Positions 1 to 64,000 of a DNA stretch of 64,000 nucleotides are shown piece after piece (position 1 is the stretch's first letter; each line of letters starts with the position of its first letter). The stretch is from Gracilariopsis chorda. Lineage: Eukaryota; Rhodophyta; Florideophyceae; Gracilariales; Gracilariaceae. The position numbers and the translations under genes are program-made. The notes below the pieces were generated by a model that saw only the letters and a program-made list of their open reading frames with translations, was not told the origin of the DNA and ran no database searches. The stretch is from NCBI GenBank assembly GCA_003194525.1, contig NBIV01000019.1, positions 62,001-126,000 on the forward strand. Reading direction: 5' to 3'.

Positions 1-450
1 GATTTTATCTACTTCAACCCCTGGAAGTTCCGGGAAATTTCCTCCGAGGAGGCGCGCGAGCTTCGCGATGCGCCCCGGCATGTGCCGGAAGTCCACCCGG
101 TGGGGTATGTCGATTCTGACGACTACTACCGCGCATACGGCGGGGATGACCCAATGGTCGACAACGAACCGGAAGAACCCGGGGAGATGGACGTAGAGGA
201 AACCGGCCCTAGTGCGGAAGCTTTCCCAGAGGGGGTATCTCCGGCCGAGCGGGCTGCTGACCCTTCGGCGGCAAGTGCCGGACCTTCTCTCCCCAGCGGG
301 GTGACGGCGAATGAAAACGAGATCATCGCACGTTTTCTCCGGGGTGCCGGTCTTAGCGCTGCCGAGGTATCGGGGGATGTCACCACCATGGCGGACGCGT
401 TGGCCTACCGCCTCGCTGGTGGTTACGCCCCGGGCAACGGCAAAGAGTGA
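1..450 (+). CDS. C-terminal part of an antisense ORF carried by element Gy1 (unknown protein)
   Basis: The frame is open from the first base, so the start lies outside; 149 residues are visible before the stop at 448-450. The visible part begins with FNPWKFREI and continues into an acidic, Ala/Ser/Pro/Glu-rich tail ending YAPGNGKE. I recognise no family. It converges on the Gy1 pol gene: the two stops are about 190 bp apart, and a poly(A) signal follows at 538-543. GC-rich composition and dense short hairpins (for example 41-52 and 75-88) match Gy1, so I infer it is part of Gy1, lying between pol and the unseen 3' LTR and read on the other strand. Alternatives are a host gene or another element beside a truncated Gy1. 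Confidence 0.55.
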   Translation, partial: DFIYFNPWKFREISSEEARELRDAPRHVPEVHPVGYVDSDDYYRAYGGDDPMVDNEPEEPGEMDVEETGPSAEAFPEGVSPAERAADPSAASAGPSLPSGVTANENEIIARFLRGAGLSAAEVSGDVTTMADALAYRLAGGYAPGNGKE

Positions 451-517
451 GCCCCTTTTGTCCAGTTTCCTGGTGTTCTTTCCCTGGCTATGCCAGTTAG
501 TGTAGTGTAGTATTGTG

Positions 518-543
518 GGGAGCTAGCTGCTCCCTTGAATAAA
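518..543 (+). terminator. Hairpin plus AATAAA poly(A) signal behind the antisense ORF
   Basis: A perfect 6-bp stem (GGGAGC, 5-nt loop, GCTCCC; 518-534) is followed three bases later by AATAAA at 538-543, about 90 bp after the stop of the plus-strand ORF. This is the expected place for a 3' end signal, supporting the view that the ORF is transcribed on the plus strand. A second 6-bp stem (CCCGTC/GACGGG) lies at 580-594, between the signal and the pol stop. Confidence 0.45.
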
Positions 544-641
544 CTTTCCCGTCTAGAACGGTGCTTCTCGGTTGAGTTCCCCGTCTTCGACGGGCCTTGC
601 CTTGTTATCCTTTCCTATCGCTCTCCGCTCGCGCGGCAACG

Positions 642-3600
642 TTACCCAACTTGGGCATTAACCAGCGTGGCTGGGGCTGCAGTTCCCGTTTGACGGTGGT
701 ATCGCAGGATCTGCGACCGTGGGAGGTGTTCAATTGGCTCCCACGTATCCCCACTGGGGTCGTACCCGTACCAGCGCACGCGGTATTGTAGATTACCATC
801 CTGGTCCCAGGTGTGTCCGACAAGTCGGTCTACTACGAACTCTCGTTCGTAGACCTGCCGGCCGTGCCGGGTAGTGGTTGTACTCCCTTGCGGGGGCTCC
901 CCGCTGTGCTGTATAATGTCCCTTAGCAGGGTGTTCGGCGATACCTCCGGCGTTGCCGTGCTCTGTGATAGCGGCCGCTGCTCACGCGGGAAGATATCTC
1001 TCAAGAGGGTGTGTGGTGCCACGGTTTTCACCGGCAAGTCATTCCCCATTGGGGAAGGTTCATTTCTGCTTTCGCGGTATTGCGGGCGAACCGCCAGTCG
1101 GCGGGGGACTTGGGCTCCGCCTACGTGGTTGAGCTCACGAACCGCGAGTTTGCGGGAAGATGACCGCTCCTGCGGGATCGGCATTTCCACAATCCCCTGG
1201 GGGGTCCCGTGCGACACGGTGATTGGGTGGCAAACCGCCTCCCTGCCAGGCGCACGAGCGCTCTGCACCATACGTTCCGGCGATGCCGTGGTGTCCCCAG
1301 CTACTGACGGGTTGCCTGGGGCTAACTCCGGTACACCGGTATTTTGGTCAAAATTCCCCTTTGGGGGGTGCCGGGCAGGTGCCGATGACACCCTTTTCAG
1401 GGGCTTGGCCGCTAAGTGCGGTGCACCGTCTCCACGCGGAGGAGCAGCGTCCGGTTTCGAGCGTGCGATGGCGTGCGCTTTTTCCGACTTCCTCGGTTCT
1501 TCCCCGCAGCGTTGCGGGAGGTGGCGCAAATTATTCCCCGGAACGGGGGCTTCAATTTCGTTGACGACGGGAGGCGTTTCCGGCGCTTGCGGGCCAGGGC
1601 CTGAAGCTTCGGCTGCGGCTTGGCTGCCTTTTTCCCCAGGTGTAGTGTGGGGATTTTCCAGCGGCGCTGGTGTGTCTGGGCGCCTCTTCTCCGCAAGGCA
1701 CGGGTCTGATCGACCTGATTGAACCGCTTCCGCGGGGACTTCCGCCAACGGCGGCTTCGAGGCATCGCCCTGCTCAGGGGATTGAGGGCGATCGTCGCCG
1801 TACTCCCGTAACGGGGATCCTTCCCTGACAGGGGTGTACGGTAGCTGCGTTTCAATTTCCCGTTGCGACGGCGATATCGTTCCTCGAAAACGAGTGTTCT
1901 CCTCCCCCTTCTTAGACGGAGCGGCGGGATAAGGGATAACATTCCCCGCCTGGCGGGTGTAAATTCGCGCTGATAGGCCCGAATTACCCGGCTGAGCCGG
2001 TGAGTCCGACAGGGTCGGTAGGTCTGAGAGTCCCCGGCTGGGGTGTGGTAGTACCGTAGGCCTAGTACACCCGGATGGTTCCGGTGTTGCAGAGTCCGTA
2101 GAAACGGGGTTGCCTGGATCCAGGACTACCTCTGACGAGGGAGGAGGGGCAAGGACAACACGATCACGGGAAATCCGTTCGTGCGTGTCGCCCATCTCTA
2201 CCACGACAGTGTCGGTGTTTACAGAGATGACCTTGAATGGTCCATCCGCCACAGGCGAGAGTTTATGGCGCTTCTCCCGTTCCGGGTTGTAGTACTCCTT
2301 CCTGATGAAGACGTAGTTATTCCCCCGAATCGGGGACGGTTTCCCTCGCAAGCGAGCATCAAAATCCCGCTTGTAAGCGGCTTGGGCCCGTGCCATATAC
2401 TTCCGCGCAGCGGGGACCAGCTTGGAAAGCCATTGCTTCCATTGCTGCCGGTAGATACCCACTGATGGGAAATTGTCCAAGGTAGCTTGGGGTTCCAGCG
2501 CCACAGGCGGGGGTGTTCTAGATAGAACCAACTCCAATGGCGAAACTCCGGTAGTCCGGTGTACCTGCGTATTGTACGCGTAGGTTACCGCATCAGCGTA
2601 CATGTCCCAGTTCTTTGGGTGGTCTGCGACGTAGGAACGTAACGCCGCGAGTAACGTCCGGTTAAACCGTTCAACTTGCCCATTACACTGGGGGTGGTAG
2701 GTAGTCGTGAACAAGTTCTTGACATCCAGGATGCGACAAACATCCTGGAAGAACTTGCTCACGAACTGTTTCCCGTTATCGGAGAGCACCTCCACAGGGG
2801 GACCGTAGACGAAAATCCAGTCCGTCACCAGAGCCTGGGCCACCGTGAGAGCGGTTATCCTCCGAAGAGGGACAGTCCGTACCAGCTTAGAAAAGCGGTC
2901 GGTATTGACAAGTAGAAACTTGTTTCCACGTTTCGTGGTGAGTAATGGTCCGAGAATATCGATCGCGATAAACTCGAGCGCCGCCCTTTCGGGGAATAGT
3001 TTCATCTTCTTTGCATTTTTGCGGAGTTTGACGTGATTCTTCGCGCATTCGCTACAAAACCGCACGGTTGCGTAGCAATCCACTGCCATGGCGGGCCAAT
3101 AGAAATCCCTTCGCAGGGTTAGGTAGAGTTTCCTCCCACCTGGGTGACCTCCGATGGGGGCGTAGTGGGATAGATGTAACACCCGCGATTGCAGGGAATG
3201 TGGTACCACAATCTGTGGGCAGGCTTCGACCTTCCTTAGGAGGTAGCCTTTGTCGTTTACCCCGAAAGGGAGATCTTCACCACCGTTGATACGGGCACGA
3301 ATCCTCGTACAGAATGGGTCGCCGAATTGTTCTCGGATCATTTCTTCCGGTGATACCGGTACAAAGTTTCCCGGTAACGGGTTCTCAGATTCATCTCGCG
3401 ATGCGAGTAGTTCGTCAAAATCAGCATCCTCGTCCCAGTTTTCTGGCCCAGCCCCGACGGTACATTCCGGATCATCCGGGTCTATGGCCATGAAGCATGG
3501 GACTTCATCATCCTCCGTTGGGAGTGCCTCCCCACTTGTGGGTAACCGCGACAAAGCGTCGGCCTGGGTGTTCTGCGCGCCTTTTTTATAAATGACTTGA

Positions 3601-5828
3601 AAGTCATATTCCGCGAGGCGGAGTCTCCAGCGCATGAGGCGTCCCGACGGGTCGGAGATATTCATCAACCACCTCAATGAGGAATGATCCGTGTACACGG
3701 TGAAGTGAATTCCCATAAGGTAGGGCCGCAGAGTGGTCATCGCCCATACGACGGCGAGGCACTCTTTCTCCGATACGGAGTAGTGCCGCTCATGAACATT
3801 GAGCGAACGTGACCAATAACCAATTGGGTGTCGTTCCCCCTCGGGGGTGGTTTGAAAAAGAACGCACCCAACTTGGTAGTCGCTCGAGTCCGTATCTACG
3901 GAGTATGGCAACCCAAGTTTTGGGAGATGTAGGATTGGTGCTGATGTGACAGCCTCCTTCAAGGAGTTAAAAGCTTCCAATTGCTCGCGCGTAAATGTTC
4001 CCATTTTTGGGGGGTTCCCCTTTCGCAACAACGCGTTCAGGGGCGCCGCGGTATCCGAAAAGTTCGGGATAAACCGTCGATAGACGTTGACCAGCCCCAA
4101 AAAGGAGCACAGTTCCGTTTGAGTACGGGGTTCTTTCGCCTCAACGAGGGATTTGACTTGAGCTTTCTCGATCGCTAACCGTCCAGGACGGATAATGTGA
4201 CCCAGATACTTCACAGTATCTGTGAAAAACTCGCATTTCCTCAACTTGAGGGTAATTCCCGCATCGCGGAGTACGGTCAGCACGTCTCGGACGTGAGTGA
4301 GATGGTCGTCCAACGAGTTGGAGAAGATGATAATATCATCAAGGTAGACCAGACAACTCCGCCACTTAAAGCGGTTGAGTAGAATATCTACTGCACGCTG
4401 AAAGGTGGCGGGGGCGTTGGTTAACCCAAATGGCATCCGCTTGAAGCGGTACGTTCCTGCGTGGCAGGTGAATGCGGTTTTGTCGCGATCCTCCTGTCTG
4501 ACAGGTACTTGCCAGTATCCCCAATTGGCATCAAGGGCCGTGAACACGGTGGCGTCTCCAAGGGAGTCAATACACTCGTCCATACGAGGGATAGGGTACG
4601 TGTCCCTAACAGTCACGGCATTGAGCCGGCGGTAGTGGACACAGAACCTCCAGGTTCCGTCGGCCTTTAAAGCCAGTACAACTGGGGATGCCCAGGGTGA
4701 TTGAGCGGGCTCAATCACACCTGCACGGAGCATCTTGTCCACCTGGGACTGCTCCTCTTCCCGAGCTTTCGGACCTGCCCTGTAAGGGGGTTGTGCAACC
4801 GGTCGCGCACCGGGGATTAAATCGATCCGGTGTTCCGTTGCGTTAATCTCGCCAAGCGAGCCATCCCACATTGTGGTGAATTCCCGTACCATTGTACGGA
4901 GTTTTTCGCGGTGCGACTCTGGCACGTGGCTGAAGTCTAGGGCTTCAAGGGCTTTTTCCGGATCAATCCGGTCGTTGCTCGATGGAGCATTGTCCTGTGG
5001 AACAGGTGTGGCTCGCAATTCCGAGTTACTCGTTATGTTCGACGCTGAAGTAGCTCTTTCCTCCCCCTCCTTAGACTTGACGTCTTCGGACGGCGGGGCG
5101 AACTCCTCAGAAGAGGTGGTAACTCCGAGTACATCGGCGGCTGTCATCTTTGTTGGCAGCATTCCCATAGGATGGGGGGTTACACTCCCAATTACTTGGT
5201 GTTTTACCAGATACTGGGGGTGTTTGCCAAGGTTGGCAACCAATATCCGGAAAGGAACATCCGGGGAAATGGAGACAATTCCATTAGCCAGCGCTAGCTG
5301 GGATTTCTCGTACAACGAGGCGAGGGGTTGTATAACCCGAAGACCGTGTTGACGGGAATTTACCTGCACCCAGACTTGGGACTCAGGCGGTATAGAAACC
5401 GAGGCAGCGACGTGGAGCTTGGTGCACTCGCGGGACGCGGGCGGTGGTTCCTGCGCAGCAGGGAGCGGAACTTGTTTCCGAGAGCACCGCTTTAGCAGGC
5501 GGCGAACAATCGGAACCGACGGCCCGTCGCCAAGTTCTACACGCCTGAGGCGGGGCCTGATTGCGTCGACAAATCTGTCGCAGTAATCACATCCCAGTAT
5601 CACTGGTGCTGGCAATGAACGGCAAACGATGAAGTCCAACTTCACCACAGAGGTACCAAGTCTCACGAAGAGGTCCACTGTGCCCACCGTTTGTAACGGA
5701 TTGTTGTTCGCATCCCAAATGTCGGGGACCGCGTCAGTGGTGTCTTTCCTCGAGATGACTTTCACCGGGGAGCGAGGCGAGGACGCCTCGGGCGCCAACA
5801 GCCTCGTTCTTGAGGACGCCTCTCCCAA
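642..5828 (-). CDS. pol: Gy1 Pol polyprotein: RT, RNase H, integrase, long linker, chromodomain
   Basis: 1728 codons open on the minus strand with no ATG at the beginning, so it is probably made by frameshift from gag (see 5822-5853). Approximate residues: protease C-terminal part with ILGCD at 77-81, but the D-S/T-G active site expected just before VISRKD is absent (SPR there); RT with GVIEP near 372 and catalytic YLDD near 494; RNase H with VDTDSS near 643; integrase zinc-binding H/H/C/C near 883-920; integrase D, D, E near 957, 1014 and 1050 (AIDILGP, SDNGKQF, GQVERFNR); an SH3-like tail ending VVLAPPP near 1225; a Pro/Ser/Glu-rich linker of about 425 residues; a chromodomain near 1655-1710 (YRVRWYGYD, DTWEP). 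Integrase inserts cDNA and the chromodomain is known in chromoviruses to steer insertion to chromatin. The linker is unusually long for the family. Confidence 0.92.
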   Translation of the reverse strand: MGEASSRTRLLAPEASSPRSPVKVISRKDTTDAVPDIWDANNNPLQTVGTVDLFVRLGTSVVKLDFIVCRSLPAPVILGCDYCDRFVDAIRPRLRRVELGDGPSVPIVRRLLKRCSRKQVPLPAAQEPPPASRECTKLHVAASVSIPPESQVWVQVNSRQHGLRVIQPLASLYEKSQLALANGIVSISPDVPFRILVANLGKHPQYLVKHQVIGSVTPHPMGMLPTKMTAADVLGVTTSSEEFAPPSEDVKSKEGEERATSASNITSNSELRATPVPQDNAPSSNDRIDPEKALEALDFSHVPESHREKLRTMVREFTTMWDGSLGEINATEHRIDLIPGARPVAQPPYRAGPKAREEEQSQVDKMLRAGVIEPAQSPWASPVVLALKADGTWRFCVHYRRLNAVTVRDTYPIPRMDECIDSLGDATVFTALDANWGYWQVPVRQEDRDKTAFTCHAGTYRFKRMPFGLTNAPATFQRAVDILLNRFKWRSCLVYLDDIIIFSNSLDDHLTHVRDVLTVLRDAGITLKLRKCEFFTDTVKYLGHIIRPGRLAIEKAQVKSLVEAKEPRTQTELCSFLGLVNVYRRFIPNFSDTAAPLNALLRKGNPPKMGTFTREQLEAFNSLKEAVTSAPILHLPKLGLPYSVDTDSSDYQVGCVLFQTTPEGERHPIGYWSRSLNVHERHYSVSEKECLAVVWAMTTLRPYLMGIHFTVYTDHSSLRWLMNISDPSGRLMRWRLRLAEYDFQVIYKKGAQNTQADALSRLPTSGEALPTEDDEVPCFMAIDPDDPECTVGAGPENWDEDADFDELLASRDESENPLPGNFVPVSPEEMIREQFGDPFCTRIRARINGGEDLPFGVNDKGYLLRKVEACPQIVVPHSLQSRVLHLSHYAPIGGHPGGRKLYLTLRRDFYWPAMAVDCYATVRFCSECAKNHVKLRKNAKKMKLFPERAALEFIAIDILGPLLTTKRGNKFLLVNTDRFSKLVRTVPLRRITALTVAQALVTDWIFVYGPPVEVLSDNGKQFVSKFFQDVCRILDVKNLFTTTYHPQCNGQVERFNRTLLAALRSYVADHPKNWDMYADAVTYAYNTQVHRTTGVSPLELVLSRTPPPVALEPQATLDNFPSVGIYRQQWKQWLSKLVPAARKYMARAQAAYKRDFDARLRGKPSPIRGNNYVFIRKEYYNPEREKRHKLSPVADGPFKVISVNTDTVVVEMGDTHERISRDRVVLAPPPSSEVVLDPGNPVSTDSATPEPSGCTRPTVLPHPSRGLSDLPTLSDSPAQPGNSGLSARIYTRQAGNVIPYPAAPSKKGEENTRFRGTISPSQREIETQLPYTPVREGSPLREYGDDRPQSPEQGDASKPPLAEVPAEAVQSGRSDPCLAEKRRPDTPAPLENPHTTPGEKGSQAAAEASGPGPQAPETPPVVNEIEAPVPGNNLRHLPQRCGEEPRKSEKAHAIARSKPDAAPPRGDGAPHLAAKPLKRVSSAPARHPPKGNFDQNTGVPELAPGNPSVAGDTTASPERMVQSARAPGREAVCHPITVSHGTPQGIVEMPIPQERSSSRKLAVRELNHVGGAQVPRRLAVRPQYRESRNEPSPMGNDLPVKTVAPHTLLRDIFPREQRPLSQSTATPEVSPNTLLRDIIQHSGEPPQGSTTTTRHGRQVYEREFVVDRLVGHTWDQDGNLQYRVRWYGYDPSGDTWEPIEHLPRSQILRYHRQTGTAAPATLVNAQVG

Positions 5829-5853
5829 AGGGGAGACTCCCTCAGTTATTTTT
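5822..5853 (-). promoter_or_regulatory. Probable -1 frameshift site between gag and pol
   Basis: On the minus strand the gag frame ends GCG GAA AAA TAA; pol is open in the -1 frame and continues straight through (ATA ACT GAG GGA). The five-A run at 5853-5849 abuts the stop, and a stem-loop (CTCCC/GGGAG with a 4-nt loop, 5822-5835) lies about ten bases downstream. An A-run followed by a stem is the usual layout of a -1 site, but the heptamer is not a perfect X-XXY-YYZ. Shown: frame relation and hairpin. Inferred: use as a frameshift signal. Confidence 0.5.
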
Positions 5854-8020
5854 CCGCCTTCGGCGGTGGGTTGGTTTCCTCGACAACGAGTGCTTCATCC
5901 CGTTGACGGGGGTTTCTATCCGCATAAGCGGGGGTTGCAACGGATGGTTGCGTGATCTCCCGAATCGGGGTGTATGAAGCTTGCCGCGCACGCGGGGTCT
6001 GTGGTAGGGCATGGGAAAAGTCCGTTTTCGCACGGACGTAGGACACCGTCTGGACGGAACGTTTCTCCTCTGGAGTGAGGGCCTCATAATTTGCCACCAC
6101 CTTGGTCATATCCTTCAGTGAACAAATACACTGAGGTGAGGTATGGCCATGGGCATAGCACAGGTGGCAAATGAGAGCCAATACCGTGACACGCGGATTA
6201 TTTTTCCGAGTATCGGAGAAGCGAACCGCAGGGCGGGTGTCAGTCCACCCAGGCCGTTGATAACGGGATTGACCGTTTGAAAACGGGAGTCGTTGGGGTT
6301 GAACCCGACTGTTACCACCGTACAAAACGGGTTCTTCCGTTCCCGTATCATGGGTCATCTCCGTCGTTGACGGTAAATCACTGGTGGGTATCGACACACC
6401 ATCCTCCTGCACTAAATGCACGGTATCAAATACCTGTCCAGGGTTCCCATCCGCAGTGAGCGGGAGTGAGGAAGCTTCGATTTCTAGCAACAACGCCTTG
6501 GCGGATTTAGACCGATTGTTCGGAGTTCTTGCACGAAGTGCATCCCCTTCCGCTCGGGCGTGTTGGACCAGCTCGAGATAGGTTATCCTCCGCTTGTCCT
6601 CCCGATAACGGGTAACTAAACTGCGGATTGCCGGGTCAAGACCATCGATGAACATGGTACTGCGCTCCCTAGCGGGGTATACGTTACCACATCTGTGGAA
6701 AGCCTTGTTAAGGCGCACCGAGTAATCGGTCTCGGTCTCTCCAGCACGCTGGCGTTTATCTCGCAAGGCGAGGATAGCCTGCTGAATAGCGGTGTTCGTG
6801 GCGTAGGAGCGCAGACGATAATGCACAGCCTCCGGCCAGCAAGTAACTCCTCCCTTGGAGGCACGAGAATATCCTCTGACAGAGTTGTATTGGTCCTCCG
6901 CCACTCCCCGTAAGAAATACGGTAAAGCAAAATAGGCTTGTCCCTCATTCATACCGAGGATATCGGCCTCCGCTACAAAGCGGGATAGGAAATCCAGTAC
7001 TAGGACTGGGTCCTCTCCAGTAAAATACTGGTTGCGGAGCGAGAGCTGCATTCGCTTAATGCATTCTCGCACCTTTCCCGTACCACGGGGCGTACGTCCA
7101 AGTGACAAGTCTTCGAGCCGGTAGTACCGGTATGATAAAAGCTTCCAGTAATCCGGGTTTGTCGGTTTCAATTTCCGGAGACCGGGGTGTCTTCTCCCCT
7201 TCTGGCGGGTTCGGACCACACCTTCAGTGGCCGATGACCGCTTCGAGCGGGAGGAGTCGCCTTGCATCTCGTCCTCCGAGTAAGAGTCCGAGGAGCTCAA
7301 GCTAACCGAATGGTTTCGGGATGAGTCCAACGATGTCTAAGAATCGGACTCCGAATACTTTCGGTGGTGTTTCCGTCGATGACGGCGTTTCTTCTTCCCA
7401 GCAAGCTCGTCGTTGTGCGATGCCTCGTTTACCGGATCATCCGGGGATGGTTTGTCCATGAGGACGAACTGCTCCAGCGTCTCCAGGCGGGCACGAATCC
7501 GATCAAATCGGGCTTCAACTCCTTCGATGAAGGTGGCGGGTTGTCCCAAACTCTCCAACACGGAGTTGACGTCAGACCGTAAAATACGGAGTTCCTGGGC
7601 GACCTCCTTTACGGGGGTTGCCAAGAACACCTCTTGGAGGGATTTTAGTTCCCCTACAAGGGTGTCATGGGCGGTCCACAGAGCGCGGACCTGGGATTCC
7701 AGGGAAGTCCCCTGGGGGTTGTTATCGACCGTTCCACGGGGGCTTGAAGCGGCGACAGCGGGAGCAGGCCGGGGTGCCTGGGGCACTGCGGCAACAGCCG
7801 GAGTCGATGCTGCATTCCCCTGCGGGGGTGATAACGAGGGCAAAAGGAGGTTCCGGGGTTACCGGTCGGGGGTATCATTCCGCGATGAAGCGGCGCCAGT
7901 ACGGCTGGAACTTGTCCGTATAGGGGTACGGGGTACGAACCGAACTTCAGAAGTGTCCGCGTTGTCGCGGGAGCGACTACGCGTAACCACTGGCTCCGCA
8001 TCGGAGGGATTTCTCGACAT
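5846..8020 (-). CDS. gag: Gy1 Gag, interrupted by two in-frame stops
   Basis: The minus-strand frame starts at an ATG (8020-8018, MSRNPSDAEPVV) and runs 725 codons to 5846, but contains TAA at 7861-7859 and TAG at 7339-7337. The N-terminal third is Ser/Arg/Pro-rich with a basic stretch (KKKRRHRRKHHRK) just before the TAG. The middle part looks like a gypsy capsid: QRAGETETDYSVRLNKAFHRCG followed by MFIDGLDP is matched by degenerate copies in elements A and J. Near the C terminus is a canonical zinc knuckle, CHLCYAHGHTSPQC (CX2CX4HX4C). Gag packages the element RNA in the particle. The stops may be mutations, or the TAG could be read through; the TAA so close to the start favours mutation in this copy. 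Confidence 0.85.
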
Positions 8021-8105
8021 GAGAAAATACAGTTACGACGGGAAACGATCACGGAACTTCCGGTGAATAAAAACAAACCTCGTAAGAGGGAAAACAAAAA
8101 CAGAT

Positions 8106-8122
8106 TCTAGGTCGGGAGACCA
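8106..8122 (-). promoter_or_regulatory. Gy1 primer binding site
   Basis: Read on the minus strand, five bases (CAAAG) after the LTR terminal CA comes TGGTCTCCCGACCTAGA. It starts TGG, as a site pairing with a tRNA 3' CCA should, and lies at the normal distance. The primer tRNA would end ...GGGAGACCA; I cannot name it. Element B has almost the same site with the same 5-nt spacer. Confidence 0.7.
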
Positions 8123-8127
8123 CTTTG

Positions 8128-8952
8128 TGGTGCAATGCCCCAAAGTGGAAAAACACCGAAAGACGTTCGGGATCTTCCTCTCACGAGGTGAACCCAGATG
8201 GGTAGAGCCCTCCCAGAGGTGTCACGGCAAAGCAGGTTTGTAAGACCAGGGACACCTGTCGCGACTCGCGCAGGGAGGTGAAGGCGAAGAATCGGTATCC
8301 GCGTGAGCGGGGTGTGATGCTCGGTAGAGGTATGTTTCCACGTAAGTGGGGCTGTGTGAGCCGATGCGCACACGAGGGCCGTGGATAGCGGGAGGTGCTA
8401 CCCTAAAAAAAGGGGAAAAACGAAGGGCAAAGAGGAGGAAGAGAGGACGAAGTGAGTTGCGAGAGCGACAGGGACGAACGGCGATGCCGGTAACAATATC
8501 CCTATACAGGGCGAAACACCAATGCAATTGGAACAATTATACTCCCAGTGATGGGTCCCTTTACATGTGCGAGGGGGTTAGATGTCCCGTGGTTCACAGC
8601 GTTTCCCTCCAAGGAGAAGTAGAGCACGCGCGCAAGCGGCAACAACTAGAGCCAATTCCCCAGGTTGGGGTCCCTTGTTGGGGAAGGTTTACTGGTGCGA
8701 CGGCAGTGCGCCGTCGCACTAAGTACTAGCTTCCCAGAAATGGGTGTGAAAATAATAAATAATATTAACTAAAATACTCCACATTTCGTGGCAACATCCA
8801 CTACTGTGGCCAACCGCCAATTGACCCAAAACTGTGTCCCACGTGTCCATACCCACCATTGTGGGGCGTAGTTCATATACACACTACACAACCGATAATA
8901 TCGGGAAAACGATCAAGTACCAGGAATCCCTCCCTGAGGGCGTTGCACTTCA
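8128..8952 (-). repeat. Gy1 5' LTR
   Basis: About 825 bp, repeated with roughly 90% identity at 18162-18991. On the minus strand it reads TGAAGTGCAA...TTGCACCA, so it has TG/CA ends and short inverted ends. Internal sequence with a primer site follows at 8127 downward, making it the 5' LTR of the minus-strand element. Some 20 short perfect stem-loops are visible, the longest a 10-bp stem at 8695-8719. Stems include CCAC/GTGG at 8338-8349, CCAAT/ATTGG at 8519-8531, CCCA/TGGG at 8544-8555 and CCCAC/GTGGG at 8852-8865. ORFs in it (for example plus strand 8346-8729) look incidental. Confidence 0.9.
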
Positions 8953-8955
8953 CAA

Positions 8956-10327
8956 AGGTCTAAGATCGCTTGTGACCACGATTTTTTTCAGAAGACACAG
9001 CAATGTGGTTGTTTGAATTGTAGTTGAAGAAGCAGACCACATCCCCGCTCCCCTCTATGATGCAAATTAATACCATCTCGGTTTATGAGGAGCAACTGGA
9101 TATATTTCGCGCTTACCCGCATATCGGCGCCTGCCTTACCGAAAGGTATGCGACTGATGAGGTTATCCAGGACGCCTACGCCGAGCTTCTCGGCTAACCT
9201 CCGAGTTCACGACAAACCCAATTGGAATTCGCAAAATCTTTCTTTGCGGTGGCATTCCGTTGTGATAGAATGTGTTTAGTTTCACTCGTTTCAATTTTTT
9301 GGCCACTAGTATCAACAAAGTAATTAGGTTCCAGTTGATAAATCAACTCGTGACAAACAGAACGGTGGATAATAACGCGCTGGTGCGGTATGCACAAGCT
9401 CCTCGAGACCCTCATCGAGTCGTTCGAAGACAGCCCAGCACGTTTATCAAGCCTGGTAAGGGTAAACCGAAACGGCGTATTCTGGATGTGGCTTATTCCG
9501 CACCCTCCGAGGAAAGGACGTATGATGTCACATCGGTTGGATGTACGATCCATTTGCTTATCACCGGAACCGTCTTGGCATCAGTTTCTCTATTCTTGAC
9601 CTGTAAATCTACAATGTTTGCCCTAACTCCAAGGGCATCAAATCCAGCCACACAGGTGTCCGTCTCCGACGAACAGGTACTCACAACACAACCCTTTGGT
9701 GTGACAGCACCACTGATTCAGCATTCTTTGTAACATACGACACGCTTCTAGCCCATGGATCGAACGCCAATGCTTGCGCAGCAGAGCTTGGATAGCATTG
9801 AGATATTCAACTACTGGGAATCTTTTTTGTTGGTTTTATCTATGCCCTCATCACTTTGTTTCCATAGGTTATAACCGAATGTTACCCCTGAGGTTTGGGC
9901 CGCACTTCTCAAAATGCGTTAGCCAATCCATCAGGAGTATTTCACCAGGCGGGAGAAAACCGACAGATTTAGAACAAGCAGTCCCCTATAAACCAACAGG
10001 TCATTCTGGTCACCGGTACTGATTTTGCAACCCTATCTGGTGTTGCACCATCCTAGACGGAAAATCCTCAAAGTTTGAGCCATAGTTCACTTCTGAATGG
10101 TTGCAATTGGAGAGCCAGACGGCAATGCCGGTTTTTCGTATGGATGGTACTACTCTTGTTACCGGGCAGGAAGCCCTAGAAGACCGATTCGTACCTCTCT
10201 CCTTTCAGTAGCACGATACATACAACTTAAACTTAACGGTTGGGTTTTCTGTTACCCATTTGGGTCTGCGCATTGTTACTTTCGATGTGAGAGTGGGACC
10301 GAATCTGATTATTGCGCAATCATTATC
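8956..10327 (+). pseudogene. gag: Element A gag and start of protease, degenerate
   Basis: No continuous frame, but shifting between plus-strand frames gives TDEVIQDAYAELLG, then a stretch with RCD, then YAQAPRDPHRVVRRQ and KPGKGKPKRRILDVAYSAP. The same order occurs on the minus strand in element J (TDEVIQEAYTELLG, RCGE, RYVEALRDPHRV, KPGNCKPKRRILGVDYSSP), and Gy1 Gag has the counterpart IQQAI...QRAGET...RCG...MFIDGLDP. The last 140 bases match the protease N-terminal region of J (NLNITVGFSVNH in J). Thus it is a capsid-to-protease segment of a Gy1-related gypsy element, destroyed by stops and indels. The longest plus-strand ORF here (9272-9733) covers only part of it. Confidence 0.7.
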
Positions 10328-11766
10328 TGTAGCACAAGGGTGAGAAAGGCCTTTGGCCCTACCATTCTTGCCTGCAGTAGTGACGTTTCCATCCTGCCTG
10401 CAGGAAAGAGTGATAGCGCCGCCCTACCACACTTTCTGCAGTTGTGATGTCTGCATCTTGCCTGCAGGAAAGAGTGATAGGGCCGGAGCTTGAGAGATCA
10501 CAAACCTGAGAATGAAACGTTTTGGTTGTCCAAAACGTTTGATTATCATTGGTTCAAAGAGCTGGCGTACCAAAAGGCTCAAAAAATGAGCGTGAAGCAC
10601 GATTTTGGGTGCTGGCGCAGTTTGCGCCAAAAAAACGAAATCGTGCATTTTACTTATTTTTTAAGGGGTGCGAAGGGCGTTGTCGCACAAATCCTTAGTT
10701 AGGTTAGACACTAGGCCTTGCCCTTATATGGAGGCCGGATGCCTGGCCACTGCAGTGCAGCCGCACTGTTAGTCTGGAGAGCTGTGCCCTTAATTTTCTA
10801 CTTTTTTGTCGCACTGCCACCCTGCATTAGGCGCTTATCGGGCGTGGCGTGTCCTCATGTGGCATCAGCCTTTGGGCCGACTGTAGGGCGCGGGCGCCTG
10901 TACAATTGTACAATTATGTACTTCACTGATTAGAGTACACTAACTTTAGGACAGATTTCGTAGCAAACGACCATATTAGTGTGCCCCGCTCAGGTTTCAA
11001 CTTCTGAGTGAAGTCCGCCACACTTTTGGTGGCTTCAAAACTCAAGTTTTAGTATAGCAACACAACTCCTCCCGGATGTACTTCCCTGTCGACGCGAACA
11101 ATACAGGCTGTTGCCCGCGCACCTATAGTCGAAGTCCACTTTGTGTTACACACTCTCCGGGTATTACCCGTTCAGTCTTCGCCAGTACCGGCCTTCCGCC
11201 GCTGATACTTCCTGCTGCGCTGTCGCTTAGCGCGTTGGGCTACTGGCAACCCTGCAGTCTGAGTAGACAGTCGACCTATTGTATCAACCCCGATACTTGT
11301 GTGCCAACGCGAGCCCCGGTTAGTAAGCATCGCTCACTTTGAGTTCCAGACGGCGCAGTCGTAGCAGCCGTACAGTTGTGGGCTCTGGCGCAATTCCAAA
11401 GATACCATACTCTCCTGTTACCACCCGTAGGGTGTTCGGTCGGAGCGTCGTACACGTTGCAAGCATAGGCCGGCGTCTGGGCGCTGGTCCAATCTTGAGG
11501 CTGTGCCCACGTTCTCCTTCACTACGCGACGTTCCCGGTCGACCAATAAATCTTGTGTCAAGTCTGACACGTTGTTTGTACTCCTAATAGACGCTTGTGT
11601 TTTTGGGAGGTGTGCGCATCGCCCAGTAGTCGTGCTTTTGTTAGAAGCATAGAACCGAGCTCGGGATTAGAACTATTCTCGGCCTGCTAGGCTGCTTCTT
11701 CCAGGCTCTTCCTGCAGTTAGCTCCAATGATAGCGGGTGGTCTCCCGAGTAGCGCATTCCACTACA
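10328..11766 (+). repeat. Element B left (5') LTR
   Basis: 1439 bp, TGTAGC...CACTACA, followed by a primer site. Matching blocks in the right LTR include CCGACTGTAGG/ACCGACTGCAG, ACTAACTTTAGGACAG, GTTGGGCTACTGGCAA, CCCCGATACTTG and ACTATTCTCGGCCTGCTAGG. The first 350 bp hold a 22-bp direct repeat (starting TGCCTGCAGG at 10395 and 10459) and strong hairpins: an 11-bp stem at 10515-10540, and a 7-bp stem (613-629) nested in a 9-bp stem at 10597-10646. Confidence 0.85.
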
Positions 11767-11771
11767 TGTTT

Positions 11772-11788
11772 TGGTTCCCTGACCTAAA
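11772..11788 (+). promoter_or_regulatory. Element B primer binding site
   Basis: TGGTTCCCTGACCTAAA, five bases after the LTR end. It differs from the Gy1 site at only four positions and has the same spacer length, so both elements probably use the same tRNA. Confidence 0.65.
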
Positions 11789-12591
11789 ATCCGGAGACCG
11801 TTGGTCTCTTCTTCTAACACCTTATTTCCCTGGCGGTATCCGTCTTTTTGTAATGTTTGTCCGAGATTTCGACCCGATGTGGTAGATCTTTACATGGTTC
11901 AAAGTCGAACCATGATTTGCACGTGTCGGCCAGTGGCCGTAAGTCGAGTTCTGATAAGAATCTTTCTTAAGGCTTTCAGTAGAAGCAAGCCGCCTAAGAT
12001 CTTCCGATTTGCCCAATTTGCCCATGGCCAAGCACGTAGAACTTCGCATTCGCAGAATGTAGAGGCTCTGCTTCGTCATCGGCGAAAGCCGTAGTGGAAA
12101 AACCTTCTTCCTTAGCCTCAGTTGAGTCGAGCGCTCCGCTAAACGCACCAAGCCCATTGCTCCGAGCTGCCTTGTCTAATGTGGAGTTCCCTCCAGTCCC
12201 TCTTTTCACGCTGATCAACCCATCCCAGCAGTCGAGAACTACTGATAGCCAACAGCAGCCTGTGAGAAAGCCAGTGACAGCCGGCGTAGCTACAGCTGTA
12301 CTAATGGCGGTTTCCCCACAAGTAAATCAGCGTTCATCTTGAAGTCGCCCATCGGGTGCACGTCAGGCACAAGTTAATCAACGTTTTGTCACAGAAGTCG
12401 CTAACCGCGTGCCCTCACGTCTTACCTAACAGCTTAACGAGGCAGAGCGCAGTTTTGAAGTTTCTCTCGAATATCACAGAACACACGTAGATTGCAATGC
12501 AACCACGAATCCAGTCGTCCTTTGCAAGTGAGATCCATCGCCAGGTGGCGCACGCGACACGGCAAAGTGGGAACATCTCTTTCATCGGTAA
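11789..12591 (+). other. Element B leader, no gene recognised
   Basis: Sequence between the primer site and the gag-like ORF. Several short frames exist on both strands but none resembles a known protein. It is most simply the untranslated leader plus decayed gag start of B. Confidence 0.4.
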
Positions 12592-12927
12592 TTGCACAAT
12601 GTGATAGCAAAAATGGTCAAGCACGACCAGAGACTGGACATTCTTGAGCTCGAAAATCGTGCGCTAAGAAGCCAGGTGGCTTTCCTAATGAAGCATGACA
12701 TTTCCCTGCACGACTATGATATACAGGTACGGAACGTCTGGGCTTTGAAATCCAAAAGGGAGCGCGGGCACTCCAAGAAGAACCATGATTCTAAGTCAGA
12801 TTCTTCTTCCCCACACGATGGATCACACTCGGCTTCTGAGTCCGATCCGGACTTGTGCAAGCACAATCAATCTGAGGTTAACCCGGCTAAAATCCGTTTT
12901 GAGAATGTCTTGTCGTGCAAAACATAA
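12592..12927 (+). pseudogene. gag: Element B gag N-terminal remnant
   Basis: A 111-codon plus-strand ORF with a possible coiled-coil segment (DQRLDILELENRALRSQVAF) followed by a Lys/Ser/Asp/His-rich stretch (KSKRERGHSKKNHDSKSD). The layout, a short coiled coil and then a charged Ser/Asp-rich stretch, parallels the N-terminal part of Gy1 Gag (ARLETLEQF then KKKRRHRRKHH). No capsid or zinc knuckle follows; the sequence goes almost directly to integrase, so most of gag and pol appears deleted. Whether this is really gag is inferred from position and composition. Confidence 0.45.
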
Positions 12928-13009
12928 AGAGTGCATAACCGTAATACGAGCGAGGGCCCGAAAGTTAAACAACCTGTCGCTTCGATGGTCAAGAGGTTCA
13001 TTAGCACCA

Positions 13010-13960
13010 TTGCTAACTGTCAAGTCGACGGAACAAAGTCCCAAGAGCCTTCAGCACCCATTGAGTGTTTGTTTACGGGCCTGCCGTTACTATCCTATTG
13101 GAAAACGGATCTAACTTCGCTTGGAAGTTGTTACAGAGTTTGTGCCGAACCCTTGGCATAAAGAACTTCTTTTCATTGACGTATCATCTACAGGCCAATG
13201 GCTAAGTTTAGATGTTCAACAGAAACATTTTGTCCCCCTTGGAGCACTTTGCTGCTGTGCATCAGCACAAATGGGACCTCTAAGAGCGATGCGCTGACTT
13301 TTGGGTAGAATACCCCCCAGGTGCATGATAGCATCGGGCATTCTCTTTTCGAGTTAGTACTCGCCCAGTTTCTCGAACCGTTGGGTTTTCAACGCCTTAA
13401 GTCCCTGAAGAGACGACAACTTCGAGAAGTCAAGGTTGAGCTTCTGGCACACCTGCGCCAACTCATTTCGCGATCGACAGGAATCTTGACCAAAGGGCAG
13501 CAGCGCTACAAGCAAGAGCACGACGAACGCGTCGTAGAGCAAAAAAAACCGAACCTGGCACGCATTTGTACCTTCGCCGACACTTGAATTCCATGCAAGC
13601 AGAGGCAGGAGATGAGAAGATGTCACGAAAGCTCCGCCGGAAGGTGAAAGGACCTTTTGAAGTTCTCAACACTGACACCGGCAGCTGCACGGTTTTCATT
13701 TAGAATAACGGGCTCGAAGAGCGCCATAACCTTGACCACGTGGTCATTGGGGCTTCGAAGCCCCGTGCAGAAAGTCCGAAGAAGTCATAGATCAGATCGT
13801 GGGCATACCCAAGGAGCAGCAGAGGACTACCGGTATCAGGAACGCTTGTTGGGGGTTCAATTGAGAGGTAGATACCTTCCACGATGCGAAGGATATCCTG
13901 TGGAACTTGATGGCTCCCTAATGCGGAAGGCAGAAGATCCTCGTACATGATAAGGACAAA
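13010..13960 (+). pseudogene. pol: Element B integrase C-terminal half and chromodomain, degenerate
   Basis: Around 13165 the plus strand reads FSLTYHLQANG with stops, the counterpart of Gy1 FTTTYHPQCNGQVERFNR that carries the catalytic Glu. About 30 codons on comes YPPQVHDSIGHSLFELVL, matching Gy1 YNTQVHRTTGVSPLELVL. The ORF 13321-13587 continues into a basic helical part. At 13620-13740 are KVKGPFEVLNTDTGSC and LEERHNLDHVV, the SH3-like domain (Gy1: DGPFKVISVNTD). At 13785-13910 VIDQIVGI, CWGFN and DTFHDAKDI look like a decayed chromodomain (Gy1: VVDRLVGH, WYGYD, DTWEP). Several stops and a large upstream deletion make it a pseudogene. Confidence 0.7.
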
Positions 13961-15580
13961 ATCCATCGTGAAACGGAACTGGCTTGACGCGGCGCGCGTA
14001 TGGGGTGAAAACTCACCCAGAGCCGCAATTGATTGCCATCGTTGAGAGCCCAGTATTTTCGTTGAACATCTGCGGCAAATAGAAAACCTCCACGCGAATG
14101 ACTCCATCTAGAATCTGCACCAGTTTGTGGCCTTGCTGAGCTCGAATGCATAGCGCGCGTTGCGCTCGAAATTTCTATAAGACATAATCATCCCTGGTCG
14201 CAACTGCAACACCACTTGGGCATTTTACGCCCTCACCAACGCATGTTATCCATTGTATACTTCATAAATGGCGGTGACGGCATATGGATGTCACCTGCAC
14301 AGGTGTGCGTCTTCGGAACTTGGCGGGTTTACCGCTTTCGAACGTCCAGGAGGCAGTTTTGCCTCAACAATAACGCACAGAACTCGTGCCTGAAGATGCA
14401 GTATCACCGCTCTGTCCGAAGCACGAGAGCGGGTCAACTTTAGAGGGGGTTGTGAAACCTCATCGTACCGAAGAATTGTCAATGGGAACGGAAAACTTGT
14501 GGCACGCGACACTGAGCAGGCTCATGCACGAGCCCCTGCCCCTGCTGAAGATAACCGCCCCAAATCTCCTTAGATACATCTGCGAATGTAATCAGGTCGG
14601 ATTAGAGGCGGATCGCCTGGGCAAGGTGGCCGGTGGCCACAGAAAACTTGTCCACGTGCACAACCCTCGCATGGATGCCATGGTTTGCTCTGGAACCACC
14701 CAAAAAGAGAGCCCACCTCGATTCCCTGCCACCCAGGAGTGGACGCCGCCCACCTTGGAACCTCCCGGCACCCAATAAGAGCAATGCTCTTGCGTAGACT
14801 TGGAGGCATTGACCCCTTCATAATTGAATCCGTCGTGGCATCACGGCTCCGTGCGCGGGAGACTATTAGCCTTACTTTTGTGAGAGGCCACTACCACTTG
14901 TATGTGATATATCAGTCGTATTTGAGTCAATATTCTTTGTCACCTTCACGTTCCACGGAAATCTAGCGCATGCACTAAGACATAAGAACCCAATGTCTAA
15001 TATTGATGCGCGCTCTCCGCAAGAAGACTGGCTATTAGCCCCGAAACAAAGATATATTCCGTAGTCCGATAAGTGGCAACCCACACATACAAGCGCAAGC
15101 CCTAGGGGAGGACGCTCACGTCCGTCAATTAATGGCACGCGCGCCACGCTAACTCGAGTATCACTCGACTGTAAAACCAGTTTGGTTTGGAGAGCTCACT
15201 GATGCTACTGTCTCCCACAAGAGGGTAGCAATGGGATTCATCCTGGGCGCACGAAACGCGTGTAACAGCGAACCCTCGCTTGGAAATTCTTTTTGGGCAT
15301 GGTGGATTTGTACAGAGGCGTTGACGCCCCATCCCGAACAAAAGACTACCCGGTTTTCTGGAAACCCGTCTGAGACTCCCCAGCCTTCCGTTTAAGTCGC
15401 GCAGCCACTCGTGACCAAAGCTAAGCTTCGCTGAAGGGGAATTCAGCCCCCATAAAGGTCTGAAAACCCTCTGTAACCCTGCGCGTGCTGCGATTTTTTT
15501 TTTGCCTCGCCCGAATTTTGACAAATTTGTAAGGGACTTTGTCTCTTTCTGGACCTGTAGTGCACATCGCACATACTACT
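13961..15580. other. Unassigned internal part of element B
   Basis: Only short ORFs occur (for example plus 14386-14778 and minus 15129-15572), none with a recognisable motif. Given its place after the chromodomain of B this should be B's 3' internal region. I see no rRNA, tRNA or clear repeat in it. Confidence 0.4.
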
Positions 15581-15589
15581 GCTAGTCTA

Positions 15590-16208
15590 AGAGCAAGTCT
15601 ACCAGTGCTCTATGTTATAGACACTTGTTTTGAAAATAAAATTCAATTTAGCATCCCAAATAATGAGCGAGTCTACCAGTCGAGTGCGATATGCTTGACT
15701 ACGAGTACGAGCCATTTGCAATGCAAGAAACGCTAGCGGGGGGGGGGGGGGGGGGGGGGGGGGTCAGCATTCAACCAAGTGCCCTGTATGAGGTACAAAG
15801 AATGACAACCAACATGTTCGAACGACGCCGTTCGATAGCCTGGCTTCTGCTCGATCGCTCACGCCACTGAAGTTACAAAATTTCAAGTTGTGAAGAGAGA
15901 GAGGTTGTAGCAGAAAATGCTTTTGGCTGGCGCGAAAATTTGTTTCCTGCTCATTTTACGCGGCCAAAATCTGTTTGATATAGAATCAGTAATCTGATAG
16001 GTGAATAAAGTGCTCAAAATCTATTAAAATTGCAAATCACGGTGTCAAATTTCATTTCTATATTTTCCTCGTACTGAAATTTAAAAAAATCACAAGACGC
16101 ATATGGCAATGAGACATGGCAATAAAATGCTGGTAGGGATGTTAAAATCGCCTAGCGCGCAAGATGTTAAGATTTTTTGGCGATATAGCTCTCTGCTAGA
16201 CTTGCTCT
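15590..16208. mobile_element. Probable MITE (non-autonomous DNA transposon)
   Basis: The left end reads AGAGCAAGTCTACCAG and the reverse complement of the right end reads AGAGCAAGTCTAGCAG; similarity continues for about 24 bases with three or four mismatches. TCTAA (or TA) is present at both borders, so the exact ends are ambiguous. The inside is AT-rich without a gene and has a near-copy of the terminal motif at 15667 (CGAGTCTACCAGTCGAG). It contains the poly-G run. Size, inverted ends and lack of coding capacity fit a MITE; the superfamily is not identifiable. Confidence 0.6.
15738..15763 (+). repeat. 26-base poly-G run
   Basis: An uninterrupted run of 26 G after CGCTAGC. It is the only long homopolymer in the window and lies inside the MITE. 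It may be real or an assembly/sequencing artefact. Confidence 0.9.
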
Positions 16209-16268
16209 AATGGGTAGAAAAGTTAATGAAACCAGAATCACCTTATGAAAGGAGCATCGCTGTTATGA

Positions 16269-16610
16269 CTAAGCGCTGATGTTCTCCTGACTATCAATGA
16301 AATTTTTGCTAGGGCCCAAACTCGGCCCACCAGAGGAGTGATCGCCACCTAAAGAAGCAAGGAGTTCCCCTGAAGCAGAGCCGCATTGTTCAGGCGAATT
16401 AATCGCCGATGCAGAACATGAAAAGCCCACCTGGACCTGAAGGTGGGCGTCATTGGTCACTAAAAGTGCCTTTGATGCATCCAGGAGTGCACCAGAGCCT
16501 CTGCCTCCTTCCACAGGAATCAGTGCTGGCACAAATTTGCACTTGGATTCTTTGGCCGGGGGAGCATCTTCCATGGGGACAGTGTCCACTGCCGATGTTA
16601 GATTTGCCAA
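16269..16610 (-). pseudogene. Minus-strand ORF in element B, unknown
   Basis: A 113-codon frame rich in Ala, Ser, Gly and Pro with acidic stretches (VDTVPMEDAPPAKESK). No family recognised. It lies downstream of B's chromodomain on the strand opposite to pol and on the same strand as the tract at 17000-17838. Its composition resembles the tail of the plus-strand ORF at 1-450 in Gy1, so it might be the far end of an antisense ORF; low-complexity composition alone is weak evidence. Confidence 0.3.
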
Positions 16611-16999
16611 CTATTGGCGCCTCCGCGCAGCCAACCGCAGAGCATTCTTTGAGGCCTACGATTTAGTGCCCGTGCGTCCAGTGGACAGCGGCGTAATATA
16701 ATCTGGGCGCGAGTCTTCGAGGAGAGGAGTCCCTCTTTTTGCAGTGCCTACTATATAACTTTCAGGTATTTCCAATACCCATCAGACAGCTTCCAAGAGT
16801 ACCCAGTTGCAACCTAAATGCACGGGCTTGCATCTTTCGTTGTGGGCAGGGCCCAGAGTGCCACGCATTTTGAATCCGGCAGTCACTAGAAACTCGGAGA
16901 ACACCCGGTCTCGAGTTAACGAAGACCACCAGGTTTTGTCAATGGTGCCCAGCAGAGCACAGTCATCAGCCTCTGAGCGTCATATTCGCACCGTGAATC

Positions 17000-17838
17000 A
17001 GGCTCGGAATGAGTGATAATGAGCCGAATGTCTCTGATACCTTTGCCGACAACTGGTACAGTTCATCATAGACGGCCCGCGCGGGCTTCGCATGTGAGCC
17101 CCTGAGTAAGCCCACTCCGATCGAAGCACGGTGTCTTACCCCAGGTACGTGTCCAATTAAGACCTTCGGCAGCCCACCACTGGTGGAATTTCGTTTAAGA
17201 ACGCATAGGACCTCTTGCCACCATTATTGGAGGTTTGGGTATATGTTGGGAACGACATCGCGGAAGAAACATTCGATCTTGACATCGTGGTAACATACCG
17301 GAAGCTGGTATTTGTGTTGGCGCATGAAATCGAATTGGCGCCATGAGAGCGGTGTATAAATCTTGATCTGCTCACGCCATGCGCGTTGAAGAGGGAGTTC
17401 CCTCTAGACGAAGTCTCCTTTTCCTTTGCGTCTCCATGGGTCAAGGGCCCACAGCCTGTTCTATTCCAGAACTACGGTTGGTGGAATCACGTGCAACGTG
17501 CAAGGGGCGCGTAGTACGCGCCGGATGTGCTCGGCATTCATGCCAACATGAACCGCTTCGAGGGCCGCCTTGCAGGGAATTCTCTGTTCCAAATCTAACA
17601 AGTGCGTGAAGGAGACACATCTCCTGTCTACACTGTTGGATGTCTCACCCCAAGAGGTTAAACTTGACATGAAGACGCCTAGCGTGTACGCTAGATAGGT
17701 CTTGCCCACGGGACGGTAAAACAAGTCGATGTCGACCTTCTGGGCGAGGTGGCCCGAGACTTCGAGATCAAAATATGGGAGAACTTCACACCTCTCGATG
17801 AAAACACGCCCCAGATGGGGGAAACCGTAGATCTTCAA
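17000..17838 (-). pseudogene. Degenerate antisense coding tract in element B
   Basis: Minus-strand reading gives a 125-codon ORF (17838-17461: IYGFPHLGRVFIERCEVLPY, then PVGKTYL, PCKAALEA) and after a stop a second stretch with only two stops in about 140 codons (WALDPWRRKGKGDF, SWRQFDFMRQHKYQLPVCYH, ECFFRDVVPNIYPNL). The even amino-acid composition and long openness look like decayed coding sequence. No family recognised. The minus-strand tract behind element A (35240-35955) has PVGRIF and PCRA with nearly the same spacing (46 versus 47 residues), hinting at homology. Both lie downstream of pol and antisense to it. Confidence 0.45.
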
Positions 17839-18161
17839 CCATGAGGATGGGTTCTCCGTGAGCTATTACGCACTGCAAGGGTCAAGAATCTATAGTGTTC
17901 TGATGACCTCCATCAGCCATGTGGCTCTCTTGGTCTGTCTCTGAGGGACTTTGGGGAACGAAAATGTGATACTGGAGGCCTAAGGCACGCGCTGTAGGGC
18001 TCTGTCATAAAGCGTTTCGCAGGACCTCCGCTTCCGTTTCCGGTTGCAACGATTCGCAATGACTTTGTGATGGACGAGGCCTTCCGGTTCCCGAAGTTGC
18101 GATGGCGTTGCTTCAAGTGTTTGGCAAGGATGAAGTAAGTCCAGTAAGCGCGAGTGTTTCG
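17839..18161. other. Unassigned; probably includes the start of B's right LTR
   Basis: The first roughly 330 bp of B's right LTR should lie here, left of the solo LTR, but I could not align it convincingly with 10328-10650. No gene seen. Confidence 0.3.
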
Positions 18162-18991
18162 TGGTGCAATGCCCCAAAGGGGAAAAACACCGAAAGACGT
18201 TCGGGATCTTCCTCTCACGAGGTGAACCCAGTTGGGTAGAGCCCTCCCAGAGGTGTCACGGCGAAGCCGGTTTGTAAGACCAGAGACACCTGTCGCGACT
18301 TGCGCAGGGAGGTGAAGGCGAAGAATCGGTATCCGCGTGAGCGGGGTGTGACCCTCAGTAGAGGTATGTTTCCACATAAGTGGGGAAGTGTGAGCGGGTG
18401 CACACAGGAGGGCCGCGGGTAGCGGGATGTACTACCCTGAAAGGGGGAAAGGAGGAGAGTGAAGGGAAAGGAGGAAGAGTAGGCGAGGCTGAGTCGCGAG
18501 AGCGACGAACAAATACGGCAATGCCGGTGGACAGGACTCCCTATACAGGGCGAAACACCAATGTGATTGGAACAATTATACTCCCAAGTATGGGCCTCTT
18601 TAGATGTGCAAGGGGGTTAGATGTCCCGTGGTTTACGGCGTTTCCCTCCAAGGAGGAGTAGAGCACGCGCGCAAGCGGTAACAACTAGAGCCAATTCCCC
18701 AGGTTGGGGTCCCTTCTTGGGGAAGGTTTACTGGTGCGACGGCAGTGCGCCGTCGCACTAATTAGTAGCTTCCCAGAAATGGGTGTGAAAATAATAAATA
18801 AAATCAACTAAAATATTCCACATTTCGTGGCAACATCCACTACTGTGGCCAACCGCCAATCGGCCCAAAACCGTGTCCCACGTGTCCATACCCACCATTG
18901 TGGGGCGTAGTTCATATACACACTACACAACCAATAATATCGGGAAAACGATCAAGTACCAAGAATCCCTCCCTGAGGGCGTTGCACTTCA
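18162..18991 (-). repeat. Solo LTR of the Gy1 family
   Basis: About 830 bp matching the Gy1 5' LTR (8128-8952) from TGGTGCAATG to GTTGCACTTCA. No primer site or coding sequence flanks it and the next recognisable sequence is B's right LTR, so it is a solo LTR left by recombination between two LTRs. The flanks (TGTTTCG and TGTTATC) do not give a clean 5-bp duplication. Differences from the Gy1 LTR fall often in hairpin loops; some stems are perfect here and imperfect in Gy1 (for example CCCCAAAGGGG, 18172 region). Confidence 0.85.
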
Positions 18992-18994
18992 TGT

Positions 18995-19182
18995 TATCGT
19001 AAGCAGGTGATCGGATGATCATTTCAGGTGGTGCGCAAGGGCGCTCCACTCGGATAGGGGTTTGATAAAGCGCACTGCGCCTTGCAATAATATAGAGGCC
19101 ACAGACCTGATCGATATGGTGCACCCGCACTGTTAATTTAGAGGGCGATGCCCTGGAATTATTTCCTGACGGCACTGCCACC
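18995..19182 (+). repeat. Element B right LTR, piece 1
   Basis: Aligns with about 10640-10821 of the left LTR (GGTGCGCAAGGGCG versus GGTGCGAAGGGCG; CCGCACTGTTA in both). It ends in CCACC where element C was inserted. Confidence 0.75.
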
Positions 19183-19426
19183 TGTTGGTGGTGACTTCCT
19201 CTTGGTTCTATTGCCATTTCGGGATTCTAGAGCCTCCTTTATATTGATTCGATTAACTCAAAACCTCGCTAAAATAGTTAATCTCACAGTAGTTTCTAAC
19301 GCGAGGAGCTACAAATATCTACTACTTGACATATTACGAAACACTGAATTGTTTCGTATTCTCTGACACAACACAATTCATGTTGTCTTACGACAGAACT
19401 GTCAGGCTCGCGCAATCATTTCATCA
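19183..19426 (-). repeat. Element C 3' LTR
   Basis: 244 bp; purine-rich AAGGAGGGGC precedes it on the minus strand (polypurine tract, 19427-19436). About 98% identical to the 5' LTR. Confidence 0.95.
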
Positions 19427-19485
19427 GCCCCTCCTTGCGCGTGGTTGACAGTGCTGAGCTTCAGTCGTTGACATTTCAGATCATG

Positions 19486-20742
19486 CTAGTGCACTGGCAA
19501 AGGCTTAGTGATCACGTCTGCAATCATTGCAGATGTCGGAGAGTACTTCAAAACTATATCGCCTTGCTCTGCAGCATTTATTGCAAAGTAATATCGCAAC
19601 TCAACGTGCTTCGCTTTCCTCTCTCCTGCAATCCAGTGTAGTACACCAGTGTTATCTTCCATTACTGTCGTAGGTCTACTCTGAACATTCATTTGTAGTT
19701 CAGAATGTATTGCTCGGACCCATGTGACCTCTTTCACGCATTCAGAAAGTGCAATGTACTCTGCTTCGGTACTTGACATGGCAATGGACCGCTGCTTCAG
19801 AGTCTTCCAGAACACGGGTGTGCCATGGAGAGACAAACAAAATCTTGAAGTAGATTTCCAGTCCACATCATCACTAGCCCAGTCCGAATCAACGTACGCA
19901 GTTAGAGGTGAGTCATTGTCTCCATTGTCAGCGCAGATGGTGAGTCCCATGTATAGCAACCCATTCAAGTACCTAAACACTCTCTTCACTCCCCTCCAGT
20001 GGTTGATTGTTGGCCGAGATTGAGCACGAGCAAGGATATTCAAAGCATAGCTGATATCCGGCCTCGTCCGGCCAGCCAAGTACATCAGTGCCCCTACGGC
20101 CTCCTGGTAGAGAACAGTAAAGGATATATGCTCTCCCTGCAAAAGATCACCCAGCTTTGCAGTGGAAGACATTGGGGTTGGAGCAGCCTTAGATTCATCC
20201 ATATTGAAACGCTGCAGTATCTCTGATGTAAAGGCATTCTGGCGTAGTATAACGGACTGCTCTCCTCGCTCCATGTGAACCCCAAGAAAGTTAGCAGCCT
20301 TATTCTCGGTTTTAATTTGAAAGGACGTTTCTAAGTCCGACTTCACCTTCCGCATCACACCGTCATCGATACCCATGAGTAGCATATCATCAACATAGAC
20401 GACTATCCACACTGTGCTTCTTCCAACATTCATGATAAAGAAGCACTTGTCTGACTTTAGCGCATGAAACCCCAGGTTAATCAGCCTTGATGTCAACAGT
20501 TTGCCCCATATAGAGTTGGATTGCTTCAGTCCGTATATGGACCTTTTCAGCTTCAGAGCTTCACCGGTTCCAAGTCCAAACTGTACGCCTCGTGGCGGAC
20601 GCATATAGACTGGATCTCTATCTTGCATCGAGCCATTCAAGAACGCAGATTTCACATCAAGGTTTTGAATGCTGTAGCCACGTTTGACTGCCAGAGTCAG
20701 TGCAATCCTCACTGTTTCAAAGTTGACAACCGGAGAGTACAC
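19486..20742 (-). pseudogene. pol: Element C RT and RNase H
   Basis: A 418-codon open stretch. It has the copia RT signatures DVKSAFLNG near residue 50, SIYGLKQS near 90 and the catalytic YVDDML near 138, then LGVHME, a connection domain, and RNase H with AYVDSDWASD near 283, SSTEAEYIALSE near 315 and the C-terminal ADVITKPL. All catalytic residues visible are canonical. It is joined upstream to 20746-21356 but separated by one TAA (20743-20745: KGCQQGAV, stop, RVYSPVVN). RT copies the element RNA and RNase H degrades the template. Confidence 0.92.
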
Positions 20743-20745
20743 CCG

Positions 20746-21356
20746 TTAAACTGCACCTTGCTGGCATCCCTTTGCAACGAGGCGCGCCTTGAATCTTGCA
20801 ACCGAACCATCTTCATTGCGCTTGATAGCGAAAACAAACCGAGAGACAATAACTTTGCGCCCTCGCGGTACTTGGGATACCTCCCATGTCTCCATCCTTT
20901 CCAGCGTCCGCAGCTCTACTTTGATGGCTTGCATCCATTCCTGCTTATACTCTGATGAAAGAGCAGCTGCCACACAGTCTGGAATGTCGTTAGGTAGAGT
21001 CACCCGTCCGACAAAGCCACTGTGCTGGGTGTCGGAGGATCGGTTCGGTGCACTTCTTTCCCCAGTAGGGTACCTCCGGACTGGGTAGTGTTTTAAAAAC
21101 TCTTGCATGCTCGATGAGATGGACACTGCATCAACATTCTCACCTGTTCCACTGTTAGTAGATGGGCTGCCAACCCCACTCGGAGGTTCGTTACCATGAT
21201 TTCCCGAAGAAGGATCTTCTCCATCGTTGCCTTACTGAGTACTTTCCACACCAGTTCCAGATTCCAATCCATGTCCAGTTCCAGATTCCAATTGCCCAAA
21301 TTCAGCTTCTCTTCTTCCGGCATTCTCTTCAAGTGTTTCCGAGTCTGAGACATCAC
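20746..21356 (-). pseudogene. pol: Element C RT N-terminal part and linker
   Basis: The frame 21126-20746 has the start of the copia RT (EWMQAIKVELRTLERMETWE, KARLVAKG) and is cut by the TAA at 20743-20745. Upstream, 21356-21093 is an acidic linker in another frame, so at least one indel lies near 21100. Confidence 0.75.
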
Positions 21357-21405
21357 GATCCGCGGATTCTTCTGTTGAGTCTGGAGGCATTGCTCTTGTT
21401 AATTC

Positions 21406-22309
21406 TCACTCTCTGCTGAAGATACGTCTTGCTGTAAATACAGACCCGATAATTTGCACATGACGTGCAAAGGTTATGGAACCACTTTGGATATCGTAAA
21501 CTCTGTAGTTCCTGTGTGATATGGATCTAAGCAAGATCTCACGTTTGGATTTCTTATCCAGTTTCCTCCTGTTTGGTTCATGCATCCAAACCTCACATCC
21601 AAAGGTTCTGAGATGTCCCACCTACGGTACACAACCGTCAATTATCTCGCTTGCAGATCTATCTCCAGTTGTAGAACTTGTTGTGCAGTTCATCAGACGC
21701 ACTGCTGTTACCAGTGCCTCACCCCAGAATCTCTGTGGTAGGCTTGCATGAGAAAGCAATGCTCTCACCATGTTTGTTGAGCTTCTGTTGAATCTCTCTG
21801 CTGTACGATTCTGCTGTGGGACATATGGGGCACTGTTTTCTCAATCTATCCCCTCTTCAGCAAGGTACTTCCGTAGCTCAATGTACTCAGGCCCGTTATC
21901 AGAGTACAAAAACTTTATCTTTCTCTCTGTCCGTCTCTCGAAATTGAATTGAAAGCACCGGAACTGGACCTTTAGTTCCTTTCTCGTCTTCAAGAGCCGT
22001 ACGTCTTTGTAGCCAGAACTTTTGTCAATGAAAGAAACAAATTATTTCTTTCCACCAATGCTCTGTGTTGGAAGCGGGCCAAAAATATCGGAGTATATCA
22101 CGTCACCAATTCCTACCGATGCCTTTGATATTGGCCTGAGTGAAAGTCTCGTCATCTTGCCCTCTGTGCAGGGAACACAGGCTGCTTTCATCTCTGGCTT
22201 CTCGTTCAGATCAATACCACTGACAATACACTCGATAGCCATTCTTTGAATTGTCTCTTTTCCAACACGGCCAAAGCGTTCATGCCAGAGCCCACACACC
22301 ACCGTTTCC
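21406..22309 (-). pseudogene. pol: Element C integrase, several stops
   Basis: GAG-pre-integrase LWHERFGRVG at about 22290 and the C-X2-C of the zinc domain (CVPCTEGKMTRL), then DIFGPLPTQSIGGKK ends at a TAA (22039-22041). Beyond it the frame continues with FIDKSSGYKD, YSDNGPEYIELRKYL (second Asp), PQQNRTAERFNRS (Glu), FWGEAL, and GHLRTFGCEVWMHEPNRRK. Further stops occur near 21841 (TGA) and 21621 (TAG). The catalytic D, D, E are still readable. Confidence 0.85.
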
Positions 22310-23506
22310 TGAGGATGATGCCTTGTACATTCTGTCATGGCGTACAGTGCCACGAAGTTCGTAGATACCTTCTCTCTTTGGGGCGGGAATCCTTTGTTCT
22401 GGCCTTGCAATGACACAGTGCTTATCTGTAAATGTGCACTCGAAACCATCATGAGTTATTTCTGAGCATGAAAGCAGATTGCAGTCAAGATCATTTGCAA
22501 ACAAGACATCCCTGAGAGATAAGCATGATTGATCTTGTCCCCTTTGTCCTTCAAGAACAATATCCAGGTTTCCAAATAATGATGATTCTACCAACCTTCC
22601 ATCGCCAAGGGCAATGGTCCTAGGTGGTATCGTATGGAAGTTCCTGGATAGAGTCTTGTCCCCAATCATATGAAAAGTGGCTCCCGAGTCAACAACGAAT
22701 ACCTTATGCTGAGGTGTTGCAACTAAAACACGGTGTACTCTTCTATGCCCGTTGTTGGGAGCAGCTTCTGACTTGCCTTCAGGGCAATCTCTCTTGAAAT
22801 GCCCTTTCTTTCCGCATTGGAAACATTTTCCTCTCATTCGCGCTCCCAGCGCCGTTTCCGGTTCAACCGATGTGCTTCCATTCGTCGACTGGGCACCCTC
22901 GGCAGTAACACTTTCGTACTCTTGAAGTAAGCGCGCAGTTGCTCTGTCACAGTTGAGTTCCTGGTCTGACATGGTCTGTAGTGCAGATAAAACAGCACCA
23001 TAAGGCGAGCCACTGGTATTTCCAAAACTGGAAAGAAGAATGGCAACTTGCATACACCCTTCCACCGCGCTTTCCACCCCCTCAAGTCTAGCGAAAAAGG
23101 ATTCAAGTTCGTCAATGTACTCAGAAACCGTCTTGTCTTCAGTGTATTTCATCAGATGTAGCCTCATCTGAATTTGTACTCCAGTGGCCGTATTTTTCGT
23201 TGCATATCTTTCCTTGAGCTTCATGTACATCAAGAACGGATTTCTGCGTTCGCTACAAATAGTTCGAAGAGGCTTGTCACCTAAAGATTGCACTAACAGC
23301 ATGCGTGTCTTCGAAACCTTCTTCATAGCGTCTTTGGAAATGGACTCAATATCTCCGTTTGGAACGGTTATTGCAGGTTCACGTCTTACAATGTCAAGCA
23401 GTTCTTTAGACTCCAATACTGCTTCAAATCGCATAGTCCAGAGCGTAAAGTCTTCACCGCGGCGAGCGGTAAATGTCGATAGCTTCTTTAACCCGTCTTC
23501 GTCCAT
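22280..23506 (-). CDS. gag: Element C Gag and protease
   Basis: A 408-codon ORF starting at ATG 23506 (MDEDGLKKLSTFTARRGEDF). The first 220 residues are a copia Gag with the typical LKERYATKN and LHLMKYTEDKTVSEYIDELE. A zinc knuckle CFQCGKKGHFKRDC (CX2CX4HX4C) lies near 232-245. Protease active site DSGATFHM follows near 273. The end is out of frame with integrase: reading must shift near 22290-22310 to continue, so this is a mutation rather than the natural end (copia elements normally have one frame). Confidence 0.92.
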   Translation of the reverse strand: MDEDGLKKLSTFTARRGEDFTLWTMRFEAVLESKELLDIVRREPAITVPNGDIESISKDAMKKVSKTRMLLVQSLGDKPLRTICSERRNPFLMYMKLKERYATKNTATGVQIQMRLHLMKYTEDKTVSEYIDELESFFARLEGVESAVEGCMQVAILLSSFGNTSGSPYGAVLSALQTMSDQELNCDRATARLLQEYESVTAEGAQSTNGSTSVEPETALGARMRGKCFQCGKKGHFKRDCPEGKSEAAPNNGHRRVHRVLVATPQHKVFVVDSGATFHMIGDKTLSRNFHTIPPRTIALGDGRLVESSLFGNLDIVLEGQRGQDQSCLSLRDVLFANDLDCNLLSCSEITHDGFECTFTDKHCVIARPEQRIPAPKREGIYELRGTVRHDRMYKASSSGNGGVWALA

Positions 23507-23570
23507 TGGATAGCTGAACGGACAATGGGGAGGAGAGAAGAGGCAGTTGAATCAGAGGAAGCAACGTTGT

Positions 23571-23584
23571 GGGCGATGCTACCA
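23571..23584 (-). promoter_or_regulatory. Element C primer binding site
   Basis: Three bases inside the 5' LTR the minus strand reads TGGTAGCATCGCCC. The first eight bases would pair with an initiator-Met type tRNA ending TGCTACCA. Element I (58906) has the same TGGTAGCAT start. Confidence 0.6.
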
Positions 23585-23587
23585 CTC

Positions 23588-23831
23588 TGTTGGTGGTGAC
23601 TTCCTCTTGGTTCTATTGCCTTTTCGGGATTCTAGAGCCTCCTTTATGTTGATTCGATTAACTCAAAACCTCGCTAAAATAGTTAATCTCACAGTAGTTT
23701 CTAACGCGAGGAGCTACAAATATCTACTACTTGACATATTGCGAAACACTGAATTGTTTCGTATTCTCTGACACAACACAATTCATGTTGTCTTACGACA
23801 GAACTGTCAGGCTTGCGCAATCATTTCATCA
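23588..23831 (-). repeat. Element C 5' LTR
   Basis: 244 bp, same ends as 19183-19426; followed by CCACC and then B's LTR. Confidence 0.95.
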
Positions 23832-23836
23832 CCACC

Positions 23837-24467
23837 CTGCTCTAAACGCCGATCGGGCGTGGCATGTCCACGTGTGGGACTGGCTCTCTACCGACTGCAG
23901 CACGGGGGCCTCGTGAACACTTGTACAATTATGTACGTTATTTATTAGAGTAGACTAACTTTAGGACAGCTGTCGTGGCGGCAGGCCATATTTGTGTGCC
24001 AACCTCACGCTCCAGAATCTAATTAAAGGCCGTCGGATTCTTGGTTGCTTCAATATCCAGTTCCAGTATTGCAGTACGAGTTCTCACGGACTTATTTCTG
24101 TGTCGATGCCAACAATACAGGCTATAGCCCACGCAACTCTAGCTGAGGTAGACCTCGTGTCCCACACTAGCCGGGTTTTACCCATTCAGTCCTCGTTAAT
24201 ATCGGCCTTCAGCCACCGTTAGTGCGCGTTGCGATATCGCTGAACTCGTTGGGCTACTGGCAATCCTGCCATTTTACTAGACAGCCGACCTATTGTATCG
24301 ACCCCGATACTTGGGTGCCGACGCAAACCTCGGTTAGTGGGCATCACTCACTTTAAGTGCCAAACGGCGCATCCATAGCAGACCTACACATCTGGGGTCT
24401 GGCTAATTCCCAGAAATACACTGCTCTCCTGTTTCCACATGCTGGGTAATCGGTCGAAGCGTCGTAT
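23837..24467 (+). repeat. Element B right LTR, piece 2
   Basis: Aligns with 10822-11446 of the left LTR (ATCGGGCGTGGC, ACTAACTTTAGGACAG, GTTGGGCTACTGGCAA, CCGACCTATTGTATC) with many substitutions. It is bounded by C on the left and D on the right. Confidence 0.85.
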
Positions 24468-24678
24468 TGTGAGAGAGGAGAGAGGATAACAATTGAAGTT
24501 CACGTTTACTCACTGCAACGATGAAGCTTGCTGCTTCTGTCGTTTGCTATGAGACTCTTGCCTTTTGTAGGCATGTCTCCGACCGTTCATATGTTTGAAT
24601 CACATTCAAACATATGAATTGAAATAAGCGGTCGTCACTAACAGTAGTCTAAAAGGAGTAGCTTAATACTATATTACA
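24468..24678 (-). repeat. Element D 3' LTR
   Basis: 211 bp, TGTGAG...ATTACA. It contains a perfect 15-bp inverted repeat with a 3-nt loop at 24586-24618. The polypurine tract AAAAAGGGGGTGAA directly precedes it on the minus strand and overlaps the last codons of pol. Confidence 0.95.
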
Positions 24679-24679
24679 T

Positions 24680-26683
24680 TCACCCCCTTTTTGAATCAGA
24701 CGTCCTCGTCGATTCTTCAAATTCACTTATGCGATCCTTGTAGTTACTCAAGTCGCATTTTGGCATCCAGATAGCATCTTCTTGTGCATCATTTTCAAAT
24801 TTTACCAAGTAGTAAATCTTTCTACGCGATTTCTTCTTACCAAGGATTGCTTTCACTTCCTGTTCGATATTTCCATCAGCATCGATTACTACCGACAATG
24901 TAGTATTATCATTCTCAGGCCTCACGTACTTCTTCAGTTTGGATACGTGAAATACATTGTGCGCACGATTCATTGTTGGCGGGAGCTCAACTTTGTACGT
25001 CACAGGACCCATGACTTCGGTGGTGGCGAGAGGACCAACAAATTTTGGTCTCCATTTCTTCGGAAGGTCTGCTCGAGATAACAGCCCAGAACCAGCAAGA
25101 TTCAACATGACTAATTCTCCCACTTCAAAGGATATATGTCTTCTTTTCTTGTTGGTGTAGTATACCTGTTGTGCTTGTGCCACAGCGAGGTTGTCACGAG
25201 CAATTGTTTGAACCATTTTTCGTCGTTCAAGCATATCAACTGCAGCTTGACAATATGAAACAGTTCTGGTTTCCTTCGACAGCTGCGATTGTGGCACATG
25301 GCCGAGATCTACCTCAAACGGAGTGAGCCCTGTGCTCTTGTTCTTCGTAGAGTTAAATTCGAGCTCTAACTCGCTCAGAATCAAGTCCCAATCCTTAGGC
25401 TTGTTCTGAATAACATGACGTAGCATTTGGCTAAGTGTCCGAATTGTGATCTCACTCTGTCCGTCAGTCTGAGGGTGTCCCTTTGTTGCCATGTTCTTCT
25501 CGATGTTCAACATGTCTGTGATTCCTTCAAAATATTTCGATGTGAACAGGGGGTCTCTATCCAAGATGATCTTATCCGGCATTCCGTGCTTGGAAAACAC
25601 ATGATCGAACAAAATCTGGACGACATCCCCAGATGTAATTCGCTAAATCGTGGGAATGAAAAGACTACGCTTCGAAAGTTTGTCCACGATGACAAACACA
25701 GAGTCATTTCCTTTCGCGGAGGTTGAAAATTCAGTTAAGAAATCCATTGTCAACACTTTCCAACATTGCTCAGGAATCTTATGTGGCTGCAGCATGCCTT
25801 TTTCTTTAGCTCGTTCCTCCTTTTTATGCTGACACGGAAGACAAGAACGCACATAATTCACAACATCTTTGTACATACCTTTCCAGTAGAACAACCTGGC
25901 ACATTGGTAAAACGTTTTCTCGATTCCAAAGTGAGAACAATTATGTACTTCAAAAATGGCTCGTCTCCGTAGATCTTCTGCTTGCGGGACGTAAATTCTC
26001 TGTGTGCCTCCTGCTGTCCAGAAACGTTTCTCGTCCTCAAACGTATAATTATTTGCATACATCTGGACTTTCTTGGAGTGTTGCGTTCCTTTGTCCAAGA
26101 AACATGCTCTAAGCTCCTTTGACCATCTGTCATGAGCGTAAGCTTCTTGAATTCTTTGCACTAGAGTTGGGTCCTTCAGTTGTAATGAGTTCAACAGAGC
26201 TGGACTTTCCAAGATCCTGCTTAAGGCGTCAGCAGCGCCATTCATTGAGCCCGATAGGTGTTCAACTGTGAAATTGTAGCTCTGTAGTTCATCAATCCAA
26301 CGCATCTGTCTTCTATTCAGCTTCGTTTTTGACTGTAGATACTTGATCGGTTCATGATCTGTTCGTAGAACAAAAGGTCTGTCACGGAGGTATACTGCCC
26401 AGATTCGTAGTGCAATCATTACTGCCAAGAGTTTCTGGTCTCCTGTATCCCATCTTGTCTCCGTATCCGTCAATCTATGCGATAGATATGCGACTGGATG
26501 ACCATTTTGCTCCAAAGTTGCTCCTACGGCAAACTTAGAGGCATCTGTTGTTAGAAAAAATGGTTCTGTTGATGACGGGTGTTTGAGAAGTGGCGCATTC
26601 GCAAGCTTCTGCTTCGCTTCGTCGAACGCACTCTGCTCACTCTCAGTCCATCTGAAATCTTTTTGTCGAACCAAATTAGTCAA
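24680..26683 (-). pseudogene. pol: Element D RNase H, integrase and chromodomain
   Basis: Continuation of the RT frame after a TGA (26684-26686). RNase H: LTTDASKFAVGATL, YLSHRLTDTETRWDTGDQ, LRTDHEPIKYL. Integrase zinc domain: H...H then CLPCQHKKEE; catalytic Asp in LTMDFLTEF; then a TAG at 25640-25642 (PTI, stop, RITSGDV); second Asp in LDRDPLFTSKYF; Glu in TDGQSEITIRTL. Near the C terminus AHNVFHVSKLKKYV and a chromodomain-like segment (EVKAILGKKKSRRKIYYLVK, DAIWMP). The last codons K-R-G-stop are encoded by the polypurine tract. The two halves are in the same frame. Confidence 0.9.
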
Positions 26684-26686
26684 GGG

Positions 26687-27916
26687 TCACACAACGCCTG
26701 AGTAATTCTTCATGAATCGTCTGTCGAAGTTAGCTAGGCCTAAGAACCTTTGCACTTCTTTGACAGTGTGCGGTGTTGGCCAATCCTGAACGGCTTTCAC
26801 CAATCTCTGCTGCGTTCTAATTCCTTTAGAACTGACGTTGAAACCCAAGTACTGGACTTCCTTAAGTCCAAAAGCACACTTGCTTGGTCGAAGGTACAGC
26901 TTGTGCTTTCGTAGTATCTCGAATACACGCTTCAGGTGTTGTCGGTGTTGTTCCATAGACTTGCTGTAGATCAAGATTTCATCAAGGTATACTACCATAC
27001 ATTCACCTAGAAGGTCCTGGAACAAACTGGCTAGTAGACGCGAGAATGCTGCTGGAGCGTTCGTCAATCGAAAGCATAAGACTCGCCACTCGAAAGAACC
27101 AAACCGTGTTCTTATTGCAGTCTTGTGGCAGTCTTCCTCTTTCAATCGCATCTGGTGATATCCCCAAATCAGGTCGAGCTGTGAAAAAGTATTTGCGCCA
27201 GCTACCTGATCAATTGTCTCGTCTATCAGCGGGATCGGGCTCGAATCGGGTATCGTGATCTTGTTTAAAGCCCTGTAGTCGCAAACCATGCGTAAATCGC
27301 CGTTCTTCTTTTTCACCAAAAATACTGGAGCGCCAAATGGTGAGGAAGATGGTCGGAGCAACCCTTTATCAAAGTACTTCTGTAGTTGTACCTTAAGTTC
27401 TCTCAGCTCCTTCGGGGACAATTGGATTACTGGTTTTACTGGAGGAGGCTCCCCGGGCTTGAGATTGATTTCGAAGTCCATCCCGCGCGTTGGGGGTAGC
27501 TCTTCTGGCAAGTCGTCACGAAAAATGTCATTATACTCGGTAAGAATGTCTCTGAATTCTTCCGTGGTATCCGCTTTCTCTAAGTGGGATGGCACATTTT
27601 CAGTAATTCGTGCCATATACAACTCACAGTTGCCCTTCTTAAGTACCCGTGCTAGCTTTTTAAATGACATTCGCTTCAACGTGTTCGTGTTGCCGGAGTT
27701 TTTGATGCCCCTCGGAACGACCCTGACTCTGGAGCCATCTGGTCGCGTCAATAGTAGCTCGTTACTAGACCAATTGATTTCCGGATTCCGCTGTTTCAAC
27801 CATGACCGCCCAAGATTGATGATTGGTATACTCTCTTCAATTCTCATGTCGATGAGAAAAGCATTTTCGGTAGATAAAAATCCTCTTGTGTTTAAAACCT
27901 GTAGTCTTACCAGCAA
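26687..27916 (-). pseudogene. pol: Element D reverse transcriptase with altered active site
   Basis: 409 codons: protease C-terminal part (INLGRSWLKQRNPEINW), then RT with GMDFEINLKPGEPPPVKP, SSSPFGAPVFLVKKKNG, DLIWGYHQM, FRLTNAPAAFSRL and YLDEILIYS. The catalytic YxDD is YLDE here (second Asp to Glu), and FGLTNAP reads FRLTNAP; both should cripple polymerase activity. The frame ends in TGA at 26684-26686 where element I reads LQPFTDL. It overlaps the protease ORF in another frame, marking an indel near 27840-27916. Confidence 0.92.
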
Positions 27917-28076
27917 CCGGTTTCAATGTCGTATCTCCGAGTTCAACATCAACACTTTCTGTGTTCTCGACATCAAGATTAAACTGTTTGGCTGTCTTCA
28001 ATGCCATAAAATTATGAGAAGCAAACGAATCAACCACCACTCGAACAGGATGTCCGGCAAAACTTGCGTCGTACAT
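27837..28076 (-). pseudogene. pol: Element D protease
   Basis: A 79-codon ORF with VVVDSFASHNFMALKTAK: the aspartic protease motif D-S-G-A is D-S-F-A, so the conserved Gly is lost. It continues to VDVELGDTTLKPVAGK before leaving the frame. Element I has LDPGALHAFM at the same place. Confidence 0.85.
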
Positions 28077-28162
28077 CCAGTTATCCTCCTATGCCACGTT
28101 CAAGGCAGAGAGGCTAGGCATCTTACTGATGTCTCGAGGAGCCGCAACACTGTGCAGCAATA

Positions 28163-29170
28163 CTAGTTTTTCTGGTTCGTCTTGTTTTGACCTTTTCCAT
28201 CTCCGCGACAAGGATGGTCAAGGTTACTCCAACCCTTTTGACCACAAGTAAAACATCTATCGTTCTTTCTGTAAAGGGTTCGTTCTCCATTCTTGGCTGG
28301 ACCCCAACTCACATGGGTATTGTCCTTCCAAGCAGGTTTAGAATCTTTCTTCTGTTCTAAACTCTTGTTTCCTCTCTTAAAGTTCTTATTCTCGTACCCC
28401 TTGGTCTCTTCCTTCGAATTGTTTTGGAATTCTCCACCCAACTTCATTGAGAGCTCCAAAGTTCTAGCGTATTCGTAAGCAATATGAATGCTGGGACGAC
28501 CTGTGCGATCAATGGGTTGGGAATCTGGAAAGCGTTCGGCAAACTTTCCCTTGTAAGACTTGGGTAAACTGTTGAAAAAGTAGATATATGCTTCATTCGT
28601 TGGAGTATAACACAACGAAACCAAGTCTTCAAAAGTTGCTACATGCTCGTTGAGGTCGTTGAATTCTTTCAACTTGATGTCCATCAATTGTACACGAGCC
28701 GCTGCTTTCTCGTTTGCCGGTACAAATTCGTGAATCATCTCGCGCTTCAGCTATTCTAGTGTCTGAGGTTTCTGATTTTCGCATTCCAAGCGAAGCATCC
28801 ACGACGCCGCACGATCTTGCAAATGACATTCGGCCAAAGCTATCATTTTAGCTTCAGAGTAGTTGCACAACGTTCCATACTTCTCAATTGAGTAGAAAAA
28901 GCTTTTCACTCGTTCGGACTTGCGGTCTGCGGTAGTCCCTTTGAAAATCGGAACCGGCGGCGCCTTGAAAGCACTTGCTCCAACGTTAGCTTGGCCTCCA
29001 GATATACTCTGCCCGCTGTTCAGCTGAGTGTGAAGAGTCTGAATGAGATTCGCCTGCTGCTGAACTGTATTTTGCAGTACAGTCAGCTGCTGCTGAAACT
29101 GTGAAACATCAGCTGGTTCCACATTTTGTTCAAGGTTTGCAACCCTGCGATTGCGTGTTACTGAGTCCAT
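28163..29170 (-). pseudogene. gag: Element D Gag, one in-frame stop
   Basis: ATG at 29170 (MDSVTRNRRVANLEQN). A coiled-coil, Gln-rich N-terminal part (about residues 10-50) precedes the capsid (PVPIFKGTTADRKSERVKSF, HLQDRAASWMLRLE). A TAG at 28750-28748 interrupts the frame where element I has Gln (LEQLQEAMI-like context), so CAG to TAG is likely. The rest reads EMIHEFVPANEKAAARVQLM and ends with a zinc knuckle of unusual form, CFTCGQKGWSNLDHPC. Gag binds and packages the RNA. Confidence 0.9.
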
Positions 29171-29194
29171 GTTCTTAAAAACAATTCTGAGATC

Positions 29195-29208
29195 GTTAAA
29201 TGCTACTA
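29195..29208 (-). promoter_or_regulatory. Element D primer binding site, mutated
   Basis: Two bases inside the 5' LTR the minus strand reads TAGTAGCATTTAAC. Elements C and I have TGGTAGCAT at this place; here the second base is changed G to A, so pairing with the tRNA CCA end would be weakened. Confidence 0.5.
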
Positions 29209-29210
29209 AA

Positions 29211-29421
29211 TGTATGAGAGGAGAGGGGATAGCAATTGAAGTTCACGTTTACTCACTGCAACGATGAAGCTTGCTGCTTCTGTCGTTTGCTATGAGACTC
29301 TTGCCTTTTGTAGGCATGTCTCCGACCGTTCATATGTTTGAATCACATTCAAACATATGAATTGAAATAAGCGGTCGTCACTAACAGTAGTCTAAAAGGA
29401 GTAGCTTAATACTATATTACA
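29211..29421 (-). repeat. Element D 5' LTR
   Basis: 211 bp, TGTATG...ATTACA. The 15-bp hairpin (29329-29361) is identical to that of the 3' LTR. Confidence 0.95.
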
Positions 29422-29739
29422 CGTACACTACGCAAGCGTGGGCTATCATCCGAGCGCTGGTCCACTATCGATGCTGTTCCCACATTCTCCATGACTAAGC
29501 AACGAATCTAGTCAACCGATAAATCTTGTGTGTAGTCCAGTACGATGTTTGTACGTCTATTGGACGCTTGTCTTTTTGGGAATTGTGGGCATGGCCCAGT
29601 AGTCGTACTACCGTTGGTAGCATAGAACTGAGCTCGCGACTAGAACTATTCTCGGCCTGCTAGGCTCTTCCTGCCAGGCTATTATTGCTGCTAGCTCCAC
29701 TGATAGTGGCGGATTTCCTGAGTAGCGTATTGCGCTACA
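29422..29739 (+). repeat. Element B right LTR, piece 3
   Basis: Aligns with 11447-11766 of the left LTR (CGATAAATCTTGTGT, ACTATTCTCGGCCTGCTAGG, GAGTAGCGTATT) and ends GCGCTACA, followed by the TTATC duplication and then element A. Confidence 0.85.
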
Positions 29740-32260
29740 TTATCCACGAAAGTGTTGGACATGGTATTACCATGTACCCTTACGAACCCTTTGGTAAATC
29801 TGAATAAGCGAACATTAGCGGTGCGCAGCATGATAGACCTATTGGTAGGTATAGAAACCCTCAAGGTTCCCGTACGGTTTATCGTTCTCAACCAATTGGC
29901 AACAGATTTTATCCTTTTAACTACGTTCATTGAAAACCATGTCCGACCCATTTTGTCTCAAACCAGAACAGTTTTGGCCACAAGAGTCCAAGAGTAGCCA
30001 TAATTGGTCGCCATACGTCGAAACCCGCATCGGTACTAAGGCAAAAAAAGAACCTTTGGTGACAGTATTCAATAAGGCGCGACTTTCCAGGTCCATTAGG
30101 ATCCCTCGCATGCACCAAGTGGTAGCCAAAGTGGGATACAACCGAACTTGTCTCTTAACAATAGAAAGACACCATAAGGTATTAGAACGCCACATGATTA
30201 TGATGGTACACGGAATCATGGACAAAGTACTGAAGCAAACCTTTCAAGTATCGTTGAGCAACTTCAGTAACCATGCGGTCAAATTATTCAAGAAAACTGT
30301 AGTCGGATTAGCATCTCCCGTTCTGGGTAGTATTTTTACTGTGAGACCACAAAGGTCGTCCCGAGAACTCCACCTTAAAGAGGGAGAGGGCAAAACCAAT
30401 CGCGGAAAAAGAGAAACCAACCATACCGGTAACCTCCAAAATAGCACCATCACAGAACAGAATTACAGTACCACCTGGAGACTGGATGTAACCATCGGCT
30501 CTGAAATCCACCCTTTAAAGGGCCGTATTTTCGACCTACTAGGTCTGTTTAGTACCATGTGGTCAGGTCACCCAGGGGTGATCAAAGCCACCCAACACCT
30601 TATCGAAGTGGTTCCTCGAGCCAAGCTGATACACCAAAAACCATACCGGGCAAGTCGAAAAGTCCTAGAGGTTGAAATCCAAGAGGTGGAAAGAATTTTG
30701 AAGAGAAAGATTCTCGAGCCCGCGTACGCAGAGTGGGCCGGCTCAGTGGTAATGGTCAAAAAAACGGAGACACCAGAGTGAGGTTTTGTAGCGAATATCA
30801 AAAATCGGACGGAGTTAAGGTCAGGGATACGTAGCCCATACCTAGAGTGGACGAATGTATCGATTCTCTTGGTTCTGCGAAAGTTTTCACCGCAATGGAC
30901 GACAATTATGGTTAATGGTAATTGAAGATACCCCATGAAGATAGGGACAGGACTACGATTACCTCCAATTTTGCTCTCTTTTGCTTCTTACAAATGGTGT
31001 TTGGTTTGCAAAATGCACCAACTACGTTCCAGAGGGCTCCGGATATTATCATATCGCATAAAACATGGCAGACTGCACTGGTGTATGTAGAACACGTATT
31101 AATCTACTCTACGTAGGTTGAAAAACACTTTGGACACATGCAAACGGTGCTTTTACTCCTCAACTTCACCTGACTCTCAATTTAGGCAACTGCGCGTTAT
31201 TTGACCAAAAGGTGAAGCACGTTGGTCGCATAATCACCCCAGGACGCCTGTTGGTAGCCTTAAGGAATATACTTGCGGTTCAGGAAACCATTGAAAACCT
31301 CTTAACGCAACAATTCTGTCATTGAATCGTACACAAAAACAGCAAAGAGCTTACCTCCCTCGTGTTCTGCAGTGGGCCTCAAAAAGTACTTGATTGAGAG
31401 TAATTCCGAAACGCTGCAAAAACGGAACGTCACACACAGGTAAATCCCTTCCGCACAGCCCACTACGTCTTAGCCACGCTGTCGAACCTTCTTTCTACCT
31501 AAATAACCTATTTTGTTCCCCAAAGCTGGTGATGAAGATGATTTGAACCGTTCTACGCTTGTATCCAAGCTTTCATCGATTCAAAAGGATATAAGTTCCT
31601 TTATTGGTTTTTGTAATGTATACCACCTGTGTATCAAGAGTTTCACCAAGATCGAAGCTCCCTTTCACAGGAAACTGCAGAAAAACCAACCAGATCAGTT
31701 CGAACACCTTGACAGGGACAAAATTCTGGCGTTCTAAAAGCTAAGAGATGCGCTGATCTCCCCACTAATATTTTTTTTACTCAAATCTGTTTATCACTAC
31801 ACCCTTGATTCGAATGCAAACTCCTCTTAGGTAGAATGTCGTTTAGTGGAGAACCAAGCGGGTGGGAGCAAATCATGAAGCAGTTACTGGCGTAGGGTGC
31901 TATTCACAACAGAGCAGGACTACACTGTGACGGATAGGAAATTCCTAGCGCTTGTGTGGAACCGCTGATGCTCCGTCACTACCTATATGGAACGACGTTC
32001 ACCGTGCAGACAGTTCATCATGCTTCAGGGTGGATATCGGGCCTTGCAGACGCACCAAAACGGTTAGGAATATGGAAGTTAAGACTATCAAAGCTTTAGT
32101 ACGAAGTACATACCGCCCAGGTGTGAAGCACATCGTGGCCGGTGCCATCTTACGCTTGAATACCAATGGGTTAGGTAATGGTAAACCCAAACTTGCCCAG
32201 AGAAGTGTGTGGATGTCCGTTGGATGTGAACTTGATATCCACGTAATTTAGATTAGATTT
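29740..32260 (+). pseudogene. pol: Element A protease end, RT and RNase H, degenerate
   Basis: Pieces in order on the plus strand: protease-like NQLATDFILLTTFIENHVRP (29880-29950; J has DQFATDGILGTTFIDNYVRP), a spacer, the RT start (VIKATQHLIEVVPRAKLIHQ, then PYRASRK, ILEPAYAEWAGSVVMVKK; 30570-30780), RT core FGLQNAPTTFQRAPDI and the catalytic motif decayed to YVEHVLIYS (31000-31116), the thumb SFIGFCNVYHLCIKSFTKIE (31590-31660), and the RNase H end RPGVKHIVAGAILRLN (32110-32160). Many stops and indels separate them. No integrase follows on this strand. Confidence 0.85.
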
Positions 32261-34855
32261 TGTGGATATGCGGATGATGCGCACTGGGTGTTAAAAAATT
32301 ATGTTTTCAACAGATCTGCTGCAAGTTGGACTTTTGACTGATGTACTGTTGATTGACTGATGGGCGTATGATGTACGGCTGCTGCCCGTTTGCATACCAG
32401 TGGTAGGTCTGGATCTCCTTGTCATGATCGTATGCTCCTAGCAGTATTTCTAAGGAATCACGTTTTTCTTGTACCTTCTTTTGCCAAACGAATTATTATG
32501 TTTGTTCTGAGTCTACAAATGAGTACAATTTCTATTTTCAGTGCGTGACCAACTGTCTCGTGACAATCTCCTTTCGAAGAAATCTTTGATTCTATTGTAC
32601 CCAATCCACCACACCGATCGCAGCCGACGCCGCCATCCGCCTCGTCTGTTCAGCATTCCGCACGATCCACCATTGACTCATGGTCAGAGCGTGCTTCCAC
32701 ATCAGTTCACTCATCTCAACTTGGTCACAAGGCTTCATTACATGCTCTATCAGGCATTGCAGCTTCTCATCAATTGCATCAGCAGTCACCCCAAGCAAAC
32801 TTCGTCAGTTCTAAAATGTCTTTGCCACATGTCGCCAACCAAACTGCTGACGTCTTCTCAACTTGTCTTGTACCTTTTCCTTATCGATCAGATAGCCTCC
32901 CCCAGTTCCACTACCACTCTGTGTCTCGAAGTCTTCCGTTCGACTCCTCTCTAATCTATCTAGACGATCTGCAGCAAACGGTACACCTCACAACCGACTC
33001 CTCCGCCAGCCAATACCCCGGTGACCGTTACGTCGACCATGTGTTGTCAAGACGGAGAAGGAGCACGCAAGAGGAAAAGGTTACGATCAGACGCCTGCCT
33101 CGGCTTCCGTTTTACTGGGTTCGTCTTGGTTCTCTTAGGTACTGCATCTTCCTCAACAACCGAGGCCGTCTGTAACGGCGCGGCTGCCCGTTCCGATTCT
33201 GGGTGGCCGTAATAAGTGACCGCCACTAGGCAGAATGCGCGCAAATGCGCCAACCTGATTAAATACTACGAAATAGATTGTGCTGCGTGGGTGGCACTTA
33301 TAATGTGTGGCTCTTTTCGGAGTTCTTGCGTAGATGTTCATAGTAATTCTTTCGCGCTAGGCAGCACTGTTGGATTGCAGCAAAATTTGAGGAACACGAA
33401 GAAGCTATGAACTATTTGTATGACAAAACACAACCCTGAAAAACATTCTATGGATGCGTGGATGAAATATAGAGGGCACAAATATCATTTCGCAGCCCTG
33501 GGAAGCAATTGATCTACTCCAAAACATTCGAGCAGGTTAGGGTTGATTGGCAGTATGGAATGAAACGAAGTCGAAACAACGGTATACCCTCAGTGTCCCT
33601 GGCAGGAAATCCTAAACGAGGAAGTATCAGAGACAAAATTCGAACGGTGGGAGCCACCTATGCGATTAATCGCTTGATTGCGTACTTAGACTTTCGAGGG
33701 AGACGGTATTTCCTGGATGCAGTGAACATTTCTGAACTAGAGCGCGATAATATTGCAAACCCTGGCGGTACTATTTAGTAGTACAGATGATTTTAAACTT
33801 TCATACCCGTTGGCGGACGGTTTAATGCGCCCAAAACCGTGTTCCAGTCTATAGTCAAAGGAGTTGAAATTCGAATTGACGGATGTGGACATATTGTCGA
33901 CAATTATTGTGAGCTAGATAGACGTGACAGTTATTCTTTCATGCATGATTGATGAAATGCGTTCTAAGTCTTTTTACGCGGATTGTACGTGACATCGTGA
34001 CCGCGGTACTTCTAAAATGAAATAGAAATATAATTCACAAAATACAAAATATGAAAAAGCCCCAGTATTGACATTGCATTTGTAAATCAAAGAGCACAAG
34101 CCAGCAGGACAGCTGGGCATGATAAGCAGGACTGATAAAAATCACGCGATTATCATCCGTATATATTCGGCGTAGTCCGCTATGCGTTATTCACATGTCA
34201 GACTTGTATCTTTCCGCACATCTTCCGTATATCACCTGCATACTTCTTGCACATCTTATGCACATCCAAAAAAGGCCTTCACAGCCAACATCACCTGGCT
34301 ATCTTTTGGAGACCTATGGCCTATCCAGGTATTTCTCTGGGTTTCCCTCGACAATCTATCGGACAGGTGACAATCAACCACATACATGAAATAAATCCTT
34401 GGATAACGAAGAGGTAAATCCATTTAATAGTCGTTAACGGGCATACCATTTTGTAGATTCGTTACCTTTTACGTTATTATTGGTAAAAGGCTTTACTTGG
34501 CACCATGGAGCCGCCTCATGACATATCTAATAACTTTCTCTTAAGGTATTGGCGCAAACGAGGCGAAAGCGCACCAATTGGATCATATAACACCACTGCG
34601 GTGTAGCGCCACTAATATAGAGATGAAGTTGTTTTGATCGCAATACAGAGAGTTCAATCACTATTAAGAACTAACAATAACAAATAGTACTCGATACTTA
34701 CGCATAAAATACTCACGAGTGGTCAAAAGAGAGTACAGGAAGGATCCGGAACCCAAGAGAGCATGATTCGATAGAACTCCGTATCCATCGCGTCCAATTC
34801 CATGATCAGGAGGTAGCATGGGCCCTGGAGGGTGACAACCACGACCACAGCCGGC
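32261..34855. other. Intervening sequence with no recognised gene
   Basis: Mixed AT-rich and GC-richer sequence. Short ORFs on both strands around 32541-33250 have no recognisable motif. The only notable frame is 33509-33778. If A had an integrase it should lie here but I see none. Confidence 0.4.
33509..33778 (+). other. Small ORF, unknown
   Basis: 89 codons, KTFEQVRVDWQYGMKRSRN near the start and YLDFRGRRYFLDAVNISELE near the end, with a balanced composition rather than low complexity. Nothing similar was recognised and there is no clear start context. It may be the tail of a decayed gene or chance. Confidence 0.25.
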
Positions 34856-35038
34856 CTATCTACTTATACTGGGACCACTGCCTGGAGTAGTACCAGCCAT
34901 AGGAGGCGGACCAGTTGAGGGATCGGCTTGACCAGATGGCAAATATTGGATGTTTGGAGTAAGTGGAGGACGACTGGTATATTCCCTGTGGGTCTGTGTT
35001 GGTTTAGTCAATGTGGCTGGAGGACCAAACGGAGCCAT
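34856..35038 (-). pseudogene. Pro/Thr-rich tail of the antisense tract behind element A
   Basis: 60 codons, TLTKPTQTHREYTSRPPLTP then PSTGPPPMAGTTPGSGPSIS, ending in a stop. Pro/Gly/Thr-rich like a disordered tail. It follows the tract at 35240-35955 on the same strand in the correct order. Confidence 0.35.
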
Positions 35039-35239
35039 GGGTGGAACACTTGTTTGAGAAGTGACACCTGCCGAAGTAGGTCGTAGGAAACCAGTGGGTA
35101 CGGATCCAGTGGTGACAACAAACGGCTGGGCCAGTCTTCGAGCAGCCTTTTGGTTCTATGAAGTACCAGTAGAGGGAATGTCTTCGACTATTTGTGAAAG
35201 AACTCCCACATGATATGTCACTGTCTGGTATAGGGCGTG

Positions 35240-35955
35240 CTAGAACTGATCTCGGAATGGATGGAGTCCATATTTTTGGGCCTCCCGCCGCACGAAGACC
35301 GGAAAATAGCTATTCAGGGTGTCTATGAGAGCGATAGAGCTCGAAAGACCCGGTCCGGTAAAATACTGCAGATAACAAGGATGGAGCAGATGCATAGCGC
35401 TCTTGATACCTTCAAGTTGCCCTTTCGTAGGGTACCAAAAAACCATCCACTTGGACAGAAGGAAACTGACCGGCAAACACCAGAACAACTGGATTAAAAG
35501 GCGTCCTGTGACCAGTAGGGGGCACAACCGTAGTACGCGAAGTAGCAGCCACTAGGACGCTCGTAAGTAACCTGGGGAACTCTATAAACGATTGAGGCAT
35601 AGCAAAATCTTCATTCGGCCCATGGTGTTGAATGTCCAGATAGCTCAGAAGGCTCTGTTCTTCCGTGCTAGCTACGTGGAATTCCAAATAGTTCCATACC
35701 TCCCAGGGCTGACCTGCCCTGCATGGATGGTTCTTAGTGGCATAGAAAATGGCAGTGAGCTCCTCGACTGAGTACGTTATGTCCCTGACAAGGTTCTTCA
35801 CGCCGAGCTCGTCACAGACAGTTTCCAAAAGATGTTTCTACATACAGAAGATACGACCAACAGGATAGAGCACAAGAGCCAGAAAGATGGGATCGTTGGA
35901 CCAGGTGGGCCACGTTACGCCCTGACTACCCTTTTGAAGGGATAAGAGGTTCTTC
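35240..35955 (-). pseudogene. Degenerate antisense coding tract behind element A
   Basis: From an ATG at 35957-35955 (MKNLLSLQKGSQGVTWPTWS) the minus strand is open apart from one TAG (about 35840) to 35412: PVGRIFCM, KNLVRDITYSVEELTAIFYA, NHPCRAGQPWEVWNYLEFHV, SLLSYLDIQHHGPNEDFAMP. Near 35470 an overlapping frame takes over (MVFWYPTKGQLEGIKSAMHL, PVFVRREAQKYGLHPF) to 35240. No family recognised. It lies 3' of A's pol on the opposite strand, as does the similar tract in B (17000-17838), with which it shares PVG(R/K) and PC(R/K)A at almost equal spacing. I infer an antisense ORF of this gypsy lineage. Confidence 0.45.
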
Positions 35956-36189
35956 ATGATAACGAACTATGCGAGATCAATTTTCGAAATGGTATATGAG
36001 AAAAGGGAGATATATCTAATACTGCTGCAAAAATAGGCAATACCGGTGGGGTTTGAACGTCGAGGAACTGGCCCATTTCCAAATGCTACCAATAATTTTG
36101 TCTTGGAATGTATATCTTACGGCGCATCGCGTCATCTTGCGAGATGAATTCCACTACGTGTTACGGGTGCATCGCTCGCACGTTAGATC

Positions 36190-36450
36190 CTAGGTGACGG
36201 AGACATGACTCGTCAGCCGAGTCCCAATCTCACCATCCTTAGTCCATGAACCAATTGGTTTGTAACAGCTTGTCGCAACAAGCCATGTTGAAGTTACACC
36301 CCATGGCTGAGTTATGGTAACCCATGTCTTATAGGGCCCAAACCACGCGGCGAAAGTAGTCAAACTCTTGGTATCCTCAAGCGCACATAACGGCAGACAG
36401 AACCATAGGGAGGATGACGAACACAAATGGTGTATGACGCCGCTTGGCAT
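36190..36450 (-). pseudogene. Minus-strand ORF upstream of the antisense tract
   Basis: 86 codons: a hydrophobic, Cys-containing start (HHLCSSSSLWFCLPLCALED, signal-peptide-like), then TFAAWFGPYKTWVTITQPWG and SWTKDGEIGTRLTSHVSVT. No family recognised. It may be an N-terminal exon or piece of the same antisense gene as 35240-35955; the 230 bp between are not open. Confidence 0.3.
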
Positions 36451-37099
36451 CTAATACCGCCGACTGGTTTAGTCCACGATTTTGGCTACCATGTGATGGA
36501 GAGCTTTGTAGGTATAGATATGCTTAAGTACCTCGCAATACAATCTGCTATTAGTACTGAAAAACTTCTGTGGACACCTACTGTACGTGTCCACAGAGGG
36601 TTTTCAGAACTCCTTGGGAGCCCCAAAGAAGCAGGAGAATGTGGCTAAGACGTGCAGCAGGTAAATACTTTGAGTAGAGGGTGCCTCTATCACGGGCGTT
36701 GTATCCAACAGCACAGCACTCTTTGGGCACTGGTACTTCATAAATATATCTATAGGTTTTTTAGATGTACTATTGATGTCCCAGTGATGTCCAGAGATAA
36801 AGGAAATTAATTTGCAGGCAATTTCCTTGATTTTCGGACATCACTCGGATATCCGCCAAATCTCGGATGTACGTATGTTCTACGTAATTTATGCTTCATA
36901 TATGCTATTGGATACTATTCGTGGTGCTACATGTATAAAATCAAAGAAGATACTCACTGCGCATCATTCGCGCATCACCTTGTCTGTCTGGGATTGGTCG
37001 GGAGATTAGCTCTGCTTTCAGTTTCTGGAACGTTTGAATCTCGTTCTACCGAAGGCATCAAAATCGATATGGTTGTTTGTTTTGCAGTTTCATGTTAAG
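36451..37099. other. Intervening sequence with hairpins
   Basis: No gene. It contains an 11-bp perfect stem at 36567-36597 (TCTGTGGACAC with its complement, 9-nt loop) and, at 36786-36844, an interrupted inverted repeat (TGATGTCC...GGACATCA enclosing AAGGAAATT...AATTTCCTT). A TATAAAA lies near 36932. It could be an LTR remnant of A or J, but no second copy was found. Confidence 0.4.
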
Positions 37100-37410
37100 T
37101 GGAGCCACAATCTTGGCGAAAACCTTCAATACCGTCGTATAAATTACATAAACTAGTAAAGAAACTATGTCAATATGGGTCTGTAGAAGCGTGGGTTCCT
37201 GAACACCTCAGAGTTCTTGGCTAGCTGCAGGCAGCTCAGGTTGATCATATGACTCAGATACTCCATATTTTGGTCATAGAACACGCATTTGCATAATTTG
37301 AGCGCCACCTAGTGTCCTTCAGGAGCTTAAGCACCACTGGAGTGCCAAAACTGTTGTTCACTCGATCTTAAATAGATTTTTACGTCCTCTTTGTACACCA
37401 ATGCGGTCTG

Positions 37411-38007
37411 CTATATGAACTTATACAGGAATATGTTCAGATCCTTGCGAAAGATGGCGGGAGCATATCGAAAACCAAATGGAATTCGCGAGAAGCGGAA
37501 GAGACCAGCTTTGCAGATGAAAGTAGTCTTGTCCCGTTTCTCCTTGAGTATCTTCACTTGCCAGTGTCCACAATTGGCATCCAGTGTGGTGAAGAGTTCC
37601 ACATCCCGGAGGGAGTCCATAACTTCCCCCATTCTAATTATCAGATACGAGTCACTGGCCGTAATGGCGCTCTGTTTACGATAGACCATACAAAACATTT
37701 GGGCATCTCCCATCTTTTGCAACAATACTACTGGTCTGGCCCACTTTCCATATGCGGGCTTCATAATTATAATCACCTTCTTCAACATTCTTTTCACCTT
37801 TTGAATTTCAACCTCTTGACCTTTCGGTCCTGCCCGACATGGTTGATAGTGTATGGGCCTGACTTCAGGAACCAATTCGATACGTTGTTGCGTGCCTTTG
37901 ATCACTCCTACGTAACCTGAACAAATGGTACTAAACGAATCCAATAGGTCGAGGATATAGTCTTTACAAGGTTTCCCTTGAGAGCCGATGGTTATATCCT
38001 CTTTCAA
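37411..38007 (-). pseudogene. pol: Element J reverse transcriptase N-terminal half
   Basis: 198 open codons: GVIKGTQQRIELVPEVRPIH, PAYGKWARPVVLLQKMGD, LFTTLDANCGHWQVKI, FSRIPFGFRYAPAIFRKDL. This is the fingers and palm of a gypsy RT (Gy1: FTALDANWGYWQVPV, FKRMPFGLTNAPATFQRAV). The frame stops just before the catalytic YxDD. Downstream, decayed RT can still be read to about 37150 (KCVFYDQNMEYLSHMI versus Gy1 KCEFFTDTVKYLGHII). Confidence 0.88.
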
Positions 38008-38169
38008 ATTGGTACTTCCGTTCGGGGTTGGTACTGTTTCGGCCCTTACTGGCGTGGTTGGTTCCTCTTCTCCCGAGGTCTGTTTCGAACCCCACCCCTT
38101 AGCATGGAGTTCTCCAGATGACCTTTGTGGTGTACGGGTAGAAATACTGCGCCGGGTGAAAGATTCTAA

Positions 38170-38910
38170 TCAGACAACCTTGTTCTTGGGTAGTTGGACC
38201 ATATGGTTACTGAGATTGCGTAAGCATACCTGAAAAGTTTGATTAGGTTTGTTGTTTACGATTCTCTTTGCCATCATGTTCAAGTGGTGCTCCAGTTTCG
38301 TATGGTCTCTTTCTAGTGTTAGGAGACCAGGTTGGTTGCATACCACTATAGCTACCGCCTGGTGCATGGGAGGGATCTGAATGCACTTCGCAACTCGATC
38401 CTTATTAGATACTGTTGCTGCAGCCGTTTTCTGCCATGGTCCCGATGTGGTCTTAGACTTATGACGACCAATTATGGCTACTCTCGGACCCATCTGGAAT
38501 GAAACCGTTCTGGTTCGAGGCAAAACTGGTCTGACATAGTTATCAATGAACGTAGTTCCAAGGATACCATCCGTTGCAAATTGGTCGATCACGATACACT
38601 GTACCCAGGAATTGAGGGTTGCCACGGCTACTCTTAGATCTACGCTGCTATGAACCGCTCCTATTGGAATCTACCAAACGGTTTTTAGTGGTACATCGCC
38701 GTACCCGTCCAACACTTTCATGGATAATGAATTCCTATTAATCAGATTCGGTCCTGTTCTCACATCCAAATCAGAAGTGCTAAGAACCAAATGATTAACA
38801 GAAAACCCAACGGTAATGTTTAAATTGTATTTATCGTGCTTCCGAAAGCAGATAGGTGCTGAGTGGTTTTTTAGTGCTCCCTCTCCGGAACCAAAAGGGT
38901 TAACATCCAT
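38170..38910 (-). pseudogene. pol: Element J protease region
   Basis: Two ORFs, 38910-38671 (KYNLNITVGFSVNHLVLSTS) and 38625-38170 (CIVIDQFATDGILGTTFIDN), separated by a stop or indel. The second matches element A around 29880 and has the L-G-x-x-F-I-D pattern of the end of a retroelement protease. No clear D-S/T-G motif could be seen. It is a pseudogene. Confidence 0.65.
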
Positions 38911-39047
38911 GTGACAAACCGGTATTGCCCGTTGGCCTTCTGAATGAGACTGGTTGGGGATGGCCTAAGTTCCAACCGCTAGTGCCTTTCCAGCTGGGGT
39001 GCTGCGGGATCGGCTTTGCCTGCAGAACCATGGTACTGGTGACATAG

Positions 39048-40333
39048 TTAACGTGTGGGTTTACAGGATATTGCTTGTTGCGAACTTGTCAGTTTCTGCC
39101 CACCTAGCCAAATACCATCTGATGATTCTGCTGACGCACTTGGAGCAGTGCATCTCGAATCTGAGAAGTGATATTCGGACATGTCATAGCCAAGTGACGA
39201 GGTTATCGACAAAACCAACCAAAGAGGGTCCCAGTTGTTGGATACCTCAAAGCCATCCCACTTCCGGGCATCGGTGTCCGGTCCACTGGTTCGACACGTC
39301 TCGTATGGTACGAAGACTGCTGAATCTATGGTGTATTTCTTCAAAACGTTTGCATTGCAAGCACATTTTGGTCGGAGACGGGCACCTGTATGGCCGGCGT
39401 TGATACTGCGAGAAAACTGCAACGTCCTTACGGCATCATGTAGTGCAAGGCGAAGCAAAAAGTTCTGTGCTGCGCGGACAGCATGTTTGGGTCTACGTTG
39501 CACCAAGTATTCGTGTAAAGCGTTCCAAAACATAATGCCCGGCGTTGCTATAACGAGCAAATGGAGCAAGCACCGAAATATAAAAATGTTTAAACGAGTG
39601 TGCTCCGTAGTTACTGGAAGCTAGAGACAGTTAAGTAAAGTAGCTCTGAAACTAAGCTGGCGTCGTTGGAACCAGAACCAATATTCCTACTAAGAAATCC
39701 TACCTACTCTTTGAACCGATACCAGTGGGGTTGAGGCTGCCATTGTGGATGTCCAGGACGAGGATGGAGAAACCGATGCAGAGGCAGGTCGGGTATGTAC
39801 CAGAATGTACCGTGGATCCAACTGATGTGACATCGCGTGCCGTTTCCTCGTAGGGCGACGAATAATCCACTCCCAGAATACGCCTTTTCGGCTTACAGTT
39901 ACCAGGCTTGACAACGGCATTGGGCTATCTTCGACCAACACGATGAGGGTCTCGAAGAGCTTCCACATACCGCACCAGCCCATTATATTCCACCTTTCTG
40001 TTTTTAGCGAGTTGATTTATCACTTGTATCCTACTGGTTTGGTCGATTCTATCGACCAACAGCTTGAACTGAGTGAAACTAAACACATTTCACCACAACG
40101 GGATGCCACCGCGACGAACAATTTCGCGACTTCCAATTGGGTTTGTCCTGGCCTCTGATGGTTGCCGAGCAGCTCCGTGTAAGCTTCCTGGATAACCTCA
40201 TCGGTTTCATAGGTCTCGGAAGGTAGGCGCCGACATGCGGGAAAGTGCGAAACATATCCATTAGGTACTCATCAACCGACATCGTATGACTTTGCATCAT
40301 ACGGTGGAGCAAGGATGTAGTCTGATTCTTCAA
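39048..40333 (-). pseudogene. gag: Element J capsid and gag C-terminal part
   Basis: Shifting between minus-strand frames: MSVDEYLMDMFRTFPHVGAY, TDEVIQEAYTELLGNHQRPG, LEVAKLFVAVASRCGEM, KLLVDRIDQTSRIQVINQLA, RYVEALRDPHRV, KPKRRILGVDYSSP, then further decayed sequence that parallels A at 9740-10050 (DRTPMPGSG versus DRTPMLAQ). Gy1 Gag matches the order IQxA, QRxG, RCG, (F/L)(I/V)D. No zinc knuckle survives. Confidence 0.7.
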
Positions 40334-40594
40334 CTACAACTCAGACAAACACATGGCTGTGCCTTCTGAAAAACCGTCGTGGTCACAAGCCACCTTAGAA
40401 TTTTGAAGGAAATCAATGATCGCAATGGGATCACCACCTGTGAAGTTAGTATCACCCATTTGGAAACCGAGTCGTTTGTACTGATTTTCAATCTTCTGAG
40501 CTGCCCGTGAGATGTACTAAGAAACTCGGTTCCATAACCTGTACGTTCTGTAGTGAACGGGCTTGGTGAACAATTCGTTCAACAGCCGCGCTAC

Positions 40595-41485
40595 CTACAG
40601 GTCTGAATCCGTGTCGCACTCATTGTTATCGGGTGAGTCATTCCGTTTGGTTTTACCCTTAAGGCTTTTGTTCACCTTCTGAAGATGTTTTTCCTTCATC
40701 CGTTTCCTCAATTTCTTACCGGTGCTGGAGTTCAAGGAGTCGGGTTCCGACCCATGGTCCTTTCTCCTTCTCCAATTGGTGTTCTTCTTCCGTTTTGGTC
40801 TACATCGCCGCTCATTCTCTGAGCTCAACAAATTTCCGCCGCCAGTGTCTCATCCATCGGGGCTCTGCTTGATTCTACTAGTTCGTTCCAGGTGGTATGT
40901 ATACTCCGGGACTTCGTGTAACTGACAGTCTTCCCGTTTCCAAAATGATTCGGAAAGCATTTCACCAGTTTGCTTTATACAAAGGAATGACTCAATAGCC
41001 TTCGTTTCCGAGAAAAAATTTGGAACAGCTGATTAAATGGTGCCACTACCGGGACGGTTTGCGGGCTTTGCGTGGCCTCCCATCTGTTTTCTTGCAAAGA
41101 ATCCTGCACCCTTTGGTTTATGTATTTCTGAGCCTCCTGCTCGAGAATTTGAAAAACCAGAGCTGGTACTTTCTGGGCGAGCTCGTGGCTAGCTAGGTCA
41201 ATCACCATTTTGGTATTTCTATCCAAAAACAACTTGGGTTTTACCACCTTAGGTATGTTTTCATCGTTTGCTTCTATTATTTGGTCCGATGTTATACCAG
41301 TTCTTGGCGCCACCGGAAAAGATACTCTTTTTGAAGTCATTACTGGGAGAGCGCCATTTTCCACTGTAGTTTTCCTGTCTTCGGCATACAACTCTACGGT
41401 AGTTATTATGTAATAGTTCCTCTGCGTTGTCCAGTATCGGTTTGACGATTCTGTGGGATGATCTCGCGCTGGTTTTTCGGGTCAA
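40595..41485 (-). pseudogene. gag: Element J gag N-terminal part
   Basis: Probable ATG at 41485 (MTRKTSARSSHRIVKPILDN), then in another frame 41391-40975 (PFNQLFQIFSRKRRLLSHSF at the end; helical ELAQKVPALVFQILEQEAQK in the middle) and 40831-40595, a strongly basic Lys/Arg/Ser stretch (PKRKKNTNWRRRKDHGSEPD). The same order, Ser/Arg start, helix, basic stretch, is seen in Gy1 Gag. Confidence 0.6.
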
Positions 41486-41500
41486 TGAACCTCTGGAAAC

Positions 41501-42239
41501 TGTGTTCGGTTACGGCAGATCTAATGGGTAAACTCATGTTTCACTGAATCGTTTTCTATTTACAATCAATATCACACGATGTTTCAAAATGCACTTCCTT
41601 CCAAGTTCTTTTTCCGAAAACCAATACGTATAGTTCCAGACTGTGAGTTGGGAGAAAAACTGTGGTAAAACCAGAAGGGTGTCGATTTCTAGCTGAACAG
41701 TCCCTCTGGATAATCTCTGTTGCAAGTGCAGCGAGTGATTAATCTGGACAGTGTATATGTGGTAGGCCAATAGTTTTGGCAGCACAAATCTTCTAGGGGC
41801 GCAAGATAGCCAGGCGAACTAAACGTCACGTATTGGTTATGTTGGTAATATAGAGCTCACGCGCTAATAGAGCTTGAATAATCTAACTTGAACCAAAAGA
41901 TTCACTGCATAAACCGATTTGGATCACACTTAGCCAAGAGGTGCTTACTTTTACCATTTTTGAGAGATAGCGCTGCAACATCCTTAAGGGTGAGTCAAGC
42001 TCAATCTCAGGTGCACTTTGCTACGTGGCATACGTTGAGACCGGCTCTAGTGGCATGGCCCCACGCCACAATAGCTGAGTGTCACGTGTCACTGCCTATC
42101 TAAAATAATTAAGGAAATTAGTACTCTAATTAGTCAGCCACTCTAACCCACGTGGCATACTATGCAATTTGTTCAAAACGCGTAGCACTGCCTATATGGT
42201 TAGATATTACTGTGTTACAGACCAAACAAGTAGTATCTC
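41501..42239. other. AT-rich sequence between J and E
   Basis: No gene recognised. The last part has repeated CACGTGGCA/CACGCCACA-like words and is the pre-insertion target of element E, ending in ATCTC (42235-42239). Confidence 0.5.
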
Positions 42240-42374
42240 TGTGAGTCAAAGTTCCTAACTCTCGTTTACTTGGTTGTGCTGCTGCCTTGACTTATATATC
42301 TAATCTCCACTGTAATGCTGTTTGACCTTTCAAAAGGTGCAATGCAGCAATGCTCATGCTTCTGCTGTTTGACA
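42240..42374 (-). repeat. Element E 3' LTR
   Basis: 135 bp; on the minus strand TGTCAAACAGC...TGACTCACA. A direct repeat of GCTGTTTGAC at its right part (plus strand 42315 and 42364 regions) explains the deletion in the other LTR. The pol stop lies inside it at 42354-42356. Confidence 0.92.
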
Positions 42375-45300
42375 GTCCCCGGTTGCTGCATTACGCTGTT
42401 GGCAGAGAGGTTTCGTAACTCGAAGGCGATTGCAAAGCTGGCGAAAGCGGTCCCGATGAAGGGGTTTTGTAAGTATATCTGCCAGCATGTCGTTTGTAGG
42501 AATACGATGAAGTTGTATGTGTTCTTCTGTAACATGGTGCTGCAGATAGTGATGGCGAATATCCAGGTATTTTCTGCGTTTCGTTGGAGCTTGATTTTCG
42601 GCGATGAGGATGGCTGAGCGATTGTCTATAAAATGAGGGGTGGGCGATTTGTTCTGGATATGTACCGATTCGAGAAGGCGGCGAATCCACTGAGTGTGCT
42701 GAGTGGCAAACGTTGCCGAAATGTATTCGGCCTCTGTTGTTGAGAGTGCCACAATACTTTGCTTCTTGGAGTACCATGAGATCGGTGTTGGGCCATAGCA
42801 GTGCACATTACCAGATATGGACTTCCGGTTTTTGGCGTTCGCATAGTCCGCATCGCTGTAAGTCTGAAGTTCAGAGTGGGTGTATGGATGAATTGGGCTA
42901 GATGGTTCGTAGAGAAGGCCATGAGTTGTTGTTCCCCGGAGGTACCGAAGTAGAGTCTTCAGCGCTTTCCAGTGGTGTGTTTGGGGATGCTTCATATGTT
43001 GTGTAAGTCTGTTGGTGATGTATGTGATGTCTGGCCGTGTGCAATCCGTGATGTATCTGATCTCGCCAAGAATCTGTCGGAAAGAAGTGGCTTGTTCTGG
43101 TTGTAATGGCGGTGTGCTTGGTTGCTGGTCCAGTGCTTTGATGTGTTCGTATGGTGTCTGAGTGGCGTTGCAGTCTGTCATGCCTGTCTGCTTGAGGATG
43201 GCTTCTATGGCATCGGGTTGTGAGATGTGAACTCCGCCTGTAGGGGTGTAAGCGATGGTCCAGTTAAGAAAGCGAGTGGGTCTCCCCAAACGTTTGATTT
43301 GATACTTGGAAGCCATTTTGGTGTATAGTCCATCGATGAGCTGCTTTGTAGACGCTAGAACTAGAAAGTCATCTATTGTTGTACTGATGATTGTAATACC
43401 GTTCTTAGAGACTTTGGTATATAGGCAGGGGTCATGTTCCGAGGCCACAAAGTTGTGCGCGGTTAGGAAAGTCTTGAGACCGCGATTGTAATAGTAGGCT
43501 GCGGGTGGTGACCCGTAAATGTTGCCTATTAGTTCGCCATACTGTGTGTTGTGTTTGCGAGTTCCGTCGAAGAGTGTCATCTGTTTGACGTACACGGGCT
43601 TGTCATGGTCGTATTGTTCGTGGAGATATGCTGAGGTGATGTCGAAATGTTCCAAGGGCATTTGATGTTGAGCGTGAAGCGCAAAGAGTAGTCGTTGGGT
43701 GGTGCGGTCGGCAGTATAAGTTGTTGTGTGTTTAGGATTGAAGTGGAGGCCAGGCTTCATCAGATCCCCCCTGATATTACATCGTGCTTTGCGTTGTGTG
43801 ACGCTGCCTTCAGTGTCCTTTTTGTACCTATATAGCATCATGAGGGGTATAATCATGTTGGGGGGTGGCTGAAACGCTGGGGATAGCCATCGAATGCAGT
43901 GATGTGCATCTATGTTGTGTAGTTCTTTGTCGTGAGCAGTCTTCCACTCGGGTGCATCGGGATAGTGACGAGCCTGTATCACATTGGCTGGGGGAGGGGT
44001 GCTTATGTCTATGACTGTGGGAGTGGGATGGTTTCGAGTTGTGGCATGAAACGCTTGAGTAGTGGCTGCCGCTGGATCCGTGTGTTTGTGATAGGGTGTA
44101 AAGTCCTTTGCTCTTATGCGTTGATATTGATTTGTACTAAGGTTTAGTACTACTATATGAGTGAGACTGTCTGCGTACATGTACCTTGCCGGATTGGCGC
44201 GCGGTTGGAGTTTCTTCTTCGGTGAATATATTGGAAGAGTTCCGAGCTGGCCAAATGTATAGATGCGCTTGATTGCCGGTTGTTGATTATGCCATATGTG
44301 GTATGGGGAAGTGTTAGTGGCCGAGTGGTGAAGCAGGTTATATTTGAAGATGGCATCTCGAGCTGCATCCTCCCAGTATGAGTCATCTAAACCTGAGGTG
44401 TCGAGGTTGGCACGAACTGTGTTCATGATTGTTCGGTTGATTCTTTCCGCAATGGAATTTTCTTGTGGTTGGTGTGGTGTCCGTAGATGATGTGTTACAT
44501 GGTGTTTGTTGTATATGGCTTGAATGTTTGCTGAGGTGTACTCCTTGGCATTGTCACTACGGAAATCCGTGAGAGGTAGTTTCATTTTCTGTTGTATGTA
44601 GTGTAGTGTTATGTCAATGTACTGTGGAATGTCCTTTCGATTGCGCAAAAAGTGCGCAAGTACGAAGCGACTTGCTGCGCATATGAGGATGAGCATGTGA
44701 TTATTGCCATGACGAGAGGTGGGTTTGATGGGACCGCAGGTGTCAGAACTGATGTATGCTCCTGGCTGGTACTGATGATGAGTGCGTTTGTGTGGTGAGG
44801 GGTGGGCTTTGGCGTGTTGGCATGCACTACACGTCAGGGGTGAGTTGTAGGGAAGAGATGTTGGCATGGAGGGTATGAGTCGTTTTTGGGCCGTTAGTTG
44901 GAGCTTTCGAAGATTTGCGTGGTTGAGCTTGAGATGCCAGTTGTGGGCTTGAATTTGTGATGTGGTGCTGCGTAACTGTCGGTCTGGGTGTCTTAAATGT
45001 TGCAGCGACTGTGTGGTGATGGTGGTGGGAGTACCCCTGGCCTTGTGAAGTGTGTTGACGGGAGGGGGACGTGCAGCCACATGTGTTGGGCCTGATGGGA
45101 GGAGTGGGGGTGCTTGTGTCTTTCGAAGTTTAACCGGTGTGCGTTTATACGCTATCGTGCGTGAAGTATATGCATTAGCGCATTGAGGCATGGTTCCTGT
45201 CAGCTCATACTGATTACGGGTCCATGTTGTCCGTGCTATGGGTGTTGGTGGACTTGATCTGGTGTTGACAATATAGCCATAACGAGGTGTGAAATATACG

Positions 45301-46520
45301 AGTCCATAGCGACTTGCCAGATCGTGGACGGAGAGTAAGTTGTGGCGTAGATTCCTATTCGCCACTGCATACGTGCTAATGATGTTCGTGCTCCGATGCG
45401 GACGGATTTGTACCAGTCCATGGTGGCTGCATGGGGTCATCTGGTTGAGAGCAGTCTGCGTTAGTGTGGGTTTTCGAATCAATGTCATGTTGTGTGTGGG
45501 TTTGATGATATGTGTGGGGTGAGCACCGCTATCCAATATGTACTTACCGTTGTTGTCGGTATGTATGTCGGAGTGTATTTCTGCCTGGGGTTGGGGAGAG
45601 GGTGCTGGATGGGTTGGCATGACCGGGAGTTGCATGTGATGCGGAAGTGCCGCGTATGGATAGGTTGTATGTGGGAGTTGTGTTTGAGTGAACATGGTTC
45701 GTGGTTTCGCGTTATGGAATTTGGGGTTTCGTGGATCTCGGCACTGGGCGTCGGTGTGGTTGCAGGGCCGTCCAAATGCCATATGGAACTGCCAAAGCTG
45801 ATGTGGTGGTATTCTCGGTTGTTGGTAGTACTGTCGTCTGTACGGTCGACGAGTGTCATTTTGATGGCGGAGTGCCGGTCCGTAGTCCCCGGTGACTCTA
45901 GGAGTGGTGGATACCGATGGGCTGGGCGTGAGAAGCGGTTGATATAGGTTGAAAAGTTCCATGAATGTTCGTGTGAAGGTCTTTATGTTGGTGGGTTTGT
46001 TCGCGAGTATGGGTCCGAGAATTGTGGTGATGGTGGTGTTGTTGCGGAGGCCGGCAATGAGGAAGTCTACGGTTGTGCTTTCGTCTGTAATGTCCGGATA
46101 TCGGGCTGCTATCATCTTCTGACGTACCACTGTGTGTTGCGTGATGTAGTCGTCTATAGTGGTGTCGGTGTTGAAAGTGATGCTCTCGGCTTCCGTTTTA
46201 AGGAATTGATGATCCTCTTTGGAGGACTGGGTGATGTGACTGATAATCTTTTGTACGAGATCGTGTGGCGTTGGACGATCCCCTGGGACTATCAAGAGAC
46301 CTAGAATCTTTGATGGCACGCTGCTAAGAACTGCGGCCAGCAAGCGATTCTTCCTATCGTAATGCTGCTGAAGTGGTTCTGCTGCCTCTGGGTTCGGCGG
46401 ATTGTGCTCGAGATGGTCAATGGCTTGAATGGTCGCGGCATATGTTTGCAAAGCGAGGTACCAGGGTGCATAGTTAGAGACGTCTTGGTCAGGTATGCGG
46501 TGAATTTTTTCGGTGTCCAT
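42354..46520 (-). CDS. gag-pol: Element E Gag-Pol polyprotein, intact
   Basis: 1388 codons from ATG 46520 (MDTEKIHRIPDQDVSNYAPW). Gag occupies about residues 1-290, with a cluster FGRPCNHTDAQC where copia elements have their zinc knuckle. Protease YILDSGAHPTHI near 330; pre-integrase WHLKLNHANLRKLQL with CSACQHAKAH near 530-580; integrase Asp in SSDTCGP, Asp in FRSDNAKEY, Glu in QENSIAERINRT near 600-700; RT with FDITSAYLHEQYD near 980 and catalytic TIDDFLVL near 1065; RNase H with YSDADYANAKNRKS near 1240, STTEAEYISATF and ADILTKPL at the end. The RT lacks the usual Tyr of YVDD, as does G (IMDD). Its last seven codons lie in the 3' LTR. No stop or frameshift: potentially active. Confidence 0.95.
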   Translation of the reverse strand: MDTEKIHRIPDQDVSNYAPWYLALQTYAATIQAIDHLEHNPPNPEAAEPLQQHYDRKNRLLAAVLSSVPSKILGLLIVPGDRPTPHDLVQKIISHITQSSKEDHQFLKTEAESITFNTDTTIDDYITQHTVVRQKMIAARYPDITDESTTVDFLIAGLRNNTTITTILGPILANKPTNIKTFTRTFMELFNLYQPLLTPSPSVSTTPRVTGDYGPALRHQNDTRRPYRRQYYQQPRIPPHQLWQFHMAFGRPCNHTDAQCRDPRNPKFHNAKPRTMFTQTQLPHTTYPYAALPHHMQLPVMPTHPAPSPQPQAEIHSDIHTDNNGKYILDSGAHPTHIIKPTHNMTLIRKPTLTQTALNQMTPCSHHGLVQIRPHRSTNIISTYAVANRNLRHNLLSVHDLASRYGLVYFTPRYGYIVNTRSSPPTPIARTTWTRNQYELTGTMPQCANAYTSRTIAYKRTPVKLRKTQAPPLLPSGPTHVAARPPPVNTLHKARGTPTTITTQSLQHLRHPDRQLRSTTSQIQAHNWHLKLNHANLRKLQLTAQKRLIPSMPTSLPYNSPLTCSACQHAKAHPSPHKRTHHQYQPGAYISSDTCGPIKPTSRHGNNHMLILICAASRFVLAHFLRNRKDIPQYIDITLHYIQQKMKLPLTDFRSDNAKEYTSANIQAIYNKHHVTHHLRTPHQPQENSIAERINRTIMNTVRANLDTSGLDDSYWEDAARDAIFKYNLLHHSATNTSPYHIWHNQQPAIKRIYTFGQLGTLPIYSPKKKLQPRANPARYMYADSLTHIVVLNLSTNQYQRIRAKDFTPYHKHTDPAAATTQAFHATTRNHPTPTVIDISTPPPANVIQARHYPDAPEWKTAHDKELHNIDAHHCIRWLSPAFQPPPNMIIPLMMLYRYKKDTEGSVTQRKARCNIRGDLMKPGLHFNPKHTTTYTADRTTQRLLFALHAQHQMPLEHFDITSAYLHEQYDHDKPVYVKQMTLFDGTRKHNTQYGELIGNIYGSPPAAYYYNRGLKTFLTAHNFVASEHDPCLYTKVSKNGITIISTTIDDFLVLASTKQLIDGLYTKMASKYQIKRLGRPTRFLNWTIAYTPTGGVHISQPDAIEAILKQTGMTDCNATQTPYEHIKALDQQPSTPPLQPEQATSFRQILGEIRYITDCTRPDITYITNRLTQHMKHPQTHHWKALKTLLRYLRGTTTHGLLYEPSSPIHPYTHSELQTYSDADYANAKNRKSISGNVHCYGPTPISWYSKKQSIVALSTTEAEYISATFATQHTQWIRRLLESVHIQNKSPTPHFIDNRSAILIAENQAPTKRRKYLDIRHHYLQHHVTEEHIQLHRIPTNDMLADILTKPLHRDRFRQLCNRLRVTKPLCQQRNAATGDCQTAEA

Positions 46521-46774
46521 ATTGGAGGAGGTTAGTTTAGAGGGAATGGGAGACGGTGTTGAGCTGGGTGGTGAGTTGTGATGGCTGTGTTGCGTGGTAT
46601 CCTTGGGAATGTGCTTGTCGTTTGCGTTTTGTATTGCGTTTGTGTATAGGTTGAGAATGTAGGGGTCTTGGCGGAGAGCCCGTCCTTGTCGGCGGGCGTG
46701 ACGTTCGGAGTTCGTTGTGGGGTGTGAGATGGGAGAGAGAGAAGTTGAGTGCTACGAGGTCATTCGTTGCGTGA
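46521..46774 (-). other. Element E untranslated leader
   Basis: About 250 bp between primer site and start codon, no ORF of note. A typical leader that would carry the packaging signal. Confidence 0.6.
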
Positions 46775-46785
46775 GGCCCATAACC
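46775..46785 (-). promoter_or_regulatory. Element E half-tRNA(iMet) primer binding site
   Basis: Directly next to the LTR end the minus strand reads GGTTATGGGCC. Its complement GGCCCATAACC is the anticodon stem-loop of eukaryotic initiator tRNA-Met (anticodon CAU). Drosophila copia and yeast Ty5 are known to be primed from this internal region of the tRNA. The identical site recurs in G at 58646-58656. Confidence 0.8.
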
Positions 46786-46873
46786 TGTGAGTCAAAGGTC
46801 CTAACTCTCGTTTACTTGGTTGTGCTGCTGCCTTGACTTATATATCTAATCTCCACTGTAATGCTGTTTGACA
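46786..46873 (-). repeat. Element E 5' LTR with 47-bp deletion
   Basis: 88 bp. Apart from one substitution it equals the 3' LTR minus 47 bp; the deletion joins two GCTGTTTGAC repeats. G's LTR has the long form, so deletion in E is the simpler reading. The loss is in the U3 part. Confidence 0.88.
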
Positions 46874-46896
46874 ATCTCGTCCCTGTCGTTATATAA

Positions 46897-47030
46897 TGTA
46901 GAAGAAAGGTCCTGACTGTCGTTTATCTGGAAGTGCTGCTGTTTTGGCTGATGTATCTCCTCTTCACTATAATGCTGTTTGAATTTCAAAAGAAGCAATG
47001 CAGCAATGGTCAAGAGTCTGCTGTTTGACA
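46897..47030 (-). repeat. Element G 3' LTR
   Basis: 134 bp, plus strand TGTAGAAGAAAGG...CTGTTTGACA, full-length form like E's 3' LTR. It lies 18 bp from E's right duplication. Confidence 0.85.
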
Positions 47031-47866
47031 GTCCCTGGTTGCTGGGTTGCGATGATTGCGGGGAGGTGCTGTCACTTGAAGTCGTGTTCGTTGTTGGCTG
47101 AATCTATCTTGGTGCAGGGGTTCTGTCAGAATATCTATTAGCATATCATTTGTTTTTATTCGTTGCAGGTGGGTGTGTTTGGTATTGACGTGATGCTACT
47201 GATAGTAGTGCCTGAGTTCCAAGTACTTTTGGCATTTTGTCGGGGCTTGGCTTTCTGCTATGAGAAAGGTGGACCAGTTATCGATAAAATGACGTGTTGA
47301 CGTTGTGTCTCGTACATGTATTGATTGCAAGAGCGTTCGAAGCCATTGAGTATTTTGCGTTGCAAATGTTGATGATATGTATTCGGCTTTTTCTTTAGAC
47401 AAGAACACGATACTTTGCTTTTTGCAGCACCACTAAATAAAGGTCTTTCCGAAGCAATGTATGTTCCCATATATGGATTTGCGATTCTTGGAGTTACCGT
47501 AATCCGAAGCGCTGTATGTGTTTAGATTTGAATTTTCGTATGTAGTGGGAGTATTCATGGCTGTGTAGAGCAGTCCGTGAGACTTGGTGCCTTGCGGATA
47601 TCAAAGAAGTGCCTTGAGTGGCTGCCAGTGGTATGCTTGTGGCTGTTACATGTGCTGCGCTAGTTGATGTGTTGCGTACATTATGTCAGGCCGTGTTCAA
47701 CCCGTAATGTAGTGGATTTTGGCCAAGTATTTGGCGGAAGGATGTACCCCGCAATGGGTTGAGAGGCGAGGTTGAAGGTTGTTGATCTAATGTGTTGGTA
47801 TGGTTGTATGGAGTGTGCATGGGGTTGCAGTTGTGCATCCCTATTGTTCAGGAATAGTCTTGATGG
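47031..47866 (-). pseudogene. pol: Element G RNase H and RT end
   Basis: The ORFs 47408-47196 (KAEYISSTFATQNTQWLRTL, HFIDNWSTFLIAES) and 47470-47258 match E's RNase H (STTEAEYISATFATQHTQWI). Further up, decayed DTIKTIPEQ, then HTTKPLRG-like sequence parallels E's DAIEAILKQTGMTDCNATQT. Several stops; the piece ends at the TA where the DNA transposon inserted. Confidence 0.85.
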
Positions 47867-47868
47867 TA

Positions 47869-47895
47869 ACCCTCCCAGCGGGGATATTTGGCACA
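47869..47895 (+). repeat. Left terminal inverted repeat of the pogo-like element
   Basis: 27 bp starting ACCCTC; pairs with 50037-50063 with about six mismatches. Confidence 0.8.
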
Positions 47896-48037
47896 AATTT
47901 TCGCAGGCAGAAATCGTCCTCCACGGCTTCAAACGGACGCTTTTTACAGGAGATTTCTGAAGCCACGTTGTCCCAAGGCCTAACCTGGGGGAATTTGGCG
48001 AAGCCCCGATCACCCACTTCAACTCATCGCAAGCCGA

Positions 48038-49891
48038 TTACCTTGTGCTGAGCCCCAACAGGGCTGTGGCGGCTTCGGCCGCCGCTACATTATGCTCCTC
48101 TAAAGACCCGTCTTCATTTCGCTCTTGCCGCCAGAGCGTCAGAAGTGGAATATCATCGGTGGCGTCCCATAAACCAGCTCCATCAACATTATCCCCGCCT
48201 GCTAACTGCATGTTTTCCTTGCCTGGCCCAACATACTTTACCGTTCTTGATCTCCGCTGCGCCCTCCCGCCATTCGTCACATTCTTCAACACACCCACAT
48301 CAGACAAAACCGCGGCTGGCGCACCCGACATGCTTTTCATATTTGAACGCATATGACAAACAGGTGCCTGTAATGGTGCAGCTTCCCACAAGACACGATG
48401 GGCGGAACTGTTATTCTGTAACGTCTGCTCTACTAACGCGACACCTATCGTGGCATTGTCCTCACGCTCCACAATTTCTCGAATCCGCGAATAGATAACA
48501 ACATCGGCTGTCCGTAATGTCATGTGCAGTTCTTTGTGCTGCTCAGTATTCTCGTTTGGAACTCGCTTCTCCATCGATAGCCGCTCGCGAAGCATCTCGT
48601 AGAATTGAAAATTCATCGGCCACATGCCGGTGGATATGAAGCTCTGTTGAACGACGTCTGCTGTAAGAACTTGAAATCCTGCAACACCCAGCTTAAGTTT
48701 GAATGCAATGTTCGCATTGCTATACATTCCAGTTTTTATCAGCACATCTCTGACCTGCCTTGTCCTTTCCTTGAACTTCTTATTAATGGTTGCGTCACAA
48801 GGTTGCAGAAAATGGGATGTATTTGCCGGAAGTTGGATAACAATTATGTTATATTTATGGCAGTACAGGATCCACTCGGCACCTTTACGGGAGCTATGGC
48901 CATCAAGGAGCAGCAGGACGGGCTTGTCAGGTGTCACAAACTTACGGCAGAACTCGTTGAAATGCGTAATGAGTTTGGGCATGATCTCCATTGTCATTGA
49001 CCCCTTCGTCGTTAGCGCGATATGGGTTCCATCCGGAATCCAGGTGTTCTCCGTCAACCACCGTAGACTGGCTGGTAGGTGGACTTTCGCGCTGCTCGGG
49101 ATCGGGGTTTTCCACCGCGGCATCACCTTTTTTCCGGACGCAACAAAGAAGGGTGGAGCAACTAGACCGGATGCTGAGGCGATTACCACAGCAGTAAGGT
49201 GGGCTCCATTGTCCTTTATATTGTGCCGCCTACCACCCAAATTAGAAGCGGATGCGGAGAAAGTTCGTCCTCGCTTTCCGTAATCTGCGCTTACTGCGGT
49301 CTCGTCCAAGTTCCAGATGCGGCTTGGGTCTTGGAACAGGTCGGAATGTTTTTGTTTCAAAGCTTTCAGGTGGTGAACGAGGGTGTGGACATGTTCTAAG
49401 TCCTCCCCAAGAAAGTACCGATGGCAGTGATTCTCTGTCTTTCGGTACGTGATGTTGCGGTGGCGTGCACGAAAGCTACGGATTGTGTCATCGCATGGGA
49501 GAGCGTTTTTGTAGCTGTGTCTGCCGTCCGCTGCTATAGTTGACATAGCTTCTTTGAGGTGATTGATATCGAATGCAAAGCCTCTTTCGGCGGCATGCTT
49601 TACTCTTTTCACAATCATTTCTTCTTCTTGTGTGCTCAAGACAGATGGTCGTCCTGCATGGTAGTCTACAGGACTCAAAAGTTTGTGCAACAGTGATTGC
49701 TTCTTTTCCTTCCAAGCTCGTCTTATGCGGTAAAGCGTTGTGAGGGATACAGAACAGCGTGCGGCAATGCTGGAAAGCTTCTCATTCGTCTGCAGCAATT
49801 GAAAAGCTTGGTTACGAGCCTTTCCCTCTTGGGCTCGTTGCAATTTGCTGCGTTTGAGACGAGCCGTCTGGCGTCTCATGGACTCGGGCAT
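48038..49891 (-). CDS. pogo/Tigger-type DDE transposase
   Basis: 617 codons with ATG at 49891 (MPESMRRQTARLKRSK). The first 60 residues are basic with a helix-turn-helix (LSSIAARCSVSLTTLYRIRR), followed by a second DNA-binding CENP-B-like part (FDINHLKEAMSTIA, CDDTIRSFRARH). The catalytic DDE_1 core shows IWNLDETAVS near residue 205 (first Asp), VLLLLDGHSSRKG near 340 (second Asp) and LQPCDATINKKFK near 375 (third acidic residue). A variable C-terminal region of about 200 residues follows. It cuts and pastes elements bearing its terminal repeats at TA. Length and motifs are complete, so it may be active. Confidence 0.92.
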   Translation of the reverse strand: MPESMRRQTARLKRSKLQRAQEGKARNQAFQLLQTNEKLSSIAARCSVSLTTLYRIRRAWKEKKQSLLHKLLSPVDYHAGRPSVLSTQEEEMIVKRVKHAAERGFAFDINHLKEAMSTIAADGRHSYKNALPCDDTIRSFRARHRNITYRKTENHCHRYFLGEDLEHVHTLVHHLKALKQKHSDLFQDPSRIWNLDETAVSADYGKRGRTFSASASNLGGRRHNIKDNGAHLTAVVIASASGLVAPPFFVASGKKVMPRWKTPIPSSAKVHLPASLRWLTENTWIPDGTHIALTTKGSMTMEIMPKLITHFNEFCRKFVTPDKPVLLLLDGHSSRKGAEWILYCHKYNIIVIQLPANTSHFLQPCDATINKKFKERTRQVRDVLIKTGMYSNANIAFKLKLGVAGFQVLTADVVQQSFISTGMWPMNFQFYEMLRERLSMEKRVPNENTEQHKELHMTLRTADVVIYSRIREIVEREDNATIGVALVEQTLQNNSSAHRVLWEAAPLQAPVCHMRSNMKSMSGAPAAVLSDVGVLKNVTNGGRAQRRSRTVKYVGPGKENMQLAGGDNVDGAGLWDATDDIPLLTLWRQERNEDGSLEEHNVAAAEAATALLGLSTR

Positions 49892-50036
49892 TGTGCTTCA
49901 TCCGCTACTAGACTGTGGAACAGTCAGAACCGAGTCAGAAGGAGTGGACAATGACGTAGCAGTCCAGTAGTGACCTGAATAAAGCCGAAACTGACAGGGA
50001 CAATGTGTGGCTCTTATGTCTTGCCAAATTGTTCCA

Positions 50037-50063
50037 TTTGCCAAATTACCCCGTTATGAGGGT
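50037..50063 (-). repeat. Right terminal inverted repeat of the pogo-like element
   Basis: 27 bp; contains GCCAAATTACCCCG and ends GAGGGT before TA. A second TTGCCAAATTG just inside suggests a subterminal repeat. Confidence 0.8.
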
Positions 50064-50065
50064 TA

Positions 50066-51008
50066 TCCGGTTGCAAGAGGTGAACGCTACCATTAGAGGT
50101 GTAGGTGATTGTCCAGTTGAGGAACCATGTGAGTTTTCCTAGTCGTTTGATTTGGTATTTCTTCTTCAACTGTGCGTAAACTTCATCCATGAGACTGTTT
50201 TGGGTGGCAAGTACGAGGAAGTCGTCCATGATTCTGCTCACTAGGATGATACCTTTATTGGTAAGCTTAATATATAAGCATGGGCCTTGGTCAGATGAGA
50301 CGAAGTTGTGTGTGTTCAAGAAGGTTTTCAGTCTTCGCTTATAGTATGTGGCGGGTGGTGAACCCTACAAATTACCCGTGAGTTCCCCATATGTTGATTG
50401 GTGCTCCATGGTGCCATCGAAAAGTGGCATATGTTTAACATATACCGGTTTTTCATGGGTGTATGACTAATGTACATAAGCTGATGTGATGTCAAATTGT
50501 TCGATTGGCATGCAATGGGTAGCATGAAGCGCAAAAGGAGGCGTTTTGTGGTGCAGTCGGCGGTATAGGTTGTGGTGTGCTTAGGGTCAAAATGTAGACC
50601 TGGCTGCATGAAATCCCCTCGGAGATTGCAGCTGGTTTTACGTTGTGTGACACCTCCTTCAGTGTTGTGCTTATACCTATATAGCATCATAAGAGGTATT
50701 ATCATGCGGGAGGAAGGGCGGAAGTTAGGGTGAAGCCATTTGATACATGTGTGACGGTCCAGGTTGTGCCGCTCGTTGTTATGTGCGGCTTGCCACTGTG
50801 AGGCATCGGGGTAATGTGTCACTTGAGCCACTGTGGCTGGGGGTCGTGTTCCAATGTCGATTGCTGTGTCGTAGTTGTGAATGTTTCGTGCTGTAGCTTG
50901 AAAGATTACAGTACTCGGGGCGATGGGGTCAGTTGCTTTGTGATACGGGGAGAAATCTTCTGTCCTGATGAACTGGTACCCCTGAGAGCAAAAGTTCTGC
51001 ACGACCAT
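50066..51008 (-). pseudogene. pol: Element G reverse transcriptase
   Basis: 50319-50014 reads MNTHNFVSSDQGPCLYIKLT and SRIMDDFLVLATQNSLMDEV, the palm with IMDD where E has TIDD; its last codons run into the pogo element. 51008-50328 matches E's region upstream (MMLYRYKHNTEGGVTQRKTS, DPKHTTTYTADCTTKRLL). A stop or indel near 50325 separates the two. Confidence 0.88.
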
Positions 51009-51224
51009 ATGTATGAGAATGTCCGCTTATATGTATCTAGTGGGGTCTGCTCGAGACTGGAGTTTCTTTTTGGGTGCATAGACCGGGATGGTGCCCAGTT
51101 CCCCAAATTTGTGTATGCTTTGTACTGTTGGTTGTCGATTGTGCAATTTTTGGTACGGAGATGTATTTATGGCTACATGGTGAAGGAGGTTATAGTTGAA
51201 AATGGCGTCACGTGCTGCATCTTC

Positions 51225-52244
51225 TTAATGTGTGACGTCTAATCCAGCTGTCTGGAGGGTGGCTCTTACGGTGTTCATAATGGTGCGGTTTATTCTTTCT
51301 GCGATTGAGTTTTCTTGTGTTTGGTGAGGAGTGCGAAAATGGTGAGTGACTTCATGCGTGCTGTATACTTCTTTCATTTGGGACGATATAAATTCCTTTG
51401 TATTGTCCGAACGAAAGTTTATGAGGGGTAGGTTCATACGGTGGCGGATATGATTTTGTGTTTTGTCATTTTATTCTGGGATGTCTCTGCGGTCTCGAAG
51501 AATGTGGGCAATCACGAAGTGACTGGCGGCGCGTATGATGATGAGTATGTGGTTGTTTCCGTGTTTGGAAGTGGGCTTGATGGAGTCGCATTTATCGAAA
51601 CTCACATATGCTCCTGCTGTCTAATAGTGATCTTATTGTTGGTGAGATGTCGGGTGAGCTTGTGCGTGTCGAAAGGCACTGCACATAAGTACGGCGTCGT
51701 ACGAGAGTGTGACTGGGGTTGTGGGTATAAGCCGTTGTTGTGCCGTGAGTTGCAGTTTGCGGGGGTGGGCATGATTGAGTGTCAAATGCCAGTTGAGAGC
51801 CGATAACTGCAAGGTGTTGTTGGGAGGTCTCTGACCCGGATTTTGTATATGTTGCAGTGATCTTGTGGTCAGAGAGGTTGTAGTGTGCTGTGGAGTGTAT
51901 ATGATGCTGACTGGGGGTGGACGGGTGGGATGTGGTGTGGTGATGGCCTGATTGAGGTCTTGAGATTGTTTGCCCTGTTTCGGTGCTGCTTTGGTTCGTT
52001 TGTATGCAGGGGTGCGGGATGTGTTTGCAATGATTCGATTTGGCAGTTTGGCTTTAAGTTCATATTTTTGGTTGTGCCAGATAGCTCGGGCCAGGACGGT
52101 AGGTGGGTTCGAATGTGTGTTTACAATGTACCCGTGTTTTGGTGTGAAATATACCATGCAGTATCGGTTGGCGAGGTCATGTACGAAGAGCAAGTTGTGG
52201 CGGATGTGTCGGTTGGGCACTGCATAGGTTTTAATTGTTATCAT
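51225..52244 (-). pseudogene. pol: Element G integrase and pre-integrase
   Basis: 51437-51225: INFRSDNTKEFISSQM and QENSIAERINRTIMNTVRAT, carrying the second Asp and the Glu. 52244-51633: LSVHDLA-like, LNWHLTLNHAHPRKLQLTAQ, CSAFRHAQAHPTSHQ, the zinc domain with the second Cys replaced (CSAF). The stretch between is broken by indels. Confidence 0.85.
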
Positions 52245-52262
52245 ACTCCGATGTGGGCAGAT

Positions 52263-52844
52263 TCAGAGCAGGCCATGATGGCTGCAGGGGTTCTTCTGGG
52301 TGAGCGCAGAGTGCGCTAATGTGGGACGTTTTAGTGGCAGCACACGCGCCGTGGGTGCCGATTTGTCGGTGGAATGGGCGCCGCTGTCCAAGATGAACTT
52401 AATTTTGCCTTCGGAATGTATGTCAGAGAGTACGATTGCTTGTGGTGGTGAGGGTGGTGATGGGTGCGATGCCACTAGTTGATTTGGGTGAGGTAAGTAT
52501 GGGTAGGGATCTGGTGCGTGGGGGTGAGAGGTGTGAGCTAGCATTGCCTGAGGTTCCTGTATGCGGAATTTCGGATGACTCGGATCTCGGCACTAAACGT
52601 ATGTATGATTGCAGGGGCGACCGAATGCCATCCGAAATTGGCAGAGTTGGTGTGGGGGAGTCCGAGGTTGAGGATACTCGAGCCTGCAAAATGGTCGGCA
52701 AGTGTAGTTCTAGTAGCGGGGAGTAGTTCCATAGTCCCCGGTGAAATAGGAGGGAGTAGGTATTTAGTTTGTCGTTGTGAGCAAGGCCTGGTAAAGGTTG
52801 TATACTTCCTACAACATGCGGGCGGAATTCTTGATGGTGGTGGG
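52263..52844 (-). pseudogene. gag: Element G protease and gag C-terminal part
   Basis: 52544-52263 has KFILDSGAHSTDKSAP (protease active site). Upstream frames (52701-52423, 52954-52538) contain CNHTYVQCRDPS-like sequence and Pro/Ser-rich Gag C-terminal sequence parallel to E. It ends at H's target site GTGGG. Confidence 0.75.
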
Positions 52845-53095
52845 TGTGTTGCTGAGGTTGAGGGAACTGAAGTTCGATCAGAGACCTGCCGGTGGTTCTG
52901 GTTTATTGGGCCCTCGGAGCCTCTATTATAGGACTCCTGGGTTGCTACTAACATTTAATACGTAGGATGCAAATTCTAAAGCGCCAAAGGGGGTAACAGT
53001 CCAACCAAGATAGGTCCGCCTGAATCTAGATGACTTCAGAGGTTGCCCGTTTGGGTAATAACTTCAGTCTGCCTGATTGCGTGTCCATCACCACA
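52845..53095 (-). repeat. Element H 3' LTR
   Basis: 251 bp, TGTGTTGCTGAGG...ATCACCACA on the plus strand; polypurine GGACGGGGGTTA lies next to it (53096-53107, minus strand). Confidence 0.9.
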
Positions 53096-53116
53096 TAACC
53101 CCCGTCCAGGTCCATT

Positions 53117-53650
53117 CTACTTCGTTCGCTTGGAGATACGTGTGGGCCGGACTGTCTTCCAATATTTGAGAATCACGTTGATGTCACTAAAATTTTCCAC
53201 GGGCTCCCAACTGGGTTCTATTTTATGGTGTTTCCAGGTCTCGTGATAGGTCAATTTTCCATTGTTTCCCATCTGATGGTCGATGATGTCTTTCACTTCG
53301 TGGGTGCTTTCCTCAAATACTGCGTCATTGTGTTCGCGAAAAACTGCTTTCAACTGGTCAGGCGGGATTGTTCTCTTTAGCTGTCCAACTCCGTCTCTCA
53401 AAAAATACGCATCTCCATGATTTTTTCTGACCACCGTGAACGAACCCTCGTAGCGAGCATCCCATTTCGATTCCTTTGTTACCTCTTTCATCATAACGAA
53501 AGATCCAGGTGCGAAAGCATCTTCTTCAACCATGCGTTTGTTCTTCATGAAAAACCGGGCATCCTTTTTCTTCACCTTCATGACTCGCTTGTGCACTGAA
53601 AGGTACACAGTCTTAAACAAATCATCCTGATGCTTCTTCCAAATCTCCAA
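53117..53650 (-). pseudogene. pol: Element H integrase C-terminal and chromodomain
   Basis: 177 codons: DAFAPGSFVMMKEVTKESKW and FTVVRKNHGDAYFLRDGVGQ form the SH3-like part; HEVKDIIDHQM, KLTYHETWKHHKIEPSWEPV and FSDINVILKYWK are a chromodomain. The end is a proper stop close to the polypurine tract, so this is the natural C terminus. Confidence 0.88.
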
Positions 53651-53692
53651 GTCCAGTGTAGCCTTCGTATGAGATTGTCCAAATCTTTCGAA

Positions 53693-54445
53693 TCAATTCA
53701 TATGTCGGCCAAACATCAAAGAGAACGGTGTGGATCCTGTCCAAGCGGCTACCTTGCAGTTGTACGCGGGCTGAATAAACGATATAAATCTTTCCCACCT
53801 GTGTGTCGCTACGTCGAGTTTTTTTAGCAGCATCGTCTCCACTGTTCTATTGATCCGTTCAACTGCACAGTTAGCGCGCAGATTGTATGCAGAAATTGTG
53901 CAATGCTCTATTTCGTTAAGCGTAGTGAGATCTTGGATAATTTCGTTCATAAATTCGTAGCCGTTGTCAGACTGCATGACTTTTGGAACTTCAAAGATTG
54001 ACAGCACTTCCCACAACGCGCATGTGAATTGTTCCATTTCCTTGCTTCGCAGTGGCCGCAGTATTGCAAAGTCAGTCATGATGCAATAAACTGTGAACAG
54101 TGTGTTGTGGCCACTATCTGATTCTGGTAGTGAAGTGACGAGGTCGATCGCGATGTGATCCCATGGTAGACGGGCGAGAACAGACTTCAATGGGTGGAAT
54201 CTCCGTTTCTGAATATTGTAGCGAAGACACGGCCTATAACCATTGGTCTCTCTTCTGATGTTCTTTTCGATATTTTCCCACCAGTATCCGTCGTTCCACA
54301 GGCTCTTAAATACTTCTATGTCTCCGAAATGGCCGAAAGCGTGTGCTCGATGTACCAAACTGTGTCGTTGTCTCTTTGTGCCCGGAGAGTTCTTATCCCT
54401 GACAAGCTGCGAGACAATGATGCTCGAGAGCGACACTAGAGGCAT
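53693..54445 (-). pseudogene. pol: Element H integrase core
   Basis: HRAHAFGHFGDIEVFKSLW, then ETNGYRPCLRYN where the zinc domain needs C-X2-C: the first Cys is gone. Catalytic residues are present: HIAIDLVTSLPESD, MQSDNGYEFMNEI and CAVERINRTVETM. An in-frame stop near 53690 separates it from the C-terminal part. Confidence 0.88.
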
Positions 54446-54645
54446 TTTTTGGCTGAGGGCGTCTGCAACATCATTGTGCAGGCCTGAGGGATAAACGAAA
54501 ACAAGGTTGAACTGACTGATCCGATCAAATCATCTGGACATCATCGATTTCACATTTTGCTGGCTATGGAAAAGGGAAGCGCTCGATGGTCGGTATAGAG
54601 CACAAATTTCCGTCCGAGAAGGTAGCATCTGGTGTTCTCAATGCC

Positions 54646-54995
54646 TCAAAGAACGGCAAGAAGTTCTCTCTTAGTAGCTCCATAGTTCTTTTCTGGTTTA
54701 GTCAAGGATCTGGATTCAAATGCAATGAATCGGAGATTTCCGTCGTCGCATTTTTGGCCGACCCATGCGCCCACACGGTATCCATACGCGTCTGTGCCTA
54801 CAAGATATTGCTTGTTGTCGTCAGGGTACACAAGTTTTGTTTCATCCACCATCCATTCCCTGATGTTTGTGAACGCCGCTTCAATTTCAGTAGTCCATTG
54901 CAGCTGACCTTGTCCATTTTGTCATCTAGGGGTTTTGACAAGTGGGACCGCGGAATGAACTGGCGGTGGTAGTTTGCAGCGCCAAGAAATCTCAA
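54646..54995 (-). pseudogene. pol: Element H RNase H
   Basis: LRFLGAANYHRQFIPRSHLS (RT thumb) and, in a second frame, YLVGTDAYGYRVGAWVGQKC with LRFIAFESRSLTKPEKNYGA and TKRELLAVL, the RNase H core. Frames are broken twice. Confidence 0.8.
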
Positions 54996-55010
54996 AAGTT
55001 GCTTGACTTT

Positions 55011-55580
55011 TTATGGGTGCTCCCAGCTCTCGATTGTTTCCACTTTGGCTGGGTCCTTCCTGATGCCTTCTCCGGTTACAACAAATCCGAGGAGACATAC
55101 TTCTTGCTGGCTAAAATGGCATTTGTCCACCCTAATCGGGATGTTCCAATCCTTTAGTCTTTCTATTACCCTTTTCACATGCTCTGCATGTGCAGTCATG
55201 TTCGAAGAAATAATAATGATGTCGTCGATATAAATAGCCACGTACGGTATGTCATTAAGTATCTTGTCCGTTAGCTGCTGGAAATTTGCTGTAATCGTTT
55301 TAATACATAAAGGCGCTGCACACATACGGTAGTGCGCAGCGCGCCAGCAGAATGCAACCCAGTTGAGGTCTTCTTCCGTTATAGGAAACCGGAAATATCC
55401 GTCACGAATGTCTAGCATTGTAAAAACGGCCCCTGGTCCATTAACGGATCCAACAGCATCCAAGATGTCTTGTACCCGAGAAAGTGGGTAGTCCGGTTCT
55501 GGTAGAAGGGCGTTCAGGCGGCGGAGGTTGATAGAAGGTCGTACCTCGACGAGATTTCCATTATCGTCTTTCTTAGGCAC
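55011..55580 (-). pseudogene. pol: Element H reverse transcriptase
   Basis: 189 codons: MPKKDDNGNLVEVRPSINLR, FTMLDIRDGYFRFPITEEDL, and the intact catalytic YIDDIIIISSN, then LLGFVVTGEGIRKDPAKVE. It ends in TAA where the thumb should continue. The Gly-Leu-rich FGLTNAP motif is MCAAPLCI here, an unusual variant. Confidence 0.88.
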
Positions 55581-55637
55581 GCTGAGGATTGGGAATGAGT
55601 TGGTACAGTCATCTGGAGCTGGTTAGATGAGTTCTGC

Positions 55638-56528
55638 TTAGAACCATCGCTTGATCTCTGCGTCAACGCGGTCTTCGGCCTTCCGGGAGACAAAAGTTAC
55701 CCGTTTCCATATCGCTGAAGTCAATTTTCGCTGTAATCGTAGCATTGCCAGAGAATGCGAGCATCTCGCAGAGAGTGGGATATTCTGGTTCCGTTTCAAC
55801 GCGTCCGCTACTTCAGTAGAAATACACTCTGGGGTATGTTCTACGTCTGGTTCATGCGCTTCATCTTCAGGGGAAGGGTCCGGCATTACCTGGTTCTCGT
55901 CAGCAGAAGTACATACAACTCGAGGGATTCCTGCAATGGAGAAGCCAAACTCTCAAAAATGAGGGAAGCCATTTATCCAGTCCCTGGTTCGCTGCATTTT
56001 CATCAGTTTTGCTGTGATTGACGCAGTTTGGGCCCCGTTCTTTACCAGAACTGTGACTAGGCCTTTGCGTTCTGCCATGATCTTTCCTCGCCAATCTCGG
56101 ATGTTTCCTGACACCCGTTCCACCGGGATGGAGTCCCTTACTACAAAGTCCGCTGATATGACCGACGACAAAGCCCCTGAGTCCACCATGGCCAATAGTT
56201 CTGAGTCGCTAATCAGCAAAGGAGTGCACACCAGCTCCCCAGCATCTTCGGGAACTGCTGAGAGCGCGTTAAGTACTGGTTTCATTGGTGAGTCGTTTTC
56301 TGCAATATCGGCTCTCAGTTGTGCCTCCGGGTCTAACTCGTCGTAGCCAAGCAAAGGGCAAAGGTCACCATCGCATGAGATACTTTCCTGAAAACTGTTG
56401 GTTTTCAAGGATTCTCCGTGTGCTACTTGCAAGCTAGCCGCTTGCGTATACCTCCTGCCTTTGTCATTGCATTTTTCTCTGGGCTTCCAGGGCTCTTCGC
56501 ATTCAAAACAATGGGCTTGTTTCCTCAA
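55638..56528 (-). pseudogene. pol: Element H protease and second zinc finger
   Basis: 56528-55953 begins with CFECEEPWKPREKC, has an acidic middle and then AMVDSGALSSVISADFVV (protease active site D-S-G) and ends in a stop. 55886-55638 continues in another frame toward RT (TPECISTEVADALKRNQN). Just upstream (about 56640) CGHCGSSKHSTEKH is another zinc-finger-like motif. Confidence 0.8.
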
Positions 56529-56780
56529 GCGTTACCTAGTTTCCGCGTCAAGATGATTTCCTTTCACGTGCTTGCTTTCTTCATTTTTGAACCAATGCTT
56601 CTCCGTAGAGTGTTTACTGGATCCGCAATGCCCACAGTGCTTCTTTTTGGTCTCCGTTTGCTTTTGGTTTTCAGTCTTGGTCTTCATAGAGGTCTGTTTG
56701 GTCTTCCGAATGGACGTATGTGACGATTCGAGAGTGATCGCGCTGGATATTTCATCACCTATTGGTACGGAAGGTTTTCC

Positions 56781-57053
56781 TTATTTTTTCGTTTCCAATT
56801 GTCCAATGTGGTTGTACGAGCCACGTGCATCAAGCCTTGCAGACTTGGATTTAGTCCTTGAATTAAAAACTGCTATAGGGGTTTCATAATCGTCTCGGCG
56901 GCTAGTGCGAGTCATCAGGCTTGTAAAACGATCGCTATACTCTTCAAAGGACTCTGAAGGCGCTTGGCGGATAGTCATGAGGTCTCTTATCAGCCTATCT
57001 CTGATCGTCGGCGACTCTAAATGATGAAGAAAATTTGCGTGTACCTCTTCCAA
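56781..57053 (-). pseudogene. gag: Element H capsid fragment
   Basis: 90 codons: FLHHLESPTIRDRLIRDLMT and QAPSESFEEYSDRFTSLMTR, the retrotransposon Gag pattern (…ESFEEYSDRFTSL…). Upstream to the 5' LTR (57054-57575) no long frame remains. Confidence 0.75.
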
Positions 57054-57575
57054 GTCAGGTTGGACAAGTTAAGCTCTGCACATTGTCGGTCATAACTATT
57101 CAAAGTAATCAGAAGTGCCGCAAACCAACACTGCTGCGTACTTCATGCGCCAAAAGCAACGCCTGGTTTTTCGTATTACAAATGGGGCCTTGATAGAGGC
57201 AGATTCATGACTTCGAAATGATGGCGGGCTAAAAATACGGGACGGTGCAGTACGAATGGAGACTGATCTAAAGCTCTATTCATCTGCATTTGCCAGCGGG
57301 AGCAGAGATCTCGTAGTCTCTATTCTTCGTCTCATGTTATCAATTGTCTGCATGACATCATGACGTTCCTGTCTAAATCTGTTCATCTGTCGTTGGTAAT
57401 CCTCAGTCTGTGAGGCGTCCAAGTCATCAATGCTCAAAGCGTTAAGCTCGTACTACTCTTCTTCCAACTTCAAATAGGAGGCAGATAGCGACTTCATCTC
57501 TATTTCCTGACGCCGTAGCTACGATTACATCAAGGCTGGAAATCTTTTCGTCATTCTTCTACCACGCTAACGATA

Positions 57576-57594
57576 GAGTAGTTCTGTTATTCCA
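57576..57594 (-). promoter_or_regulatory. Element H primer binding site
   Basis: On the minus strand, six bases after the LTR, TGGAATAACAGAACTACTC. Starts TGG; the tRNA is not identified. Confidence 0.5.
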
Positions 57595-57600
57595 AAAACA

Positions 57601-57851
57601 TTTGTTCCTGAGGTTGGGTGTACTGGAGTTCGATCAGAGACCTGCCAGTGGTTCTGGTTTATTGGGCCCTCGGAGTCTCTCTTATAGGACTCCTGGGTTG
57701 CTACTAACATTTAATACGTAGGATGCAAATTCTAAAGCGCCAAAGGCGGTAACAGTCCAACCAGGATAGTTCCGTCTGAATCCAGATGAATTGAGAAGTT
57801 GCCCGTTCGGGTAACCACTTCAGTCTGCCTGATTGCCTTTCCATCACCACA
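57601..57851 (-). repeat. Element H 5' LTR
   Basis: 251 bp aligned with 52845-53095; its first base pair is TT instead of TG, otherwise same ends. GTGGG follows. Confidence 0.9.
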
Positions 57852-58379
57852 GTGGGTTTATTGGCCAGTACAGATCCAAGTATGGTTGTAATCGTGGAAT
57901 TACTTGCATTTCGCGATCAGAAAATTGACAGTCGTGCTTCCCTGCGCGATATCCGGATATTAGGCTTCAATCATCTTTTGTCTAACTTCAGTATGTTGCT
58001 GTATGTGTTCGTCGATGATGTTGTCCGGAGTGAAGCTGATGCTCTACGTTTCCGTTTTTAAGTACTGGCGATCCTCTTTCGAATCCTGTGTGATATGGGG
58101 AATGATCTTGTTGGGCAGATCGTGAAGTGTTGGCCTGTCTCCTGGCACTATGAGGAGACCTAATTTTTTGGATGGAACGCTGCTGAAAACTGCTGAGAGC
58201 AGTCTGTTCTCCTTGCTTTAATATTGTTGGAGTGCATCATGTTCCACTGGAGTCGGAGGGTTTTGTTCGAGGTGGTCTAATGCCTTTATGGTGGCGGTAT
58301 ATGTTTGTATCGAAAGGTACTTAGAGACGTACTTTGAAACATCAAGTTCTGGTATACGGTCGCTTTTGTCTGTGTTCAT
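57852..58379 (-). pseudogene. gag: Element G gag N-terminal part
   Basis: ATG at 58379 (MNTDKSDRIPELDVSKYVSK), matching E's start, then GLLIVPGDRPTLHDLPNKII and HITQDSKEDRQYLKTET, with several stops (for example after LQQY). The piece ends at H. Confidence 0.85.
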
Positions 58380-58645
58380 TGTGAAACGAGGAACGGTTTC
58401 GGCTTTTCGGACCTTTGGGATGTCTCTTGGACGTGTGTGCTGTGAGTTGGTTGACGTGTCTCGTGATAGGGTGTAGTGATACTGTGTGGGTGTCTGGTGG
58501 GATACGGGTGTCGTTAGCGGTGTTAATGGCGTTTGTGTATAGTTCTTGTACGTACGGGTCTTGGTGGAGGGCCCATCCTTGGTGGCGGGCGCTGTGGGAG
58601 TGCGTCGTTGTGGGAGGTGCTACGATAAAGGCGGTGGCTGCGTGA

Positions 58646-58656
58646 GGCCCATAACC
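58646..58656 (-). promoter_or_regulatory. Element G half-tRNA(iMet) primer binding site
   Basis: GGCCCATAACC on the plus strand, identical to E's site and likewise adjacent to the LTR. Confidence 0.8.
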
Positions 58657-58699
58657 TGTGGAAGAAAGGTCCTGACTCTCGTTTACTTGGAAGTGCTGC
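58657..58699 (-). repeat. Element G 5' LTR, truncated by element I
   Basis: 43 bp, TGTGGAAGAAAGGTCC..., similar to 46897-46940. The remainder of the LTR lies beyond element I outside the recognised sequence. Confidence 0.8.
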
Positions 58700-58903
58700 T
58701 GTAACACAGAAGACAGCCCACAAGCCAAGTCACGCCTGAACACCGTGATCGGCTTGTAGCTTTCATGTTCACAGACAGTAGCTAGCTTGTAGCGTAGTCA
58801 TAGGAGTCTCTAGACTGCTACAAGACCTGTATAAAATGATCGTCAGCTGACCTTCCCCTTCATTTGGAGAAGGTCAGACTTCATTCACCATCACTTTGTT
58901 ACA
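58700..58903 (+). repeat. Element I 5' LTR
   Basis: About 204 bp, TGTAACACAG...TTTGTTACA, with inverted ends TGTAACA/TGTTACA. A TATAAAA at 58832 region could be its promoter. Assigned from ends, primer site and position only, since no second copy is in the window. Confidence 0.65.
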
Positions 58904-58905
58904 TT

Positions 58906-58919
58906 TGGTAGCATCTTTT
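58906..58919 (+). promoter_or_regulatory. Element I primer binding site
   Basis: TGGTAGCATCTTTT, two bases after the LTR. First eight bases fit an initiator-Met type tRNA end, as in C. Confidence 0.6.
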
Positions 58920-59280
58920 CGCCGTTCCCACCGCGGGAGAACGGCCACAGTAAAGCCAACTCGAAGGCGATGCCCACTTCATCAGAGCATCTGATGGAGA
59001 CCCGCTCCCGAGCGGCTAAGGCCATGCCCCGAGACCATCATCACTGTCGTCGGCCTAATCAGCGACAACGAATGTCGCTAAGCCTGCAAGCAACGCCAAG
59101 TTGTCGGATCGTACCACACGCCTCACATAGGAAGAACAGTCGCCATCACAACCAGAAAATCAGTACCTGCATACAAAATCACAGTTGCAGGACGCAGGCC
59201 AGCCTTCCACGCCCGTTCTTCTCCAAATGCTGGAGAGATAACAAACTACAATCGAAGACCTCCCCCTACAACTGTCGGCT

Positions 59281-60311
59281 TTGAATTCACATGATCGCAC
59301 AATATTCCAGCCACGCCAGGTGGAATCCAGAGAAGATTTCGCACCGCCGCCTGAGACGTCTGCCATAATGGATGATGTTCAACATTATCTGCCACACACA
59401 GGATCCAAGCCGCAACAAATGCCCCTCCAAGTGCTGAAGTCATCCCAATTTCTTCCGAATTTTGGAAAAGAACATGAGAGAACGTCAACTAAAGTTAGAT
59501 CTTTCAAATCAAGCATCCGAAAAGTTACGAACCTCTGCCGTGGGCTTACCGCAAAAGAAGAAGTTGATGTCGCCAACTGTTTTTTACGTGACGCAGCCGA
59601 TTTGTGGTACAATCGCATAACTGCATCTGTACAGCAATTCCTTTCTATCGAACAATTACAAGAAGCAATGATCCGGGAACTCGTCCCAGCCAATGAACAC
59701 GCAAATGCTCGCCTGTCAATGATCAAATGGCGCATAAATGGTCCTCTTGAGACCCATATCGCAATATTTCGAAACCGTACGGACATATGCACGACATCTC
59801 TCAGCGAGGCAGTCACATTTTTCCAGCTGAGCCTCCCAACGCTCTTCCGGAAGACGTTGTCAGAAAGATATCCGTCTGGTCAACCTCCTTCCATGTCGGA
59901 GGTGTTTAAATTCGTGCGTACTATATACATATCGGAACGATGGGATGACACCCCAAAGTTGGGACACTCTTCGCGAACACAAGGCTCTAGCAGCAAGGAC
60001 ACGGTCCGTCAACGATCCAACTGCAACCGAAGTTCGAAGCCTCTGAGTGCAGCTGCAATCAACAAGGATTCCAATTCCGAGACGTGGGGGCCAGCGGATT
60101 TCCAAAACAACTTGGAGCTCGATACCCATCGAACCCATGACCGATGTATGAAGTGCGGCATCAAGCCGTACAGCGACCCCAAACATCCTTGCCGACTTAC
60201 CGTCGCCACTGTTTCTAAGCAGCGACCACTGAAGGAAAAGACAAAAAACAAACCACGCCGCACCCAAGTGCGGCTCTTCCCGATCTTGATACCCGTATCC
60301 TGCAGCGTTCG
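59281..60311 (+). pseudogene. gag: Element I Gag
   Basis: The open frame runs 59281-60450, but beyond about 60290 the real coding frame is pol's. Capsid: FLPNFGKEHERTSTKVRSFK, NCFLRDAADLWYNRITA, IEQLQEAMIRELVPANEHAN, matching D. The zinc knuckle is CMKCGIKPYSDPKHPC, with the same H-P-C end as D's. Upstream of 59281 the N-terminal part is frame-broken (an ATG at 58994, METRSRAAK, may be the old start). Confidence 0.85.
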
Positions 60312-61664
60312 GTGGTCAATGCAAACTATGCCGAGGATTTCTTCTACCATGCTTACATCAACGGTATCGAGGTCGCATTCCATCTTGATCCTGGTGCTTT
60401 GCATGCGTTCATGTCCCTGGAGGCCACTAAGCACTGCAATCTGCTCCTGAAACCTTCTACATGCACGCAAGCCCAGCTCGGTGACCACAGTATGGTGCCC
60501 GTGCTCTACGAAGCTTCCGCGCAAGTCAATCTTCATGATACCAAATCCTCACTATCCGTATACATCATTGATATGAACCAGGAGCATGAAGATGTTCCTC
60601 TCATAACCATCGGGCGTGAATGGCTCAGCAAGCTAAACCCGCATGTAAACTGGAAGACTCATACCATGACCATCGCGCGCGCAAAAGGTTCGAAAGCTAA
60701 TTTGTTTCCCCGGCAAAGTAGTTTGGTGTCTCTCCGCTCGAAGCCGCCCTTCATCAAGTCGATTACGTTCAAACGTCTGCGCAAGCTCGTAAAACAACGA
60801 GCGTGTGAACTTTTTGCTCTCCGGATACAGCCTTCAACTGCTGTGGACTGTCACCCGGAACTTGCCGCAGTTGTTGATGAATTCAAAGACATCTTCAGGG
60901 AAGAGCTTCCGTACGTGGTTCCGCCACGCCGAGAAAATGACTTTGAGATCAACCTCAAACAAGACGAGCCGCCCCCTGTCCGTCCGGTGATTCGTCTATC
61001 CAATGAGGAACTTCGACTGCTTCGAAATATCTTGGATGTGCTTCTACGCAAGGGACTCATTCGGCCCTCTTCGTCTCCCTTTGGTGCACCTGTGTTTTTT
61101 TGTGAGAAAGAAGAGCCGCCAGCTACGAATGCTATGCAACTTACGTGCCTTGAACTGCATATCATACCTGATTTAACACAGCTACCTCTCATTGACGAGG
61201 CCCTCGACCAGGTAGCTGGTGTCCAGATCTTCTCCCAGATAAACTTGGTGGAAGCATACCACAAAATGTTACTTCGTGACGAAGATTGTCACAAAACCGC
61301 AATACATAGGCAGTTTGGCTCTTTCGAATGTAAAGTTCTATGCTTCGGTCTCACGAACGCTGCAGCCGCCGTCTTTAGCCTGATCGCCTCGGCATTGAAA
61401 GACCTCAACGAAGAATGTCTGGTGCTGTATATTGACGATATATTGGTATACAGTAAGTCGATATCTGAACACAAAGAGCATAAAAGAAGAGTATTCACCG
61501 CGTTACGAAGGTTCAATTTCTACGCTAAGCTCAGCAATTGTGCTTTTGGTGTGAAGGAAGTAGACTTCTTAGGCTTCCATTTTTCGGATGAAGGCGTTTC
61601 TACGCAAGGAAAACTAACCGCTGCTATCAACGAATGGCCCACTCCGACAAATATTCGTCATGTC
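60312..61664 (+). pseudogene. pol: Element I protease and reverse transcriptase
   Basis: About 451 codons. Protease: FHLDPGALHAFMSLEATKHC (D-P-G-A instead of D-S-G-A), then ITIGREWLSKLNPHVNW. RT: ENDFEINLKQDEPPPVRPVI, LIRPSSSPFGAPVFF, then a disturbed stretch (CEKEEPPATNAM in place of the conserved KKNGDLRMCVDYR-type motif), FSQINLVEAYHKML, FGLTNAAAAVFSLI and the intact YIDDILVYSKS. It overlaps the gag frame and ends with TAG at 61665-61667 (RHV, stop, QFVGLMNFYRRFV). Confidence 0.9.
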
Positions 61665-61673
61665 TAGCAGTTC

Positions 61674-62126
61674 GTGGGCCTCATGAACTTTTACCGTCGC
61701 TTTGTGAAGGATTACGCTCATATCCTCCAACCATTTACAGACCTTCTTCGGTCTAGGGTATTTAAATGGACAGCTTCTCAGGATTCAGCATTCCAGTTTA
61801 TCAAGGCTGCTCTATCTTGTGCCCCCGTCTTGACACATATCTCACCCGACAGAACGTTGGTGCTCACAACTGACGCGTCGAAATACGCAGTCGGCTCCAT
61901 GCTGTCACAGGATGAGCGCCCAATCGCTTTTCTTTCCCACCGTCTCTCGGAGACCGAATCTCATTGGGACACGGGAGATCAGGAACTACTCGTTGTTATG
62001 ATTGCTCTACGTACTTGGGCGCCCTACCTTCGTGGTCGCCAATTTATACTACGCACTGACCATGATCCTATTCGATACATAATGCCGCACGCATTTGCGC
62101 GGATACAGCAGGCGTTGCGCATTTGA
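61674..62126 (+). pseudogene. pol: Element I RNase H, truncated
   Basis: In frame with RT after the TAG: LMNFYRRFVKDYAHILQPFT, LTTDASKYAVGSML, FLSHRLSETESHWDTGDQEL, ILRTDHDPIRYI. Similarity to D ends there (about 62082); the last 15 codons are unrelated sequence. Confidence 0.9.
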
Positions 62127-63017
62127 ACCGACGCTTTCATGAAAGCGCGCAATTAATGGCCGTAATATTCAACAAACATATTATATCACGACAAGTCTCT
62201 CCTATTGCATGGTGCTAACGGGGCGGCACATAAGTGATAGAAAGCAGCATGTTATCTCCCCTTATGCTATCATTGCCTGCCAGGAAGTGCGCATTTTTCT
62301 ACAGGCCTCTCCGAGCACTAAATGTATTGACTGTCGTTTAAATTAGCATCTTGATTTCAGCAGAGTCAATGAGGCTATAAAGCTTCAGGTACAAACAACC
62401 ATACTTGATACAGACCCTATTCTGCACATCAACAGAATACTATTGCAACCTTTGTTTGGGTTATATACATCTGTCTCTCATGCCCACAGTCACACCCTGT
62501 CAGTGCGTTTGTAATCCTATGTCTTGCAGCGAACCGGACTTATTGACTTTGAACAGGCCTCTGGTTCTTCCAGGTTCTATTCAAAACAGGCCAAACGAAA
62601 GTGTGAAGTTCAAAGAAGCGTTTAAAAAATCATTGTTTCACTATAGACATGAAGTTTTAAAGCACTCAGAAGAGATGAACGACTACACCTTTTCTATTGG
62701 GGGGTGCAATCATTATACAATTCCACCGGTTTACGTGATTAGAAACGGTTATTGGACGCTAAGATCGGGGCATACGTTGAGTATATCATCGGTTTTGGAG
62801 TCGATGTCATCGTTCAACGGTAACTGCTTGAACAGTGTACAAGCATTACTCAAAGTAGGATCATTGCTTCGACGGTTGTCGCATGGCTGACCGCAATTTC
62901 GTGAGCATACAAATGAAACCTCCAAAGTTTTTTGATTCAAATCTAATCGGGATGGAATAACAACGGACTTGCATAGTGAGTTCGGCGGACAGCTACATAG
63001 AAGAGAATTGGAGTCAG
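62083..63017. other. Non-element sequence between I and the repeat gene
   Basis: No transposon similarity recognised. It contains one plus-strand ORF (62405-62890), described separately, and otherwise nothing I can name. Confidence 0.4.
62405..62890 (+). CDS. Unknown ORF, possibly host
   Basis: 161 codons. A more likely start is the ATG at residue 26 (MPTVTPCQCVCNPMSCSEPD). The N-terminal part is Cys-rich; the rest (VKFKEAFKKSLFHYRHEVLK, YTFSIGGCNHYTIPPVYVIR, GYWTLRSGHTLSISSVLESM) has balanced composition without low complexity. No family recognised. It could be an exon, a short gene or chance; it is the best candidate for non-transposon protein outside 63018-64000. Confidence 0.35.
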   Translation: MIQTLFCTSTEYYCNLCLGYIHLSLMPTVTPCQCVCNPMSCSEPDLLTLNRPLVLPGSIQNRPNESVKFKEAFKKSLFHYRHEVLKHSEEMNDYTFSIGGCNHYTIPPVYVIRNGYWTLRSGHTLSISSVLESMSSFNGNCLNSVQALLKVGSLLRRLSHG

Positions 63018-64000
63018 TTAACAAAAGCAGTTAAAACAGAATTGAAACAAAAGCTGCACATACCATTTGAATTCATTAGGAAGTCCATTTTCTTCGCATA
63101 ACTTGTCGCCACCATTCTCACATGGGTTACAGTCTGCATCATTAGTCGTAATATCGGGCTCACAGTTGGGGACTCCATTATCAGTTATTCCCATGCATAT
63201 GAAGCATTTGGGACAGACACATGATGACGGAGACGGTGAGCTTGACATAGACGGGATTGGAGAATTTGAAATTGACGGGACTGAAGAACTTGACATGGAT
63301 GGGATTGGAGAGCTTGACATCGACGGAACGGGAGAAATCGACATGGACGGGATTGGGGAACTCGACATGGACGGGATTGGAGAGCTTGGCATCGACGGAA
63401 CGGGAGAAATCGACATGGACGGGATTGGTGAACTCGACATGGACGGGATTGGAGAGCTTGACATCGACGGAACGGGAGAAATCGACATGGACGGGATTGG
63501 GGAACTCGACATGGACGGGATTGGGGAACTCGACATGGACGGGATTGGAGAGCTTGGCATCGACGGAACGGGAGAAATCGACATGGACGGGATTGGGGAA
63601 CTCGACATGGACGGGATTGGAGAGCTTGGCATCGACGGAACGGGAGAAATCGACATGGACGGGATTGGGGAACTCGACATGGACGGGATTGGAGAGCTTG
63701 GCATCGACGGAACGGGAGAAATCGACATGGACGGGATTGGGAACTCGACATGGACGGGATTGGAGAGCTTGCATCGACGGAACGGGAGAAATCGACATGG
63801 ACGGGATTGGGGAACTCGACATGGACGAGAAATCGACATGGACGGGATTGGAGAGCTTGGCATCGACGGAACGGGAGAAATCGACATGGACGGGATTGGG
63901 GAACTCGACATGGACGGGATTGGAGAGCTTGGCATCGACGGAACGGGAGAAATCGACATGGACGGGATTGGGGAACTCGACATGGACGGGATTGGAGAGC
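63018..64000 (-). CDS. Ser/Pro-repeat protein with Cys-rich C terminus, 5' end outside the window
   Basis: Open from the window edge to the stop at 63018. The visible part is about 250 residues of an 8-residue repeat of the form M-(S/P)-(S/I)-S-P-(I/V)-P-S, then SSCVCPKCFICMGITDNG, a Cys-rich segment (NCEPD, DCNPCENGGDKLCEENG) and a hydrophobic, Cys-rich end (LLFQFCFNCFC). Such Ser/Pro repeats with Cys-rich ends are typical of secreted or wall proteins, but no named family is recognised. Three indels in the repeats (two of 1 bp, one of 31 bp, 63740-63828) move the frame out and back. Confidence 0.6.
   Translation of the reverse strand, partial: SPIPSMSSSPIPSMSISPVPSMPSSPIPSMSSSPIPSMSISPVPSMPSSPIPSMSISRPCRVPQSRPCRFLPFRRCKLSNPVHVEFPIPSMSISPVPSMPSSPIPSMSSSPIPSMSISPVPSMPSSPIPSMSSSPIPSMSISPVPSMPSSPIPSMSSSPIPSMSSSPIPSMSISPVPSMSSSPIPSMSSSPIPSMSISPVPSMPSSPIPSMSSSPIPSMSISPVPSMSSSPIPSMSSSSVPSISNSPIPSMSSSPSPSSCVCPKCFICMGITDNGVPNCEPDITTNDADCNPCENGGDKLCEENGLPNEFKWYVQLLFQFCFNCFC
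63226..64000 (-). repeat. Coding minisatellite: 24-bp units in 72-bp triplets
   Basis: About 32 units of 24 bp. Three unit types follow one another (plus strand ATGGACGGGATTGGGGAACT, ATGGACGGGATTGGAGAGCT, ATCGACGGAACGGGAGAAAT, each plus four bases), giving a 72-bp period. Units near 63226-63300 are more diverged, the rest nearly identical, which points to recent expansion. The array continues to the window edge. Confidence 0.95.

Follow-up and report, generated by a model that had tools for sequence, protein, structure and literature searches.

Short perfect hairpins of a set size are abundant in one clade of Ty3/Gypsy LTR retrotransposons

Short perfect hairpins occur in large excess along Gy1, an LTR retrotransposon of the Ty3/Gypsy type that occupies positions 1..8952, on the reverse strand, of the 64,000-nucleotide stretch of DNA that was analyzed (the window). 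With a stem of at least 5 bp and a loop of 2-5 nt we count 154 hairpins, compared to 33.5 +/- 5.8 after dinucleotide shuffling; 0 of 100 shuffles reached the observed count. The excess is independent of the protein code, is limited among the loci tested to one clade of at least four families, and concerns a unit of set size with a strict Watson-Crick rule and a strand-asymmetric flank. Our preferred reading, to which we give a probability of roughly 40%, is that the hairpins are weakly selected, interchangeable candidate sites at which a protein, most likely Gag, would dock on the genomic RNA.

Organization of the Gy1 Element

Based on the order of its domains, its chromodomain and its two LTRs, Gy1 is assigned to the chromodomain-bearing Ty3/Gypsy LTR retrotransposons. 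The 5' LTR (8147..8952, reverse strand) contains 12 hairpins (stem at least 5, loop 1-5; 3.1 when shuffled) and is 94.4% identical over 810 columns to the 3' LTR, which lies to the left of the window (C19:59803-60607). The leader between LTR and gag (7859..8146, reverse strand) is the densest part of the element (7 hairpins versus 1.2; 24 per kb). It is followed by the gag region (5846..7858, reverse strand), which consists of two open stretches (7337-7858 and 5846-7336) and has 42 hairpins between 5895 and 7858, compared to 8.9 in shuffles. Gag has a single zinc knuckle, CX2CX4HX4C (6128..6169, reverse strand), identified by pattern match, which is also found in families A, B and C (one locus read for each, and a second B copy). 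The pol ORF (642..5894, reverse strand; 1750 aa; 107 hairpins versus 24.0) encodes RT, RNase H and integrase, in that order and all in one pol, with Pfam matches for RVT_1 (residues 410-568), RT_RNaseH (662-763), the integrase zinc domain Integrase_H2C2 (897-954) and the integrase core rve (978-1068), and a C-terminal chromodomain (PF00385, E 9.4e-11, residues 1686-1733 of 1750). In combining a Gypsy element with a chromodomain Gy1 resembles, by description, the oomycete Ty3/Gypsy element Chronos, whose chromodomain was captured (PMC5348765), although the host of Gy1 is probably a red alga; neither "hairpin" nor "palindrom" occurs in the accessible part of the Chronos text (PMC5348765).

Next to Gy1 lies an older, decayed Gypsy relative (10000..18150) lacking any ORF of 200 aa. 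It is placed on the forward strand by an integrase fragment (13038..13745, forward strand), whose first segment shares 45.7% identity with Gy1 and as much as 49% with Gypsy proteins from elsewhere. The stretch 10000-19100, which is mostly this relative, has a hairpin excess of its own (105 versus 36.9), and a further LTR of the Gy1 family is present at 18158..18991 (reverse strand; 90.7% identity to 8124-8952). Taken as a whole, the rest of the window is close to chance: the excess is small between 20 and 42 kb (113 versus 90.4, z 2.2; for loop 3 with stem 5, 24 versus 12.1), and counts are at chance between 42 and 64 kb (86 versus 86.7).

Extent of the Hairpin Excess

The original prediction, made from the sequence by eye, held that Gy1 is saturated with short stem-loops across coding, LTR and flanking sequence, and the excess proved to be stronger than it claimed. 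Each of the 13 hairpins listed with coordinates corresponds exactly to a perfect inverted repeat at the positions given, and three that were placed approximately were located as well: GGTTG/CAACC and CCGGT/ACCGG, said to lie just before 4820, at 4789-4800 and 4799-4813, and CCTGT/ACAGG, said to lie near 4990, at 4994-5006. For a dense block in pol (4440..5000, no strand assigned) it correctly saw an excess over the two or so expected at random (1.9 +/- 1.2 in shuffles), but its count of nine was too low, as the block holds 14 hairpins with a stem of at least 5 and a loop of 2-5. The spread over the element is equally borne out, with each of seven parts, among them LTR, leader, gag, pol and 3' region, showing a 2.4-5.8x excess.

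The excess also survives the two controls proposed at the time, dinucleotide shuffling (see above) and codon shuffling: when both the protein and the codons of pol were kept, 104 hairpins (stem at least 5, loop 1-5) compared to 26.7 +/- 5.1, with a maximum of 40 in 200 shuffles. A codon or amino-acid effect is ruled out by this result, by hairpin centers in all three frames and by the excess in the LTRs. Hairpin density is 20-21 per kb in coding sequence and 12-15 per kb in the LTRs. Counted without overlap there are 270 hairpin calls versus 91 in shuffled sequence, or approximately 180 extra per 9 kb. Only short loops contribute (loop 3, 61 versus 7.4; loop 5, 14 versus 6.8); in Gy1, loops of 6-40 are close to chance and loop 0 is without excess (6 versus 8.9). 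A strict 21-nt period was considered and rejected, as the order of the hairpins is weak and short-range, with neighbors about 17-23 nt apart.

Distribution among Elements

All 25 Gypsy loci with an RT at least 67% alike carry the excess (2.4-5.1x). There is no clear excess in three distant Gypsy loci of the same assembly (1.0-1.3x), nor in 12 Copia loci of the same genome (pooled, 0.80x), and 12 kinase-gene loci are close to chance (pooled, 1.21x). Restriction of the excess to this family, which the original prediction named as support, therefore holds with respect to distant Gypsy elements, Copia and genes, but has to be widened from Gy1 alone to a clade comprising at least four families. The set first named family D (L050 and its neighbors) is a copy of family B, and was left out of all pooled counts except the first one-mismatch count.

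Among the 120 matches listed, 16 have an organism or bin name, and 13 of these are red algae, namely three from Agarophyton chilense (up to 71%) and ten from Chondrus crispus (46-55%). An oomycete host, considered at first, was rejected on these grounds. One relative from another record (L119, 54%) has a weaker excess (62 versus 35.7, above all 60 shuffles) of a different shape (loop 3 with stem 5, 4 versus 5.0; loop 4 with stem 4, 20 versus 19.2), and eight of its 62 hairpins, of a single class (loop 3, stem 8), are putatively a repeat. As its excess differs in shape, the wider lineage can do without the set-size unit. The more distant L120 (33% alike) is inside its shuffle range (26 versus 16.9). 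No relatives were found among viral contigs; genome contigs yielded none by protein search and 2 by alignment search, and three weak RT matches (27-36%) came from plasmid records.

Shape of the Hairpin Unit

In four families, Gy1 included, the unit measures 12-13 nt, with either 5 pairs and a loop of 3 or 4 pairs and a loop of 4. Typical 13-nt units with 5 pairs and a loop of 3 are found at 4456..4468 (outer pairs CC/GG) and 4493..4505, and a hairpin of 10 pairs with a loop of 2 at 4697..4718 is exceptionally long (no strand assigned to any of these). A sixth pair is avoided, being present in 26 of the 213 hairpins with 5 pairs and loop 3 against a background of 25% (p=5e-6). The old decayed relative has longer units (6 pairs, 15-16 nt), in which the frequency of pairing is about 0.4 at pairs 5 and 6 and drops to 0.17-0.18 at pair 7.

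Across 188 hairpins from four families the outer pairs are oriented, with C rather than G on the 5' arm at pair 1 (138 versus 12) and pair 2 (137 versus 16). On the sense strand, A follows the 3' arm in 82 of these hairpins, whereas T precedes the 5' arm in 33 (p=6e-6). A consensus within the loop, like the motif in MS2, was looked for in Gy1 and not found, though the bases at either end of the loop are somewhat less often G.

Turnover of Hairpin Positions

Hairpin density is kept while positions turn over between families: 8 of 38 Gy1 hairpins are intact in family C, and 4 of 43 in family B. When 25 copies from many contigs were compared, 69 of 97 hairpin centers proved common to more than 80% of them. 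Singleton variants create and destroy hairpins as random mutation would (39 gains, 111 losses; ratio 0.35 versus 0.36), and gains and losses are balanced only among variants that have spread between copies (23 versus 22 for those in at least two copies; p=0.003 against singletons). The same holds for synonymous variants (10:41 in singletons versus 14:15 in shared variants, p=0.011). Shared variants show a stronger excess of gains (p=0.003) than deficit of losses (p=0.027), and for synonymous variants alone the deficit is not significant (p=0.21). The balance owes much to family B (6:0), with Gy1 alone at 11:16 versus 10:46 for its own singletons.

Pooled counts of stem versus non-stem variants do not differ between singletons (141:401) and shared variants (35:121; one-sided p=0.21). 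For family B they do with a loose hairpin set (23:75 versus 0:19, p=0.02) but not with a strict set (12:86 versus 0:19, p=0.21). Third-codon change is half as frequent in stems as outside when Gy1 is compared to four of its own copies (0.027 versus 0.055). Between Gy1 and family C it is 0.52 in both, and slower mutation of paired bases was rejected as a cause for this reason.

Template-switch (quasi-palindrome) mutation turns near-perfect hairpins perfect. In a related scenario, a reverse transcriptase that pauses at small fold-backs would copy arm onto arm, so that 12-13 nt hairpins are written or perfected in each cycle and their density reflects a mutational equilibrium devoid of function. 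Such copying would account for the strict Watson-Crick rule and the absence of G.U pairs; it fits a trait confined to one clade, as a property of one RT, and present in LTR and coding sequence alike, and it fits random singletons next to balanced shared variants in which the excess of gains outweighs the deficit of losses. However, if hairpins were only being created, the lower frequency of losses among shared variants would not be expected (for synonymous ones, see the p=0.21 above), and many compensatory double changes should be left behind. Double changes affect stem pairs (0.05-0.18) no more often than control pairs (0.07-0.13) in eight comparisons, although pairing is kept more often where they occur (0.43-0.78 versus 0.32-0.41), and 24 polymorphic hairpins (18 in Gy1, 6 in family B) differ mostly by single substitutions, whereas template switching would be expected to alter several bases of one arm. 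Coding sequence is denser in hairpins than the LTRs even though most coding changes alter the protein, and no obvious reason emerges why C-G pairs at the foot of the stem should be oriented. We therefore consider a copying process unlikely, while taking it seriously. The particular form put forward in the original prediction, template switching that perfects near-palindromes, is weakened by double changes being no more frequent than in controls, by the predominance of single substitutions and by Copia and distant Gypsy elements being unaffected.

Energy and Folding

When hairpins were matched for predicted RNA energy, those with Watson-Crick pairs and loops of 3-5 are enriched 3.77x in the four families pooled, whereas hairpins with one G.U pair are not enriched (1.13x, z 1.3) and those with loops of 6-8 are raised 1.42x. 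Since G.U hairpins of equal energy are not enriched, plain RNA stability fails as the cause. A.C mismatches, which the antisense strand would carry as G.U, are slightly commoner (1.29x, z 4.7), and loops of 6-10 are also somewhat raised in family A (20-23 versus 13-14 per locus). For one-mismatch hairpins with loop 3-4 and stem 5, interior transition-type mismatches reach 1.27x and others 1.03x in live families, and 1.61x and 1.23x in decayed copies; with stem 6 the corresponding values are 1.30x and 1.37x (live), and 2.15x and 1.57x (decayed). By the same energy-matched measure six ssRNA phages, MS2 included, show 2.15x for Watson-Crick hairpins, and three ssDNA phages are without excess (1.03x).

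The hairpins could instead act in single-stranded cDNA, where a folded strand might be shielded from nucleases or deaminases or fit the particle better. Small DNA hairpins prefer loops of 3-5 and G.T does not count in their energetics, as in the pattern found here, and both strands of 4001-5000, the sole 1000-nt stretch folded, fold about equally as RNA (z -6.0 sense, -6.7 antisense, relative to 20 shuffles). This reading is improbable, given that the flanks are strand-asymmetric, that stability predicts neither the set stem length nor the avoidance of a sixth pair, that the ssDNA phages lack the excess, and that Copia passes through cDNA as well, yet does not have the trait.

General ordered RNA structure, serving compaction or concealment from small RNAs or RNA sensors, is given a similarly low standing. 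Genome-scale ordered RNA structure (GORS) is known from some RNA viruses as a genome-wide folding excess at synonymous sites. The folding of 4001-5000, far below its shuffles, agrees with this, and interchangeable hairpins at their weakly ordered spacing would shield most short target sites. In contrast to GORS, the enrichment in the Gy1 clade is not driven by stability: G.U and larger loops gain little, stems are capped and their base pairs oriented, and sense and antisense strands of the stretch fold equally well. The ssRNA phages, by contrast, enrich G.U (1.39x, z 4.6) and longer loops too. A structured genomic RNA had been among the causes first suggested; the flank asymmetry and the gain/loss test fit selection on the sense strand, but stability alone does not fit.

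Chance, base composition or an assembly artefact can be dismissed, refuted by both kinds of shuffles, by the hairpin centers common to most copies on many contigs and by the other loci of this assembly (Copia, distant Gypsy and genes), which are at or near chance.

Candidate Docking Sites on the Genomic RNA

In the docking-site reading each hairpin would be only weakly favored and interchangeable with others, so that their number along the RNA is what counts. The partner would be a protein able to gauge the foot of the stem; the likeliest candidate is the Gag of the element itself, via its single zinc knuckle, and many hairpins might load Gag onto the RNA, leading to packaging and condensation in the particle. 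Unit length (12-13 versus 15-16 nt) and the sequence at the stem base have drifted between families, much as expected if a protein and its RNA co-evolve. Equally tentatively, the hairpins can be viewed as a size-coded second layer of information, of set length, free in position and loop, strictly Watson-Crick, and counted rather than placed; a partner would read stem length and base-pair geometry, and the family differences in unit length and stem-base letters would form a degenerate code that either co-evolves with Gag or is written by a clade-specific reverse transcriptase.

We counted in favor of docking sites the set length, the motif, the spread over seven parts of the element, the clade limit, the density kept despite turnover, the gain/loss test, the zinc knuckle and the smaller excess in the ssRNA phages. 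Counted against them were the strict exclusion of G.U, unexpected for an ordinary RNA hairpin site, the similar pooled stem-variant counts, the reliance of the gain/loss test on family B, the shape in L119 and the raised loops of 6-10 in family A. We know of no dispersed signals that approach some 180 extra sites per RNA. Also counted against was the lack of a loop consensus, unlike the loop motif described for MS2 in the part of the source available (PMC6281560).

The proposal is likened to the dispersed packaging signals of some RNA viruses (MS2, picornaviruses, the HBV pregenome), short stem-loops that are thought to load capsid protein and that differ from site to site while keeping a common recognition feature, as far as the accessible text describes them (PMC6281560). 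Shared with these are the many stem-loops above chance across the element and a common candidate feature (unit length, C-G orientation and the A that follows the 3' arm) that would be recognized. Unlike them, Gy1 is an LTR retrotransposon with its large surplus per 9 kb, without a loop motif and with G.U excluded. With Ty3 and other single-zinc-finger Ty3/Gypsy elements Gy1 shares a Gag with one CCHC knuckle, which in Ty3 is critical for RNA packaging (PMC4974528, available part). By that description a hairpin array is not mentioned for Ty3, and the words "hairpin" and "dispersed" are absent from the text available (PMC4974528). Among titles and abstract openings, in a coverage that mostly excludes subscription journals, no such hairpin array was described for a retrotransposon.

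How Ty3/Gypsy elements recognize their genomic RNA is poorly understood, and the RNA structure of Ty3 was called uncharacterised in a 2016 review (PMC4974528, available part). The Gy1 clade offers candidate sites by the hundred, controls without them in the same genome, family-specific unit lengths and dead copies in decay, and with sites so marked and such controls the way in which Gag recognizes its RNA becomes directly testable. The pooled bias of the four families (3.8x) exceeds that of the six ssRNA phages measured alike. If instead a copying process writes the hairpins, they would represent a mutational drive that mimics selection.

Hairpins in Gy1

The Ty3/Gypsy element Gy1 lies on the minus strand, with its 5′ LTR at 8147-8952 being 94.4% alike to the other LTR at C19:59803-60607 (C19 is the contig carrying the window). 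A single gag zinc knuckle (CX2CX4HX4C) is found at 6128-6169 (minus strand), and pol, on the same strand, encodes 1750 amino acids with reverse transcriptase (RT), RNase H, integrase and a C-terminal chromodomain. In the 91.3 Mb of genome searched, scoring of 40 places (window included) from 1423 candidates turned up at least 39 further copies, which match at 97-98% across 2 kb of pol. Red algae account for 13 of the best 16 protein matches with an organism or bin name, Agarophyton chilense (up to 71%) and Chondrus crispus (46-55%), which makes a florideophyte red alga the probable host.

Gy1 (1-8952) had been predicted to be saturated with short perfect stem-loops, and this is borne out. All 13 hairpins listed with coordinates are exact perfect inverted repeats at those positions, and the element contains 154 hairpins (stem of at least 5, loop 2-5) vs 33.5 ± 5.8 expected, a count reached by none of 100 dinucleotide-preserving shuffles. 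The dense block of pol at 4440-5000, where nine had been counted by eye, holds 14 vs 1.9 expected. The excess extends, as proposed, across coding, LTR and flanking sequence, and is present in each of seven element parts: the 5′ LTR (12 vs 3.1), leader (7 vs 1.2), gag (42 vs 8.9), pol (107 vs 24.0) and the stretch from the 3′ LTR to the window start (23 vs 6.8), with 0/100 shuffles reaching the count in each, and window 1-641 (9 vs 3.8) and the 3′ LTR (10 vs 3.4), with 1/100 in each. With protein and codons held, pol has 104 hairpins vs 26.7 ± 5.1 (maximum 40 among 200 shuffles); surviving codon shuffling, the signal is one of the order of synonymous codons.

A hairpin unit of set length

At stems of at least 5, loops of 1, 2, 3, 4 and 5 nt in Gy1 number 39, 33, 61, 27 and 14 vs 10.0, 7.3, 7.4, 6.6 and 6.8, loop 0 gives 6 vs 8.9, and counts for loops 6-40 scatter about chance. 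The loop-1 hairpins are in practice 3-nt loops whose ends are complementary by accident. Loop 3 with 5 pairs occurs 53 times vs 5.7, an enrichment of 9.3x. Given four inner pairs around a loop of 3, a fifth pair forms in 213/463 (background 25%), and given five, a sixth forms in 26/213, below background (p = 5e-6); around a loop of 4, the fifth is at background (0.20-0.30). This puts the length of the unit at 13 or 12 nt.

The motif at the stem base was read from 188 hairpins (loop 3 with 5 pairs, plus loop 1 with 6) of Gy1 and families A, B and C, Gypsy families of the same clade. On the sense strand, C-G exceeds G-C at pair 1 (138 vs 12) and pair 2 (137 vs 16), and the flanks are asymmetric, A following the 3′ arm 82 times vs T preceding the 5′ arm 33 times (p = 6e-6). 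In the 4-pair units of family B, C is at pairs 2 and 3, not 1 and 2. No loop consensus was found among the units.

Stability was compared over the four families (34,455 nt) for hairpins of predicted RNA energy -3 kcal/mol or lower, with finer energy bins also run. Energy-matched Watson-Crick hairpins with loops 3-5 reach 3.77x (827 vs 219), those with one G.U 1.13x (166 vs 147, z 1.3), those with one A.C (a G.U when the opposite strand is read) 1.29x (228 vs 177, z 4.7), and loops 6-8 1.42x (243 vs 171, z 5.1).

Distribution among Gypsy elements

The excess is common to a clade, not confined to the Gy1 family. All 25 Gypsy loci whose RT region is at least 67% identical to that of Gy1 at the amino-acid level have hairpins at 2.4-5.1x, and three distant loci (29-35% RT identity) are at 1.0, 1.0 and 1.3x. 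These 28 other loci of the genome were picked non-randomly from search matches, four of them as Gy1 copies, and the 25 cannot be counted as independent, since they belong to only four families (Gy1, A, B and C), which are 64-73% identical to one another in nucleotides. Pieces taken elsewhere in the elements reach 1.8-3.8x in A, 3.0-3.3x in B and 2.9-4.6x in C; in family A (L001-L005, L008) loops 6-10 are somewhat raised (20-23 vs 13-14). Twelve Copia loci, several near-identical judged by their counts and hence few independent cases, show no excess (163 vs 202.6), and 12 kinase-gene loci give 231 vs 190.2.

A weaker excess (62 vs 35.7) is seen in WTKN01000225.1 (L119), a contig with a 54% relative, where set-size units are absent (loop 3 with stem 5, 4 vs 5.0). 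This Gypsy pol and protein P0050 are filed under bacterial bins (Moorena, Sphaerochaetaceae; that of L119 is cyanobacterial), which is probably contamination from a eukaryotic host.

The older, decayed Gypsy relative in the window (about 10000-18150), without an ORF of 200 amino acids and with an integrase fragment at 13038-13745, has an excess of its own (105 vs 36.9 over 10000-19100), as has L121, a 71% copy within C147:53000-58900 (50 vs 23.0); 8/61 hairpins are intact between the two. Once four inner pairs are present, the fifth and sixth form at about 0.4 but the seventh at 0.17-0.18, a drop that indicates a unit of 15-16 nt (6 pairs), and no clear base motif was found in these hairpins. 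Hairpins with one mismatch (stem 5) are at 1.61x in decayed copies vs 1.27x in live families for the transition type, and 1.23x vs 1.03x for the others.

Within the decayed element, bin 16001-16500 has few hairpins (1 vs 1.8), and an insert at 15587-16210 has many further places at 78-89% identity. A Copia-type RT fragment (19486-20745; RVT_2, E 1.5e-40) lies close to an LTR at 18158-18991. The isolated bin 29001-30000, outside both Gypsy elements (9 vs 3.4 expected), may be another old relative. The window also holds an inverted repeat pair at 9139-9554 and 39804-40219 (416 nt, 78% complementary, 30 kb apart), a second at 10114-10327 and 38723-38936, and a 24-nt tandem repeat at 63154-64000, with at least 18 in-register copies, running to the window end.

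Evolution of the hairpins

Hairpin positions are mostly unshared between families, with Gy1 hairpins intact at 8/38 in C, 4/43 in B and 5/42 in A (locus L003), which is partly expected because third codon positions differ at 0.49-0.70. Double changes affect stem pairs no more often than control pairs (0.05-0.18 vs 0.07-0.13), but double-changed stem pairs are still Watson-Crick at 0.43-0.78 in eight comparisons vs 0.32-0.41 in controls.

Within-family variants were taken from copies of Gy1 (25), B (20), A (9) and C (14). Singletons comprise 39 hairpin gains, 111 losses and 392 without effect, a gain-to-loss ratio of 0.35 that equals random mutation (0.36; 6000 mutations), whereas variants in at least two copies comprise 23, 22 and 111 (p = 0.003), with gain:loss of 11:16 in Gy1, 6:0 in B, 1:0 in A and 5:6 in C. 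Over all variants, shared and singleton classes differ in gains (p = 0.003) and in losses (p = 0.027). Synonymous variants alone give 10:41 for singletons vs 14:15 for shared (p = 0.011), the difference in their losses being insignificant; the synonymous and separate tests have 18 variants fewer, those outside the reading-frame map. Pooled, singletons and shared variants fall alike inside and outside stems (p = 0.21), and in family B 0/19 shared variants are in stems (p = 0.02 for the loose hairpin set, 0.21 for the strict). The hairpins are neither made nor spared by host mutation after insertion, and are kept by something in the replicating lineage.

Among the 25 Gy1-family copies, twenty hairpin centres have at least two perfect forms, several varying in the loop only.

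Possible mechanisms

The explanation that we favor, with a probability of about 0.4, is weak selection on the number of set-size hairpins along the sense RNA, which would be read by a protein measuring the stem base, with Gag as first candidate. In a simple balance model, the 9.3x enrichment that Gy1 shows for five-pair stems around a 3-nt loop would fit a scaled selection coefficient near 2. The set length, the oriented base pairs and the A-flank suggest a protein reader. Gag may be that reader, given one zinc knuckle in each of the four families read and the single Gag knuckle of Ty3, described as critical for packaging (PMC4974528).

The main rival, a copying process that writes hairpins during reverse transcription, explains the Watson-Crick rule better than selection does and the reduced losses worse, and we regard it as rather improbable. 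Less likely still, the hairpins could act at the DNA level, in cDNA, which accounts for the Watson-Crick rule and the short loops but leaves both the strand-asymmetric flank and the capped stem unexplained. Plain RNA stability is rejected as the cause, as at like energies G.U hairpins and loops 6-8 are far less enriched than Watson-Crick hairpins.

The ssRNA phages offer a helpful benchmark for what selection for stable RNA looks like. Six of these (L110-L115), by the same measure, show Watson-Crick hairpins at 2.15x, G.U at 1.39x (z 4.6), A.C at 1.17x and loops 6-8 at 1.34x, longer loops also being in excess; three ssDNA phages have Watson-Crick loops 3-5 at 1.03x. Phage RNAs thus resemble stability selection more than the retroelements do, G.U being near chance in the four Gypsy families. 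Pooled, the perfect-hairpin excess of the six ssRNA phages peaks at loop 4 (67 vs 16.7).

In the literature searched, going by titles and the starts of abstracts, no hairpin array of this kind is described in a retrotransposon. The nearest known idea is that of dispersed packaging signals (PMC6281560, PMC8472981), from which, as outlined there, the Gypsy array, a putative case, differs in being without a loop motif, much denser and subject to a length rule. If a writing process makes the hairpins, the array would be something other than a variant of dispersed packaging signals.
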